NCBI GenBank assembly: GCA_018003015.1
Contig: JAGNEZ010000043.1
Span: 1 to 55,428 of the forward strand
Direction of reading: 5' to 3'
From: Phycisphaerae bacterium
Lineage (GTDB): Bacteria; Planctomycetota; Phycisphaerae; UBA1845; PWPN01
Length of the DNA stretch: 55,428 nt
The notes under the pieces: model-generated
Database searches by the model: none
Told to the model about the DNA's origin: nothing
The model's input: only the letters and a program-made list of their open reading frames with translations
Made by a program: the position numbers and the translations under genes
In this document: in pieces, positions 1 through 55,428 of the stretch
Layout: the number at the start of each line of letters is the position of its first letter
Numbering within the stretch: the stretch's first letter is position 1

Positions 1-26
1 AGGCGGTGGTGGGCTGCGGATGGGTC

Positions 27-55
27 TTGCCAAGGCCTGACTGGCGGGGTATTAT
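27..55 (+). promoter_or_regulatory. sigma70-type promoter of the tRNA-Gln gene
   Basis: The sequence TTGCCA (27-32), a 17-base spacer and TATTAT (50-55) match the vegetative -35/-10 consensus at five of six positions each. Transcription would begin near 62 and run through a leader of about 80 bases into the tRNA at 143. There is no protein gene between them, so this is most likely the tRNA promoter. Confidence 0.6.
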
Positions 56-142
56 TCAGCTGTTGCCGGTGGTGGCGTGGCGGTGTGGGCCCGTTCGCGA
101 CGGCGACGCAGACGATGTAATTCCTTGCACGGCAAGGACTTC

Positions 143-215
143 TGGCCCGTGGTGCAATTGGTAGCACGCCTGACTCTGGATCAGGAAGTTCTAGGTTCGA
201 TTCCTAGCGGGCCAG
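143..215 (+). tRNA. tRNA-Gln (anticodon CTG)
   Basis: A full cloverleaf can be folded by eye. The acceptor stem is TGGCCCG (143-149) with CGGGCCA (208-214). The anticodon stem is CCTGA/TCAGG around the loop CTCTGGA, giving anticodon CTG, which reads CAG (Gln). The T arm is CTAGG/CCTAG around TTCGATT. The U1-A72 pair and the G discriminator at 215 are both typical of tRNA-Gln, which supports the assignment. The CCA end is not encoded. Confidence 0.95.
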
Positions 216-869
216 TCAGCACGCGAAGTGGGCGGCAATGGCAGGCTGAGCATGCTTTTCGGGCGTCTGGGGGTGCGGCATCTGAAGTCCGGCCAATCCG
301 GTATGGAGCCGGAGGGGTCGGCTGAGGAGGTAGCGCCGAGGGCACGTCTAGAAGGGAACACCCCGCCCGGTTACGGTCTTCACCCGTTCAGGGGACAGGT
401 GGTCGTCGCGCTGCTATCAAGGATGTGTACTTTGGTTTGTGCAGCCCTGCGAGAGGTGTTCGCTCACCCGAAGCGGAGAGGGACGGGGGGTAGGGCTGGA
501 GAACGGGCTGCAGGCGGTGAGGGGCGCGGCGTAGCGGGCACGCGGGGCACGTCGGCCGAGGAATGGGCGAGGCCCATCGAGGTCTTGCTGAACCGGATGC
601 GCCGGGAACTGGAGTGGGTACGACCGACGGGCACCTTCATGTAAGCGGGACACAGGAAGGGACAGGGGCTTCACGTCACTTTGGGGCCAAGGACAACCTG
701 AAGATGGTGAACCGGGAGTGAGAGGCAGGCCGCGAAGTGGTGGGCAGTTCATGCCGAGACGAGCAGCCCCTGGTGGCTGGACACTCGCACGATCGGGAGC
801 ATCAGGACTCTTGGTGCATGATTCGTGTCATGACTTGGAGATTGCCATGGGTATGCTCCTGGCCTGGCG
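216..869. other. 654-base stretch with no convincing gene
   Basis: This lies between the tRNA and the promoter of the GTPase operon. Short overlapping reading frames (for example 228-644 plus and 417-752 minus) have Arg/Gly-rich translations without a recognisable domain or a good ribosome-binding site, so I do not call them genes. I looked for a copy of the tRNA 3' end (a possible attachment site) and for a structured RNA, and saw neither with confidence. Confidence 0.5.
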
Positions 870-897
870 TTGCAGCGATCCAGGCATCAGGTATACT
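870..897 (+). promoter_or_regulatory. sigma70-type promoter of the GTPase/GAP1-like operon
   Basis: TTGCAG (870-875), a 16-base spacer and TATACT (892-897). The -10 element matches five of six consensus bases; the -35 element is moderate. Transcription would begin near 904, about 105 bases before the ATG at 1010. It is the best vegetative promoter upstream of the six-gene plus-strand run. Confidence 0.5.
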
Positions 898-1009
898 GGT
901 GTTTCGGTCCTGATGCGTCAGTCCGAAGGAAGGCGTCTCCGACCGACACGTCCCTGTCGACGCACCCTCCGGTCTGCCGACCTGCCTCGTGGCGTTGAGG
1001 ATCGGGGTT

Positions 1010-2143
1010 ATGATCTGCCCGTACTGTGTCCGCGAAGTCTCGTTCAGGCTTTCCCGAGCGGGGGCGACGGCCATCTCTGATGAGCCTGCCGTGGGCCAGC
1101 AACAGCAGGAATCCCCCAGTTCGGCAGGTCAGGCGTATCGCTGCTCGGCATGCAACCGCGAGATTCCCACGATGTTCGTTCGCGACTACCACCGCTATCC
1201 GCTGGTGGTAGGCAGCGGGGTCGGCTTTTCCGGTCACGGTAAGACGGTGTTTTTCGCATCCATGCTCCACGCCTTGCGGGATCATCGCCTCGCCGAGGCC
1301 TGGCCGCGGTTTTTCAGCCTGGCTCTGGACGATGCCAGCCTGACTACCGTGGTAGGCAACATGAACAGGCTTCAGAGTGGGGTGCTGCCGGAAGCCACGC
1401 CGCAGACTTTTGAGAATCCAACGCTGCTTCGGCTCAACAATCTTCCGCATCTGGGCAGTGCGGTGCTCTGCATGTACGACAACGGTGGCGAGGTGTTTCG
1501 GTCGGGCGGTGGCATTCAGCATTATGCGCACTACCTGGTTCACGCCCACACCGTGCTGTTCATGATCAGCATTCCGAGGCTTCGGGAACAGGATGACCTG
1601 CCGACGGCCATGTTTGGGCTGTTGAACGCGTTCATCCTGGGCATCCAGCAACTGGGTGGAGACACCCAGCGGCAGCACCTGGTGATTGCATACACCATGG
1701 CGGATGTCATGCTGCCCGATCTGGCAGAATGGGAGGTTCTGAGCGAGCATGTCAAGGGTGAGTCCTTTGATGATCTGGCGGACGTACGGGCGTATCTGCG
1801 GAAGATCTACGCCGTGTCCAGCCAGCTGCATCGGTACACGCAGGTTGGTCTGCGGGCGGCGGCGTTTCTCAACGCGGCGTTGGCGAACTTCGCCTCGGTG
1901 AGTTTCACGATTGTTTCTTCTCTGGGCGCGGCTCCCCAGGAGCGGCGGCTCACGACGCAGATTGCGCCGCGGCGTGTCCTGGACCCAATCCTGCTTCTCA
2001 TCGCCAACTCTCTGACCAGGACCAAGAGCTGCGAATCGACTGATGAAACGGAGCCGACTTCGGCCCCGTCGGACTGGAGATTGCGCGCCCAGGGTCTCCT
2101 GCGAGACTCGTGGACCAAGGTCCGCGAGCGGTTTCTGCAGTAA
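1010..2143 (+). CDS. zinc-ribbon P-loop GTPase A (Double-GTPase-like)
   Basis: Predicted cytosolic GTPase of 377 residues and the first gene of the operon. An N-terminal treble of Cys pairs, CPYC (3-6) and CSAC (45-48), forms a probable zinc ribbon. The P-loop (G1) is GFSGHGKT at 72-79, and DNGGE (157-161) fits a G3 DxxG motif followed by Glu. The G4 position reads TMAD (229-232), where GTPases normally have N/TKxD, so base recognition may be weakened. The layout resembles the Double-GTPase families described next to GAP1 proteins in predicted conflict systems; the family name is from memory. It is a clear paralog of the product of 6688-8484, which helps fix the start: ATG 1010 gives MICPYC, matching MSPMFCPYC. 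An in-frame GTG at 989 is the alternative. GAGG sits nine bases upstream of 1010. Confidence 0.8.
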   Translation: MICPYCVREVSFRLSRAGATAISDEPAVGQQQQESPSSAGQAYRCSACNREIPTMFVRDYHRYPLVVGSGVGFSGHGKTVFFASMLHALRDHRLAEAWPRFFSLALDDASLTTVVGNMNRLQSGVLPEATPQTFENPTLLRLNNLPHLGSAVLCMYDNGGEVFRSGGGIQHYAHYLVHAHTVLFMISIPRLREQDDLPTAMFGLLNAFILGIQQLGGDTQRQHLVIAYTMADVMLPDLAEWEVLSEHVKGESFDDLADVRAYLRKIYAVSSQLHRYTQVGLRAAAFLNAALANFASVSFTIVSSLGAAPQERRLTTQIAPRRVLDPILLLIANSLTRTKSCESTDETEPTSAPSDWRLRAQGLLRDSWTKVRERFLQ

Positions 2144-2172
2144 ACGGGGACCATCGTTGAGAGGTATGCGTC

Positions 2173-3318
2173 TTGAGTGACGGCACCCCTACGGGACCGA
2201 GACTTGCTGGTGCGATTGTCATGCCGGGAGCGGGCGTCGTCCATTGGTGGCGAAAGCTGACCGCCTCGCTGGACCGATCGCTGCCGGAGGATGCCAGCGC
2301 CGTTCCGAAGCTGCTGAGTCTGTTGCGACAGACGCGCAGGTTCATGGCTTTGGACGTCAGGGGCATGCTGCTGAGCTGGCTGGTCTTCTGGGGAGCGGCC
2401 CTGGGAGGGCTGGTTGGTCTCGTCCTGGTTGTCGCGGTGGCCAACTACCTTCTGAGCTGGTTCTGTCTCTGGCCGCTGCTGTTATTCGCAGCCAATGTTT
2501 TCGGGGTATGCGCTGTGTTGGGTGGTTTTGGAGGCATTGAAGCGTCACGGCGTGTTTCCTCGATGGACTATGTCATCTACGCCGCCTTGTGCGGGTTGCC
2601 CTGGTTGTTCTACCGCCATTGCGATCTGGCCGGTTGGCTGTACGGCCACGGCCACCCGCACCCGACCATGATGTGGGTGCTGCACATATTGATTCTAAGT
2701 ATTGCCCTCGAAGCCGGCTGGCTGGCCTACCTGGCGAAGCGCGCGGTTACTGTTCCTGAGATCGTCGGTGAGCTGTTGCGTCGCCTGTACATGAACAAGC
2801 TGAGAGCCCTGCTTGCCGCGCGGGTTCAGGCTCTGGATGGTGATGAAGAGTCGGCGCCGGGGCAGGCGTTGTGCGGCCCCTGCCTGTCGCGAGTGGAGTT
2901 GTACACCGACAGGTTGCTTGGTGCTCGGTACTACCGGTGCCGGTCCTGCCGCCGTGATTACCCGGAGGGCGACGACTGGGAGTCCTTCGAGGAGGTCGTT
3001 GCCATCCTGCACCAGAGTTGGAACTCTGCATCGATGGTCAAGGGCGGACGCCTCTACGTCAATGCCGACAAGCGGGACGGGCTCTTTGATTTCGACCGTG
3101 TTGAGATCCACGAGGCCGACGACGTGCAAGTCGAGCGGTTCGTGATGGCGGTGTCGAACGACCCGGATGCTGAGCGGCGTAGTCGCAGACGGCGATGCAC
3201 GATCAACCCTCAGATCAGCCTGTCCCAGCACACCGCCCACATGCTGGATGCCGTGTTCCAGGTGGCCAGGACGCAGCATTCCGCACGCGCCCTGCAGGGC
3301 GAGGAAACGGGCGCGTAG
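2173..3318 (+). CDS. polytopic membrane protein with cytosolic zinc ribbon
   Basis: Unknown function; 381 residues. About four hydrophobic segments lie near residues 67-95, 97-117, 131-148 and 167-188. They are followed by a soluble C-terminal half with a four-Cys zinc ribbon (CGPC 234-237, CRSC 256-259) and a region rich in Asp/Glu and Arg. The TTG start has AGAGG eight bases upstream and follows the GTPase A stop by 29 bases; an in-frame ATG lies at 2221. Its place between a GTPase and a vWA gene suggests it is the membrane platform of the complex. That role is inferred from context only. Confidence 0.7.
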   Translation: MSDGTPTGPRLAGAIVMPGAGVVHWWRKLTASLDRSLPEDASAVPKLLSLLRQTRRFMALDVRGMLLSWLVFWGAALGGLVGLVLVVAVANYLLSWFCLWPLLLFAANVFGVCAVLGGFGGIEASRRVSSMDYVIYAALCGLPWLFYRHCDLAGWLYGHGHPHPTMMWVLHILILSIALEAGWLAYLAKRAVTVPEIVGELLRRLYMNKLRALLAARVQALDGDEESAPGQALCGPCLSRVELYTDRLLGARYYRCRSCRRDYPEGDDWESFEEVVAILHQSWNSASMVKGGRLYVNADKRDGLFDFDRVEIHEADDVQVERFVMAVSNDPDAERRSRRRRCTINPQISLSQHTAHMLDAVFQVARTQHSARALQGEETGA

Positions 3319-3356
3319 GGTTTGCCTCAAACGAGGAGCGAAGGAACTTGCGAGCC

Positions 3357-4409
3357 ATGGATCGCCACATTCGCTGGTTCGATTTCGAGCTCACCACGAT
3401 ACCGAAGGTGCTGCTGGTCCTCGACGCCTCGGAAAGTGCGGAGGAATACGAGGAGGAGGTCCTGGAACTAGCCTCGGGCATCATCGCCGCTCTCCCGCAT
3501 TGCGATGCTGTTCGAGTGGCTTTCCTGGGCGGAACAGAGTTGTTCAGCGCGGAGCAGTTCTCCGCGGGCAAGACCGAGTTGTGGAAGAAGAACCTGGGAC
3601 GATGCAGTCTGATCAACCCGGTGTTCCGAGCAGCCTGCCCGACTGAGGAGCATCGCGTCGTGATCATTGGGACGGGCACGATCTTCGACCTGGAGGATCA
3701 GGCGGAGATGCTCGGTCGCCGGCTTCTTCTGGTCAGTGTGGGCCAGAGACTTGGGCCGGACGACGGTTCCTGGTTCTCGTTAGCGACTCGTCAGCTGCAG
3801 GAGGTGGTGGACCAGGTCTGGACCCGGGTGACGGGCGTTACGATCGGCGGGCCGGGTCTGTTGCCGATCTGCTGGGAGAATGATGCGTACCGGCTGGTAC
3901 TTGGCAGCGACGGGGCGGCGTTGAGACTCGAAGGGAGCGCCGAGCCCTCCACCCGCGTCGGTTTCCTCGCTCACGGGAACCGCCTACCCGCAGCGAGAGT
4001 CGCCTACGCCGACGGTCGGGAGGTCGAGGTGGTGCTGAAGACAACGCGGTCCTTCGAACGCGAACTCCGGCCGCTGCGGTTATTCACTGCCGAGGAAGCC
4101 TACCCGTTTTACCTGACGGTGACGGACGGGGCGGCGTGCGGCGCGGCCGTCCTGCCCCAGATGTGCCGGTCGGTCGCGTCGGACTGGTCTGGCTTCATCC
4201 TTGTAGCCGAAGCGGCGGAGGGTCTGGCGGCCTATGCCTACCCCTGGGAAGTGATCGCGACCGGGCCCGATCTGGTAGCCGTCTACCAGCCGGGGGGTGT
4301 GGTTCCGATCATCTTTGATCAACTCAGCCATGAGTGGCGGATGCACCCGGAGCAGCCCATGGGCGGATGCCTGGAACTGGGAGGAGGCGTTTATGGCGTC
4401 GCCCTGTGA
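3357..4409 (+). CDS. vWA-domain protein
   Basis: 350 residues. The N-terminus reads as a von Willebrand A fold: a beta strand, KVLLVLDASES (residues 17-27), carries the DxSxS metal-ion-dependent adhesion site, followed by a helix and a second strand near VRVAFLGG. The C-terminal half is a beta-rich region without a recognised domain. vWA domains usually mediate metal-dependent protein binding and often pair with ATPases or GTPases in predicted conflict systems. The frame is open further upstream (to 3195), but that part overlaps the previous gene out of frame and looks non-coding. ATG 3357, preceded by a purine-rich stretch, begins just before the conserved strand. The 3' end overlaps the next gene by 17 bases, so translation is probably coupled. 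Confidence 0.75.
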   Translation: MDRHIRWFDFELTTIPKVLLVLDASESAEEYEEEVLELASGIIAALPHCDAVRVAFLGGTELFSAEQFSAGKTELWKKNLGRCSLINPVFRAACPTEEHRVVIIGTGTIFDLEDQAEMLGRRLLLVSVGQRLGPDDGSWFSLATRQLQEVVDQVWTRVTGVTIGGPGLLPICWENDAYRLVLGSDGAALRLEGSAEPSTRVGFLAHGNRLPAARVAYADGREVEVVLKTTRSFERELRPLRLFTAEEAYPFYLTVTDGAACGAAVLPQMCRSVASDWSGFILVAEAAEGLAAYAYPWEVIATGPDLVAVYQPGGVVPIIFDQLSHEWRMHPEQPMGGCLELGGGVYGVAL

Positions 4410-5016
4410 TCGGACTGGCTTTCCCCTGCTAGCGATGCCGAAGTTGGGCGCAACCATGCACCTGTTGCCGGTGACGAAGGTTCAGTTCGAGTGTTTTCTC
4501 GCGGAGCCGTGCGGCTTTGGTGACGAATGGTACGAGGAAGTTCTGGAGACCAGTCCGCGAGTCTCGCCGACGCGGGCAACTGAAGCCGATCGGGAAGGAC
4601 TGTTCATGGCCGGGGTGATCCCGTCCGAAGTTGAAGCATTTGCCCAGTGGCTGGGGCCGAAGTGGCGAGTTCCCTTGGCGAAGGAATGGCGGCAGGCGTA
4701 CGCTTTGCTGAGGGCGGCGCCGTTTTCATCCGACGGGCTGGAGGCATGGGCGGGTTCAGATCTGAACCCGCTCGCCGCGGCGACCCTGCGTCTTCTTGAA
4801 CACCAACTGAAGCCGAAGACATGGCTGGATCTCTCCCTGATGAGTGGCGCGCTGCTGGAATGGGTAGGTTCCGGAAGGGAATGGGGTGGCTTAGGCGAAC
4901 CGCGGCCGCAGTTTGCCTCTTATCTCATCGATCCTCTTCGGAGTGACCCGATTCGGCCGATCCACCGCGACCGGCGGCTGAGAGATTTCGGAATGCGGCT
5001 CTGGTGTCCCCTGTGA
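4393..5016 (+). CDS. small formylglycine-generating-enzyme-like (FGE/SUMF) protein
   Basis: 207 residues. Signature stretches of the FGE-sulfatase (C-type-lectin-like) fold appear in order: PVTKVQFECFL near the N-terminus, then a VEAFAQWLG-x4-R-x-P-x4-EWR block, then LLEWVGSGREW, and a terminal FGMRLW. In related folds these read PVTxxxFxxF, AxxFCxWLGxRLPTExEWE, xExW and GFR. The protein is shorter than typical FGE (about 250-300), and the usual paired catalytic cysteines are not evident. It may therefore be a binding module and not an oxidase. ATG 4393 is preceded by a strong GGGAGGAGG and lies inside the 3' end of the vWA gene. An upstream in-frame start at 4297 would need a much longer overlap. 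Confidence 0.65.
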   Translation: MASPCDRTGFPLLAMPKLGATMHLLPVTKVQFECFLAEPCGFGDEWYEEVLETSPRVSPTRATEADREGLFMAGVIPSEVEAFAQWLGPKWRVPLAKEWRQAYALLRAAPFSSDGLEAWAGSDLNPLAAATLRLLEHQLKPKTWLDLSLMSGALLEWVGSGREWGGLGEPRPQFASYLIDPLRSDPIRPIHRDRRLRDFGMRLWCPL

Positions 5017-5032
5017 GCGAGGTAATACCTCC

Positions 5033-6667
5033 ATGACCGAACTTCGAGCTGGCCAGATTCTCTACACGCGGTTGAGCAAGGACCGTTCGCGAAGCGGCAA
5101 GGACGGGTACCAGACGCTGTGCTGCACGCGAGCGATCATCTGTGACACTGAACTCCCGGAGATTGAGGCTCGCTTCCTGTACTTTCCCACCGAGACCTCG
5201 CCGCCCAAGCACGTGTTTTTCGGTACGCGTAGTGGGAAGCTGGTGGTGGCCCGGATCAGTCGACTCGGGGAGACCGATGACCAGGGCAGGTTGATCAGCA
5301 TCGCCCATGGGCTGGTGTTTACGGCGGCGGACCTGATTCGGGGGGGTCTGCTTCCGCTGGCCGTCTTCGACGTGTTTCCTTTTCTCACCGACCTCCGGAG
5401 GGCCTTCGAGGTCGATCAAGGCCGCTCGGGTGGCGCTCCTCCGGTCACGATTGTGTTCCCTGATCCTGTTCCGCCGTCTGAGGCCGCCCGTTGGCCGCTC
5501 GAGGAGTTGCGCAAGCTGGCCTTCTACGCCCTGCGTGCCCAACGACTCGCGGAGAAGAACACTGCCCTGGCCATGACCGGGTCACCGGAGGCGATCCTGG
5601 CGGCCATGCGTGTTGCCCAGGCGTTGCTTGCTCCGGCTCGCTATGGTGAATGCCCGATGGACACCTACTTCGTGGACGCCCACAAGAACCCGTGCAACCT
5701 CCACGGCAATTACTGCTGGGCGGTAGGTCTTCCGGAGCCGCCTCGATTCGGCAACTTCATTGCGGTGGATGCCGAGCGATGCCGGGTCAACGACAACCCT
5801 TCCTGGAAACCTGCCGACGCCTACGAATACTGGCTGGCCGCCAAGTTGGCGGCCGGTCGCCTGGATGACATTGTTCGCGACAAGGGGGGAGTCCATCAGG
5901 TATCGCGGGCTTTGGCGGGCGAGTCTCTGGGTGAGGCTGTAGGGCCGAGGGTCATTGAAGAAGTGTGCAGGGCCGCGCCAGAGCTCCTGCGGAGCGGGTT
6001 GCGGGACCGCATGGCCCGGCTGATCGGCGGGGAGCTGGCCGATCGACTGGTCGATTCAGTCATGGCCGGCATGAACCCGGCCGAGATCATGGAGCGTTTG
6101 CGTGGTGGCTTTGACGCCGCGGCACTTCTTCAGCGTCTCTTCGAGCATTACGCAGCCAATCGCTTCCGCCGGCCGGCGGCGGAGGAGCTGAAGACGCTGG
6201 GTTCTGTTCTCGAGGCCCATCCCCGACGGAAGCTTCAGCTTCTCTGGGCGGCGTGGAGAGGTGAAGATGCCGCGATCCAGCAAGCTGGGAGAGCTTTTGA
6301 CGACGCCGGCTATGAGCAGGCGTGTGCTCTGTTTCTCGAGTATGGTCTGCCGGAGGTGCTCGGGCTGGTGCAGCCGGGTCGCGGAGCCGCTTTCCTTCGC
6401 GGCTACCTGACCAGTGACAGGGCTCATGCCATACCGCTGCCCGAGCTGGTGGATCGTCTGCTTCAAGTAGGCGAGGATGCGGCACTTGACTTGCTCGAGC
6501 CTCGGCTGGCTCGACTGGGGCTGGAGGACTTGAAGGAGCTGCGTCGTCTCTGCAAGCGGATAAAGAGCAAGAGGAGCTCGTTCACGGAGGCCCTTGAGAG
6601 CGCGTACAGCCAGGCCGTGAAGGAACGTGGGCTCTTTGCCCAGTTGCGTAACAAGTTCGGTATGTGA
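5033..6667 (+). CDS. GAP1-like GTPase-associated protein
   Basis: 544 residues. The N-terminus has the look of the GAP1 N-terminal domain: QILYTRLSKDRSRSGKDGYQ followed by strands ending in RFLYFPT, comparable with the LYT-x(n)-GxSGFQ start of GTPase-associated protein 1. A middle region contains CNLHGNYCWAVG, and the C-terminal third is alpha-helical and Leu/Arg/Glu-rich. Its position directly upstream of a GTPase gene, with an ATGTGA junction, matches the known neighbourhood of this family. The biochemical role is not established; regulation or partnering of the GTPases is inferred. A profile search with the GAP1-N/M/C families would settle the assignment. ATG 5033 lies 16 bases after the FGE-like stop, with GAGCGAGG upstream. 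Confidence 0.65.
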   Translation: MTELRAGQILYTRLSKDRSRSGKDGYQTLCCTRAIICDTELPEIEARFLYFPTETSPPKHVFFGTRSGKLVVARISRLGETDDQGRLISIAHGLVFTAADLIRGGLLPLAVFDVFPFLTDLRRAFEVDQGRSGGAPPVTIVFPDPVPPSEAARWPLEELRKLAFYALRAQRLAEKNTALAMTGSPEAILAAMRVAQALLAPARYGECPMDTYFVDAHKNPCNLHGNYCWAVGLPEPPRFGNFIAVDAERCRVNDNPSWKPADAYEYWLAAKLAAGRLDDIVRDKGGVHQVSRALAGESLGEAVGPRVIEEVCRAAPELLRSGLRDRMARLIGGELADRLVDSVMAGMNPAEIMERLRGGFDAAALLQRLFEHYAANRFRRPAAEELKTLGSVLEAHPRRKLQLLWAAWRGEDAAIQQAGRAFDDAGYEQACALFLEYGLPEVLGLVQPGRGAAFLRGYLTSDRAHAIPLPELVDRLLQVGEDAALDLLEPRLARLGLEDLKELRRLCKRIKSKRSSFTEALESAYSQAVKERGLFAQLRNKFGM

Positions 6668-6687
6668 TCTCAGCAGGAAGCACCACG

Positions 6688-8484
6688 ATGTCACCGATGT
6701 TCTGTCCCTACTGTGTGCGCAAAGTGACCTTCAAGCTCACTGTGGCGGGCCCTTCCGGAATGTCCGATGCCCCTGTCGCGGCAAGTGTCGTTCCTGGTCC
6801 CGCGGCGTCGGGGAACCGTCGCGACAGCGTCTATCGCTGCCCGGAGTGCAACGAAGAAATCCCTCCGATGTACGTACGGGAATACCGGAAGTGTCCGCCG
6901 GTTGTGGGCAACTTTGTTGGGTTCACGAGGCACGGCAAGACGGTATTGCTGGCCTCGCTGCTGCATGAAATGCGCAGTGATCGTCTGGCCCAGGCATGGA
7001 AGCACTTTCACAGCCTGGCCCTGGACGATCCAAGCCTACAGACGGTTTTGAGCAACATGGCCAAATTGCGGGAGGGCATCTTGCCCGAGGCCACCGCTGC
7101 TGGCGGCAACTTCACTCGACCCACGTTGCTGCGACTGGCCAACGTACCGACGCTGGGCAGCTCGACGCTTTGCCTGTACGACGTGGGTGGGGAGACGTTC
7201 ACATCCGGCCAGAGCATTGGGCAATACGCTCGATTCCTGTCCCAGGCCAAAACGGTGCTGTTTCTGGTGAGCCTGAGCACACTGGAGCAACAGTATCCCA
7301 CGCTCAGCGATGGCCTGCACCACCTCTTGGGCGCCTACGTGTTAGGTTTGAACAACAGCCTGCAGGGCGACACGCGAAGCCAGCACCTGGTTGTGGTGTA
7401 CACCAAAGCGGATGAGCTGATTGCTTCCCATCTGGCTTCGAGACCGGGGCTGCAGGAGTACATTCGCCACGAGGATTTGGACGAACTGAAGGACCCCAAG
7501 AAGTACCTAGCCAGAGTGTTCGCGGTTTCCCAGGAATTGCACCGGTTCACGCAGGAGGAACTGAAGGCTCAGTTGTTTCTGAACACTGCCCGCGACAGTT
7601 TCGCCTCGGTGAGCTTTGCGATCGTCTCGGCGCTTGGGGCCAGCCCAGACACCGGCAAAGGACGATTGACAACCCAGATCGCGCCGCGTCGTGTGCTGGA
7701 CCCGCTGCTGCTGATGATGCTCAAAGGCAAGCTGCCGGTTGAGGAAGGAGATCGCGAAGACGAAGACGATGACGATGACAACGACGTGATTCCCTCAAGG
7801 CCCTGGACTGCGGGGCGGCTTCTGGGGACAGGTGGCGTCGTTGCCGCCATCCTGGCGGTCCTGGTGGTGACCGGTCTGCTCATCAGTATGGCCGTTCGGA
7901 GCGAGCCGAACAAAACGGCCGCGAAGCCGGTTCCGCAGGTTGTCGATCGAGGGCAGCCGGGGAAGGCTGGTCCGGTGACACCTCAGCCGTTTCAGCCGAA
8001 ACCCGCGCCTGGAGCCGCTCAGGGTGGCTCAAGAATGAATCAAATTCCGTCGGCGCAGAGGGAAGCCATACGAGCACGAACCGGTGGAGGGGTTTCTCCC
8101 GGGGTTGCCCGAGGCCCGGTCCTACCACCCAGAGCAGAGGGGACGGTGACCTCGGTCACTCCCGCATTCACTCGTGAAGGAGGTTCAGTCACGGTGACGA
8201 TCACGCTGGGAGAACGAGATGGTGTTCGTCGTGGTGAGGAGTTGAAAGTACAGGCCAAGCGGCATCCCATTCCCGACCCGATGAAGCCGGGCGGGTTGCT
8301 TGGTTTCGAGGAGTACTCTGTCAGGGTAGTGACCGTTGCGGCGGATACGTGTCAGGCTGAACTGCTGGACAGCACGCAGGGGGGGTTGCCGGCCAGCGGC
8401 GACGCGGTATCGCGTGGCGTTGCTGGGCCGAGCAGGGCCCCCGCGGATGCCCTCAGGTTGCCGTCGGGAAGACGTCGGCGATAG
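6688..8484 (+). CDS. membrane-anchored zinc-ribbon GTPase B with FlgT/MreC-like extracytoplasmic domain
   Basis: 598 residues and a paralog of GTPase A. Domain order: zinc ribbon (CPYC 6-9, CPEC 51-54); GTPase with G1 GFTRHGKT (78-85), G3 DVGGE (165-169) and an intact G4 TKAD (239-242); an acidic stretch of Asp/Glu (353-366); one transmembrane helix (about 381-403); a Pro-rich linker; and a C-terminal beta-rich domain (485-577). That last domain contains LGERDGVRRGEELKV, like the 'xGSxxGVxxGDxLxV' signature of FlgT/MreC-type domains. The GTPase would be cytosolic and the last domain outside the inner membrane. ATG 6688 has AGGAAG seven bases upstream; an in-frame GTG at 6664 overlaps the GAP1-like stop. 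The 3' end overlaps the convergent ATPase gene tail to tail by 32 bases. Confidence 0.82.
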   Translation: MSPMFCPYCVRKVTFKLTVAGPSGMSDAPVAASVVPGPAASGNRRDSVYRCPECNEEIPPMYVREYRKCPPVVGNFVGFTRHGKTVLLASLLHEMRSDRLAQAWKHFHSLALDDPSLQTVLSNMAKLREGILPEATAAGGNFTRPTLLRLANVPTLGSSTLCLYDVGGETFTSGQSIGQYARFLSQAKTVLFLVSLSTLEQQYPTLSDGLHHLLGAYVLGLNNSLQGDTRSQHLVVVYTKADELIASHLASRPGLQEYIRHEDLDELKDPKKYLARVFAVSQELHRFTQEELKAQLFLNTARDSFASVSFAIVSALGASPDTGKGRLTTQIAPRRVLDPLLLMMLKGKLPVEEGDREDEDDDDDNDVIPSRPWTAGRLLGTGGVVAAILAVLVVTGLLISMAVRSEPNKTAAKPVPQVVDRGQPGKAGPVTPQPFQPKPAPGAAQGGSRMNQIPSAQREAIRARTGGGVSPGVARGPVLPPRAEGTVTSVTPAFTREGGSVTVTITLGERDGVRRGEELKVQAKRHPIPDPMKPGGLLGFEEYSVRVVTVAADTCQAELLDSTQGGLPASGDAVSRGVAGPSRAPADALRLPSGRRRR

Positions 8485-11400
8485 CCGTTGTCGGAGCGAG
8501 GTGGGCCTGTTCTGTGCAATGGACGAGGATGCAGAGCCCGAGCGAGTCGACGACCTCGGGGCATGGGGTGAAGAGGGCCGCGCCGGCCCGCTGCCTGCAG
8601 AGATCGCGGATCGTCTGGACCGGGGCCTTTGCGGCGTAGAGATCGGACAGGGTCTTGCGTAAGCCGGGCGTGGCAGCCAGACGCTCCCCCAAGGGGCTGA
8701 ACAGGCAGACGTGGCGGCACGCTGTGCAGCCTGCCCATGGGTGGCCATTTGGGCTCGTGGCTTCGTCGATGTGCTGTCGCAGCTGGCTGGCCTGCGATGG
8801 CGAGGCGGTTCCTGTCTGCCGTGATTCGTGGACCAGGTTGATGAGGCTCTCGACGACATGCTGGATCGTGCGCAGGGTCGCTCGGTTGGAGCCGTGGAGT
8901 GCCCACAGTGTGCTTTCGCAAGCGGTGATGAAGACGCACCAAGCCAGGGCTTCATCTTCCGTGTCGCTCCTGCGGCTCCGTTTGCGATGCGGGGCCAGCT
9001 GTTCGATCAGTTGCGGCCACGCAGCGATTGCAGCGTTCGGGTCGTAGGCGCAGGACAGGGCGTAGGCCCAGAGGGTCTCGGCGGTGCCGCGGCCGGCGGC
9101 CAGCCGGCGGGCCTCCGCTCCGAACGCACAGATCTCGCGGCACCCGTGGCAGCCATGCCATGGGTGAAAGATCTTCTCATGCTGGATGATCACCCTTTCG
9201 GCAGCGGCCTTGACGTCGTGATTGCCGACGGGTTGCGTGTGGGCGTATCGTGGTATTCGGACGAGGGCTGGCGTTTCGCAGCCCTCGGCGTACGCGACGG
9301 CCTCGCCCCGCCGCAGACTCGTCACCGCCATTTTCTGTCGGCCCATGAGATTCATGGCGCCGCCGATGAGATCGCGATCATCGGTGGCGACGATTCGGTG
9401 CATCACCTTGAGATTCGTGTTCTTGATCATGTCGTCCGCGAGCTTTGCGGGGATTTGCTCGGCGACCAGGAGCCCCTCGCCGTAGGCCCGTATTTCGGCC
9501 AACATGTTGCAGAACGTCTCGACCGACTTGCCTTTGGGGTTAGCGCTCTCGGCGGAGGAGGTGTCGGTCGAGGTTCGGGTGAGTAGCCGGTGAGCCTCTT
9601 CGATGAGGGTAACGTGCTCGAGTCCGGGCTGTTCGCCGCGACGCTCGAGGGTCTCGTACAGTCGCATCAACAGGAGGCCCATGAAGAAAGCCTTCTCCTC
9701 GTCGCTGCCGAGATGGGCGATTTCGAGGACGGTTGGACGACTGAGGAGATCCTCGAACGGAATGGATCGGGGGCAATCGAACGTTTGCCCCTTCTGGCCG
9801 ATCCGCAGGGTATCCACGCGAGCCTGGAGCCCCGCGGTCACATCCATGCGAATACGGCTCTCGTAGCCGAGTTGGTCCACCACTTCGCCGATAGTTCGGT
9901 GCAGATCGCTGAGTGTGGGAAACGCCAGGGGCGGAGGCTCACCGCTGGCGGGGTCGGCCTCGGGATGATGGACGAGCAGCATGTCCCAACCGCGTTCCTC
10001 GTAGATGCGGTGGAGGGATCGCTCCAGGACGTAGGGCATGGGTGCGTAGAGAATGAATGCCGCGTTGAAGACCGCGTAGAGAAGAGAGATGTGCTGCTGG
10101 GGGATGGTTCCCGGGGCGAACTCGAATGGATTCAACGGGAACGGAGCCACTTGTGCCAGGCCGGGGGTGAAGACCTGCAGATTCTCGAAGCCGGGCACGC
10201 CGAGGAGGGTGCGGTATTGAGCCTTAGCCGGCTCGATGACCATGAAGGGCACGTGATGTCGAGTCCACAACTGGTGCAGGAGGTGAAGAGCGGTGTTGGT
10301 CTTACCGCTCCCGGTCACGCCGACGATCAAGGCGTGGCGGGTGAGATCATCGAGGTCGATGCTGAACCGCCGCCCTGTGGAGCCGGCATGGCCGAGGATC
10401 TCGCCGAGGTCGATGGCTCTGCGGTCAACGCTTTGGAGATCTACCGAGAATTCGCGGGGTGTCTTGATATAAAAGCCGCACACCTCCCTTCGGGGCAGTT
10501 CGGCGAGGAGGCCGGCCTCGGAGCTGGTGAGCACGGTCTGATCGCAGAGAGCGCCAAGCCCGAGAGGGTTAGGCCGGCCGGTGGTTGTTTGCCCGGCGCG
10601 GAGTTGTGCCAAATCGGCGATGGTCCCATTGGGCGGTTCGTGGTGGAGAATCATGACCGGTTGGGGTTTGGATTTGGCGCCGGCGAACACGGCACGAAGC
10701 AACGAGGCGGCCTGATCGAGCTGTCCTGCTTCCGAGGCTGCGAGCAGTGTGCTGGCCCTCCACATGCCTTCGCGGAGCCCGGCAGCCATTTTCTCATGGG
10801 CGGACTCCATGAGCTGTTCCTGGTATTGAGCGAGTCGATCGAGGCGTTGGCGTTGCTCGCTCTGCACGCTGGTTTGCTGCCCGCTTTCGGACCATGAGAC
10901 GTGCTGGTGGATCAGGTTGATGCGGAGGCTGAGTTCCTGGAAGGCGGAGTCCACGTCGGCGGTGGAGACAGGTGAAGCATCGAGGAAGTAGCAGTAATCT
11001 GTTCCGGACAATGCCCTGACGATCTGGTCGACCGGGCAGAACCGCTCGACATCGGGAGCTTCTGGCCAGGGATGGCCGACCATGGAGAGAGCGACGCGCA
11101 TGGCCGCAAGCCGCTTGAGGACTGGAGCGAAGTCTTCCTCGCTGCGGAGGGGGCGGAGGTCGAGTTCGGGATAGGCGCTCAGCAGGCAGGTTTGCAGGGA
11201 ACGGAAGGCGATGGCAGCCCGGTTGACTGCGTCCTGCTCGGAGGCGGCTTCAGCTCTCACGCCCCAGTAGATTTCCACCTCCGGGCCGGAGTTCAACAGG
11301 AGATACAGCGTCGAGGCGGCTCCTCCGCTGAGACCGGTCAGAACGCGGCCCGCCGGCCCGGCGAGGGACTCATCTTTTCGCCTGCGTAGCCCGCCGTGCA

Positions 11401-11767
11401 CGGCCATTCCTCGGCATCGAGCCAGCATGACGGCGTACGGGGCGTGGTCGAGGGGGGTGAATACCAAGCCGGCATCGCGGTACAGCCGGGCGGCGGACGG
11501 TGATGACCGCATTGGGAGGCCCGTTCCCTGCAGGTCGTGTCCTTCCCAGAAAGCGATTTGCTGTTGGAAATCGGGACGCAACGTTCCGGTCGTTGAAACC
11601 ACGGGAGTTGACAAGGCGTTTGTCCCGGGCGGGGGGACCCCGGCGACAGCGGTCTCGGACGCCTGCGAGGGACCGGTGGCCCGAGCTGAAGGTGGCGGAG
11701 GGTGGGCGGTCGATGGCGGCCCAGGGCGGAAGCCGCCGTAAGCTGGGTTACCTGGTCCGGTGTTCAT
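8453..11767 (-). CDS. HerA/FtsK-type ATPase with duplicated Cys-cluster C-terminus
   Basis: 1104 residues. A proline-rich head and a long N-terminal region (to about residue 470) precede the motor domain. Walker A is GVTGSGKT (483-490), followed by MVIEPAKAQYR, as in HerA/DUF87 and VirB4-like ATPases. Walker B is HVTLIEEAHRLL (718-729), followed by EIRAYGEGLLVAEQ and a KVMHRI stretch. These enzymes form hexamers that move DNA or proteins. The last 240 residues carry two copies of an unusual motif, HPWxGCxxCRxxCxF, at about 868 and 1009, each a possible metal site. Start: ATG 11767 (GGGGAT about eight bases upstream) avoids overlap with the upstream stop at 11823; the frame stays open to 11869. 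It is the last gene of a four-gene minus-strand run that converges on GTPase B. Confidence 0.8.
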   Translation of the reverse strand: MNTGPGNPAYGGFRPGPPSTAHPPPPSARATGPSQASETAVAGVPPPGTNALSTPVVSTTGTLRPDFQQQIAFWEGHDLQGTGLPMRSSPSAARLYRDAGLVFTPLDHAPYAVMLARCRGMAVHGGLRRRKDESLAGPAGRVLTGLSGGAASTLYLLLNSGPEVEIYWGVRAEAASEQDAVNRAAIAFRSLQTCLLSAYPELDLRPLRSEEDFAPVLKRLAAMRVALSMVGHPWPEAPDVERFCPVDQIVRALSGTDYCYFLDASPVSTADVDSAFQELSLRINLIHQHVSWSESGQQTSVQSEQRQRLDRLAQYQEQLMESAHEKMAAGLREGMWRASTLLAASEAGQLDQAASLLRAVFAGAKSKPQPVMILHHEPPNGTIADLAQLRAGQTTTGRPNPLGLGALCDQTVLTSSEAGLLAELPRREVCGFYIKTPREFSVDLQSVDRRAIDLGEILGHAGSTGRRFSIDLDDLTRHALIVGVTGSGKTNTALHLLHQLWTRHHVPFMVIEPAKAQYRTLLGVPGFENLQVFTPGLAQVAPFPLNPFEFAPGTIPQQHISLLYAVFNAAFILYAPMPYVLERSLHRIYEERGWDMLLVHHPEADPASGEPPPLAFPTLSDLHRTIGEVVDQLGYESRIRMDVTAGLQARVDTLRIGQKGQTFDCPRSIPFEDLLSRPTVLEIAHLGSDEEKAFFMGLLLMRLYETLERRGEQPGLEHVTLIEEAHRLLTRTSTDTSSAESANPKGKSVETFCNMLAEIRAYGEGLLVAEQIPAKLADDMIKNTNLKVMHRIVATDDRDLIGGAMNLMGRQKMAVTSLRRGEAVAYAEGCETPALVRIPRYAHTQPVGNHDVKAAAERVIIQHEKIFHPWHGCHGCREICAFGAEARRLAAGRGTAETLWAYALSCAYDPNAAIAAWPQLIEQLAPHRKRSRRSDTEDEALAWCVFITACESTLWALHGSNRATLRTIQHVVESLINLVHESRQTGTASPSQASQLRQHIDEATSPNGHPWAGCTACRHVCLFSPLGERLAATPGLRKTLSDLYAAKAPVQTIRDLCRQRAGAALFTPCPEVVDSLGLCILVHCTEQAHLAPTTAIADVFPTAT

Positions 11768-11822
11768 GTGGTCGAATCCCCTGGTTGGTTTACGGTCGCG
11801 GTAGCGACCGAGCTTCACGTCC

Positions 11823-13532
11823 TCACCGGCGTAATCTCGGAGTTGCGGGACGTCGTCGCTGGGTCTCATTGATCTTCTGGATCAGCTTGCGGGCTTCGGC
11901 GGCCTCGGCAGAGGCCGGAGCCTCACGAAGGACCGTGTAGCACTCTGTCCGAGCCTTGTCGTACTGCTGATTCTTGAGGAACGTGTTGGCTGCCTCAAGG
12001 CGCTCCTTCAGTTTTTCTGGTGGTTCGCGCTCGAGGGCAGGTTTCTTTGCCACTCCGCCTGGGCCTTGGGCCGAGGGCTGGGTGGCCAGACGGAGCAGTT
12101 CCGGATTACCGGGCAACACGAGTTCGCTGATCAGTCTGGAGTAGACACTGCGGGTGGCCATGTTCTTTCCCGCCTGATCGCTGAGGGTGATCTGGCCGTT
12201 GGGTTTCTCGAAGAAAGCGGAGATACGGAATATCATGGGCACATTGCCACCGGTCCAGTTGGTAGCCGCCAGATGATGATCTCCGTAGACGATGCGGGCC
12301 AGACTGCCGCTGGCCACCTGCTCGCTATTGTTGGTCACGACTGGCTTGTCGTCGATGGTCACCTGGTTTGGATACCAGGCGCTGCCGGAACCGGTGCAGA
12401 GCAACTCGGACCACGTAGACTGGGCATCGGGCCAGGCTAGAATCAGGTCCTTGAGGGCTCCTGCGGTCATTTCGACCTGCAGCATCTGCATCTGATTGGC
12501 GATCTCGGTGAAGAACTCGCAGCTTGCCCGCAGTCGGACCTCCACGTCTGTGGCGGACAAGTCTGCGCTGACTGAATCGATCGCCCGGCCCACGTTGTGC
12601 CACACGAGGCTGAGCTGAGTCGTTTGTCGCGCGGCGTTGAGTGGCGTGTGGCTGGCCACGACGATTCGGCTATCGGGGAAGACCCAGACGGACTCGCCCC
12701 GGGAACCGGCCTTGACCAAGACAAGGACGTCACCGATTTCAGCCAGGCTGCCGAGGGTCTGCAGGGCTTTCTTGACCGGGTCCATCTTGAGGACAACGCC
12801 GAGGTTGCCCTCGAGACCGGAGCGGAAGCCGTAATCCGAGGCGCGGAGGCCAGTGCGAAGGACGCCGCGGGCGTTCTGTGCGGCTCGCCTGTTCTGGCGA
12901 TCCTCGAGTCGGAGCTCGATGCTGCATCCGGCCGGCGTGTTCTCCATGCTGACGGAGAGTTCCAGCGGGGCCTGCCCGGGCGGCGCCAATGGTGGCCAGC
13001 CTGCGGCAGTCGCCGCCGCCGCCATCGCGTCGCGCACCTCCTGTTTACCGATTGTCACATCTGGAGAGATCTTGACCGGGCCCAGGGCGACCCGGTAGCG
13101 TCCGCTGTCTCGCGATGGAATCACGGCATTCAGTCTGCCCTCGCTGTCGCGTTCCTCGGCCTTACCTTCGATCAACTCGCAGATCGACAGCTTCTCCTGG
13201 ACGGTGGCCACCTTCAGCCGGCCGACCACTTCGCGTTTAGTGGCCGGTGGGTGGCCGGAGTTGGCCGGCTCGGGCTTTCTTCCCGTTGTGCGGACGATAT
13301 CCAGGGTGTCGTTTTTCTCGATGCCGCTGGCTGATCCGAGGTTGATGTAGACCTTGTTGCCGCTGACTTTGGCGATGGCTCCTGTCGGCTGGGCACTGTC
13401 ATTCTCCAGTTGGCCCAGCAGACCTCGGAGCGTGTCGGTGAGTCCCGTACTTGATTCCCCTTTTGTCGCGGATGCCCTGCCGAGCAGAGTCGTAGCGATG
13501 GCCAGGATGATGTATTGGCGCCTGTGACTCAC
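11823..13532 (-). CDS. secreted FlgT-like/TPR protein
   Basis: 569 residues, probably periplasmic. The GTG at 13532 has a near-perfect AGAGGAGG six bases upstream and begins a signal peptide (SHRRQYIILAIATTLLGRASA). Residues 50-130 form a FlgT/CsgG-associated-like module: GAIAKVSGNKVYINLGS, then GIEKNDTLDIV, VVGRLKV and a final strand. This resembles the last domain of GTPase B. The middle part is beta-rich and unassigned. The C-terminus (EKLKERLEAANTFL, YDKARTECYTVL, AEARKLIQKI) looks like a single tetratricopeptide repeat. Upstream open frame to 13805 is not used: it lacks features and overlaps the preceding gene. The gene is probably co-transcribed with the M48 and HerA-type genes. Confidence 0.72.
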   Translation of the reverse strand: MSHRRQYIILAIATTLLGRASATKGESSTGLTDTLRGLLGQLENDSAQPTGAIAKVSGNKVYINLGSASGIEKNDTLDIVRTTGRKPEPANSGHPPATKREVVGRLKVATVQEKLSICELIEGKAEERDSEGRLNAVIPSRDSGRYRVALGPVKISPDVTIGKQEVRDAMAAAATAAGWPPLAPPGQAPLELSVSMENTPAGCSIELRLEDRQNRRAAQNARGVLRTGLRASDYGFRSGLEGNLGVVLKMDPVKKALQTLGSLAEIGDVLVLVKAGSRGESVWVFPDSRIVVASHTPLNAARQTTQLSLVWHNVGRAIDSVSADLSATDVEVRLRASCEFFTEIANQMQMLQVEMTAGALKDLILAWPDAQSTWSELLCTGSGSAWYPNQVTIDDKPVVTNNSEQVASGSLARIVYGDHHLAATNWTGGNVPMIFRISAFFEKPNGQITLSDQAGKNMATRSVYSRLISELVLPGNPELLRLATQPSAQGPGGVAKKPALEREPPEKLKERLEAANTFLKNQQYDKARTECYTVLREAPASAEAAEARKLIQKINETQRRRPATPRLRR

Positions 13533-14172
13533 GGTAGGCCTCCTCTGATGAAGAACCAGACGGCTTGACCGCCGGTTGCAGTCCATGACGTGTCCTTGGC
13601 GTGGGCGAGACCCGCGAGGGGTTCTTGGCCGCGTGGTCACCCTGCAGCAGCCAGCGAGCCAGTTGTGCTGCGGGGCGTACGACGGCGAAGCGTGCGGCCG
13701 TGCGAAGCCCGGACCGGTCGCGGATGCAGTGGGCCAGACGAGGCCCGAGGCGGCTGTAGATCGCGACGCCGATCCATCCCAGGGAGTGGTGTAGCAGCCA
13801 CTCATCGCGAAGACGTCGTAACAGGATGACCTCCGGGGCCTCTTCGTCTCCGCAGACCGCGGTCAGGACGAAGCAACCGGTGCGGGCGATTTCGGCGCCC
13901 TGTTCGTTGGTGATGCGGGTCACGTTGATGACGCCGCGCCAGGCGTAGCCTGATACCAGGACACGGTCACCCAGGTCCAGGGTGCCTCGGAGGGCGCCGG
14001 CCAAGCGGCAGTTCACCACCTGGCCGTAGTCGGTTCGCAGCCGGAAGACGGTGGCAGGCGTGTTGTGTCCGAGGAAGCCGCCTCGTTCGGAGACCTGCTG
14101 GGGGAGACGGTCCACTGCGCCGCCGATGCTTCCGCCGCCGGGCATGTGACTGGTGTGTACGGGCATCCACAT
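13399..14172 (-). CDS. hypothetical protein with probable beta-barrel (OB-like) core
   Basis: 257 residues if the frame is read to its stop. The middle shows alternating strands, TPATVFRLRTDYGQVVNCRL, then LDLGDRVLVSGYAWRGVINVTRI, a pattern often seen in OB folds. An Arg-rich segment follows. I recognise no family. The last 45 or so codons (13399-13532) overlap the signal-peptide region of the next gene in another frame. They read like shadow translation, so the functional end may lie earlier or a frameshift may be present. ATG 14172 lies 13 bases after the M48 stop with GAGGAA upstream, so the two genes are probably one operon. Confidence 0.5.
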   Translation of the reverse strand: MWMPVHTSHMPGGGSIGGAVDRLPQQVSERGGFLGHNTPATVFRLRTDYGQVVNCRLAGALRGTLDLGDRVLVSGYAWRGVINVTRITNEQGAEIARTGCFVLTAVCGDEEAPEVILLRRLRDEWLLHHSLGWIGVAIYSRLGPRLAHCIRDRSGLRTAARFAVVRPAAQLARWLLQGDHAAKNPSRVSPTPRTRHGLQPAVKPSGSSSEEAYRESQAPIHHPGHRYDSARQGIRDKRGIKYGTHRHAPRSAGPTGE

Positions 14173-14185
14173 TTGGGCTGATTCC

Positions 14186-15643
14186 TCAATTTGCCGATCG
14201 CTGCGGTCCGGCCATGGCCAGGTAAGCCAGGCGCTCCATGAACGGTGGATGTGTGCGAAAGAGCCGCTCGGCCCAGAGGGTGCCAGCTTTCGGATCTCCC
14301 CCTGAGGCCAGACTGGCGATCAGGTCGTCGATGCTGTACTGTTCGTTGTGGGTGAAACGGGACCGTGCGTACCTACCGACCGCAGCGAGTTCTCCCGGGA
14401 ACAGGGCCAGGCTGGCTGCGAGTGCGGCCAGCACGCCTTGGGTATCACCCAGCACGTTGACGGTGCGCAGATCGGCCCGTCGCTCGACGAAGCGGCTGTA
14501 GCCCAGGCATGCCGCGATGACGAGGAGCAGCCAGAGACTCAAGGCAACCGCGTAGAATGCGACCATTGACAGGAGCATGGCCAGGGCCAAGAGCACCAGC
14601 AGGCCAACGAGGCAGCCCATCGGGCTACCTCGTGACATCATGACGAACATGGCGATTGGTCCGACTCCGGATCCCTGGGTCATCTGGCCGGCCGCCACGC
14701 GTAGCCGCCACGCAAGGCCGAGGATGGCCTCCATTGCGGCAAGAACCGGCCCGCTGACGGTGAAGAAGAAGGTATCGAACAGCTGGAGATGGACCAGTTC
14801 GTGAACGAGGACTGCCTTGAGAGCGAAGGAGGAACCGGACTGGCGCATGGTGTCGACCAAGCCGGTGTTGACTCGCAGACGGCTGAACCGAGGACTGATG
14901 CCGAAGCTACGGATGTTGGGGGTCGGGTCGTCGATCATCACCAGCGTCGGCCGGGGCAGGTTCATCTCTCGGCAAGCCTCGGCGAGCGGATCGAGGACTT
15001 CTCGCTCCTCGGGTGTGGCGGTTGCCTCCGTGACCAGTCGTCCGGATCCGGGCAGCGCCCACCGGAGGGCGATGATCAGGTAGGCGGCTGATGCCGCCAG
15101 CCAGGCGAAGGTTGGGCCGGTTTCTGATTCAGCTCCCCCCACTGCGGTTGCCGCCCACCGGAAGCCGCCCAGCACGCACGCCAGGGTGAGGATTCCCAGC
15201 CCCAGGGATAGGGCTCCGGCCATTGGAGGAGCGGAAGGCAGGGTGAGCGTCGGCTGCCTGGCCTTTTCTTGTGAGGCGTCCGACGGCTCTGTTGTGGGTG
15301 ATGGAAGCGGAGCTCGTTTTGACCGCGCCTGCTCCTGGACTGTTCCCATCCAGACACAGATCTGGCACTCGCGCGCGAACCGACCGGAGCTGACCCGTAC
15401 GGTGGCCTGGTGTTGGCCGAAACCCGGCAATTGGGTGGCATCTACGGCGAGCATGAGCTCGCGGCCCTTGGCGGTTGCAGAACCCAGCACCGCCTCGACC
15501 CATGGTTCCGAGGTGGTCAGTTCGAAATCCACGTCACCGTCGATCAGTCCGAGCACGGTGATCGAGCGCCATTCCGTGGCGCCCGGAGCGATACGTCCGA
15601 AGTCCACGCTTGGACGGGACAGATTGAAGGACACCTCCGCCAC
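14186..15643 (-). CDS. M48-family membrane metalloprotease with Ig-like N-terminal domain
   Basis: 485 residues. Residues 1-100 are a beta sandwich resembling ASH/HYDIN-type Ig domains (PSVDFGRIAPGATEWRSITV, then ...DATQLPGFGQHQATVRVSSG). Two transmembrane helices follow (about 140-162 and 178-196). The catalytic part has the zinc motif HELVH (281-285) and the distal ligand ERRAD after a hydrophobic pair of helices, as in HtpX/Ste24-like M48 enzymes. Orientation suggests the active site faces the cytosol. It starts with GTG 15643, preceded by GAGGTGGG. It heads the minus-strand operon that contains the secreted FlgT-like protein and the HerA-type ATPase, so a proteolytic step in the same pathway is plausible but inferred. 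Confidence 0.8.
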   Translation of the reverse strand: MAEVSFNLSRPSVDFGRIAPGATEWRSITVLGLIDGDVDFELTTSEPWVEAVLGSATAKGRELMLAVDATQLPGFGQHQATVRVSSGRFARECQICVWMGTVQEQARSKRAPLPSPTTEPSDASQEKARQPTLTLPSAPPMAGALSLGLGILTLACVLGGFRWAATAVGGAESETGPTFAWLAASAAYLIIALRWALPGSGRLVTEATATPEEREVLDPLAEACREMNLPRPTLVMIDDPTPNIRSFGISPRFSRLRVNTGLVDTMRQSGSSFALKAVLVHELVHLQLFDTFFFTVSGPVLAAMEAILGLAWRLRVAAGQMTQGSGVGPIAMFVMMSRGSPMGCLVGLLVLLALAMLLSMVAFYAVALSLWLLLVIAACLGYSRFVERRADLRTVNVLGDTQGVLAALAASLALFPGELAAVGRYARSRFTHNEQYSIDDLIASLASGGDPKAGTLWAERLFRTHPPFMERLAYLAMAGPQRSAN

Positions 15644-15738
15644 TTGCCCACCTCACGCTCGACCAACCTGCCGTGTCTGGCCGCACAGCTGAAGGACAGA
15701 ACGGCAGTCTAGGCCAACCGAAGCCGCGGTGGACCGAC

Positions 15739-16290
15739 CTACTTGTCGGGCGTCTCCGCCTCGATGGTTACGGTCCACGTGTCGGTGGCCTTGTCGTATT
15801 GTGCATCGGTGATTCGCAGATGCTCCTGGCATTGAGTGTTGGGGATATCCCGCCACAACTGCATTTCCGCTCCATGCTGTGAACCGGCGTGGCGGCATCC
15901 CTCGTCATAGCCCAGTTCTCCGACTTGCCCGACCTGGGCCTTGAACCCGATTTTCTCAAGGTCGGCCGCAGCGGCCTCGATGGCATGCTCCTTATCGACG
16001 GCGTCGTAATTACCCACTTCGTAGTAGTGATGCTGTCCTTCCACGCCGTGGAGTTTCTCGTCGACGAAGTTGGCCAGGTGGTGCCAACTCTCGGGTCGAA
16101 GGCCGCTGATGGCTTCCGCCCGGGAGAGTGATCCGGGCTCGCTGCCTAACTCGCGCAGCTCGGCGCGGTCCATGGCATAGTGGTGATCGGCCTCGACCTG
16201 TTCGACGGGGGTCTTTTCGGTTCCGAAATCGAGGAGTTCAGGGAGCTCCTCGCGGGTTTCTCCCTCAGAGCCATTGTCACAGCCTGCCAT
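15739..16290 (-). CDS. hypothetical acidic protein
   Basis: 183 residues with no family that I recognise. It is rich in Glu, Asp and His, lacks transmembrane segments, and ends in a strand-like repeat (DKATDTWTVTIEAET). A helical middle part contains HHLANFVDEKLHGVEGQHHYYEVG. AGAGGA lies about eight bases upstream of the ATG. It is separated from the M48 gene by 95 bases and probably has its own promoter or leads that operon. Confidence 0.6.
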   Translation of the reverse strand: MAGCDNGSEGETREELPELLDFGTEKTPVEQVEADHHYAMDRAELRELGSEPGSLSRAEAISGLRPESWHHLANFVDEKLHGVEGQHHYYEVGNYDAVDKEHAIEAAAADLEKIGFKAQVGQVGELGYDEGCRHAGSQHGAEMQLWRDIPNTQCQEHLRITDAQYDKATDTWTVTIEAETPDK

Positions 16291-16617
16291 GGGTGCGTCC
16301 TCTGTGGCTTCGTGTGAATCCCCGTCTGATCCGGCAACGAACAGAGCACGTGATTAGTGCATCCTAGCCCGAATCTGCTAGACTGTAAAGGGGGTGCTCG
16401 CTGGCGGACTTGGCCGGCAATGTCTGAAGGGGGTGATGCCCGGTCATTGACATGGTGCGATCGGGCGCGGGTCGACGCAAGCCGACCGCTGGTGAGCCCG
16501 GCGCGTCCCATGTAGCGGAGCGCGGACGGCAGGTCCGTCTTGGCGGAAGCGTCCACGGGGAAGCTGGCCGCCGCCCCGCTATCGGCCTGGCTTCGATCAG
16601 AGGCGGCAAGTGCGGGA
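16291..16617. other. divergent intergenic region, no gene
   Basis: 327 bases between the minus-strand hypothetical gene and the plus-strand radical-SAM gene. It must hold divergent promoters, but I found no pair of boxes good enough to call. TAGACT near 16378 is a possible plus-strand -10 without a matching -35. The frame of the radical-SAM gene stays open up to 16540, without a recognisable upstream domain. Confidence 0.4.
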
Positions 16618-17313
16618 ATGACGATGATGCCTCCAGCCGGTTACACAACTGAAGGGCGATTGCGCGTAGCCCGGCGTAAGACCTGCAGCAGAGTGCTCGG
16701 GCCAGGCTCGCGGGCGGTGATCTGGTTTCATGGATGCGACCTCGGTTGCCCCGGCTGCGTTGCCCGGGAATTGAACACGTCTGCGCGTTACGAAGTGTGT
16801 TCAGCGGCGGAGCTGGCAGGCTGGGTGCTGGCCATCCCAGGCATCGAGGGTATCACGCTGACGGGAGGCGAGCCTTTTCAGCAATCCCCTGGGGAGCTCG
16901 GCGTGTTCCTGGATTGTGTGCGGCGGGCCAGCGAATTGTCGGTGATGTGTTACACGGGTTATACGCTGGATGCGCTCCTCGCAAGCCCGGAGGGCGAGGC
17001 CCATCAACGGCTCCTGGGCTACATCGACATCCTGGTTGACGGGCCTTATGTCGCGGGGCGCAACGAGGGCCATCTCTGGAGGGGCTCGGCCAATCAGCGG
17101 ATCCATTTCCTGACCGACCGCTATCGCTCCATGTCCGGCACGGTCGAGCGATCCAAGGGACGAGCCATTGAGGTCGAGCTTATTGAAGGACGTCGCTTGG
17201 AGCTGACGGGTATCCCGGAGGCCGGCTTTCTCGATCGGTTCAGACGGCACTTGGACAGGCAAGGCATGATCCTGGACTTCAGCGAGGCTGCCTCCGGATC
17301 GGTGATAGGATGA
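16618..17313 (+). CDS. radical-SAM activase-like protein (NrdG-like)
   Basis: 231 residues, about the size of pyruvate-formate-lyase or NrdG activases. The 4Fe-4S motif CDLGCPGC (CxxxCxxC) is at residues 40-47, followed by an SAM-binding GGEPF at 83-87. The VLGPGSRAVIWFHGC start is typical of NrdG-like '4Fe-4S single cluster' proteins. No anaerobic ribonucleotide reductase gene is nearby; its neighbours are coiled-coil and AAA+ genes, so it may modify or activate a protein of that operon. Several close ATGs (16618, 16624, 16627) are possible starts and none has a strong ribosome-binding site. The next gene begins six bases after the stop. Confidence 0.75.
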   Translation: MTMMPPAGYTTEGRLRVARRKTCSRVLGPGSRAVIWFHGCDLGCPGCVARELNTSARYEVCSAAELAGWVLAIPGIEGITLTGGEPFQQSPGELGVFLDCVRRASELSVMCYTGYTLDALLASPEGEAHQRLLGYIDILVDGPYVAGRNEGHLWRGSANQRIHFLTDRYRSMSGTVERSKGRAIEVELIEGRRLELTGIPEAGFLDRFRRHLDRQGMILDFSEAASGSVIG

Positions 17314-17319
17314 CGAGCC

Positions 17320-18840
17320 ATGAGCGGACCGAAAGCAGCAGACGTTCGATTGAAGCTGAATCGGGCGTTGGAGACCATTCGCCGGCAGATGGGCGATATT
17401 GCGTCCTATTCGGCGGTTCTCGAGCAACTTGGGTCCTCGCCGCGGGATGCGGCGCGTTGCACGGCCCGGGCCGTTGTCGAACTGACGACGCGGGCGTTGC
17501 CTCCCGAAGCTGAGCAGGTTTGCCCGTGGGAGCTTCCGGAGCTAGCCGGGCTGCGGCGGCGGATCAGCGAGCTGATGAACGAGGGGGCGAAGTGTGACCA
17601 GCGCGCCGACGTGTTGCGGGCTGAAGCCGAGGCCTTGAACCAAGAGGCGGACGGGCTGCTGGCCCGGGCCACCACGACCTGTGAACGGGTCGAGCGCACG
17701 CTCGGTCAGCAGGTCCACTATCTTTACGAGGAGGACAAGCAGGCGTCCGAGGCCCGCACTGACGCTGAGCAGGCCCTCGCCCGGCGTGGGGAGGCGACGC
17801 GGAAGATGCAGCAGGTTGCCGACCAGCTGAAGCAGGCCCGCAACGTCTACGACGCCGTAGCCCGGCTGGATCCCCTGCTCCAAGCGGCCCGTCGGCGGGT
17901 GGAGTCGCTGGTCGCCGAATCACAGGCTGCCGAGCGTATCAAGGAAGCGGTGCATCGGCAGGCCCGTGCGATTCAGCAGGAATGGACGAGTCTGGCATCC
18001 CGGCTGCGGGGGCTGGACCATGCCCGCTTCGCCCCGGGGGTGTACGACGGCATCCGGTCGGACATTTCCCGGTTTGAGGCGGCCATGGAGAAGGGCAAGC
18101 ACCAGCGAGCTCTGGAGCATGCCGGGCTGTTCATGGACCGTCTACGGCAGCTGGTCGAGCAGGTCGGGGCGAAGCAGGCCGAGTGGGATGCCGGCCGGCA
18201 AGCCGGGGAGAACGATCTGAAGGCGGCCCAGGAAGAGATTGGGCAGATGGACCGTGAGCAGCTCGAACGCTGGGCTGGCAAGCCGGAACAGGTAGCGGCC
18301 GCCTATGGCCAACTCAGCGATGCGAGCCGGCGGATCGAAGCTGGCGAGTTTTCCGAGGCCCGCCAGGCCATTTCGGCCGCGTTGACCAGTCTGCGTGAAC
18401 TGCACAGTGTTGCCGGCGAGAACCAAGCCCGGCAGGAGCAGCGGCAGGCCATTGCCGACGCGATCATGCAGGCCCTGTATGATCTCGGCTATGACACGCC
18501 TCGGTATCAGTATACCGAGGTGGACGCCCAGGGTCGGGACGACGAGCTGTCGGATTTGAGCGTATTTGCGAAGCACCCGGGTGATGTTGGCGACATGGCG
18601 ATGCACATTCATCTTGACGGCCACGTCGCTCTGGAAGTCAGGGACATCCCGGAAGGCAAGGAGGCCCTGTGTCACGAGCAGCTGGTGGGGCTGCAGGGTC
18701 GGCTGGCCAAGGAGGTGGACTTCGAGATCACGGATTGGGGGCGTGCGGCGTCGGTGGCCTTGGGGGGCAAACCGGAGGATGGGGGCGTCAGGTTTCAGAA
18801 GGCCGAGGGGCAGCGCGAGCAGCGTAAGGAGCGGATGTGA
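17320..18840 (+). CDS. large coiled-coil protein with small C-terminal domain
   Basis: 506 residues. Residues 1-400 are almost entirely helical and heptad-like, rich in Ala, Glu, Gln and Arg (for example ADVLRAEAEALNQEADGLL). A folded tail of about 100 residues has the strand pattern RYQYTEVDAQG, MAMHIHLDGHVALEVRDI and VDFEITDWG. No enzyme motif is visible. The role is probably structural or as adaptor for the AAA+ protein encoded next. It is in the same operon as the radical-SAM gene (six-base gap) and its stop overlaps the next ATG by one base. Confidence 0.65.
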   Translation: MSGPKAADVRLKLNRALETIRRQMGDIASYSAVLEQLGSSPRDAARCTARAVVELTTRALPPEAEQVCPWELPELAGLRRRISELMNEGAKCDQRADVLRAEAEALNQEADGLLARATTTCERVERTLGQQVHYLYEEDKQASEARTDAEQALARRGEATRKMQQVADQLKQARNVYDAVARLDPLLQAARRRVESLVAESQAAERIKEAVHRQARAIQQEWTSLASRLRGLDHARFAPGVYDGIRSDISRFEAAMEKGKHQRALEHAGLFMDRLRQLVEQVGAKQAEWDAGRQAGENDLKAAQEEIGQMDREQLERWAGKPEQVAAAYGQLSDASRRIEAGEFSEARQAISAALTSLRELHSVAGENQARQEQRQAIADAIMQALYDLGYDTPRYQYTEVDAQGRDDELSDLSVFAKHPGDVGDMAMHIHLDGHVALEVRDIPEGKEALCHEQLVGLQGRLAKEVDFEITDWGRAASVALGGKPEDGGVRFQKAEGQREQRKERM

Positions 18841-21800
18841 TGTCTGCCGGCGGTGAAAACGAGCGACTACTCTCGCAGCTTCAGGTGCGTGGTGGCCGGC
18901 GGCAGTTGATTGTGAGCGGGCACGTCCACGATCTGTTTTTTGTCGATCTGGCCCACGGCCTGCAACCCTTGCGTGAGGCAATCCGCATCCATGGTGAACG
19001 GAACGGCTACGAGGTCATCCTCTTCGTCGACGCTGCCGGCCGGCTGAGCTTTGCCAGGCCGGGCATGCGTGACATCTACGAATCGCATGTGCGGGCGGTG
19101 ACACCTCCTGTGGGCGGGGCCGGGACGGGCGGCAAGGTTTTCACGCCCACGAGCGGATCGGGGGTTGTCTCTGGCGGCGGGCATCACATCCGGGAGCAGG
19201 TTACCGGATCGGCCCAGAGTGAAATCCAGACCACCTACGACCACATTGCCCGCCTGCTGCGATCCGGCAGCAGGAGCATGGTCGTTTTCGAGTATCCGGA
19301 GAAGCTCTGGATTGGCTCACCAAACCACCAGGAATTGCGTCACATTGAAACGGTCATTCGATGGGGACTGGCCGACACCGGCCATCCCGACAATTGCTCG
19401 ATTCTCGTGGTCAACCCCAACCGTCTGGCGGAATTCGAATCCGTGGCGAACCACTGCATTGACCGGTCGAACTTCAGCAGGACAATCCGTATTGGCCCGC
19501 CGCCGCGTAAGGAGCTGGAGCTTTTTGTGCAGCGGCTGACTTGTCGGTATGGTCTCCGCGGGTCGCCAAAGCGCATTGCGGCGGCCGCTCACGGCAAGCA
19601 GCTCAGCTTATACGATTTCAGCCAGCTGGTTCTCGACCACCTGGCCAAGTCGCCCGGCATCGACTTCCTGGAAGGTCTCTTCTCGGCCCAGGAGCAGACC
19701 CAGACGCTCGACGAGCTGTTGGCGGACCTTGACGCCCTGGTGGGGCTGAGCGAGGTCAAACAGAAAGTACGCGAGCTCCTGAAGATGGCGGAGGAGGACT
19801 CCATTCGGCGGCGTACCGGGGAGGAGGGGTCCCTGCCCAGCTATCACATGTTTTTCCTGGGCAACCCCGGCACGGGCAAGACCGTCGTCGCCCGCCTCCT
19901 GGGTCGGATTTTCTGGGCCCTGGGCATCCGGTCCGGCCAGGCGTTCGTCGAGATTTCCGCCCAGGACGTCAGCAGCCCCTGGAACCCCGGCGACGCGATC
20001 CAGAGGATGGCCCAGGCTGTCGACCGTGCGATGGGTGGGGTTCTGTTTGTCGATGAGGTGTACCTACTGGCCGAGGATCAGTGGAGCCGTCAGGCCCTCG
20101 AGACGTTGATGAAGGCGATGGAGGATCATCGGGACAATCTCACCGTGATCATGGCCGGCTATGAGGAGAAGCTCCCGGAGCTGTTCAAGGTTAATCCTGG
20201 TTTCAGGAGCCGCGTCAACCACACCCTCCGTTTTCCTGACTACTCAGCGTCCGAGCTGGGGTTGATCTTCGCCAGCATGTGCCGCAAGGCCGGGCTCACT
20301 CTCAGCGAGGAGGCCAAGTCCAAACTCGCGCGATACATCGAGTCTTGCGACCGGCGGGGTGGGCTGGGCAACGGCCGAGGTGCCCGCAACCTATTCGAAC
20401 GGGTGCAGACCGCGGTCGCCTGCTCAGGCCGGCATGACGGGCAGATTCGCCCGGAGCATATTCCCGACCCGGTGTGTTTCCGCGAAGCGGATGCCAGGCG
20501 GGTGCTTGACCAGATCGAGGGGGAGTTCATTGGTTTGCAGAAGGTCAAGGCGGAGCTGAGCCGGCTGTTCATTCGGCAGAAGGGCATCGAGCGAAAAGGC
20601 GGGGCGCTCACCGGCTTCAATCATTTTCTGTTTCTGGGGGGTCCGGGTACCGGCAAGACCAGCGTGGCGCGGAAGATGGGCGAATTGTTCTACTTCATGG
20701 GCCTGATCAGCGAGCCCGGCAAGCTCATCGAAGTGGACATCAGTGACATGATGTCGGCGTACCAGGCGGAGTACGCGACCAAGGTGCGTGATTGTTTTGA
20801 CCGCGCGGTTGGGGGTGTGCTGTTTCTCGACGAGGCCTACCGCCTGGCCGGTGACGATCAGGGGCGAAAGGTTCTCGACCAGATCGTGCGGCTGATCACT
20901 GAGAACCGCTACCGCGACCTCGTCATGATCATGGCCGGTTATCACGATGAGATGCAGAAACTCCTGGAGTCAAACGTGGGGCTCAAGCGGAGATTCGCTC
21001 ACACGCTTCACTTCGAGGACTTCACCGCTGACGAACTAGTCACCATTTTTCACCGGTGCGTAGCGCAGGATCGGTGCCGGGTCAACGAAGCGGAACGAGC
21101 CTCGTTCGATGCCAACCTGCGATCCATGCTGGAGCAGATGAGTCACGAGCGCAACTTCGGAAACGCGGGGCGGGTGCAGACGTTCTACGAGAACGTGGTC
21201 AAGGTCAACCAGGAACTCCGGCTGGACCGAGAGCCGGGCGCTGACCCGCACGAACTGCGTCTGGCCGATTTGTTGGGCAAGGAGCAGGGGGCGAGTTCGG
21301 TAGGAGCCATCCTGGCGGAGCTGGACCGGCGGTTCGTGGGTATGGCCCAGCTCAAGGAGACGATCCGTCAGTGGGCCCGCCGGATGGAGTTCGAGAGCCG
21401 CCGGCGTGAGTTGCTGCCGGGCCTGGCTCAGAGTGGTGATCTTCGTCTCAACAACATGCGGTTTGTTGGGAACCCCGGGACAGGAAAGACCACTGTCGCC
21501 CGGTACATGGCTCGCGTTCTGAACGCGCTTCAGATGATCGCGAGCACTTCGATTTACGAATGCCGCGGCGTCGATCTGAAGGGAAGCTGGCTGGGCCAGA
21601 CCAAGGACAAGGTCAATGATCTGTTCACCAAGGCGGCCGGTCAACTCATCCTCATCGACGAGGTCTACAGCCTTTACGATCCTCAGGCGGGGCAGACGGA
21701 CACGTACGGTCGGGAGGCGATCGACGCCCTGGTGGGGAACATCACCGATCCCAAGAATTCCGGCACGGTTATTGTTCTGGCGGGCTACAAGGATCGGCTG

Positions 21801-22133
21801 GATACCTTTCTGAGGGCCAACGCCGGACTTGCGAGCCGTTTCCCTTACGAAATTGAGTTTCCTGACTACTCCGTGGATGAGTGCCTGGAGATTCTGTGGC
21901 AGAAGTTCCGGGCGGAAGGGCTCATCTGGCCGGAAGGTGACCCGGCGTTCGAGGGTACCTTACGGCGGCTCTTTGCCCGAGCCAAGAGCCAGCCATTCTT
22001 CGGTAATGCTCGCGAAGTCGGGAACGCGTTCGAGCGCATCAAGACGAATCTGGCCCAGCGGGTTCTGAACATGCCGGCCCCCCAATCGCGGGACTACTCG
22101 TGTGTCACGCTGGAGGACATTCATGAGCTCTGA
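18840..22133 (+). CDS. triple AAA+ ATPase of the CbbX/SpoVK type
   Basis: 1097 residues. It has three complete AAA+ modules in tandem. Walker A motifs are GNPGTGKT (341-348), GGPGTGKT (600-607) and GNPGTGKT (877-884). Walker B motifs are GGVLFVDEVY (399-408), GGVLFLDEAY (658-667) and LILIDEVY (936-943). Each module ends with a sensor region of the type MAGYxxxxxxL...NxGxxxRF, characteristic of CbbX/CfxQ and SpoVK ATPases, which remodel proteins. The first 290 residues lack a Walker A but contain SMVVFEYPEKL and NCSILVVNPNRL, as in a degenerate fourth ATPase module. ATG 18840 sits eight bases after AAGGAG; GTG 18837 is possible. The gene overlaps both neighbours, so it is translationally coupled. 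Confidence 0.85.
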   Translation: MSAGGENERLLSQLQVRGGRRQLIVSGHVHDLFFVDLAHGLQPLREAIRIHGERNGYEVILFVDAAGRLSFARPGMRDIYESHVRAVTPPVGGAGTGGKVFTPTSGSGVVSGGGHHIREQVTGSAQSEIQTTYDHIARLLRSGSRSMVVFEYPEKLWIGSPNHQELRHIETVIRWGLADTGHPDNCSILVVNPNRLAEFESVANHCIDRSNFSRTIRIGPPPRKELELFVQRLTCRYGLRGSPKRIAAAAHGKQLSLYDFSQLVLDHLAKSPGIDFLEGLFSAQEQTQTLDELLADLDALVGLSEVKQKVRELLKMAEEDSIRRRTGEEGSLPSYHMFFLGNPGTGKTVVARLLGRIFWALGIRSGQAFVEISAQDVSSPWNPGDAIQRMAQAVDRAMGGVLFVDEVYLLAEDQWSRQALETLMKAMEDHRDNLTVIMAGYEEKLPELFKVNPGFRSRVNHTLRFPDYSASELGLIFASMCRKAGLTLSEEAKSKLARYIESCDRRGGLGNGRGARNLFERVQTAVACSGRHDGQIRPEHIPDPVCFREADARRVLDQIEGEFIGLQKVKAELSRLFIRQKGIERKGGALTGFNHFLFLGGPGTGKTSVARKMGELFYFMGLISEPGKLIEVDISDMMSAYQAEYATKVRDCFDRAVGGVLFLDEAYRLAGDDQGRKVLDQIVRLITENRYRDLVMIMAGYHDEMQKLLESNVGLKRRFAHTLHFEDFTADELVTIFHRCVAQDRCRVNEAERASFDANLRSMLEQMSHERNFGNAGRVQTFYENVVKVNQELRLDREPGADPHELRLADLLGKEQGASSVGAILAELDRRFVGMAQLKETIRQWARRMEFESRRRELLPGLAQSGDLRLNNMRFVGNPGTGKTTVARYMARVLNALQMIASTSIYECRGVDLKGSWLGQTKDKVNDLFTKAAGQLILIDEVYSLYDPQAGQTDTYGREAIDALVGNITDPKNSGTVIVLAGYKDRLDTFLRANAGLASRFPYEIEFPDYSVDECLEILWQKFRAEGLIWPEGDPAFEGTLRRLFARAKSQPFFGNAREVGNAFERIKTNLAQRVLNMPAPQSRDYSCVTLEDIHEL

Positions 22134-23238
22134 GCAAGCCTTTTCCGCGTCGATCCGAGCCGCGTTCGATGAAATCCGCTGTCGGGCCGGCGGTGAGGGG
22201 GCCGCCCCGGCGTTGGTGGATCTCGCCGAGGCCGCGATCCGGTGTGCCTGTGACGCCGGTGGCTCCGTGGCACTCTCGCCGGCGGCGACGCGCCTGCCCG
22301 GCGTGAATCTGGAGGGTGTGGACCGCTCAGCGGCGGCGGCGACACTGGTGCATCTCGCTCACCGCTCATCGCAACTTCTGTCGAAATCGCTGCAAGCGAT
22401 TCTGACCGTGGGCACAGCGGATCCGTCCGTCGAGCAGCTTCAGGTGGCCGCCGACCGCCTCACCGAGCGCGTGGCGATGGCCATGGGATGTGGCAAGGAG
22501 GCTGCCGAGCGGCAGTGCCAGCGGCTTGAGCAGGCCACAGCGGAACTTCGGCCGGTGGCCGCTCAGCTTGCGGAACTCAGCGCCCGGTTCTCCACTGAGA
22601 CTGGCCAGCACGGCGGCCAGGCCGCCCAGATTCGAGCCCGTCTCGAGGAGAAGCGCCGGGAGCTGGCCCGCCTATCCACTGAAGGACAATCGGTGCGCGA
22701 CGAGCTGGTACAGACCGAGGCCCGGATTGGGCAGCTCGAGGCCGAGCGGGGTAGCTGCGTCGAGGCTCGTGGGCGGCTCCAGCGTCTCGAATCCGAGGAA
22801 TCCGAGGTGGGTCACCAGTTGGATGAGCTTCGCGCCGATATCGCCGACCTCGAGGGAGAAGTCGGCCGCATGGCTACTGAGCTCCGCACGGAACAGCAGA
22901 GGTCCGCTCAGCTTCACGAGGAGCGGGCCCGACTTGAGAAGGAACTCGATGAGGCCAGGCAGATTGTGGCCACGGTGGCCGAGCTTCGCAGCCAGTTAAC
23001 TGCCCTGGAAAGCCAGACAAAGGAATCCGAAGGGCAGATCGCCACCTTGAGAAAACGGGAGGTCGAGCTCAAGGCCCGTGCCGCCGAGTTGCGCGAGCAG
23101 CTGGCCGCCACACGCCAGCTTGTGGAAGGCGTGGACGACTCGGCCGGTCAGGAGTTGGTGGCCCGAATCCGGCAGATCTGGCAACAATTGCCTGCCGACG
23201 CGATTGACCAGCGGCTTCAGAACATCCGGGCCAAGTGA
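22123..23238 (+). CDS. coiled-coil protein, partner of the triple AAA+ ATPase
   Basis: 371 residues. The N-terminal 110 residues are a small helical domain with conserved-looking FDEIRCR and VDLAEAAIRCA stretches. The remainder is a long coiled coil with repeated EL-x-LE-x-E patterns, ending before a Gln/Leu tail. No catalytic motif is visible. ATG 22123 follows GGAGG by six bases and overlaps the AAA+ stop by 11 bases. An earlier in-frame GTG (22102) is less likely. It is the last gene of the radical-SAM/AAA+ operon; I saw no clear terminator hairpin after the stop. Confidence 0.65.
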   Translation: MSSEQAFSASIRAAFDEIRCRAGGEGAAPALVDLAEAAIRCACDAGGSVALSPAATRLPGVNLEGVDRSAAAATLVHLAHRSSQLLSKSLQAILTVGTADPSVEQLQVAADRLTERVAMAMGCGKEAAERQCQRLEQATAELRPVAAQLAELSARFSTETGQHGGQAAQIRARLEEKRRELARLSTEGQSVRDELVQTEARIGQLEAERGSCVEARGRLQRLESEESEVGHQLDELRADIADLEGEVGRMATELRTEQQRSAQLHEERARLEKELDEARQIVATVAELRSQLTALESQTKESEGQIATLRKREVELKARAAELREQLAATRQLVEGVDDSAGQELVARIRQIWQQLPADAIDQRLQNIRAK

Positions 23239-23286
23239 GGCATTTTCACCGTCCACGATCAGCCGACCGAGTACGTCGGAGGCGGC

Positions 23287-25245
23287 TCAGCGCGAGGGCG
23301 ATCCGAACAGTTGTCTCAGGCCACCGCGGATCAGCAGGGCGATGATGATGAGGCCGATCAGCAGTCCCCACAGGCCTCCTCGACTCAAGGACCAGGTGTC
23401 GCACATCCAGGCGATTCCCACCATTCCCAGGGCGATGAGCACGAGCCCGTTGGACAGCCGGCCCAGGACCGGCCGCAGGAGGAAGCTGAAGCCGATCATC
23501 ATGATCGCCAGCAGGACGAGCCAGGTCATGCCGCCGGTTGGTGTGGGAGTTGGCGGCAAGGATTCGTTTGTGAAAAGCACACGGTAGGAGACCGAGTCTG
23601 CTTCCGAGGCGTAGACGCGCAGCAGGAGGGTGTCCGGCGGCGGAGATAACTCTGTGCCGAGGGGGATCTCGATCGCCGGTGCGCCGTCGCTGAGAACGAC
23701 TTGTCCCTGGATCGGCTTGGTGTGATTAACCGGCCAAGCCTGGGCGTTGACCAGGAGGCCGGCGGAGGCGGGTGGCCCTTTCAGGATACTGATCCGCGCA
23801 TAGCGATATGAATTGCCGTGGACAGGATAGTAGTCATCACAATCGATGCCCCCGAGCGAACAGGTTCGGTCTTTGAACTCTGCTGGGGCCACAGAGGCCG
23901 GGCTTTGGCTCACAGACGCCTGGCCGTTGGCCATGCCGAAGAAATTCGTCGCATCTCGGGCATAGACCTGGTCGGCGGAGGTGGCCGCCGCAGAGAAGGC
24001 CCAGTCAATGACTCCGGCAGCGACCGAGACCGAGCCGCCGACGATATGCAGATAGTGCTCATCGCTGGGCGGTGGAGCTTCATCTCGCCGAAGCCACTGA
24101 TCATGGGATGTGGTTGCAGCTTGGATCAGGGCGGCCGGCAGATCCATGGACGCGAAGCCGTCGGGATATGGATGGTCGGTCGAGCCCAGGCCCTTGCCGC
24201 TGACCACGGTACAGCGTGCCCTGCCGCCACGATACTCGAGGATAACCTGCGGCTTGATACCTTGGATGCTGGTCAGATCGATGAAATACAAGTCGCCTTG
24301 TTGGTCGAAATCACCGTGGGTGTGGGCGTAGCCCAGTCCCTCCAATTGCCACCAAGAATCCCAGGCGGTATGGCCGGCGGAGAAGAGATCGGCGACGTAG
24401 TGGATTGTGGCCCCCAGGCAGATCAGGGCATCGCGAAAGGCGCGGTCCTCGGGATCGCCGGGGCGGGCCTGCCTGGCCAGCTGAATGAAACCCTTATGGG
24501 GTGCACCGCCGCAGGGATCACTCGGATCGTTTGTTCCTCGCCCGTTCAACAGGAACAGGATGGAGGTGAGCGCATTGTAGCCCGTGCCGTCGGCACCGGC
24601 GATCGGCCAGTAACCCGAGCCTCCCCGGTAACAGGCATCGAAATCCCGAACCAAGCCTGGGCTGAGATTATAGAGGGTGTCATAGAGAGCCGTGATCCAC
24701 CCTCGGAGCAGCTCAATCTCTGCCGACCAGTCGGGATTCTGCTCCTTCAGGCGGTCGACGACGCCGTTGAATGTCCAAGGTCCGGCGACCGCCGTGGGGT
24801 TGGTTGGGTCGAAGTAGTGATCGGCGGAGTTCAGGCTGTCGGGCAGGGCGAGTGTCTCGGCGAGGGCGCGGAGCCCGGCCGGCAATTGGGGCGGTGCTCC
24901 CTGGCGAGCCAGTTCATCCGCGAGCGCAATCAACGGAGCCAACTGGTCGTCTATACTCGTGTACACCACGGTTGCGTCAGGATACTCGGAGGTTTGCAGC
25001 CGCCACTCGTCCCAGCCGCTCGGCCACTTCGTCGCACATCGGGCGGGGTCATTCGCGTAGAGAATTCGCCACGCATTCTCTATCACGCCCTGGTGGCCGG
25101 GAGGGCCGAACGCGGGGGCGTTCGACAAGGTGAGCAGAGCTGTGGTAACCGCGACGGCGCCGGCCAGGGCGTATCGCGTAGCGGGTCGACTCTTGCAGCC
25201 TCCGGCGCACTGACATGGGGTTCTGTTGGGGCGCTGTTTCGCCAT
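23287..25245 (-). CDS. secreted zinc-dependent phospholipase C-like protein
   Basis: 652 residues. A signal-type hydrophobic segment (YALAGAVAVTTALLTLSNAPAFG) is followed by FGPPGHQGVIENAWRIL. Later blocks read NSADHYFDP and LGATIHYVADLFSAGHTAWD. These His/Asp placements resemble the metal ligands of zinc-dependent phospholipase C and S1/P1-type nucleases (HxxHYxAD...H). Then come a beta-rich domain and three C-terminal hydrophobic helices, which would anchor it in a membrane. The substrate cannot be read from the sequence. ATG 25245 is preferred over 25317: it has GGGAGT about nine bases upstream and starts just before the signal segment. There is a 48-base gap to the convergent coiled-coil gene. 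Confidence 0.6.
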   Translation of the reverse strand: MAKQRPNRTPCQCAGGCKSRPATRYALAGAVAVTTALLTLSNAPAFGPPGHQGVIENAWRILYANDPARCATKWPSGWDEWRLQTSEYPDATVVYTSIDDQLAPLIALADELARQGAPPQLPAGLRALAETLALPDSLNSADHYFDPTNPTAVAGPWTFNGVVDRLKEQNPDWSAEIELLRGWITALYDTLYNLSPGLVRDFDACYRGGSGYWPIAGADGTGYNALTSILFLLNGRGTNDPSDPCGGAPHKGFIQLARQARPGDPEDRAFRDALICLGATIHYVADLFSAGHTAWDSWWQLEGLGYAHTHGDFDQQGDLYFIDLTSIQGIKPQVILEYRGGRARCTVVSGKGLGSTDHPYPDGFASMDLPAALIQAATTSHDQWLRRDEAPPPSDEHYLHIVGGSVSVAAGVIDWAFSAAATSADQVYARDATNFFGMANGQASVSQSPASVAPAEFKDRTCSLGGIDCDDYYPVHGNSYRYARISILKGPPASAGLLVNAQAWPVNHTKPIQGQVVLSDGAPAIEIPLGTELSPPPDTLLLRVYASEADSVSYRVLFTNESLPPTPTPTGGMTWLVLLAIMMIGFSFLLRPVLGRLSNGLVLIALGMVGIAWMCDTWSLSRGGLWGLLIGLIIIALLIRGGLRQLFGSPSR

Positions 25246-25558
25246 AGTACGACGACTCCCGTCGAGTTGGCCCACTGACTGGCAGTGACCGGCTTCGAGC
25301 ATGGTACCCGCTGCCATGTCGGCGCGTCGAGTCTGAGGAGGGCTTCAACCGGGTTCTTGCTGTCGGCGTTTTCCGGTTAGGGCTGTGCAGCTCGGGATTC
25401 GAGGCCAGGTCTTCGAAGAATACGGGCCCGGGGCTTCTCTCTGGGCCGGTGGCCGACATTGTGAGCGGGGCGGATGGGCGTTTGGGAGGGTGGGCAGAGG
25501 GGTGGATGGTGCGTTCATTTCAGCGGGTGGTGGCGGAGCGAGGTTATCGTGGCGCAAA

Positions 25559-25596
25559 GAGAACCCCGCCCCGAAGGAGTTCAGGGCAGGGTTCTC
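25559..25596 (-). terminator. hairpin terminator of the PEP-CTERM gene
   Basis: Arms GAGAACCCCGCCC and GGGCAGGGTTCTC pair at 12 of 13 positions around a 12-base loop. The hairpin lies about 35 bases past the PEP-CTERM stop on the minus strand and is followed by TCTTTG, a weak U tract. The region between the phospholipase-like start and this hairpin (25246-25558) holds no gene that I can support. Confidence 0.6.
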
Positions 25597-25630
25597 AAGA
25601 CGGGCATGCGGTCTCAGGACGAGCAGCGCG

Positions 25631-27274
25631 TCAGGCGGACGCGTGTCGTCGGCGTGCGCGGACCAAGCAGCCCACGGCGCCCAGGGCCAGCAGGATCAGG
25701 CTGGACGGTTCGGGGACGAGGGCCAGGCCGCCGCCCCACTCGTCGCCGATGAGGCGGAACATGTCGGGCATGAAGCCGGCGATTCGCCAATCGCCCTCGG
25801 CGGCCCAGAGCTGCACCCAGGCCCCGCCGCCGGTTTCCTGGAAGATCAGCTCCAGGGGGGACATTCCGGCCTCCGGGAAGCTGACGACCAGCAGATCGAC
25901 AGCGACGGGGTTGACCGACTCGATGGACTGGCCTTCGACGGTCAGCCGCACGTGGTCGTCGTGTCCGACGGCGAAGGTCCATGTTCCGGCGTGCGGGATG
26001 TCGAGCATGGCCTTGGCCAGCAGAGCGAAGTGGTTGTCATCGGCCTCGGTGTCAGTGAGGAATGGGACGCGCACGAACTCGCCGTAGCCGCCGCCGGATT
26101 CAGGATCGGCGAAGCTGACGGCGTAGGACTCCCCTTTAGCCTGGGCGGCGATGCCCGGGGACCCGTCGGGAAGACTCAGCAGCTCGATGGCCTTGGCCAG
26201 ATTGCCGACCTCGCCGAAGACGGTGGTGTCGGCCCGCCGCTCGACGATGTCGAATTTCTGCTGGTTCAGGCTAGTTTCGTACTTGACGATCACGGGGAAC
26301 TTCGGGCTATCGGCCTTCTGGCCGAGCGTAGGGCCGGCGCCATTGTCGTTCCAGTAGGCATCGCCGCGGAGCTGGATACCGTCTTCGGCGCCGTCATAAT
26401 CATTGGGCTCCCCGCTGCCCCAGAACGTTGGGGACGGGGTGGTTCCGTCGAGCCAGCGGTAGTTGCCCTCGGAAGTGCCGAGGGTTGCCCCGAGGTTGAC
26501 TCCGTCGATGGTGCTGGTCGCGTCGCTGTCGGTCAGTGGAATCCACGAGTTGCCCAGGCTGCCCATTGCGGCGGACTCGGCCCGGGTGGTGATCTTCGGC
26601 CACACGCCCTGGACGCCCTGGAAGGTATGCGTACTTGTCTTGTTGTCTACGCGGGCCTCGTCCCAGGTGAAGTTGCCGACGCGCTCGTAGTAGTGTCCGG
26701 TGAGCGGGTCCATTTTTTGGGCGATGGGTGCACCGGGGTTGACCAGATCGGTCTTCTCGAACTCGATCCAGTCTACGTTGAAGCCGCTGGAATCGACGTT
26801 GAATTTCACCTCGCGTGAACCCGTAGCGATCGGGGCGGTGGTGAGGGTGGTCTGGGTGGTCCAGGTCTGCCAGCCGTCGGTATTAGGGGCACTCATGACG
26901 TTGGTGACCGGCGAACCGTCCACGTCGATGCGGTAGGTGCCACCGTAGCCGGCCAGTCGTGACCGGACGATGTAGTAGGAGCTACCCTCGAAGACGGGGT
27001 TGGTCTGCCAAGTGCCGGGGTCGGTAGTGAGGATCTGCCACTCTCCGGCGTTAGTCCAGCCGACGTTGTAGCCGCCCTCGGACGCGCCCTCGATGTCGAC
27101 GTCGTCGGCGCGGTATTGCCCGCCGTTGTTACCGGCATCGGAGTCGACGTACCCGACGCCTGGTCCTCCTGCCCTGTAATCTTCGGATTGGAGACGAACG
27201 AGGTCCGCTGACGCACCCTGGGCCAAGGCCAGGATTGCCGCCAGCGCAATGAGCCAACTATACCGCCTAGCCAT
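25631..27274 (-). CDS. PEP-CTERM protein with carbohydrate-binding and C-type-lectin-like domains
   Basis: 547 residues, exported. It has a signal peptide (ARRYSWLIALAAILALAQGASA) and then a CBM6-like module (VRLQSEDYRAGGPGVGY, YNVGWTNAGEWQI, FNVDWIEF). A C-type-lectin-like domain runs from HYYERVGNFTWDEAR through WIPLTDSD, FWGSGEPNDYDG and AYWNDNG. A further beta-rich region follows. The end is VPEPSSLILLALGAVGC plus an Arg-rich tail, the PEP-CTERM sorting signal cut by exosortase. It is likely attached to or released from the cell surface and may bind polysaccharide. AGGAGGAG lies just upstream of ATG 27274. Confidence 0.85.
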   Translation of the reverse strand: MARRYSWLIALAAILALAQGASADLVRLQSEDYRAGGPGVGYVDSDAGNNGGQYRADDVDIEGASEGGYNVGWTNAGEWQILTTDPGTWQTNPVFEGSSYYIVRSRLAGYGGTYRIDVDGSPVTNVMSAPNTDGWQTWTTQTTLTTAPIATGSREVKFNVDSSGFNVDWIEFEKTDLVNPGAPIAQKMDPLTGHYYERVGNFTWDEARVDNKTSTHTFQGVQGVWPKITTRAESAAMGSLGNSWIPLTDSDATSTIDGVNLGATLGTSEGNYRWLDGTTPSPTFWGSGEPNDYDGAEDGIQLRGDAYWNDNGAGPTLGQKADSPKFPVIVKYETSLNQQKFDIVERRADTTVFGEVGNLAKAIELLSLPDGSPGIAAQAKGESYAVSFADPESGGGYGEFVRVPFLTDTEADDNHFALLAKAMLDIPHAGTWTFAVGHDDHVRLTVEGQSIESVNPVAVDLLVVSFPEAGMSPLELIFQETGGGAWVQLWAAEGDWRIAGFMPDMFRLIGDEWGGGLALVPEPSSLILLALGAVGCLVRARRRHASA

Positions 27275-27789
27275 CTTTCTCCTCCTATTCAGTTGTGAAG
27301 TTCCCATGCCTTCGGGAGCCATCCCGAAAGAGGTGACGAACGAGCACGGGCTACACGTCTATGTTGACCTAAAGGCGTCCGCTTGTCAAGTAGTTGTAAA
27401 GAATTGTCTGCGTCGACTGGCCGGGCGTGGCCTGGCGAAGTTGGGCCACTCAGAGGCTCTGGTGGTCCTAAGCTTTGATGCCAGCAGGAGATCCGCTTGT
27501 CGAGGTTCGAGGCGATTGCGGCCGGGCGGACGCTGCCCCAAATCGGGGCGATCGCGGACGGGGATGGGGAAATGATCGATGGTGGTTTCAGGCGAGTGGG
27601 CTAGGCCGGTTGGAGGCCTGGTGGCATCGTGGAGACGGTTGGGGTTGTGGCTGGGAGATCAGGTTGCATGGGACGGCGAGGAGCTGGCATCAGCGGGTGA
27701 TGCGGGGCGGGTCTGGACCGGGTTTTCGCCGGATCGGGGTCGTCGAAAGTGGAGGCCCGGCGGGAGGAGCCGCGTTCCGAGGAGGCGTT
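27275..27789. other. divergent intergenic region between PEP-CTERM and oxidase genes
   Basis: About 515 bases without a supported gene. Two overlapping plus-strand frames (27475-27792, 27579-27902) give Gly/Arg/Trp-rich translations with no domain. It contains the PEP-CTERM promoter candidate at 27361-27389. Confidence 0.45.
27361..27389 (-). promoter_or_regulatory. possible sigma70 promoter of the PEP-CTERM gene
   Basis: On the minus strand a perfect TTGACA (27389-27384) is followed after 17 bases by CAACAT, a weak -10 (three of six). It would give a leader of about 80 bases before ATG 27274. Confidence 0.35.
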
Positions 27790-27818
27790 TGACAAAGCCG
27801 TATGGGCCGCATAGTCTA
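27790..27818 (+). promoter_or_regulatory. sigma70-type promoter of the bd-type oxidase operon
   Basis: Perfect TTGACA (27790-27795), a 17-base spacer, then TAGTCT (27813-27818; three of six). The start would be near 27825, giving a leader of about 148 bases that contains the inverted repeat at 27855-27887. Confidence 0.45.
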
Positions 27819-27854
27819 GGCCACGTCGATCGCCCGGGCAGTGATGTGCCACTT

Positions 27855-27887
27855 TCTAGAGCTTTCCTTCAATTTGGAACCTCTAGA
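27855..27887. repeat. inverted repeat in the oxidase operon leader
   Basis: Perfect 7-base arms TCTAGAG (27855-27861) and CTCTAGA (27881-27887) flank 19 bases. An inner TTTC/GGAA pairing extends it after one mismatch. It lies about 85 bases before the GTG start and downstream of the promoter candidate. It could be a regulator binding site or a leader RNA hairpin. Confidence 0.5.
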
Positions 27888-27972
27888 GGTGATCTTGGGT
27901 AGTCCGGTTGGGCGCGATGGGTGATCTTCACGCCGTTGCAGGTGTTCCGCACTTCCGTGGGAGGACTGATCC

Positions 27973-29394
27973 GTGGAGTATCCGCTGTTCGAGATTCCCC
28001 GGCTTGGGGGGGGCATGTTTGTCGGCATCGTGGCGATCATCCACGTGATCATCGCGCACCTGGCCGTTGGTGCCGGCCTGTTCATCGCCGTGTCCCACAC
28101 CTGGGCGCTCAAGTGGCGTGATGCATTGATGCTCGATTTCCTCTACCGCTACGGGCGCTTCTTGATCCTGTTATCTTTCGTCAGTGGAGCCGTCACCGGT
28201 GTCGGCATCTGGGTGACCATTTCGCTGGTCAGTCCGGCGGGCACGAGTGCGCTGATCCATCTGTTTGTCTGGGGCTGGGCGATCGAGTGGGTGTTTTTCC
28301 TTTTGGAGATCGTTGCGGGATACGTGTACTACTACGGCTGGCACCGGTTGACGCCGCGGCGTCATCTGGCGGTTGCGTGGCTCTACTTTGTGGGCGCGTT
28401 CATGAGCCTGGTGGTGATCAACGGCATTATCACGTTCATGTTGACGCCGGGGACGTGGCAGCCTCCGAGTGGTTCGAGTTACGACGCCGAGAGAGCGTTT
28501 TTCACTGCGTTTCTGAATCCGACGTGTTGGCCCTCGCTGCTGGTGAGGACGCTTTCGTGCATGGCCATTGCGGGGATTTCCGTGGCGGTGGTGGCGAATT
28601 GGGTTGGGAGCTACTCGGGCGAGCAGAGGGAGCGGATCGGCCGTGCGGGGTTATGGATGCTTGGGCCGATCGCGCTGATGGTTCCTGGGGCGGTATGGTA
28701 TTTCTCGTCTGTTTCCTCGGCGGCTCGTGATTTCGCGTTCGGCGGCTCCATTGCGATGACGATGTTCTTCGCCTTCGGTGTGGTCAGCAGTCTGTACATT
28801 GCCGGGCACGCCTATTGGGGCTTGATCCGGAATCGTCCCTGCGTGCATCTCCAGACGTCGATCCTGCTCCTGGCCATCGCGGCCGTCGCCACCGGTGCGA
28901 TGGAGTTCGTACGTGAGGGCATACGCAAGCCGTACATCATTGTTGAGTACATGTACAGTAATCAGATTTCGTGTGATCGTTCGACGCGGGAGGTCATCGA
29001 CCGTGACGGGATTCTGGCGCACGCTCGTTTTGCCTACCCGCCGGACATGACGCTGGAGGAGGTTTACCGGTTGCCGCTCAAGGACATCGGGCGATACGTG
29101 TTCAACGCCGAGTGCCGGGCGTGCCACGAGCCCGGGGGCACGAACGACATTGCTCCGCTGATTCACGAAGCCTCGCGGGAGCTGGTTACCGGCATCACGA
29201 GCGAGCTTGGACAGCTGAAGCACTTCATGCCGCCGTTCATGGGGACCGACCTGGAGAGGCGGGCGATTGTCGAGTACCAGCTTTTCCTCGCTCGAGGCGA
29301 TTTGTACCAGCCTCCCCCAGGCGAGGGCTGGCGGGGGATAGTGACCCAGCCATCGTCTCTGACCCGGGTGGACCGCAGGGAGGTATGGCGATGA
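27973..29394 (+). CDS. cytochrome bd-type oxidase subunit I fused to a cytochrome c domain
   Basis: 473 residues. The first 315 form about nine transmembrane helices with CydA-like features. His24 is in the first helix (AIIHVIIAH), and Glu105 and Glu112 are in WAIEWVFFLLEIVAGY, which aligns with the CydA helix carrying conserved glutamates. This is followed by GWHRL. After the membrane part, an extracytoplasmic domain contains one heme c site, CRACH (381-385), with MPPFMG downstream as the likely axial Met. CydA proteins with a C-terminal heme c occur in the diverse bd superfamily ('OR-C' types). The donor, quinol or cytochrome c, is not readable. The GTG start has GGGAGGA six bases upstream, and the stop overlaps the next ATG (ATGA). 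Confidence 0.8.
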   Translation: MEYPLFEIPRLGGGMFVGIVAIIHVIIAHLAVGAGLFIAVSHTWALKWRDALMLDFLYRYGRFLILLSFVSGAVTGVGIWVTISLVSPAGTSALIHLFVWGWAIEWVFFLLEIVAGYVYYYGWHRLTPRRHLAVAWLYFVGAFMSLVVINGIITFMLTPGTWQPPSGSSYDAERAFFTAFLNPTCWPSLLVRTLSCMAIAGISVAVVANWVGSYSGEQRERIGRAGLWMLGPIALMVPGAVWYFSSVSSAARDFAFGGSIAMTMFFAFGVVSSLYIAGHAYWGLIRNRPCVHLQTSILLLAIAAVATGAMEFVREGIRKPYIIVEYMYSNQISCDRSTREVIDRDGILAHARFAYPPDMTLEEVYRLPLKDIGRYVFNAECRACHEPGGTNDIAPLIHEASRELVTGITSELGQLKHFMPPFMGTDLERRAIVEYQLFLARGDLYQPPPGEGWRGIVTQPSSLTRVDRREVWR

Positions 29395-30617
29395 TGCTTG
29401 CTGGATCCGCCGTGGTCGTTCCGAGCCTTGATCCGCTGGGCATTCCGGGTCCGCCGCTGCTGTTTGTGGGGTTGCAGATGCTGACCCTGGTGCTGCACCT
29501 GCTGTTCATGAACCTGGTGGTCGGCGGTCAGGTCCTTGCCCTGGTGCTCAACGTCGCGGCCCTCACTGGCCGTCGTGAAGCCAACCCCATGGCCAACATA
29601 CTCTACCAGACCACGCCGGCGGCGTTGAGCATGGCCATCACGATGGGCGTTGCCCCGCTTCTGTTTCTGCAGGTGCTCTATGGGCCCTATTTTTACAGTG
29701 CGAACCTGCTGCTGGGTTTCGCGTGGTTTTCCCTGGTGGTGGTTCTGCTGGTCGGTTTTTATCTCACGTACCTGCTTTCGCTGCGTGGGAGCAACGGGTT
29801 GCAGAAGCGGCTTGGGCGGTGGGACGAGCGGCCCGGCCGGCGGCTGGTGGTGGGTTTGCTGACTACGGCCGCGGTGCTGTGGGTGGCCTGGATTCTGACG
29901 ATCAACCACGAGCTAGCCATCAATCCCAAGCTGTGGGCCCAGGATGGTGAATGGGCGAGTCCGCGGTGGTACGTCCCCGCGTCGAGCACGATTCCGCGTT
30001 ATTTGCACAGCATGGTGGGGGCGACCGCGATTGGCGGCTTGTGGGCCGCGGGTATTGGTTGGTGGCGAGGGCGCCGGGAGACCGGCCCGGCGGACGTCAA
30101 TGCCGGGCTGGTGCGTTTCGGGCTGACTGCGGCGGGCGTGTTGACGGCGGTCCAGATCGTGCTCGGCCTGCTCTTCCTGTTCAGCCTGGACAAGGCCGTG
30201 TTCGGGCAGCTGATGGGTTTCAAGGGGTTGTGGGGTTCGGTTTGGACGATTGCTCTTCTTCCGGCCATCTGCCTTCCCGTGGTGCTCGTGTATGCCGTGC
30301 TTCGGCGGAGGGACTTCAAGTGGTTCCTGGCTGCGGCGGGCCTGGCGATTGTGGTGTTCATCGGCATGGCCTTTGGCCACGAGCAAGTCCGACTCACCTC
30401 GCTGGCCGCCAACTCTCCGGGTGGTTTCGAGCTGAGCCGCTGGAGCGTCTATCCGCAGTGGGCTCTGATGGTGGTGTTTCTCGTGCTGCTGGTTATCGGC
30501 CTTGGGGTGGTGGGTCTGATGATGAAGTGGATCACGGATCGCGGTGCGACGAGCGACGGCGCGGGCGGGTCACCGACTTCGGGGGCTTCCCTGACTGAGA
30601 CACCGCCCTCCGCCTGA
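29391..30617 (+). CDS. bd-type oxidase subunit II-like membrane protein
   Basis: 408 residues with about ten hydrophobic helices and no heme c motif. It begins with a helix carrying HLLFMNLVVGGQ and has HEL and HS motifs in later helices (ILTINHELAINP, RYLHSMVGA), which could hold heme or quinone. It overlaps the CydA-like gene in the classic ATGA arrangement. GGAGG is seven bases before ATG 29391; ATG 29385 and 29394 are less well placed. It is most likely the partner subunit of the heme-c-containing bd-type enzyme. The longer upstream frame from 29112 is a shadow of the previous gene. Confidence 0.7.
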   Translation: MMLAGSAVVVPSLDPLGIPGPPLLFVGLQMLTLVLHLLFMNLVVGGQVLALVLNVAALTGRREANPMANILYQTTPAALSMAITMGVAPLLFLQVLYGPYFYSANLLLGFAWFSLVVVLLVGFYLTYLLSLRGSNGLQKRLGRWDERPGRRLVVGLLTTAAVLWVAWILTINHELAINPKLWAQDGEWASPRWYVPASSTIPRYLHSMVGATAIGGLWAAGIGWWRGRRETGPADVNAGLVRFGLTAAGVLTAVQIVLGLLFLFSLDKAVFGQLMGFKGLWGSVWTIALLPAICLPVVLVYAVLRRRDFKWFLAAAGLAIVVFIGMAFGHEQVRLTSLAANSPGGFELSRWSVYPQWALMVVFLVLLVIGLGVVGLMMKWITDRGATSDGAGGSPTSGASLTETPPSA

Positions 30618-30641
30618 CGGCGAGGGTGGCTGACAAGCCGC

Positions 30642-31853
30642 ATGACCATTCTCCTCGTTTTTGGCTTCGTTTACCTGGGCATGGTGCTGGGCCGTGTTCC
30701 GCTGCTGGCGCTGGATCGCACGGGGATTGCCCTTCTCGGGGCCATCATTCTGCTGGCCACGGAGCAGGTTACGCCTCAAGACGCATGGCAGGCGGTCGAC
30801 GTGCCCACGATGGGTCTGCTGTTCGGGTTGATGGTTCTCTCCGCCCAGTTTCGGCTCGGCGGTTTCTACACGGCCGTCACCAGGCGGTTTGCCACGGCGG
30901 ACATTTCGCCTGCTATTCTTCTGGCCCTGGTGATCGGGGTATCCGGACTACTCTCGGCGCTTTTGGCCAACGACATTGTCTGTCTGGCCGTTGCCCCCCT
31001 GCTGGTCGAGGCCTGTGCTCGCCGGCGTTTGCATTCGATTCCGTACCTCCTGGCGTTGGCTTGTGCGGCCAACATTGGCTCGGCGGCCACGCTGATTGGC
31101 AATCCGCAGAACATGCTCATCGGCCAGCGGTTGCAGTTGTCTTTTGCGGGCTATCTGCTCGACGGAGGCGTACCGGCCGTTCTGGGGATGGTTGTTCTCT
31201 GGCTGGTTCTCCGGAAGGAGGCTTGCCAGCCGGCGATGGTGCCGCGACCGGTCCCGGACGTCCATGCACCGGTTTTCAACATCTGGCAATCGGGTAAAGG
31301 TGTTCTCATTCTCCTGGCCCTGGTGGTTTCGTTTCTTGTTCTCCCGGTCCCGCGTGAGATTCTGGCGTTGGGCGCTGCCGGCCTGATCCTCACCAGCCGG
31401 CAGATGCACTCGCGGCACATGCTTGGGCTGGTGGATTGGCAGCTGCTCATCCTGTTCCTGTCGTTGTTTGTCGTGAACCACGCCTTCCAGTGCACTTCCG
31501 CCCTGCCCCGGGCCCTGACGGCGATGAGCCAGTTGGGGGTCGACGCTCAGCACCCGGGGTGGCTGTTCGCGGTGACGGTGGTGTTGTCGAATCTGGTCTC
31601 GAACGTTCCGGCGGTGATGCTGCTGTTACCGGCGGCCACGCATCCTCTGGCCGGTCCGGTTTTGGCTCTGTCGAGCACGCTGGCCGGCAACTTGTTCATC
31701 GCGGGGAGTATCGCGAACATCATTGTGGTGGATCAGGCGGACAGGTTGGGCATTCACATCTCGTGGCGGGAACACGCCCGGATTGGCTTGCCGGTGACGG
31801 TGTTGACGCTGGCCATTGCGGGGGGCTGGCTGGTGGTGCGGTCGTTGATGTAG
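30642..31853 (+). CDS. ArsB/NhaD-family ion transporter
   Basis: 403 residues with about eleven transmembrane helices. Features of the ion-transporter superfamily are visible: LLSALLANDIVCLAVAPLL in the first half, IGNPQNMLIG after AANIGSAATL, and in the second half LSNLVSNVPAVMLLLPAA and STLAGNLFIAGSIANIIV. These twin re-entrant-loop-like segments occur in ArsB, NhaD and citrate transporters. The substrate is not identifiable; arsenite, Na+/H+ or dicarboxylate are all possible. It lies 24 bases after the oxidase operon and is likely co-transcribed. Confidence 0.8.
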   Translation: MTILLVFGFVYLGMVLGRVPLLALDRTGIALLGAIILLATEQVTPQDAWQAVDVPTMGLLFGLMVLSAQFRLGGFYTAVTRRFATADISPAILLALVIGVSGLLSALLANDIVCLAVAPLLVEACARRRLHSIPYLLALACAANIGSAATLIGNPQNMLIGQRLQLSFAGYLLDGGVPAVLGMVVLWLVLRKEACQPAMVPRPVPDVHAPVFNIWQSGKGVLILLALVVSFLVLPVPREILALGAAGLILTSRQMHSRHMLGLVDWQLLILFLSLFVVNHAFQCTSALPRALTAMSQLGVDAQHPGWLFAVTVVLSNLVSNVPAVMLLLPAATHPLAGPVLALSSTLAGNLFIAGSIANIIVVDQADRLGIHISWREHARIGLPVTVLTLAIAGGWLVVRSLM

Positions 31854-31911
31854 GGCGGGCGTCGGATGTCGGTGTTCCTGGTCGAGTTCATGGGCAACGG
31901 GATTAGCGCGG

Positions 31912-32391
31912 TCAGCCGGGATCGGTCATCCACTCGCCGTTGGGCCCCAGTCTGCGACTCAGCGACGCGGTGGCCGGCTCGGTGGTCTGGTCGGGCGGTG
32001 GCGCGGCTTCCGGGGGTGTTTCGGGGGTCGAGGATTCGGCGGACGGTTCGGAGGGCTCGGTGGACGAGGTGGGCGACTCCGCGGTGACTGTGGGGGATTC
32101 GGCGGAGGATGCAGCGGGTTCCGCGGAGGACTCGGTGGTGGCTGGAGCGGATGACGACGGTGTTGACGGGGGTGGCAGGACGTCCGTCTGCTGGGAGGAG
32201 TTGATGGAGCGCTCGATCTCGTCCTGGACTCCGCTGAGTCCCCTCTTGAACTCGACGACGCTCTTGCCCAGGGATTTGGCGACCTCTGGGAGACGGTTGC
32301 CGAAGATCAGCAAGCCGATGATGCCGAGGATGATCATTTCCCCGCCACCCGGCATACTGATGAAGGCCACGAAGCCGTCTGTTGGACCCAT
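31912..32391 (-). CDS. tatA: TatA/TatE-type twin-arginine translocase subunit with long acidic tail
   Basis: 159 residues. The TatA core is clear: a hydrophobic helix EMIILGIIGLLIFG, the NRLPEVAKSLGKSVVEFKRG hinge and an amphipathic helix. TatA forms the protein-conducting assembly for folded proteins in the inner membrane. The tail (about residues 70-145) is low-complexity and rich in Ser, Pro, Thr, Glu and Ala, longer than in typical 80-100-residue TatA. ATG 32391 has AAGGAG eight bases upstream. No tatB or tatC is in the window. Confidence 0.85.
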   Translation of the reverse strand: MGPTDGFVAFISMPGGGEMIILGIIGLLIFGNRLPEVAKSLGKSVVEFKRGLSGVQDEIERSINSSQQTDVLPPPSTPSSSAPATTESSAEPAASSAESPTVTAESPTSSTEPSEPSAESSTPETPPEAAPPPDQTTEPATASLSRRLGPNGEWMTDPG

Positions 32392-32446
32392 GCTGAGCTC
32401 CTTGCGCGAAGTCAGGCCCTCTCGCCCATGTTGCGCGGCGTGAGGC

Positions 32447-32476
32447 ATTCTACCACAGGACCGAAGCGGCAGACAA
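32447..32476 (-). promoter_or_regulatory. sigma70-type promoter of tatA
   Basis: On the minus strand TTGTCT (32476-32471), 18 bases, then TAGAAT (32452-32447; five of six). The predicted start is near 32440, about 50 bases before the ATG. Confidence 0.5.
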
Positions 32477-32797
32477 ATGTGCCGGTCACCGGTAGGTGGC
32501 GGACGGCCGTGTCGCGGAGACCGGTGGCTGTCGGCCTGTTCGCCCGGGGGATCATCCCGGGTGTCCCAATAACAGTATAGGCTGGGCAGGGCCCGGATGG
32601 CGCGTAGCAGTGGTTGTCCCGCGATCGCCTGCCGGGACCGGATCTCGCCGGTTGGGGTGTGGGAGGTGCGTGCACCGGAAGGGGTGGTCAGTCTGGCCGG
32701 GCACTACCCGTGTGGCGGTGCTCGACGAAGCGGGGCCGGGAGAACTGGCGTCCTCGCTGGCCCCGCGGTCGGTTCATGCCTGCCGATGTTACGGCGG
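32477..32797. other. intergenic stretch, no gene
   Basis: 321 bases between the tatA promoter and the end of glnN. It includes a short plus-strand frame (32597-33520) that runs mainly antisense inside glnN and is not a gene. No clear terminator hairpin was found for glnN. Confidence 0.4.
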
Positions 32798-34978
32798 TCA
32801 CTTGATGAAGAGCATTTCCTGATAGGTTGGCAGTGGCCAGAGGTCGTCGGCCACCATGGTTTCGAGCTTGTCGGCGACGGCACGGACCTTCATCATCGTT
32901 GGCACCACTGTTTTGCAGGCGTGCTCGGATTCGGCCTTGAGGTCTTTGGCCTTGTGGCCCAGAAGCTGTTCGAGGGATGCCAGGCTGTCCTGAAGTTCCT
33001 TCACCAGGCCGGTCATCAGATCCAGGGTGTCGGTGTCGAAGGTGTAGCCGACCGCCTTGAGGTTGGCGCAGGTCGTAGCCAGTTCGCTCTGGTAGCGAAT
33101 CGCCGCCGGGAAGATGTAGGTTTTGCCGAGCTTCAGGGTCAGATTCGCTTCCAGGTGAATCACCTTGCAGTACTGCTCGACGTAGATCTCGTAGCGGCTA
33201 TGAAGTTCCCGCTTCGAGAGGACGCCGTGTTTCTCGAAGATGGCCTCGACCTCCTGGTCAATGATTGCCGGGAGGGCATCGATCGTGGTGCGGAGGTTGG
33301 GCAGACCGCGTCTCTCGGCTTCCTCGTGCCATTCCTCCGAGTAGTTGTCGCCGTTGAAGATGATGGCACCGTGTTCGGTCATAATCTTCTTGAGCACGCT
33401 CTCCACCGCGCTGTTCAGCTTCTTCGAGTCGCCGCCGGTGGCCTTCTCCAGCTCGGTGGCCACGTAGTCGAGCGAGTCGGCCACGAGGGTATTGAGGGCC
33501 ACGAGCGGACCGGCAATTGACTGGCTGGACCCTACCGCCCGGAACTCGAACCGGTTCCCGGTGAAGGCGAACGGGCTCGTCCGGTTGCGGTCCCCGGCGT
33601 CTTTGGGGATTGGCGGCAGCACATCCACTCCGAGATGGAGGAGCCCGGTCGTCTTGGACGACTTGGCTGCACCGTTCTTGATCTGCTCGAAGACCTCGGT
33701 GAGCTGCTCGCCGAGAAACACCGAGATGATCGCCGGCGGAGCCTCGTTGGCCCCGAGCCTGTGATCATTTGCGGCGTGGGCAACGACCGCCCGGAGCAAG
33801 CTCGCGTGCTTGTGGACCGCTCGGATGATGGCCGCACAGAACACGAGGAACTGCATATTAGCCTCCGGCGTACCGCCCGGATCCAGCAGATTGCCCTGGG
33901 TTGCGTTGCCCATCGACCAGTTCAGATGCTTGCCGGAGCCGTTGACGCCCGCGAACGGCTTCTCGTGGAGAAGGCAGGCCAGACCGTACTTCTCGGCCAC
34001 GCGTTTCAGCGTAATCATGGTGAGTTGCTGATGGTCGGTGGCGATGTTAGCGGTCTCATAGATCGGGGCAATCTCGTATTGAGCAGGGGCCACCTCGTTA
34101 TGCCGTGTCTTGACGGGGACACCGAGTTTGAACAGTTCGTGTTCGACCTCGAGCATGCAGGCCAGGACGCGTTCGGGGATCACGCCGAAGTACTGGTCTT
34201 CGAACTCCTGCCCCTTGGGCGGCCGCGTTCCGAACAATGTCCGGCCGGCATTGAGCAAATCAGGACGGGCAAAATAGAAATTCCGGTCGATCAGGAAGTA
34301 CTCCTGCTCCGGTCCCGCGGTCGAGGAAACGAGGGCCCCATCGGTGTGCCCGAACAGCTTGAGAATCCTCTGTGCCTGGGTATTCAGGGCCTGCATCGAA
34401 CGCAACACGGGCGTTTTCTTGTCGAGAGCCTCACCCGTCCAGGAGAAGAACACCGTAGGAATGCACAATGTCGTGCCGTTGGGATTCTCGAGGATGTAGG
34501 CCGGACTGGTCACATCCCAGGCCGTGTAACCGCGAGCCTCGAAGGTGGCCCGGATACCGCCGGAAGGGAAGCTGGAGGCGTCGGGCTCGCCCTGAATCAG
34601 CTGTTTGCCGGTGAACTCGACCATGGCTCCGCCGGCGCCGTCGGGGACGAGGAAGCTGTCGTGTTTTTCGGCGGTCAGGCCGGTCAAGGGGAAGAAGACG
34701 TGGGCGTAGTGGGTTGCGCCCTTTTCGATGGCCCAGTCTCTCATGGCGGCGGCGACGACGTCGGCCAAGGAAGGATCGAGCTTCTGGCCGGACTCGATGG
34801 TCCGCTTCAACGATCTGAAGGTCGGCTTAGGCAGTCGTTTCTGCATCTCGGAGATGCCGAACACGTTGGTGCCAAAAAGTTCGCCGGGCTTATTCTCGAT
34901 GAAGTTCAGGGGCTTGCTGATTGGCTTGTAGTTGGTGACGGCCGCAATGGCCTGCAATCGTGTTGCACTTCCGCTCAT
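32798..34978 (-). CDS. glnN: glutamine synthetase type III (GlnN)
   Basis: 726 residues, the size of type III glutamine synthetase. It forms glutamine from glutamate and ammonia with ATP. Characteristic stretches are [10 protein letters not shown] near the start, [43 protein letters not shown], the GS-III signature [10 protein letters not shown] and [11 protein letters not shown]-terminal helical region of the GSIII_C type follows ([14 protein letters not shown]). It is the last gene of the nitrogen block. About 300 bases upstream are paired palindromes and a sigma54-type promoter, so expression is probably induced on nitrogen limitation. ATG 34978 begins the conserved N-terminus. Confidence 0.95.
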
Positions 34979-35141
34979 ATCATCTCCATCCTGTTGAAAA
35001 GAACACCGTTCAGATCGTCCTGAGCCGACAACCGTACACCATCGGCCGGACAGGGTCCAAGCTCGGCCTCGCCCCCCGCACCGTACGGAGAGTGGCTCTG
35101 CACCATTCCCGGCGCTCCCGAGCTTCCTGAATCTCTACTTA

Positions 35142-35158
35142 TACATGCGTCGTGCCAA
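35142..35158 (-). promoter_or_regulatory. sigma54-type promoter of glnN
   Basis: On the minus strand TTGGCACGA (35158-35150) matches the -24 element well, and ATGTA (35146-35142) sits where TTGCA is expected. GG and G are ten bases apart, as required, although the usual GC is GT. Transcription would begin near 35131, leaving a leader of about 150 bases. Confidence 0.55.
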
Positions 35159-35242
35159 GAACACCCATTCTGATAGCGACACTTAACGCTTTAGCCAGGA
35201 ATAGGTTACGGGGAGGCGCGTTTGTCTTAGCTGCGCGGAGTC

Positions 35243-35256
35243 CTACCATTTGGTAG
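35243..35256. promoter_or_regulatory. enhancer-like palindrome 1 upstream of glnN
   Basis: CTACCATTTGGTAG is a perfect inverted repeat with six-base arms. Its centre lies about 118 bases upstream of the predicted glnN start. It shares the CTACC-N4-GGTAG pattern with sites near amtB and the activator gene. Confidence 0.65.
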
Positions 35257-35273
35257 AATAGGGGCCCGTCTAT

Positions 35274-35287
35274 CAACCGTTTGGTAG
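35274..35287. promoter_or_regulatory. enhancer-like palindrome 2 upstream of glnN
   Basis: CAACCGTTTGGTAG keeps one full half-site (GGTAG) and ACC of the other. Its centre is 31 bases from the first palindrome, about three helical turns, so both would face the same side of the DNA. It nearly touches the 3' end of the porin gene. Confidence 0.5.
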
Positions 35288-35291
35288 GTTC

Positions 35292-36674
35292 TCAGAACTT
35301 GTAGACCACGTCAAACGCCGCGGTGAACTGCCCTTCGCGGGCGAAGGGACTGTCGTTCGCCGACCAGTCGCCGCGGAGTTCCGGTCGAATGGTCAGGTTC
35401 TTCAAGTAGCGATCGTGCGGAAACGGCGTGATACCCAAACCGGCCGTGGCCTCGAAGAACGTGCCGCGATAGCCGGTTCGCACGCCGTGGTTGTCGGTGA
35501 AGACCTCGGCTCGCCCAGTCGTGCTGACATAGTCGTTGATCACATAGTTGAGGTAGTAAGCCAATCCGTACCACGCCGAGTCACGTACCGCCGGAACGTT
35601 GCGTTCCCCCAGGGCTCCCGGCACATCGTCCTGGAAACCATAGTCCCCACTGAGCACTTGGGTCAGCTTCTCGGTATAATGATATGTCCACACCGTGTTG
35701 AGTAGCACCCGGTTGCCCGGCCAGCCTTCACCCGTTTGTTCGGGTCCGGCGATCGCGTTGAACGCCAACTGCGATCTGGGATTGGCGCCGACGAGGTCAT
35801 TGCTGGAGAACTGGAAACCACCCATGAACGACGCTCCGTCGTTGTTGTCGTTGAAGACATCCCAGCCTCGCACGACGCCCAAGTAGACGAAATCAGCGGG
35901 GTCGAAGAAGTAGCTCAATTTGACACCGGTGTGGGTCAAAGGCTCGGCATAGTTGTACAGGTAACCGTGAGAGTACAAATATGTGTTTGCCGCCGCGGTC
36001 GATTCGGCACCGATCGGCGTGAAGAACTTGCCAAAGGTCAGATCGAACCCTTGTCCGTCGCGACCTGTCTTCAACCACATCTCACCATATCCCTGAACAA
36101 TGTCCGGCTGAACATCGTGGTTCTGTTTGTCCAATAGGCCCGCGGAGTGGGTGAGCCGAGCATCCGTGCCGTACAGGAAAGTGAACGTGCCGCCGATGTC
36201 GAACGACTTGTTCGTATCCACCGGACGGTCCAGGAAGAGCATGAGCTGGTTGAGCCGGAGGTTGTGAGTCTTGGCCGATTCAAAGGAGCGGAGCGGGAGT
36301 CCCGCTCGGTGATTGCCCGGCCCGTCGAGCTCGAAGGTCATGCCGCTCTCGACGAAACCGTAGGCCCTCAGGCCCAGGTCGCGGATCGGTTTCCCCATCC
36401 CGACGGCGTCCAACCCGTCCATGAGCACGCCCGGAGGCCAGGCCGCGGTGGTCTGAGAAGCCGCCGCAGCATCATCGGCTCCCGCCGGTTGCGAGGCCGG
36501 AGACTTCTCCGTCGGAGCCTCCTGGGTGCTTGCCGGCGGTTCACTGTCGGCCGCAAGCCGGGCGGTTTCCAGCCGAATCGCAGCGGGTTCGACGGCCAAA
36601 GCCGCCGAGGTGAACGGTATTGCCAGGCCGACGGACAGCCATCGCCTTACCAGCATTCGCTTTCTCGTGTGCAC
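35292..36674 (-). CDS. outer-membrane beta-barrel porin (BBP2/OmpL-like)
   Basis: 460 residues, exported. A signal peptide (VRRWLSVGLAIPFTSAALA) is followed by a low-complexity Ala/Pro/Ser/Thr-rich linker and then many amphipathic strands (for example SFDIGGTFTFLYG, GVKLSYFFDPADFVYLGVV). The C-terminus is FDVVYKF, the terminal-Phe signature of outer-membrane barrels. It resembles the 'putative beta-barrel porin-2' family of Planctomycetes and related groups. The GTG start (36674) has AGAGGAG eight bases upstream. Its place between the P-II/amtB genes and glnN suggests uptake of a nitrogen compound across the outer membrane, which is inference. Confidence 0.75.
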   Translation of the reverse strand: MHTRKRMLVRRWLSVGLAIPFTSAALAVEPAAIRLETARLAADSEPPASTQEAPTEKSPASQPAGADDAAAASQTTAAWPPGVLMDGLDAVGMGKPIRDLGLRAYGFVESGMTFELDGPGNHRAGLPLRSFESAKTHNLRLNQLMLFLDRPVDTNKSFDIGGTFTFLYGTDARLTHSAGLLDKQNHDVQPDIVQGYGEMWLKTGRDGQGFDLTFGKFFTPIGAESTAAANTYLYSHGYLYNYAEPLTHTGVKLSYFFDPADFVYLGVVRGWDVFNDNNDGASFMGGFQFSSNDLVGANPRSQLAFNAIAGPEQTGEGWPGNRVLLNTVWTYHYTEKLTQVLSGDYGFQDDVPGALGERNVPAVRDSAWYGLAYYLNYVINDYVSTTGRAEVFTDNHGVRTGYRGTFFEATAGLGITPFPHDRYLKNLTIRPELRGDWSANDSPFAREGQFTAAFDVVYKF

Positions 36675-36703
36675 GGTCGTGTCTCCTCTGAAGCAAAGGA
36701 GGA

Positions 36704-36749
36704 GTCCGCGCCGCCGCCCGAGGCGCGTTCCGGCGAGGAAGGCGCGGAC
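36704..36749 (-). terminator. GC-rich hairpin between the lipoprotein and porin genes
   Basis: Perfect 9-base arms GTCCGCGCC (36704-36712) and GGCGCGGAC (36741-36749) flank 28 bases. The hairpin lies between the stop of the tiny lipoprotein gene and the ribosome-binding site of the porin gene. No strong U tract follows, so it may attenuate or stabilise the message and not end it. Confidence 0.4.
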
Positions 36750-36773
36750 CCCGTCTTCCCTCGCCTCGAAGCC

Positions 36774-36947
36774 CTAGAAACCCAACGCAGTCAGTATCCG
36801 AGTTTGCACCGCTGCCACCGTGCCCGTCACAAGCGTGTCCGCGAATACGGTGGCCCAGAAGTTGGGCGGGAGGCATCCCCCGCTCAACATGACTCCGCCC
36901 AAAGCCGTCATTGCCAACATTCTCGATACTCTGATCATCCTTTTCAT
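36774..36947 (-). CDS. small lipoprotein
   Basis: 57 residues. A lipoprotein signal (KRMIRVSRMLAMTALGGV followed by the lipobox LSGGC) leaves a mature peptide of about 30 residues with LPPNFWATVFAD and an amphipathic tail. AAAGGAGA lies seven bases before ATG 36947. The function is unknown; it sits between a P-II gene and a porin gene and may be part of the same transcript. Confidence 0.65.
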   Translation of the reverse strand: MKRMIRVSRMLAMTALGGVMLSGGCLPPNFWATVFADTLVTGTVAAVQTRILTALGF

Positions 36948-37171
36948 CGATGTCTCCTTTCTCATTGGAGCGACGTCAGTCGCAACCGATCTCTGAACAG
37001 AATGCGCCCCCGCGGACTCAGTTCATGAGCCTGCCGAGAACCCACCCCACATCAATTGGCTGGAGTGGAAGAAACCTGCTGTGTGGTGCCGGGCACCCGT
37101 GTTCTCCGGAACGGCGGTCCACTCACCCACACCATCCCGGCACAGCGGTCTCAGCACCCATCTGTGCCAAC

Positions 37172-37525
37172 TCAGGGGCCGATCGCCACGGTGCCCGTTT
37201 CGCCTGTACGGATCTGGACGCAGTCGTCCATGGGCAGGACGAAGATCTTCCCGTCGCCGACCTTGCCGGTATCACCACTTCGCGCGGCACGCACGATCGC
37301 GTCGATCGCCGAGTCCACGAAAGCATCGTTTACGGCGATTTCCAGTTTCAGCTTCGGCACCAGTCGAATCACGTGCTGCTGGGCTCGGTACAGCTCGGTG
37401 AATCCCTTCTGCCGACCACAGCCACGGACCTCGCTGACGGTCATGAGGTAAACGTCGACCTCGGCCAGTGCTTGCTGGACTTCCTCGAGCTTCTCAGGAC
37501 GAACAATCGCAACGACCATTTTCAT
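37172..37525 (-). CDS. P-II nitrogen regulatory protein with altered uridylylation site
   Basis: 117 residues. The P-II fold is clear: MKMVVAIVRPEKLEEV, the T-loop GCGRQKGFTELYR, PKLKLEIAV, and the C-terminal TGKVGDGKIFVLP and IRTGE motifs that bind ATP/ADP and 2-oxoglutarate. P-II proteins sense the carbon/nitrogen balance and block AmtB when nitrogen is plentiful. Alignment by eye to E. coli GlnB places Tyr46 as expected, but His at position 51 in place of Tyr. The usual uridylylation site is therefore absent. GAGGAG lies nine bases before ATG 37525; the gene follows amtB by 65 bases and is probably co-transcribed. GlnB and GlnK cannot be told apart from sequence alone; the amtB linkage favours GlnK. 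Confidence 0.9.
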   Translation of the reverse strand: MKMVVAIVRPEKLEEVQQALAEVDVYLMTVSEVRGCGRQKGFTELYRAQQHVIRLVPKLKLEIAVNDAFVDSAIDAIVRAARSGDTGKVGDGKIFVLPMDDCVQIRTGETGTVAIGP

Positions 37526-37590
37526 CGCATTCACTCCTCTTCGCGCGGTACCGACCAAGCGCCGCATCGCGAATCCATCACTCGAGCGCC

Positions 37591-39225
37591 TCAGCTCTCG
37601 ACAACCTTCGCCGACGCTGGTTTGAACAAGGCCTCAAGTCCCTTGCGAGCCAATTCCCGATCTCCACCGCGGAACCTGAACTTCGTCCCCTTGATCGTCG
37701 CCAGGTACGGATACACCGCCTTGAACTCCGGCGAAACCGGCGAGCCGTTATCCTGGCATAGCGACCGCCAGCGGCTGGAAATGCCGTCGAGTTCGATGCC
37801 AGCCAGTTCGATCGCAAAGGCCTCACCACGGACAGGCGGGATCGATGCCGCGCGCGGCTCGCGAGCCGCCAGGATGGCCACGTTCTCGCCGCCACCGATC
37901 AAGTAGGCTCGCTCGCTGTGCTGGGTGATGTCCATACCCATGATCTCTTCTTCCTGATCGGCACGAACCTTTGTGATCGCATTGACCACGACCAGCAGAA
38001 TCAGGGTGCCAACGCCGCAGAACACATATGTGGCCAGTACCGCGATTGCCTGCTTGGTGAGCAACGCCAGGCCCCCACCGTGCAATCCACCGGTCAGCGA
38101 GGGAATCGCTGAGTTCACCAGCTCGGTGGCGAAGATGCCGGTCAACAGCGCGCCCAGTGTCCCGCCAACCATGTGCACACCCACGACGTCGAGGGCGTCG
38201 TCGTAACCCCATCGGGGCTTGAGGGAGACGGCCGTGTAACACACTGCCCCGCCCAGGAGGCCGATGATGATCGAGGCTGCAGGCGTGACGAAACCCGCCG
38301 CCGGCGTGACCGCAACCAAGCCTGCCACCGCGCCGGAGGCGACGCCCAGCATCGTCGGCTTGCCCGACCGGAGCCATTCGGCGATCATCCAGCCCAGCGC
38401 CGCCGCCGCTGCGGCCGTATTCGTGTTCACGAACGCAGTCGCGGCCAATTCACCGGCCCCACAGGCACTGCCGGCGTTGAATCCGAACCAGCCGACCCAG
38501 AGCAGAGCCGCGCCGACGACCGTCAACGGCAGGTTGTGCGGAGCCATCGGTTCATGTCCGTAGCCGAACCGCCGCCCGAGGTAGATGGCCGTCACTAGCG
38601 CGGAAACACCGCTCGAAATATGGACCACCGTGCCGCCGGCGAAGTCCAGCGCACCCATCGTGCCAATCCAACCGCCACCCCAAACCCAGTGTGCGAGCGG
38701 AGCGTAGATCAGCGTGGACCACAGAACCATGAACAGGGCGAACGCCGGGAACCTCATCCGCTCGGCGAATGTACCTGAGATCAGGGCCGGCGTAATGATC
38801 GCGAAGGTTGCCTGATAGATGACAAACAGCATCTGCGGGATGGTCGGCGCCAGAGCGTGGGCTGTCCCGAGTACACTCTTGGATCCATCACCCAGGAAGC
38901 CCAGCAAGATCAGGTGCAGATCACCGATGAACTTGCCGCCTCCCGAGAACGAGAGCGAATACCCGAACACGACCCAGGTCACGCTGATCAGCGCGGCGCA
39001 GAAGAAACTGTGCATCAAGGTGGAGAGCACGTTCTTCGACCGCACCAGACCACCGTAGAACAAAGCCAAGCCGGGGATGGTCATCATCAGCACGAGGGCG
39101 CTGCTGGTCAGCATCCAGGCCGAGTCACCGGTGTCGAATTGGGGCGGTTGGTCGGCGGCCCAGGCCAGGGAAGGCGTGCAGACGATTAGGATGGTGGCCT
39201 GGGCGATCCAGCGTTTTGCGTTCAT
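37591..39225 (-). CDS. amtB: ammonium transporter AmtB with C-terminal extension
   Basis: 544 residues. A signal peptide (IAQATILIVCTPSLAWA) and eleven transmembrane helices with Amt signatures are visible: SALVLMMTIPGLALFYGGL, FAIITPALISGTFAERM, the pore-region GGTVVHISSG and LLWVGWFGFNAGSA, and VHMVGGTLGALLTG. The protein conducts ammonium across the inner membrane. The canonical C-terminus ends at GMDITQHSERAY (about 441). A further 100 residues of soluble sequence follow, rich in Ala, Arg and Glu. AGGAG is nine bases before ATG 39225. Its promoter region carries a sigma54-type promoter and CTACC-N4-GGTAG sites. Confidence 0.95.
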   Translation of the reverse strand: MNAKRWIAQATILIVCTPSLAWAADQPPQFDTGDSAWMLTSSALVLMMTIPGLALFYGGLVRSKNVLSTLMHSFFCAALISVTWVVFGYSLSFSGGGKFIGDLHLILLGFLGDGSKSVLGTAHALAPTIPQMLFVIYQATFAIITPALISGTFAERMRFPAFALFMVLWSTLIYAPLAHWVWGGGWIGTMGALDFAGGTVVHISSGVSALVTAIYLGRRFGYGHEPMAPHNLPLTVVGAALLWVGWFGFNAGSACGAGELAATAFVNTNTAAAAAALGWMIAEWLRSGKPTMLGVASGAVAGLVAVTPAAGFVTPAASIIIGLLGGAVCYTAVSLKPRWGYDDALDVVGVHMVGGTLGALLTGIFATELVNSAIPSLTGGLHGGGLALLTKQAIAVLATYVFCGVGTLILLVVVNAITKVRADQEEEIMGMDITQHSERAYLIGGGENVAILAAREPRAASIPPVRGEAFAIELAGIELDGISSRWRSLCQDNGSPVSPEFKAVYPYLATIKGTKFRFRGGDRELARKGLEALFKPASAKVVES

Positions 39226-39303
39226 GCTTGCGTCTCCTGAGCAGGTCGATCGGCCCGCGGACCACGGCGGCGCGGGGCAGGTCGTGCATGGGCTGCCAGG
39301 GTT

Positions 39304-39320
39304 AGCATTTGCCGTACCTA
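39304..39320 (-). promoter_or_regulatory. sigma54-type promoter of amtB and the P-II gene
   Basis: The minus strand reads TAGGTACGGCAAATGCT (39320-39304). GG and GC are exactly ten bases apart, and most of the consensus YTGGCACGRNNNTTGCW is matched apart from three positions. Transcription would begin near 39293, with a leader of about 68 bases. Confidence 0.6.
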
Positions 39321-39417
39321 AGGCGGGGTGCCGCCCAGGGCGATTTCTATCTCCAGCATTGACAGGGACTTTGACTTTTGGCCGCTCCAGGGGGGGATGA
39401 CGGGTTCCAGCTGGATT

Positions 39418-39431
39418 CTACCGATTGGTAG
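39418..39431. promoter_or_regulatory. enhancer-like palindrome upstream of amtB
   Basis: CTACCGATTGGTAG has perfect five-base arms. Its centre is about 131 bases upstream of the predicted amtB start and about 30 bases from a weaker relative at 39448-39461. Confidence 0.65.
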
Positions 39432-39447
39432 CCTCAGGGGTGGTGTT

Positions 39448-39461
39448 CTACATTCAGGTGT
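39448..39461. promoter_or_regulatory. weak second palindrome upstream of amtB
   Basis: CTACATTCAGGTGT matches the CTACC-N4-GGTAG pattern at seven of ten arm positions. It overlaps the stop of the activator gene. The 30-base spacing to the strong site mirrors the pair at glnN. Confidence 0.35.
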
Positions 39462-41064
39462 GTTCCCGGTGGGGAGCGGTCTTGAAGCGTTTCGGTTCGA
39501 TGCCGTGTTTACGAAGTTTCAGGCCCATGAGTCGTTCGGTGATGCCCAGGACGGCCGCGGCCTTACGCTGATTCCCGCGGGAGGTTTTCAGGGCATCGAC
39601 CAGGAGGTCATGTTCGATGACCGAGAGGGTTGCGGGGAGGGTGCCGACGTGGACGGTTCCGCTGGCCTCGGCGGTCTGGAGTGTTGGGGGCAGATGGTGG
39701 GCGTGGATGACGTCGTCGTTGCTGACCAGGACGGCGCGTTCGATGCAGTTCTCGAGTTCGCGGACGTTTCCGGGCCAATGGTAGGCCATGAGCATGTCGA
39801 TTGCTGGGGTGGAGATCCGGCGGACGTTCTTATGGTTGGCGCGGCTGTACTTTTCGATGAAGTAGTCGGTGAGCAGGAGGATGTCCGACTTTCGCTCGCG
39901 GAGCGGCGGGAGGTGGACGGGGAAGACGTTGAGGCGATAGTACAGGTCGGACCGGAACAGGCCCTGGCCGATGGCCTGCTCGAGATCCCGATTGGTGGCG
40001 GCGATGACCCGGACGTCGGCCTTGAGGGTCTCGGTTCCGCCGACGCGTTCGAACTCGCGTTCCTGGAGGATGCGGAGCAGCTTGATTTGGGTGGCGGGCG
40101 AGAAGTCCCCCACCTCATCGAGGAAGATCGTCCCCCCCGAGGCCAGTTCGAAGCGTCCCTTGCGTTGGCTGACGGCTCCGGTGAAGGCTCCCTTTTCGTG
40201 GCCGAAGAGTTCGCTTTCGACGATTGTTTCGGAGAGTGCGGCGCAGTTGACCTTGACCAGCGGCTTGCCGGCGCGGAGGCTGTTATAGTGGATGGCGTTG
40301 GCCACCAGTTCCTTGCCGGTGCCGCTCTCCCCGCGGATGAGGACGGTGGTATCGCTTCTGGCCACCTGGCTGATGAGATCGTAGACGGCGTGCATGGCCC
40401 GGGCGTTGCCGATGATGTTAGCCGGGCGGAATCGGTCTTTGAGTTCATCCTGCAGGCGGAGGTTGTCCTGGAGGAGTTTCTGACGTTCCTCCTGGGCCGA
40501 CTGGCGTAGCCGGACTGCCTGGGCGATCAGGGAAGCGATGATGGCGAGCAGTCGGACATCCTCTTCGAGTCGGACCTCATCGGCGAAGAGGCGGTCGACG
40601 CTGAGGGCGCCGATGGCCTCGTTTCCGAGTTTGATCGGGACGCAGATGAATGAGATGTCCTGTTTGCGGAGTCCTTTGCGTGACTGGGTTCGGTCGAGGA
40701 ACATGGGTTCCTCGGCCACTCGGGGGATGACGGCGGGCTTGCCGGTCTGGATGACCTTACCGGTGATGCCCTCGCCCTGTTTGTAGAGTCCGCGGCGTAG
40801 CTGGGCGGGGGACAATCCATGGGCGGCCTCGATGGAGATTTCGCCGGTCTGGCGGTTGAGGAGTGCGAGGGTGCCACGGGACATGCCCATGTGATCGTGG
40901 AGGGCCTTGAGGACCGGGCCGACCACGTCTCGAAGATCGAGGCTCTTGTCGAGGGCCTGACTGATCTGGAAGAGGAGCGTCAGTTCCTTAACTTCTTGCC
41001 TGACAGTAGGTTGTCTTCCGGCACCTGGCATAAGGTTATCCGATTCCTGCTGGCCCGGAGGCAT
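39454..41064 (-). CDS. NifA-like sigma54-dependent transcriptional activator
   Basis: 536 residues from ATG 41064. It has an N-terminal GAF domain (about 22-190, with [16 protein letters not shown]) and a sigma54-interaction AAA+ domain. Walker A is GESGTGKE (245-252), the sigma54-contacting loop is GAFTGA (292-297), and TIFLDEV is followed by YYRLNVFP and [10 protein letters not shown]. The C-terminal Fis-type helix-turn-helix (483-527, [24 protein letters not shown]) follows. This architecture is that of NifA, NorR and similar enhancer-binding proteins; no nif genes are in view. Its target is probably the neighbouring amtB and glnN promoters, through the CTACC-N4-GGTAG sites, one of which (41117) lies 53 bases upstream of its own start. 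ATG 41031 is an alternative; neither start has a strong ribosome-binding site. The frame is open to 41376, but that part is unlike a domain. Confidence 0.85.
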
Positions 41065-41116
41065 GCGGCCGGTCGGCTTCGGCCGGCTTGGAGCCGCAGG
41101 GGCGTCCGCCTCGGAC

Positions 41117-41130
41117 TTACCGGATGGTAG
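41117..41130. promoter_or_regulatory. palindrome upstream of the NifA-like gene
   Basis: TTACCGGATGGTAG matches the CTACC-N4-GGTAG pattern at nine of ten arm positions. It lies 53-66 bases upstream of the activator ATG (41064), in the stretch between it and the divergent metzincin gene. No partner 31 bases away was seen, so it could serve autoregulation by a single site. Confidence 0.5.
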
Positions 41131-41260
41131 ATTCCAACCGTGGCCGTGTAAAGGGTGCGTAAAGGTCAACGGGGAGACACCTGGCTTGGACGATGATTCA
41201 GGGGATCGGGCCTGCGGCCCGACTTGCCTGGGGGGCGGGCTTGGCGTAGAAGGAGAGATG

Positions 41261-42418
41261 ATGAGAGCACAGAGACACCGATGGGGTGCCGTCGTTCTCG
41301 GGGTATCCGCGGTCCATGCCTTGGGATGGGTAGGTTGTACGCCGGTCTCGCTCTGGCCATCGGCGGAGGATGGCAACGTTGGGGTGAGCCCGAGCAGCTA
41401 CCCCAATCTCCGGGTGCAGGGTGATCCGAACGACACGTTTTCCCAGGCCCTGGACGTGATTCTTGACAGTGCCGGGCACGGTCATCTGGAGGGCACGATC
41501 AGTTGGGCCGATGACGTGGACGTCTACGCGTTGCCGGCGTTGGCCGCGGGAGACCGCCTCATAATCGATGTGAGTTCCCGGAACACGGAGCTAGACGCGG
41601 AAGTCGCGATCTTCGATGAGGGTGGACTCCTCTGTTTCGAGAACGACGATCGGAGCGAGACGCCGGTGCTGCTGGATCCGTTCATCAACCACCTGATCCG
41701 GCATGACAGCAGTGTGTATTTCCTGGCGATTGCCCGGTCTCCGCTGGCGGAGAGGTCCTCGTACGGTGCCTATGAGGTCTTGGTTACGGTGACGCGGGGT
41801 GGGGAGATTCCTGTCACGGCGGGGCAGATCGTGCTGCTGGATTTCCAGGGTGGCTCGATCACGATTCCCTCGGACAGGACCTACACGACGGGGCCATTTG
41901 ACGCGGGTGACATATCCATGGTTTATCATGGCCTGACGTCCTCGGTGATAAGCCAGATTGCGGCCGTGGTTCGAGCGAACTACGAGGGTCTGGATCTCGA
42001 CGTCCGTGTTGTTCCCGGCGACGCGGTGCCGACTGACCCCGGGTACTCGACCATCTACTTTGGCGGCCGTAACCCCGAGGCGTACGGGATCTCGCAGGCG
42101 GTGGACCCGTACAACTCGGACAACGGCGATTGCGCGATCGTGTTTGCCTCGAATTTCACGCCGCAGCGGTTTGGGCGGGTACTGACGGCGACGGAGCTTG
42201 GCACCGTGATCGGGCACGTTGCCGCCCATGAGTTGGGGCACCTGCTGGGTCTGAACCACGTTGCGAACGTGTTGGACATCATGGACACGACCGGCGGATC
42301 GAGCACGCTGCTGGATGATCAGCGGTTCACGACTTCGCCGCTGGACGAGACGATTTTTCCCATCGGCAGCCAGAATGGCTGGATGCTGTTGCTGGAGACC
42401 CTGGGGGCGGAGGAGTAG
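41261..42418 (+). CDS. lipoprotein metzincin-type metalloprotease
   Basis: 385 residues. The N-terminal signal ends in a lipobox (GWVGC, Cys26). A beta-rich pre-peptidase C-terminal-like domain follows ([25 protein letters not shown]). The protease domain carries [11 protein letters not shown] (323-333), the metzincin zinc motif HExxHxxGxxH, followed by DIMD, a probable Met-turn. It would act outside the cytoplasmic membrane; its substrate is unknown. AAGGAG is five bases before ATG 41261. A paralog is encoded in the opposite direction at 43117-44397. Confidence 0.8.
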
Positions 42419-42424
42419 TCGGGC

Positions 42425-42937
42425 TCAGTAGTAGAGCGTGAGGATCAGGTTCGGCTCGATGTGTTTGCCCTCCCAGGTGCCGACGGTTGTGGTGGCGAAC
42501 TTGATCGAGACTTCGGGATCGGAATCCAGCCACTCGTTGACCAACTGCTCCATATTGCGGATGGCGCCGTCGGAGAGTTTGGCGTGGAAGATGCGTACCC
42601 GGGTTGCCCCGTCTGCGACCTGGTTGAGGGGGCGTTTGAACACCCGGCTTCCGCGGGCGACGGAGTCGGCGAGGCCGGGGGCATGGGTACCATGCAGGGT
42701 GGTGCCGTGTGAGGACTGTCCGGAGGGCCGCTCGGGTACTTCGCTTTCCTCGACCAGCTGAAGCGGGACGTCGGCATCGGCAGTGGTCTCCGGTTTCTTC
42801 TTTTCGGCCAGGCAGCACGGGCAGAACAGCTCCCCGCTGACACGGGCGGCGAGGCCGCGCTGCAGATGCTCGGGATAGACGCTGGCACCACAGGAAGTAC
42901 AAGTGAGGACGTTCTCCACTTGGACAGGCGAGCCCAT
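42425..42937 (-). CDS. hypothetical zinc-ribbon protein
   Basis: 170 residues. The N-terminus has two Cys pairs (CTSC and CPCC), a probable zinc ribbon. A low-complexity linker separates it from a conserved-looking C-terminal domain (VRIFHAKLSDGAIRN, VNEWLDSDPEVSIKF, VGTWEGKHIEPNLILTLYY). I do not recognise a named family; a cytosolic binding role is possible. GAAGGAGA lies seven bases before the ATG. It lies tail to tail with the metzincin gene (6-base gap). Confidence 0.7.
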   Translation of the reverse strand: MGSPVQVENVLTCTSCGASVYPEHLQRGLAARVSGELFCPCCLAEKKKPETTADADVPLQLVEESEVPERPSGQSSHGTTLHGTHAPGLADSVARGSRVFKRPLNQVADGATRVRIFHAKLSDGAIRNMEQLVNEWLDSDPEVSIKFATTTVGTWEGKHIEPNLILTLYY

Positions 42938-43116
42938 GATTTGTCTCCTTCACATGTGCGGCGCACAACAACGGGATATGTCAGCATTTCCGGCCGGCAC
43001 GAGGACCCTGTTCAAGAAAGGAGAACCAGCCCCGATGGGTCCTCGTCTCGGCAGCCATTCTCAGTATAGTCCACATCTGGCCGGGATACAAGCGGGCTGG
43101 CGGCTTCGCCCAGGGG

Positions 43117-44397
43117 TCAGTGGGTGACCGGCGGGTCTTCGTAGGCACAGGTTCCCAGGAGGCCGTGGGGGATGTGGAAGTCTTCGGTTGACGCGCCTGC
43201 CGGCCGCTGGCGTGCGACCGTCGGTTTTCCGGACGGGACGGGCCCCAAGATTCCGCCAAGGCCCCAGGCCAGGAGCGACGGGGCGTCCTGAAAGCCCACG
43301 GGCAGGACCGACGAATGCATGGAAGCGATGCGGAACCACTGATCGTCGAGCATCTCGCGGGCGTTGGCGGTGATGTCCATCAGGTCCTGGACGTCGGCGG
43401 TGTGTCGCAGGCCCAGCAAGTGGCCGAGCTCATGGCTGGCGACGTTGGCGAGGCACTGGCTCATCTCCTCGACGCTGGGGAGGAGCGGTTCGAAGAGGGC
43501 GAAGGTATCGGTGAAGACGATGGCCGATTCACTCGTATCGTTGTTGTAGGCATCGATGCTGTCGGCCAGCCCGAGCAGATCGGCGTTGTAGGTACCGAAG
43601 TAGAGATTGGTGACTGAGCCGGCGGGTATCGCCGCGTCCCCCTGGCGGTAGACCTGGATCCCGAGGCTGGCGTAGTCTTCCTGAAGTCGCTCCAAGACCT
43701 GGGCGATGATGGTCTCCGTCTGGCCCGCGAACCGGGAGGAGATCCGGGCGGCGTCGAAAGCCGGCACCTGCACGGGCGATGAACCGCCGATGCGCACATT
43801 GTCGGCCCCCGAGAAGTACAGCACGACGGTCTGGGGGTTGTACCCGGGCACGCCGATGCCGGTATCGACCGCGTACTGCACCACATAATCGTAGGAGGTG
43901 GCCGAGGACGAACGTCCCGCGACCACGACATAGACGTGCTCACTGGCCTGGCGGAGGACGACGCTCATTTCCCAGGGTACGAGCCAGGTGCCGCTGGTCG
44001 ACATTTGCTGGAGGAGGTTGTAGTTCTGATCCAGGATTCCCACCAGGAAGCTGCCGCCGTTCGCAGGGCTCAGCCTGATGGTGACTCTGTCGCCGGCGGC
44101 AACTGAATCGAAGCGATAGACATCTCTATCGACCGTGGTTGCGCCTCCCGTGATCGTGCCGAAGAAGGTCACGTCCTGGGTATCGGTGATGATGTCTGCG
44201 AGCTGGAAGGTATCGTTGGATTCCTGCTCCTGGTAGGCGTCATCTGTTCCCGGCAGAGTTGGCTGATTGCCCAACACCTGGAGGGGCCACAGGGCGGCGA
44301 GACCGTCGGCGGGCTGGACCGGACTGCATCCGACCGAAGCCAGCACCACGAGGAGGCTCATGACACCGGCGCGCAGCGAGGCTCTGTCTGAAGACAC
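43117..44397 (-). CDS. lipoprotein metzincin-type metalloprotease, second copy
   Basis: 426 residues. The lipobox ASVGC (Cys24) is followed by NDTFQLADII and a DRDVYRFDSVAAGDRV domain, as in the product of 41261-42418. The zinc motif [11 protein letters not shown] is at 322-332, followed by DLMD. The C-terminus is about 40 residues longer than in the paralog and ends in a Cys-containing tail. GTG 44397 has AAAGGGA seven bases upstream; a GTG at 44436 is also in frame but less well placed. The duplicated pair suggests divergence for different substrates. Confidence 0.8.
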   Translation of the reverse strand: MSSDRASLRAGVMSLLVVLASVGCSPVQPADGLAALWPLQVLGNQPTLPGTDDAYQEQESNDTFQLADIITDTQDVTFFGTITGGATTVDRDVYRFDSVAAGDRVTIRLSPANGGSFLVGILDQNYNLLQQMSTSGTWLVPWEMSVVLRQASEHVYVVVAGRSSSATSYDYVVQYAVDTGIGVPGYNPQTVVLYFSGADNVRIGGSSPVQVPAFDAARISSRFAGQTETIIAQVLERLQEDYASLGIQVYRQGDAAIPAGSVTNLYFGTYNADLLGLADSIDAYNNDTSESAIVFTDTFALFEPLLPSVEEMSQCLANVASHELGHLLGLRHTADVQDLMDITANAREMLDDQWFRIASMHSSVLPVGFQDAPSLLAWGLGGILGPVPSGKPTVARQRPAGASTEDFHIPHGLLGTCAYEDPPVTH

Positions 44398-44637
44398 TGC
44401 CGATCCCTTTCCAAAACGCTTCTTCTCCCCGCCCACTGGACTGGAACTCCCGCAACCGTACGATTCAGGTCAAGGGTGAGGCAAACGGATTCGGAAGAAA
44501 GTCCGGCCCGGGGTGCGGGCGACGGCCGTCGGGCCGTTCTTATCGGGTGGACGTGTCAGGGGCCTGCCTTGGTGTGGACAGGAGGGGCTGGTTGCCGCGA
44601 ACATGGCGGCCGGCAGAGCCACGAGAAGATGGAAGGC

Positions 44638-44861
44638 ATGGACATTGAGGCGATCAGGGGGTTGTTTCCGATAACCAGGCGTTGGGGGTCTCTCGACCAC
44701 GCTGCGGGTGTCCCGTTGAGTGGCTGGGGAAAGAGTACCGGATCGTAGCGGCGCTGGGCCGCGGCGGTCTGCGAGACAGTGTGCGTTTCTACAACACGCT
44801 CGAGGAGATCGGCGACCTGATCGAGGTGTTGGGGGCGGGCATTGAGGTCATGGCGGCGTGA
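44638..44861 (+). pseudogene. remnant of a class V aminotransferase (cysteine desulfurase-like)
   Basis: Only the two ends of the gene remain. The first part (44638-44748) encodes DIEAIRGLFPITRRWGSLDH plus AAGVPLSG, typical of the N-terminus of SufS/CsdA-type enzymes. The second part, in another frame and ending at a TGA at 44861, encodes EYRIVAALGRGGLRDSVRFY plus NTLEEIGDLIEVL, typical of the C-terminus. About 300 middle codons are missing, including the PLP-binding Lys. The two parts are joined near 44720-44735 by an apparent deletion. Strand and order are as in an intact gene, so this is a decay product and not a chance match. Confidence 0.7.
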
Positions 44862-44993
44862 CGAGAATGTGGGCCGGGGCAAGCGAGCAGGCGACCCGCG
44901 GTGTGTCGCGAGCCGCCTGCCGTTGGTTCTGTGCTTGGGGATCGGGTCCGGGCAGAGTCCGGGATGGCGGATCTCTGTCGGTTTGATGCCGCC

Positions 44994-46658
44994 CTACCAG
45001 GCGGCGCCGTTCTTTCGTTTTCCGCAGAGGGACACTTCCATGCCGATAGCGGCGGCCATGGCGGCCCTGGCCAGCAGGGCCTTATCCGCGTCGGCCGCGT
45101 TCCTGGCGTAGGCCACCTGAATATGGTTGGCCTTATGCTTGGCCATGAACTGATCGCGAGAAACGCCGTAGGTGACGGCGTGCATGACCGGCCACTGCGG
45201 GGTGGTGAGTTTCCAGCGTCGTTCGGTTTCGGCCTTGGGCAGCCTGACGACGGCGCCGCGGCCGATATCCAGTTTGAGCCTGCCGTCCTCGACGAAGACT
45301 CGCGACCAGACGATCTCGCCGGGCTTGGAGACGCCCTTGAGGGTACCGCCGCCGAGCCGGAAGTACACGCCGGGCTGTCGTTCGGAGGAAGCCCCTCGCC
45401 AGCCGCCGATCAGGTGGGCCGGGGGCACGGCGCCGCTGATTTCGAGGACCCACACGTAGTCCTTGATGGTGCCGGTGGCATCCCAGTCTCCCCAGCGGAC
45501 ATCGTGGAGCGTGTTCTCGACCGGCTGGCCCATGGCCTTATGGACGCGGTAGATCATGAGGCCATCGAGGCCTGCGCACTCATCGACCTCATTGAAATGC
45601 GGCAACGGCTCGCCGGGGTAGAGGATGCGTTTTCCGTCCCGGCTCTTGACTGGGGGGCGGTCCTTGTTGTTGAGGGTTCCCTCGACCAAGTCGCTGGCCG
45701 GCAGGAGGTCTTTGAGGCCCTGCTGGTACTGGATGCCGATGGTGGCGCAGCCGAAGTCGTCGGCGATGCGCATGGCGGCGATATACATCTTGCATTGAAG
45801 GAGGATCTGCTGGTTGGTGAGGTGTTTCCTGGGATCTGGCCCGGTGACGAACCTGATGCCCTTGGCGTCGTACCACCTGCGGACAGCTTTGGCCTCAGTG
45901 TCACTCACCTGGGTGGTCTCGTAGTAGAGCGCCGACTGGCTGAGTCGCTCCTTGTAGACGCCGGTCGGGTGCAGCAGTTCGTCGGGGATGATGGCGTTGT
46001 ACATTCCCATGCAGCCCTCGTCGAAGATGCCCATGATGGCTTTTTCGATCTTGAGCTGGGCGGCGAGGGCCTGGCCGAGTTTCCTCTCGGGGCCGGGCAC
46101 CCTGATCCTGGACAGGGGCTTGACGTGGCTGATCCTGTGCTGAACGGAGCCGGTCTTGAGCCAGGTTTTGAGTTTCTCCCTGAAAGCCGGACTGCTGAAG
46201 TCCTCGGCCCAGAGCGTGGAGTACTTTTTGCCCGCCTTGGTGAGTGAGCCGTTGAGGTTCAGCATCCCGACCAGTCCGGGCCAGGTGCCCGACCAGTTGG
46301 CCACGGTGCAGATGGGGCCCTGGTGGGTCAGCAGGCCTGGAAGCACGTGGTGGGTGTACTGCCAGACCGCTTCGGCCACGATCAAGGGTGCCTTGGGGTC
46401 GATGCGGGCGAAGATGGACATGCCCTGCTTCTGAGAGCTGATGAAACCGTGCTTCTCCTTGGGGTTGTACGGATGGGCCCGGACGATCCTGTAACCGAGC
46501 GAAGCGACCGCCTTGCCCAGGGCTTTCTCCATCTCATTCTGGGCGGCCCAGCAATCCTGATTGGCTGAGAGACGTAAATCACCGCTGGCAACCAGCAAAA
46601 CCTGCTTGTTCTTCACGTTTGGCTTCTTGGCGAGTTTAGGCAACTTGTAGCTGGACAT
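44994..46658 (-). CDS. L-fucose/L-arabinose isomerase-like protein
   Basis: 554 residues. The overall pattern of FucI/AraA-type isomerases can be followed: an N-terminal Rossmann-like part ([19 protein letters not shown]), [20 protein letters not shown], then [20 protein letters not shown] and [20 protein letters not shown], and [16 protein letters not shown] near the C-terminal barrel. It probably interconverts a ketose and aldose; the true substrate is not identifiable. It may be only distantly related, and I did not verify all metal ligands. ATG 46658 is preferred, with 46676 as an in-frame alternative. Confidence 0.7.
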
Positions 46659-46752
46659 GTGATTGAGTATCCCCATGCAGGGGGTTGCATTGCCTCGGGT
46701 TCCACACCGGGCAAGGCCTCTGCTATGTGATTATGTACTGTCGGCGGTGGAT

Positions 46753-46781
46753 TTGTGCAAGTGGCGGGTATCGCATAGACT
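46753..46781 (+). promoter_or_regulatory. possible sigma70 promoter of carB
   Basis: TTGTGC (46753-46758), a 17-base spacer, then TAGACT (46776-46781). Matches are moderate. It would leave a leader of about 220 bases before carB, within which I saw no riboswitch or attenuator that I can name. The region 46659-47006 holds no other gene. Confidence 0.35.
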
Positions 46782-47006
46782 TCCCGCCGGCCTGGGGTGC
46801 AGGTCCGCGCGCCGGGACTAGCCCGAGGGGTGACTCTTTACGTCTGGAGTACTCCCGGGGGTGTGTTCCCGGGGCTTAGCGAGCCGATTGGCATCGCCTC
46901 TTGCCGGGGTGAGCGGAGGCTGGATTCTGCGACTGAGGGCCACGTCCAGGTTAGTCTGACGGCCGGCCGGCGCCGGGGTTGTGTTGCGTCACGGGTGGAG
47001 CAGTCG

Positions 47007-50780
<3,774 letters not shown>

Positions 50781-50890
50781 CCGATGGCGTGCGGCACCTG
50801 GCCGGCGACGGGCATTCACCGACGCCCGCCGAGATTCCTCGCTTGCGTGCCGGGGGCTTGCCCAAGCGACCACGGGGTTGGGCGCGGCCG

Positions 50891-50932
50891 CCCAGGCTGC
50901 CTGGGGCCCGCCCCGCCTTTCACCTGGCGGGG
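50891..50932 (+). terminator. two adjacent GC hairpins after carB
   Basis: CCCAGG-CTG-CCTGGG (50891-50905) is followed by CCCCGCC (50911-50917) and GGCGGGG (50926-50932) around an eight-base loop. They lie 110 bases past the carB stop. There is no U tract, so termination is possible but not certain. Confidence 0.4.
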
Positions 50933-50952
50933 AAGAGCACGGGGTGAGCTCA

Positions 50953-50980
50953 TTGCACGGTAGGCGGATGTTGGTACACT
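50953..50980 (+). promoter_or_regulatory. sigma70-type promoter of the pseudopilin gene
   Basis: TTGCAC (50953-50958), a 16-base spacer and TACACT (50975-50980). Each box matches four of six consensus positions. The start would be near 50988, about 105 bases before ATG 51092. Confidence 0.4.
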
Positions 50981-51091
50981 AAAGAGATCAACCCGTTTGT
51001 GGGAGCAGCCGTTAGGCGAGGGTTCTTCGTCTGCAGACAGCTCGTACGATGGTCGGCTCATCCTGAGGTTGGGGGGGCAGGAGAATGTTGC

Positions 51092-51949
51092 ATGACACCC
51101 ATGGCGGTCGATTGCTCCGGCAGGGTCAAGCGGCTCCGACCGGGTTTCACGCTGATTGAAGTGCTGGTGGTGGTGGCGATCATCGCCCTGCTGGTTGCGA
51201 TTTTGCTGCCGTCGCTGACGCGGGCCCGGGAGTCGGCCCGCCGGGCCGTTTGCGCGGGTCGCTTGCACAACATGGGCCTGGCCGTTCTGGAGTATGCGCA
51301 CTCGAACCAGGGGAAGGTGATCCAGTGCCGTGAGGCCAGCGTGCAGGTCGCGATCGATCCGCGTCTGGCGGCCCCGGGAACAGGCGGGGCCAGCACCCCG
51401 TCCTGGTACTACGTGGATTGGCAGGGGGCGGCCAAGAAGCACCACCTCGACAAGGAGTTATGGGAGTGTCCGAACCGCGCAGGCGTATTCGGCTACGAAG
51501 GGACCCCGAGCGTGGCGGAGCAGGGATACACGGCGGCGGCCCTGAGGGCCGGCGGTTACCGGGTGACCGAGGGGACTGACTACGATCAGTGGATCATCGG
51601 CTTCCAGTATTTTGGCGGGATCAAGACCTGGCGAACGTCGATCGGGGAGTTCAAAGGATGCTCGCCTCTAGACACCAGTTCCAAACCGCAATGGGCGCTG
51701 GCCGCGGATGCCAATCTGAAGGTCGACGGTTACTGGGGCGGGGGTCGTCCATCGGCTTTCGGCTGGATACCGCCTCATCCGGGCGCGGGGGGCGTGCCGG
51801 AAGGTGGGAATGTTCTCACGTTTGATGGAGCGGTCAGCTGGATCCGGTTGGTCCGCATGATTCCGATTCACTCCTGGGAACCGACGACGCGGGTGTGCTA
51901 CTGGTATCAGGCCGACTTGGGTGAATACGGCGTGGCTCGGCGGCGTTAG
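51092..51949 (+). CDS. type II-secretion/type IV pilin-like protein (pseudopilin)
   Basis: 285 residues. The prepilin leader and helix [20 protein letters not shown] begin at about residue 18, with Glu at the fifth mature position as required for prepilin peptidase and assembly. A conserved-looking C-terminal region contains [12 protein letters not shown], the H-x9-DG-type ending of planctomycete pseudopilins. It is a minor or major pilin-like protein of the envelope; thousands of such proteins occur in Planctomycetes and their roles are mostly unknown. AGGAG is eight bases before ATG 51092. The next gene starts six bases after the stop. Confidence 0.85.
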
Positions 51950-51955
51950 GCGAGC

Positions 51956-52348
51956 ATGAACAAGAGAGTGCTGATTCCCCTGGCTGTTCTCGCGATCGGT
52001 GGAGCCGTGGTGGCCATCGTCTATGGCATTCGATCGTCGATTCAGCATCCCTATGAGCGGGTGAGTTATCCGTATATCTGCAAGGGCTGCGGGGTTGTCT
52101 TCGACGTGAGGGAGCTCAGGAAGTCGGCTGACCTGTGGCGGATTCCGCCCGGGGCGCCGTCCGACTCGGTGGTGATCTGCATCAAGTGCAACAAAGGCTG
52201 GGCCTACCCGGTGGCGAGATGTGAGACGTGCGGGACGGAGCACATCCTGCATCTATGCCGCGACTCGCGGTGCCCGAAGTGTTTCCCGCAGGCCGCCGAG
52301 GCTGGAAAGAAAGCCGGCGTCGATGTGTTCTTCAGGCGGCCCGGCTGA
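51956..52348 (+). CDS. membrane-anchored zinc-ribbon protein
   Basis: 130 residues. One N-terminal transmembrane helix (VLIPLAVLAIGGAVVAIVYG) anchors a domain with repeated Cys pairs: CKGC, CIKC, CETC and CRDSRCPKC, enough for two zinc ribbons. A rubredoxin-like or zinc-binding role is possible. It is probably co-transcribed with the pseudopilin gene. I do not recognise the family. Confidence 0.7.
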   Translation: MNKRVLIPLAVLAIGGAVVAIVYGIRSSIQHPYERVSYPYICKGCGVVFDVRELRKSADLWRIPPGAPSDSVVICIKCNKGWAYPVARCETCGTEHILHLCRDSRCPKCFPQAAEAGKKAGVDVFFRRPG

Positions 52349-52553
52349 CCGGCATTCGTGCTGTTTGCTGGAGAGCTGGCATCGTGGCTGAGGGCCCCTT
52401 CCGGCTGCCGGTTGATTGTCTGGGGAGGTTGGGCGAGAGCGTTTGCAGAGGGGCGGCCGTCGTCTGGTCAGCGATGGACTTGCAGGTTCAGGCGGGGCGG
52501 GCTAGCCGGGCGGCGTGGCCGAAGGGAGGTTGGCGGGGAGAGCCGGATTTTCC

Positions 52554-52583
52554 TTGCGTGGGGGCCCAGGTGCGGGCTATTAT
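52554..52583 (+). promoter_or_regulatory. possible sigma70 promoter of the terminal gene
   Basis: TTGCGT (52554-52559), an 18-base spacer and TATTAT (52578-52583; five of six). The leader to ATG 52856 would be about 265 bases. The region 52349-52855 contains no gene that I can support. Confidence 0.4.
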
Positions 52584-52855
52584 GGGAACAAACCGGGGTA
52601 TGGGGGTTTCCGCCCTGCGCGGGTGGATTTGTCTTTGCAGTGGAGAGGAGCATTCAGCAGCCGTTGACCGGTTCGGGATGATCTCTTCCGCTTCGGCTTT
52701 GTCGGGGCGGCGAGGCTCGCGGGCATCCGAGGTTACGCTTCCGGCTCGCCGCAGCCTTGTTCCGGATGTACCCGGCACTTCGCTCGCGGCCTCAGTGGTA
52801 CCCGGTCGAACGGTTGTTCGTCGTTGCGGTCTTCGACCAAACAGAGGAGGTGCAC

Positions 52856-55428
52856 ATGACACGTCTCATCGCCGCCACAATCATCTTGATCCTGGCCATG
52901 GCCACCGCAGTCCAGGCAGAGATCGTTTACGTTGACGCAACGCCCAATGGCACGGGCGCCAATGTGACCGTTCAAGGCGCGACGCCCACCGAGGATGCGC
53001 CGGCCAATTTCATGCTGGACGAGGAGGATTCGGCCACCAGCCCGGCCGAGTCAGACGCGGACGGCATCTGGGGTGAGCGCAACCGCACGGCCATGAACGG
53101 CGGGAATGTCCTCGTCGCGAAGGGCCCGACGGACGGGACTGACGACGGCGATGGCATTCTGTGGACGAGCACGCCGACGCTGGCCGCCGGCACCTACAAC
53201 GTGTACTTGTTTTTCTGGAACAACAGCAACGGCAATGGAATCTGGGACATCTCCGCGGCGATCGGAGAGTTGAACAGTTTTGACGGTCTGACGGACTACA
53301 CCAAGAACAACGCCACCAACATCGCCAACGCCACGCAGTTTGACGGCTATGACCTTCCCACGACCCTGAAGAAGGCTGACGGCGCGCAGAACCTGTTTGC
53401 CGTCAAGCTGGGCCAGGTCGTTTTGAGTAGCGACAGCGTGATCACGGTTTCCACAGCGGGCCGTCTGCAATCATCGACCACCACTGAGAACCGGACATGG
53501 TTCGACGGCATCGGGTACCAGAAAGTGGAGACCTGTGGTGAGATTCCGGTGGTGACGATCCAGAAGCCGGTTTTCCCCGGCGCGACGACGGTGACTGTCA
53601 CCGGGGTGTCGCCGCAAGCGGAGTCGGTCAACGTCTACCTTGACCCGGCGACGCTGGTCGGTTCGGCCGCGGGCAGCCCGCCGAACACACCGGCGAGCCT
53701 GACCGTCACCCTGAATCGGTCCGCGGCGTTCAGCGAAGTGTTTCTCGGCCGCCAAGTCGTGGGCGGTGTCGAACAGTGCGGGGTAGCTCCGACGGTGAGG
53801 GTCATCGTTCCGCGGATCACCTATGTGGACGCGGTGCCCAACACCACCGGCAGCGACGGCAATACGACTGTGGACGGCAGCCTGGTCAACACCGGCGAAG
53901 GCGGCAACGTGGCCACCGGCAAAGACGTCGGCGGGCCGGGCGACGACGGCCTGTGGTACCTCCGCCCGCGACCGATGACCAACGCCGAGACGGTCTGGGA
54001 GGCCCCGGAAGTCGTGTCACCCCTTGTGACCACCCTGTCTCTGCCTGCCGGCACCTATCAGCTTTACGGGCTGTTCTGGAACAACGCGAGCAACGACGGG
54101 GTATGGGACGTGGCATTCAGGGTCGGGTCGGGCCATTCGTTCGTGTTCGGCAAGGGCAACGCGACGCTTTCGACCCCTGACGGCAGCGAGTTCACGAACG
54201 CCACACCCGTTTCCACGCGCGACGCCACGCAGTGGATGCTAATCGCTCCGCTGGGCCAGTATGAGGTCGTCGGCTCGATCGAGATCCGCATTGACTCGCC
54301 GCAGCGCGGGACCTCGGGTGATGAGCGGACCTGGTACGACGGTATCGGCTATGAACTGGTTGACCCGGCGACGCCGCTGCCTGTGTCGGACGGTTTCGGC
54401 GACGGCGACCGCGACAATGACGGCCTGCTTGACGATCCGGACGGAATGGGCAGTGGTCTTCTTGATGATCCGGCCGACGTGGGCCTCCAGTGGTCGCGTG
54501 TGTTCCGGACCGGTTCCGAGAACCACACCCTCCGGGTCGCCCATGACCTGGCGGCTCCTGACGGGCTGGGCGACGACAACGCCCTGCAGGTGAGTGTCAC
54601 TGGGAACCAAGCTTACCAAGTTGCCGGTTTTCCCCCCAAGCTCCTGGCCGATGCCGGTGAGTTCATCCGGCTGACCGCCCAAGTCCGCTTCACCAGTATG
54701 ACCGATTACCGCGACACGCTCCGTTTCGGTCTGCTCAACCAGGGGGTCACATCCGTCACGCTGGACCAGCTCACGCCGGCGATCATTGAGGATGACTGCA
54801 GCTACTTCGCCACGGTCGCCACCGGCGCGGTCGGTGCGACGGCCCGCATCGCCGCCAACTCCTCCGGCGGAGCGGACGGCTCCATCTTCGGCATCGACGA
54901 GAACCTCGTGACCGAGAACCCGTTCGGCCGGATGATCAACGACAACCTCCCGCACACCCTCTCGCTGACGGTTATCCACGCCTTTGGTGATAGCGCGTTG
55001 ATCGACTACTCGATCGACGGCAGCACGGCCCTGCGCGGACAAGATCTCTCTCTGCCAGTTTTCTACTTCAATGGGGTAGGCTTCGGCAGCGTCCCGTCCC
55101 CGGGCATCAGCTATCATCTCGATGATGTGCTGATCGAATCGGGTGTGGCCACAACCTGCGAGGCGATTCCCCCAGTTACGGTCGAGAGTATCATCCCCTC
55201 CGATGCGACGGATGTGGTGGTCAACGGCATCGTGTCGGAGGCGGAGCAGGTGAACGTTTACCTCGACGGAAGCCTGATCGGTTCGGCAAGCGGGAGTCCG
55301 CCCGGGACGCCGGCCACGCTGACGGTCCCGATCAGCGCAAGCCCTCCGCTGAGCGGCCTGGTCACGGCCGGGCAGGTGGTGAACGGGGTGGAGAGCTGCT
55401 GGCCCGCGCCAAGCGTGCAGGTCAACAA
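52856..55428 (+). CDS. large secreted modular protein, 3' end beyond the window
   Basis: At least 857 residues with no stop before the window ends. A signal peptide (TRLIAATIILILAMATAVQA) is preceded by a strong AGAGGAGG, six bases before ATG 52856. Two homologous units start with IVYVDATPNGTGANVTV (about 23) and ITYVDAVPNTTGSDGNTTV (about 321), each followed by ...LPAGTY or LAAGTY and FWNN stretches. Cys-flanked units (TCGEIPVVTIQKPVF, then VNVYLDPATLVGSAAGSPPN) recur near the end as TCEAIPPVTV with VNVYLDGSLIGSASGSPPG. The middle has an Asp-rich stretch (DGFGDGDRDNDGLLDDPDG) that looks like a calcium-binding dockerin or thrombospondin type 3 repeat. It is probably a cell-surface or matrix protein; a sorting signal would be downstream. 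Confidence 0.8.
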   Translation, partial: MTRLIAATIILILAMATAVQAEIVYVDATPNGTGANVTVQGATPTEDAPANFMLDEEDSATSPAESDADGIWGERNRTAMNGGNVLVAKGPTDGTDDGDGILWTSTPTLAAGTYNVYLFFWNNSNGNGIWDISAAIGELNSFDGLTDYTKNNATNIANATQFDGYDLPTTLKKADGAQNLFAVKLGQVVLSSDSVITVSTAGRLQSSTTTENRTWFDGIGYQKVETCGEIPVVTIQKPVFPGATTVTVTGVSPQAESVNVYLDPATLVGSAAGSPPNTPASLTVTLNRSAAFSEVFLGRQVVGGVEQCGVAPTVRVIVPRITYVDAVPNTTGSDGNTTVDGSLVNTGEGGNVATGKDVGGPGDDGLWYLRPRPMTNAETVWEAPEVVSPLVTTLSLPAGTYQLYGLFWNNASNDGVWDVAFRVGSGHSFVFGKGNATLSTPDGSEFTNATPVSTRDATQWMLIAPLGQYEVVGSIEIRIDSPQRGTSGDERTWYDGIGYELVDPATPLPVSDGFGDGDRDNDGLLDDPDGMGSGLLDDPADVGLQWSRVFRTGSENHTLRVAHDLAAPDGLGDDNALQVSVTGNQAYQVAGFPPKLLADAGEFIRLTAQVRFTSMTDYRDTLRFGLLNQGVTSVTLDQLTPAIIEDDCSYFATVATGAVGATARIAANSSGGADGSIFGIDENLVTENPFGRMINDNLPHTLSLTVIHAFGDSALIDYSIDGSTALRGQDLSLPVFYFNGVGFGSVPSPGISYHLDDVLIESGVATTCEAIPPVTVESIIPSDATDVVVNGIVSEAEQVNVYLDGSLIGSASGSPPGTPATLTVPISASPPLSGLVTAGQVVNGVESCWPAPSVQVN

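What the first reader, a model, noticed from the sequence alone, without database searches (positions are those of the whole stretch)
1010..8484. Six-gene GTPase / GAP1-like / vWA / FGE-like cassette
Two paralogous zinc-ribbon GTPases bracket a membrane zinc-ribbon protein, a vWA protein, an FGE-like protein and a GAP1-like protein, all on one strand with short gaps or overlaps. GTPases with GAP1 and vWA partners have been predicted to form NTP-dependent conflict (defence or cell-death) systems. Here one GTPase is membrane anchored, which suggests an envelope-facing version. Domain calls are seen; the conflict role is inferred.
Basis: partly seen in the sequence, partly recalled or inferred. 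Interest (0 to 1): 0.82.

Follow-up and report, generated by a model that had tools for sequence, protein, structure and literature searches.

The report
Divergent membrane-anchored twin-GTPase switch operon
Six neighbouring genes in a planctomycete genome form a very diverged version of a predicted but never tested bacterial GTPase switch system, with one of its two GTPases anchored in the membrane; whether it fights phages or does routine envelope work is unknown.

Summary
The six-gene run at 1010-8484 is real: all six frames are intact, in the same order and under purifying selection in a congener (omega 0.13-0.27). The two GTPases are sister DO-GTPase2-family proteins (E 1e-17 to 1e-21 against a profile of 38 relatives; support 100/100). 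Gene 6 has one membrane helix and a FlgT_C-like outer domain. Gene 5 is a highly diverged GAP1-N2 (sub-threshold in Pfam; profile score 29.3 against at most 22.1 in shuffles). Gene 4 is a reduced FGE-like fold. The vWA call for gene 3 rests on one motif and is unproven. [quoted passage not shown] 2020, PMC7159879), found only in this genus among the genomes searched. The nearest GTPase relative lies in an operon with radical-SAM and triple-AAA+ genes, whose homologues lie 8-14 kb downstream here. And a canonical FGE/DO-GTPase2/GAP1-N2 cassette is near-universal in the order, which suggests a housekeeping or envelope role at least as much as conflict. The defence role is untested.

The parts
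1010..2143 (+). GTPa: soluble DO-GTPase2-family GTPase with N-terminal CxxC pairs; base-recognition motif altered (TMAD)
2173..3318 (+). MEM: membrane protein with at least three helices, then a zinc ribbon (CGPC/CRSC) and a family-less domain
   Evidence: no Pfam match; helices and CxxC; omega 0.23
3357..4409 (+). vWA-like protein (DASES motif only) with a C-terminal region of unknown fold; vWA unproven
4393..5016 (+). FGE/SUMF1-like reduced domain without a C-terminal cysteine pair
5033..6667 (+). GAP1-N2-like protein, diverged
6688..8484 (+). GTPb: DO-GTPase2-family GTPase with one C-terminal membrane helix and an outer FlgT_C-like domain
8453..11767 (-). HerA/DUF87-family ATPase (start trimmed by comparison with the congener); neighbour, link to the cassette uncertain
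11823..13586 (-). FlgT_C-containing protein with signal-like N-terminus (start re-set to aa 74 of the ORF); possibly associated
14186..15643 (-). membrane M48-family peptidase with a beta-rich-looking N-terminal region; possibly associated
16540..17313 (+). radical-SAM activase-like protein (Fer4_12); homologue in the G422 DO-GTPase2/GAP1-N2 operon
17320..18840 (+). coiled-coil protein CC1, weakly similar to the gene after the radical-SAM gene in G422
18837..22133 (+). triple-AAA+ protein AAA3; homologue in the same G422 operon
22102..23238 (+). coiled-coil protein CC2

Best explanation
The cassette is a highly diverged GAP1-N2-type DO-GTPase system that acts as a membrane-linked GTP switch. 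Shown by sequence: two sister DO-GTPases, one soluble (gene 1) and one tethered to the membrane with a FlgT_C-like domain beyond its membrane helix (gene 6); a GAP1-like partner; a zinc-ribbon membrane protein; and an FGE-like protein that looks non-catalytic. Inferred: the outer domain of gene 6 (and perhaps the FlgT_C protein at 11823-13586) reads an envelope state or ligand; the two GTPases form a heterodimer whose GTP state is read by GAP1; GAP1 then rearranges a complex containing the membrane protein and the two ligand-binding-type proteins (genes 3 and 4), whose output is a change at the inner membrane. Gene 1's altered base-recognition motif suggests that it is the weaker nucleotide binder, so a regulatory rather than a cycling half.
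For: DO-GTPase2 and GAP1-N2 matches. Profile hits to both GTPases. Sister-pair tree. GAP1 collinearity with score 29.3 against shuffle mean 16.9, sd 2.7, max 22.1. DO-GTPase directly followed by GAP1-N2 in nearly all fetched planctomycete loci. Paired GTPase paralogues, membrane-anchored copy, domains beyond a C-terminal TM and planctomycete FGE partners are described for this class (PMC7159879). TM and CxxC pattern. Purifying selection on all six genes.
Against: GAP1 and FGE matches are below Pfam cut-offs. GAP1-C was not detected and no FNIII component was found. vWA is unproven. Both structure models are unusable (pLDDT 41 and 32). The cassette was found in only one genus, so co-evolution cannot be tested. 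No experiment on any such system was found in the library searched.
Confidence: 0.6

Rival explanations
1. It is a housekeeping envelope or cell-structure GTPase system, not a conflict system; the window cassette is a second, genus-specific variant of a conserved cellular machine.
For: DO-GTPase2 is over Pfam's cut-off in 78 of 114 genomes of the order, mostly one copy. The cassette coiled coil - FGE - DO-GTPase2 - GAP1-N2 keeps its order in most of 20 fetched loci with changing flanks. The GTPase tree groups largely by family label. Window genes show no sign of positive selection or changed architecture between the two species. In other planctomycetes the pair is linked to a MotA/TolQ/ExbB-type channel.
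Against: The window GTPases are far from the order-core GTPase (stem about 3 changes per site) and restricted to one genus. Conserved systems can still be defensive. The G422 relative lies in an operon with a TIR-domain gene.
Confidence: 0.35
2. It is an active anti-phage or cell-death conflict system: the switch is thrown by infection and the membrane protein or an associated gene kills or arrests the cell.
For: The class is predicted to be a conflict class on comparative-genomic grounds (PMC7159879). The window variant is genus-restricted in an otherwise different background. The nearest GTPase relative sits with TIR and HSP70 genes.
Against: No defence model matches the six genes. No recognisable toxin or nuclease among them. 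No sign of rapid evolution between the two species. The order-core version is near-universal.
Confidence: 0.3
3. The unit is larger, about 1010-23238: the GTPase switch and the radical-SAM / triple-AAA+ / coiled-coil genes at 16540-23238 work together, the AAA+ machine and the radical-SAM enzyme processing or modifying a client that the switch deploys.
For: In G422 homologues of the radical-SAM (4.5e-35) and triple-AAA+ (1e-99) genes lie on one strand with a DO-GTPase2/GAP1-N2 pair, and that GTPase is the best relative of the window GTPases found. The radical-SAM gene and the cassette are each nearly confined to this genus within the order.
Against: Most radical-SAM loci in other planctomycetes have no DO-GTPase within about 10 kb. 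Four genes on the opposite strand separate the two halves in the window. CC1 similarity is weak.
Confidence: 0.35
4. The six genes are unrelated neighbours and the domain names over-read weak similarity.
For: Three of six assignments are below curated cut-offs or absent.
Against: Short gaps and an overlap, same strand, conserved order and selection in a second species; a GTPase pair bracketing a GAP1-like gene, as the class predicts; GAP1 score above all shuffles.
Confidence: 0.05

Closest known systems
[quoted passage not shown]
   Same: DO-GTPase2 pair with one membrane-anchored paralogue carrying a domain beyond its C-terminal TM, GAP1-N2-like partner, zinc ribbons, FGE-type partner as reported for planctomycetes, further membrane protein.
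   Different: GAP1 below the family cut-off and lying between the GTPases; CxxC pairs for one zinc ribbon per GTPase rather than two; multi-helix segment in a separate zinc-ribbon protein instead of fused to the GTPase; FlgT_C-like outer domain; no FNIII protein found.
Order-core cassette of the same planctomycete order (L042 and L147-L166): coiled coils - FGE - DO-GTPase2 - GAP1-N2
   Same: DO-GTPase2, GAP1-N2 and FGE-type genes in one same-strand run.
   Different: One GTPase only, without membrane anchor; full-length FGE domain (4.2e-39); coiled-coil partners; near-universal in the order; GTPase only distantly related.
G422 operon (L048/L040): radical SAM - coiled coil - TIR - triple AAA+ - HSP70 - ZnR/coiled coil/FNIII-like - DO-GTPase2 - GAP1-N2
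   Same: Closest GTPase relative found for the window pair; shares radical-SAM and triple-AAA+ genes with window 16540-22133.
   Different: One GTPase, canonical GAP1-N2/M (1.4e-37, 1.5e-18), HSP70 and TIR genes, no FGE-like or MEM-like gene recognised.

Membership tests
[quoted passage not shown]
   DO-GTPase2 2.1e-6, over cut-off, for gene 6; profile E 1.5e-21 and 1.4e-17; DVGGE / DNGGE motifs
[quoted passage not shown]
   N2 0.0017, below cut-off; collinear alignment over N2 and into M, above all shuffles; C domain not detected; model unusable
[quoted passage not shown]
   Gene 5 lies 20 bases before GTPb and three genes after GTPa; adjacent, but upstream of the nearer GTPase
[quoted passage not shown]
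   Two CxxC pairs per GTPase, enough for one ribbon; the paper says 'usually', so not strictly required
[quoted passage not shown]
   GTPb has the C-terminal TM only; a multi-helix zinc-ribbon segment is a separate protein, MEM
[quoted passage not shown]
   No FNIII match in the six genes or in 8456-27322; diverged repeats could be missed
Anti-phage conflict system (function) | Protection from phage or infection-triggered death | not testable with these tools
vWA domain family (gene 3) | vWA fold with complete metal-binding site | tested here: inconclusive
   DxSxS motif only; no Pfam or meaningful PDB-sequence match; model pLDDT 32
Formylglycine-generating enzyme (gene 4, catalytic) | Active-site cysteine pair in the C-terminal part | tested here: not met
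   Cysteines only at 5, 34, 40 and 205 of 207; fold match weak, 0.00043

The most novel reading that the evidence does not exclude
The window holds a composite 22-kb machine in which a membrane-anchored DO-GTPase pair and a diverged GAP1 control a radical-SAM/triple-AAA+ module. More generally, DO-GTPase2/GAP1-N2 systems in Planctomycetota, near-universal in this order and elsewhere linked to MotA/TolQ-type channels, are core envelope machines rather than, or before being, conflict systems.
Probability: 0.2. Interest if true: 0.72.

Novelty: new variant of a known kind. Interest (0 to 1): 0.46.

Why it matters
The DO-GTPase/GAP1 class is known from comparative genomics; the searches of the open library found no experiment on it. 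A compact variant with its own membrane anchor is a tractable test case. The finding that the canonical cassette is near-universal in one planctomycete order makes the open question, conflict system or cellular machine, directly testable by deletion in a cultured planctomycete.

Tried and rejected
Structure prediction of GAP1 and the vWA-like protein from two-sequence alignments failed (pLDDT 41 and 32), so no fold searches were run on those models. The genome-contig scan with the GTPase alignment found only the congener. A GAP hit in G428 (L041) is antisense to dnaX and was discarded. A first GTPase profile was contaminated with antisense frames and rebuilt. At least one low-scoring DO-GTPase2 hit (G038, L045) looks by eye like an MnmE-type GTPase, so I use the curated cut-off for counts. 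An integration site at the tRNA-Gln (142-217) was tested: no second copy of the tRNA end in the window. Plasmid and phage collections hold no relative of GTPb. PDB sequence searches gave nothing meaningful. RSAM loci in other planctomycetes were fetched to test for linkage with DO-GTPases and mostly lacked it. G488 has radical-SAM loci but no window-type cassette on the short contigs. The promoter and terminator scan was uninformative.

Full report
The observation. Six genes lie on the + strand between 1010 and 8484, with gaps of 29, 38, -17, 16 and 20 bases. The window is a whole contig of a 6.86-Mb planctomycete genome. A second species of the same genus (G001, identified as JAKLEZ010000004.1, Planctomycetota bacterium isolate RA.bin145) carries the whole region in the same order at about 90% nucleotide identity. 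Each of the six frames is intact there and under purifying selection: omega 0.134, 0.233, 0.272, 0.142, 0.179 and 0.264 from gene 1 to gene 6, at dS about 0.25-0.30. The genes are therefore real.

The GTPases. Genes 1 and 6 are 52% identical over their shared part. Pfam gives DO-GTPase2 at 2.1e-6 (over cut-off) for gene 6 and 0.0029 for gene 1. A profile built from 38 planctomycete DO-GTPases without them finds them at 1.5e-21 and 1.4e-17. Both have a P-loop (GFTRHGKT / GFSGHGKT) and DxGGE. Gene 6 has TKAD and gene 1 TMAD at the base-recognition motif. In a tree of 47 DO-GTPases they are sisters with full support on a very long stem; deep placement is unsure because long branches meet. Gene 6 alone has a strong membrane helix (aa 384-402) followed by a proline-rich linker and a FlgT_C-like domain (aa 502-559, E 0.0028, below cut-off).

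The partners. Gene 5 has GAP1-N2 as its best Pfam match (0.0017, below cut-off). Profile-profile alignment to canonical planctomycete GAP1 proteins runs collinearly from residue 6 to 247, across GAP1-N2 and into the region of GAP1-M. The score of 29.3 exceeds 60 shuffles (max 22.1) and 59 other proteins of similar length (max 23.3); the one higher scorer, in L044, itself has GAP1-N2 as its best Pfam match and follows a DO-GTPase. Gene 4 matches FGE-sulfatase at 0.00043, below cut-off, and has no cysteine pair in its C-terminal half, so formylglycine formation is unlikely (inference). Gene 2 is a zinc-ribbon membrane protein without family match. Gene 3 carries VLLVLDASES. This motif type occurs in 9 of 582 neighbourhood ORFs, about six of which look vWA-like by eye or by Pfam. 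Nothing else supports vWA, and the structure model is useless, so I treat it as unproven.

What it belongs to. Kaur et al. 2020 (PMC7159879) described GTPase-centric systems made of a DO-GTPase, often as two paralogues, and GAP1, with GAP1-N2 versions in planctomycetes among others, membrane-anchored paralogues with domains beyond a C-terminal TM, and FGE-type partners in planctomycetes. The window cassette fits that class but departs in several usual features: one zinc ribbon per GTPase, a separate multi-helix protein, no FNIII protein, and a GAP1 so diverged that it falls below the Pfam cut-off. Hence a new variant of a known kind.

Distribution. The window GAP1 protein was found in 2 of 41 relatives, both of this genus, and in no other of 392 phylum genomes; one weak further match was antisense to dnaX. 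The same holds for the GTPase in 392 phylum genomes, apart from one weak true relative in G422, a different family of the phylum. In G422 that GTPase is followed by a canonical GAP1-N2/M protein (1.4e-37, 1.5e-18) and preceded by radical-SAM, coiled-coil, TIR, triple-AAA+, HSP70 and coiled-coil genes on one strand. Homologues of the radical-SAM gene (4.5e-35) and the triple-AAA+ gene (1e-99) lie at 16540-17313 and 18837-22133 of the window. The link is suggestive only: radical-SAM homologues in other planctomycetes mostly lack a DO-GTPase within about 10 kb, and genes on the opposite strand separate the two halves here.

A result that cuts against a simple defence reading. The same genome holds a second, canonical cassette on contig C30: coiled coil, full FGE domain (4.2e-39), DO-GTPase2, GAP1-N2. 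DO-GTPase2 is over the Pfam cut-off in 78 of 114 genomes of the order, usually once. Of 20 order loci read in detail, 18 have the short GAP1-N2 protein in the clustered neighbourhood and 15 the FGE gene. The GTPase tree groups largely by family. This near-universal, mostly single-copy pattern is what a cellular machine shows; a conflict system can also be widespread, so this shifts but does not settle the odds. In other planctomycetes the DO-GTPase/GAP1-N2 pair is followed by a large TM protein, a GYF protein (sometimes with trypsin), a MotA/TolQ/ExbB channel (9.0e-11) and one or two single-TM proteins. The 2020 paper's main text mentions GYF but not MotA, TolQ or ExbB.

Mechanism. The best-supported model is a membrane-linked GTP switch: GTPb senses or is positioned by the envelope through its outer domain, pairs with GTPa, and GAP1 converts the GTP state into rearrangement of a complex with the membrane zinc-ribbon protein and genes 3 and 4. 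Shown: gene content, families of genes 1 and 6, membrane anchor, conservation. Well supported: the GAP1 relationship. Inferred: heterodimer, sensing, output. The conflict role is possible but has no direct support here; no defence model hits the six genes.

Limits. The congener is a metagenome-assembled genome and the host is probably uncultured; E-values in the genome search are per genome; transmembrane calls are hydropathy based; structure models failed; the order-core tree uses a sample of loci; the own order was searched for the GAP1-like protein only in the 41 relatives.

Noticed in passing
L042:8841-12396 (G000 contig C30) and L147-L166: Order-wide, mostly single-copy cassette: small protein - coiled coil - FGE/SUMF1-like - DO-GTPase2 - GAP1-N2; DO-GTPase2 over cut-off in 78 of 114 genomes of the order. 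Looks like a kept cellular machine rather than a patchy defence system.
   Followed up: partly
L128:8158-19634; also L130, L132, L134, L138: Elsewhere in the phylum DO-GTPase2/GAP1-N2 is followed by a ~1000-aa TM protein, a GYF (or GYF-trypsin) protein, a MotA/TolQ/ExbB-family channel (PF01618 9e-11; weak ZorA-like PADLOC matches) and single-TM proteins reminiscent of TolR/ZorB; this channel link is not mentioned in the main text of PMC7159879.
   Followed up: partly
window 16540-23238; L048:17037-19201 and L040:2218-5724: Radical-SAM activase, coiled coil, triple-AAA+ and second coiled coil; the radical-SAM/triple-AAA+ pair also lies in the G422 DO-GTPase2/GAP1-N2 operon.
   Followed up: partly
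window 8453-15643: HerA/DUF87-family ATPase, FlgT_C-containing protein with signal-like N-terminus and M48 membrane peptidase on the opposite strand; a FlgT_C-like domain is shared with the outer part of GTPb.
   Followed up: partly
L044:7515-12625 (G503): A third type in the same order: a GYF-like N-terminus by eye fused to a DO-GTPase with C-terminal TM, a GAP1-N2-like gene (0.0012) and a RING-like/PDZ protein, beside a MoxR-DUF58-BatA operon.
   Followed up: partly
L048:51-16974 (G422): Eight tandem TPR-type genes, seven with an N-terminal Ser/Thr-kinase-like region by eye, immediately upstream of the radical-SAM/AAA+/DO-GTPase operon.
   Followed up: no
window 142-217: tRNA-Gln(CTG) just upstream of the cassette; no second copy of its 3' end in the window, so no sign of a tRNA integration site.
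   Followed up: yes
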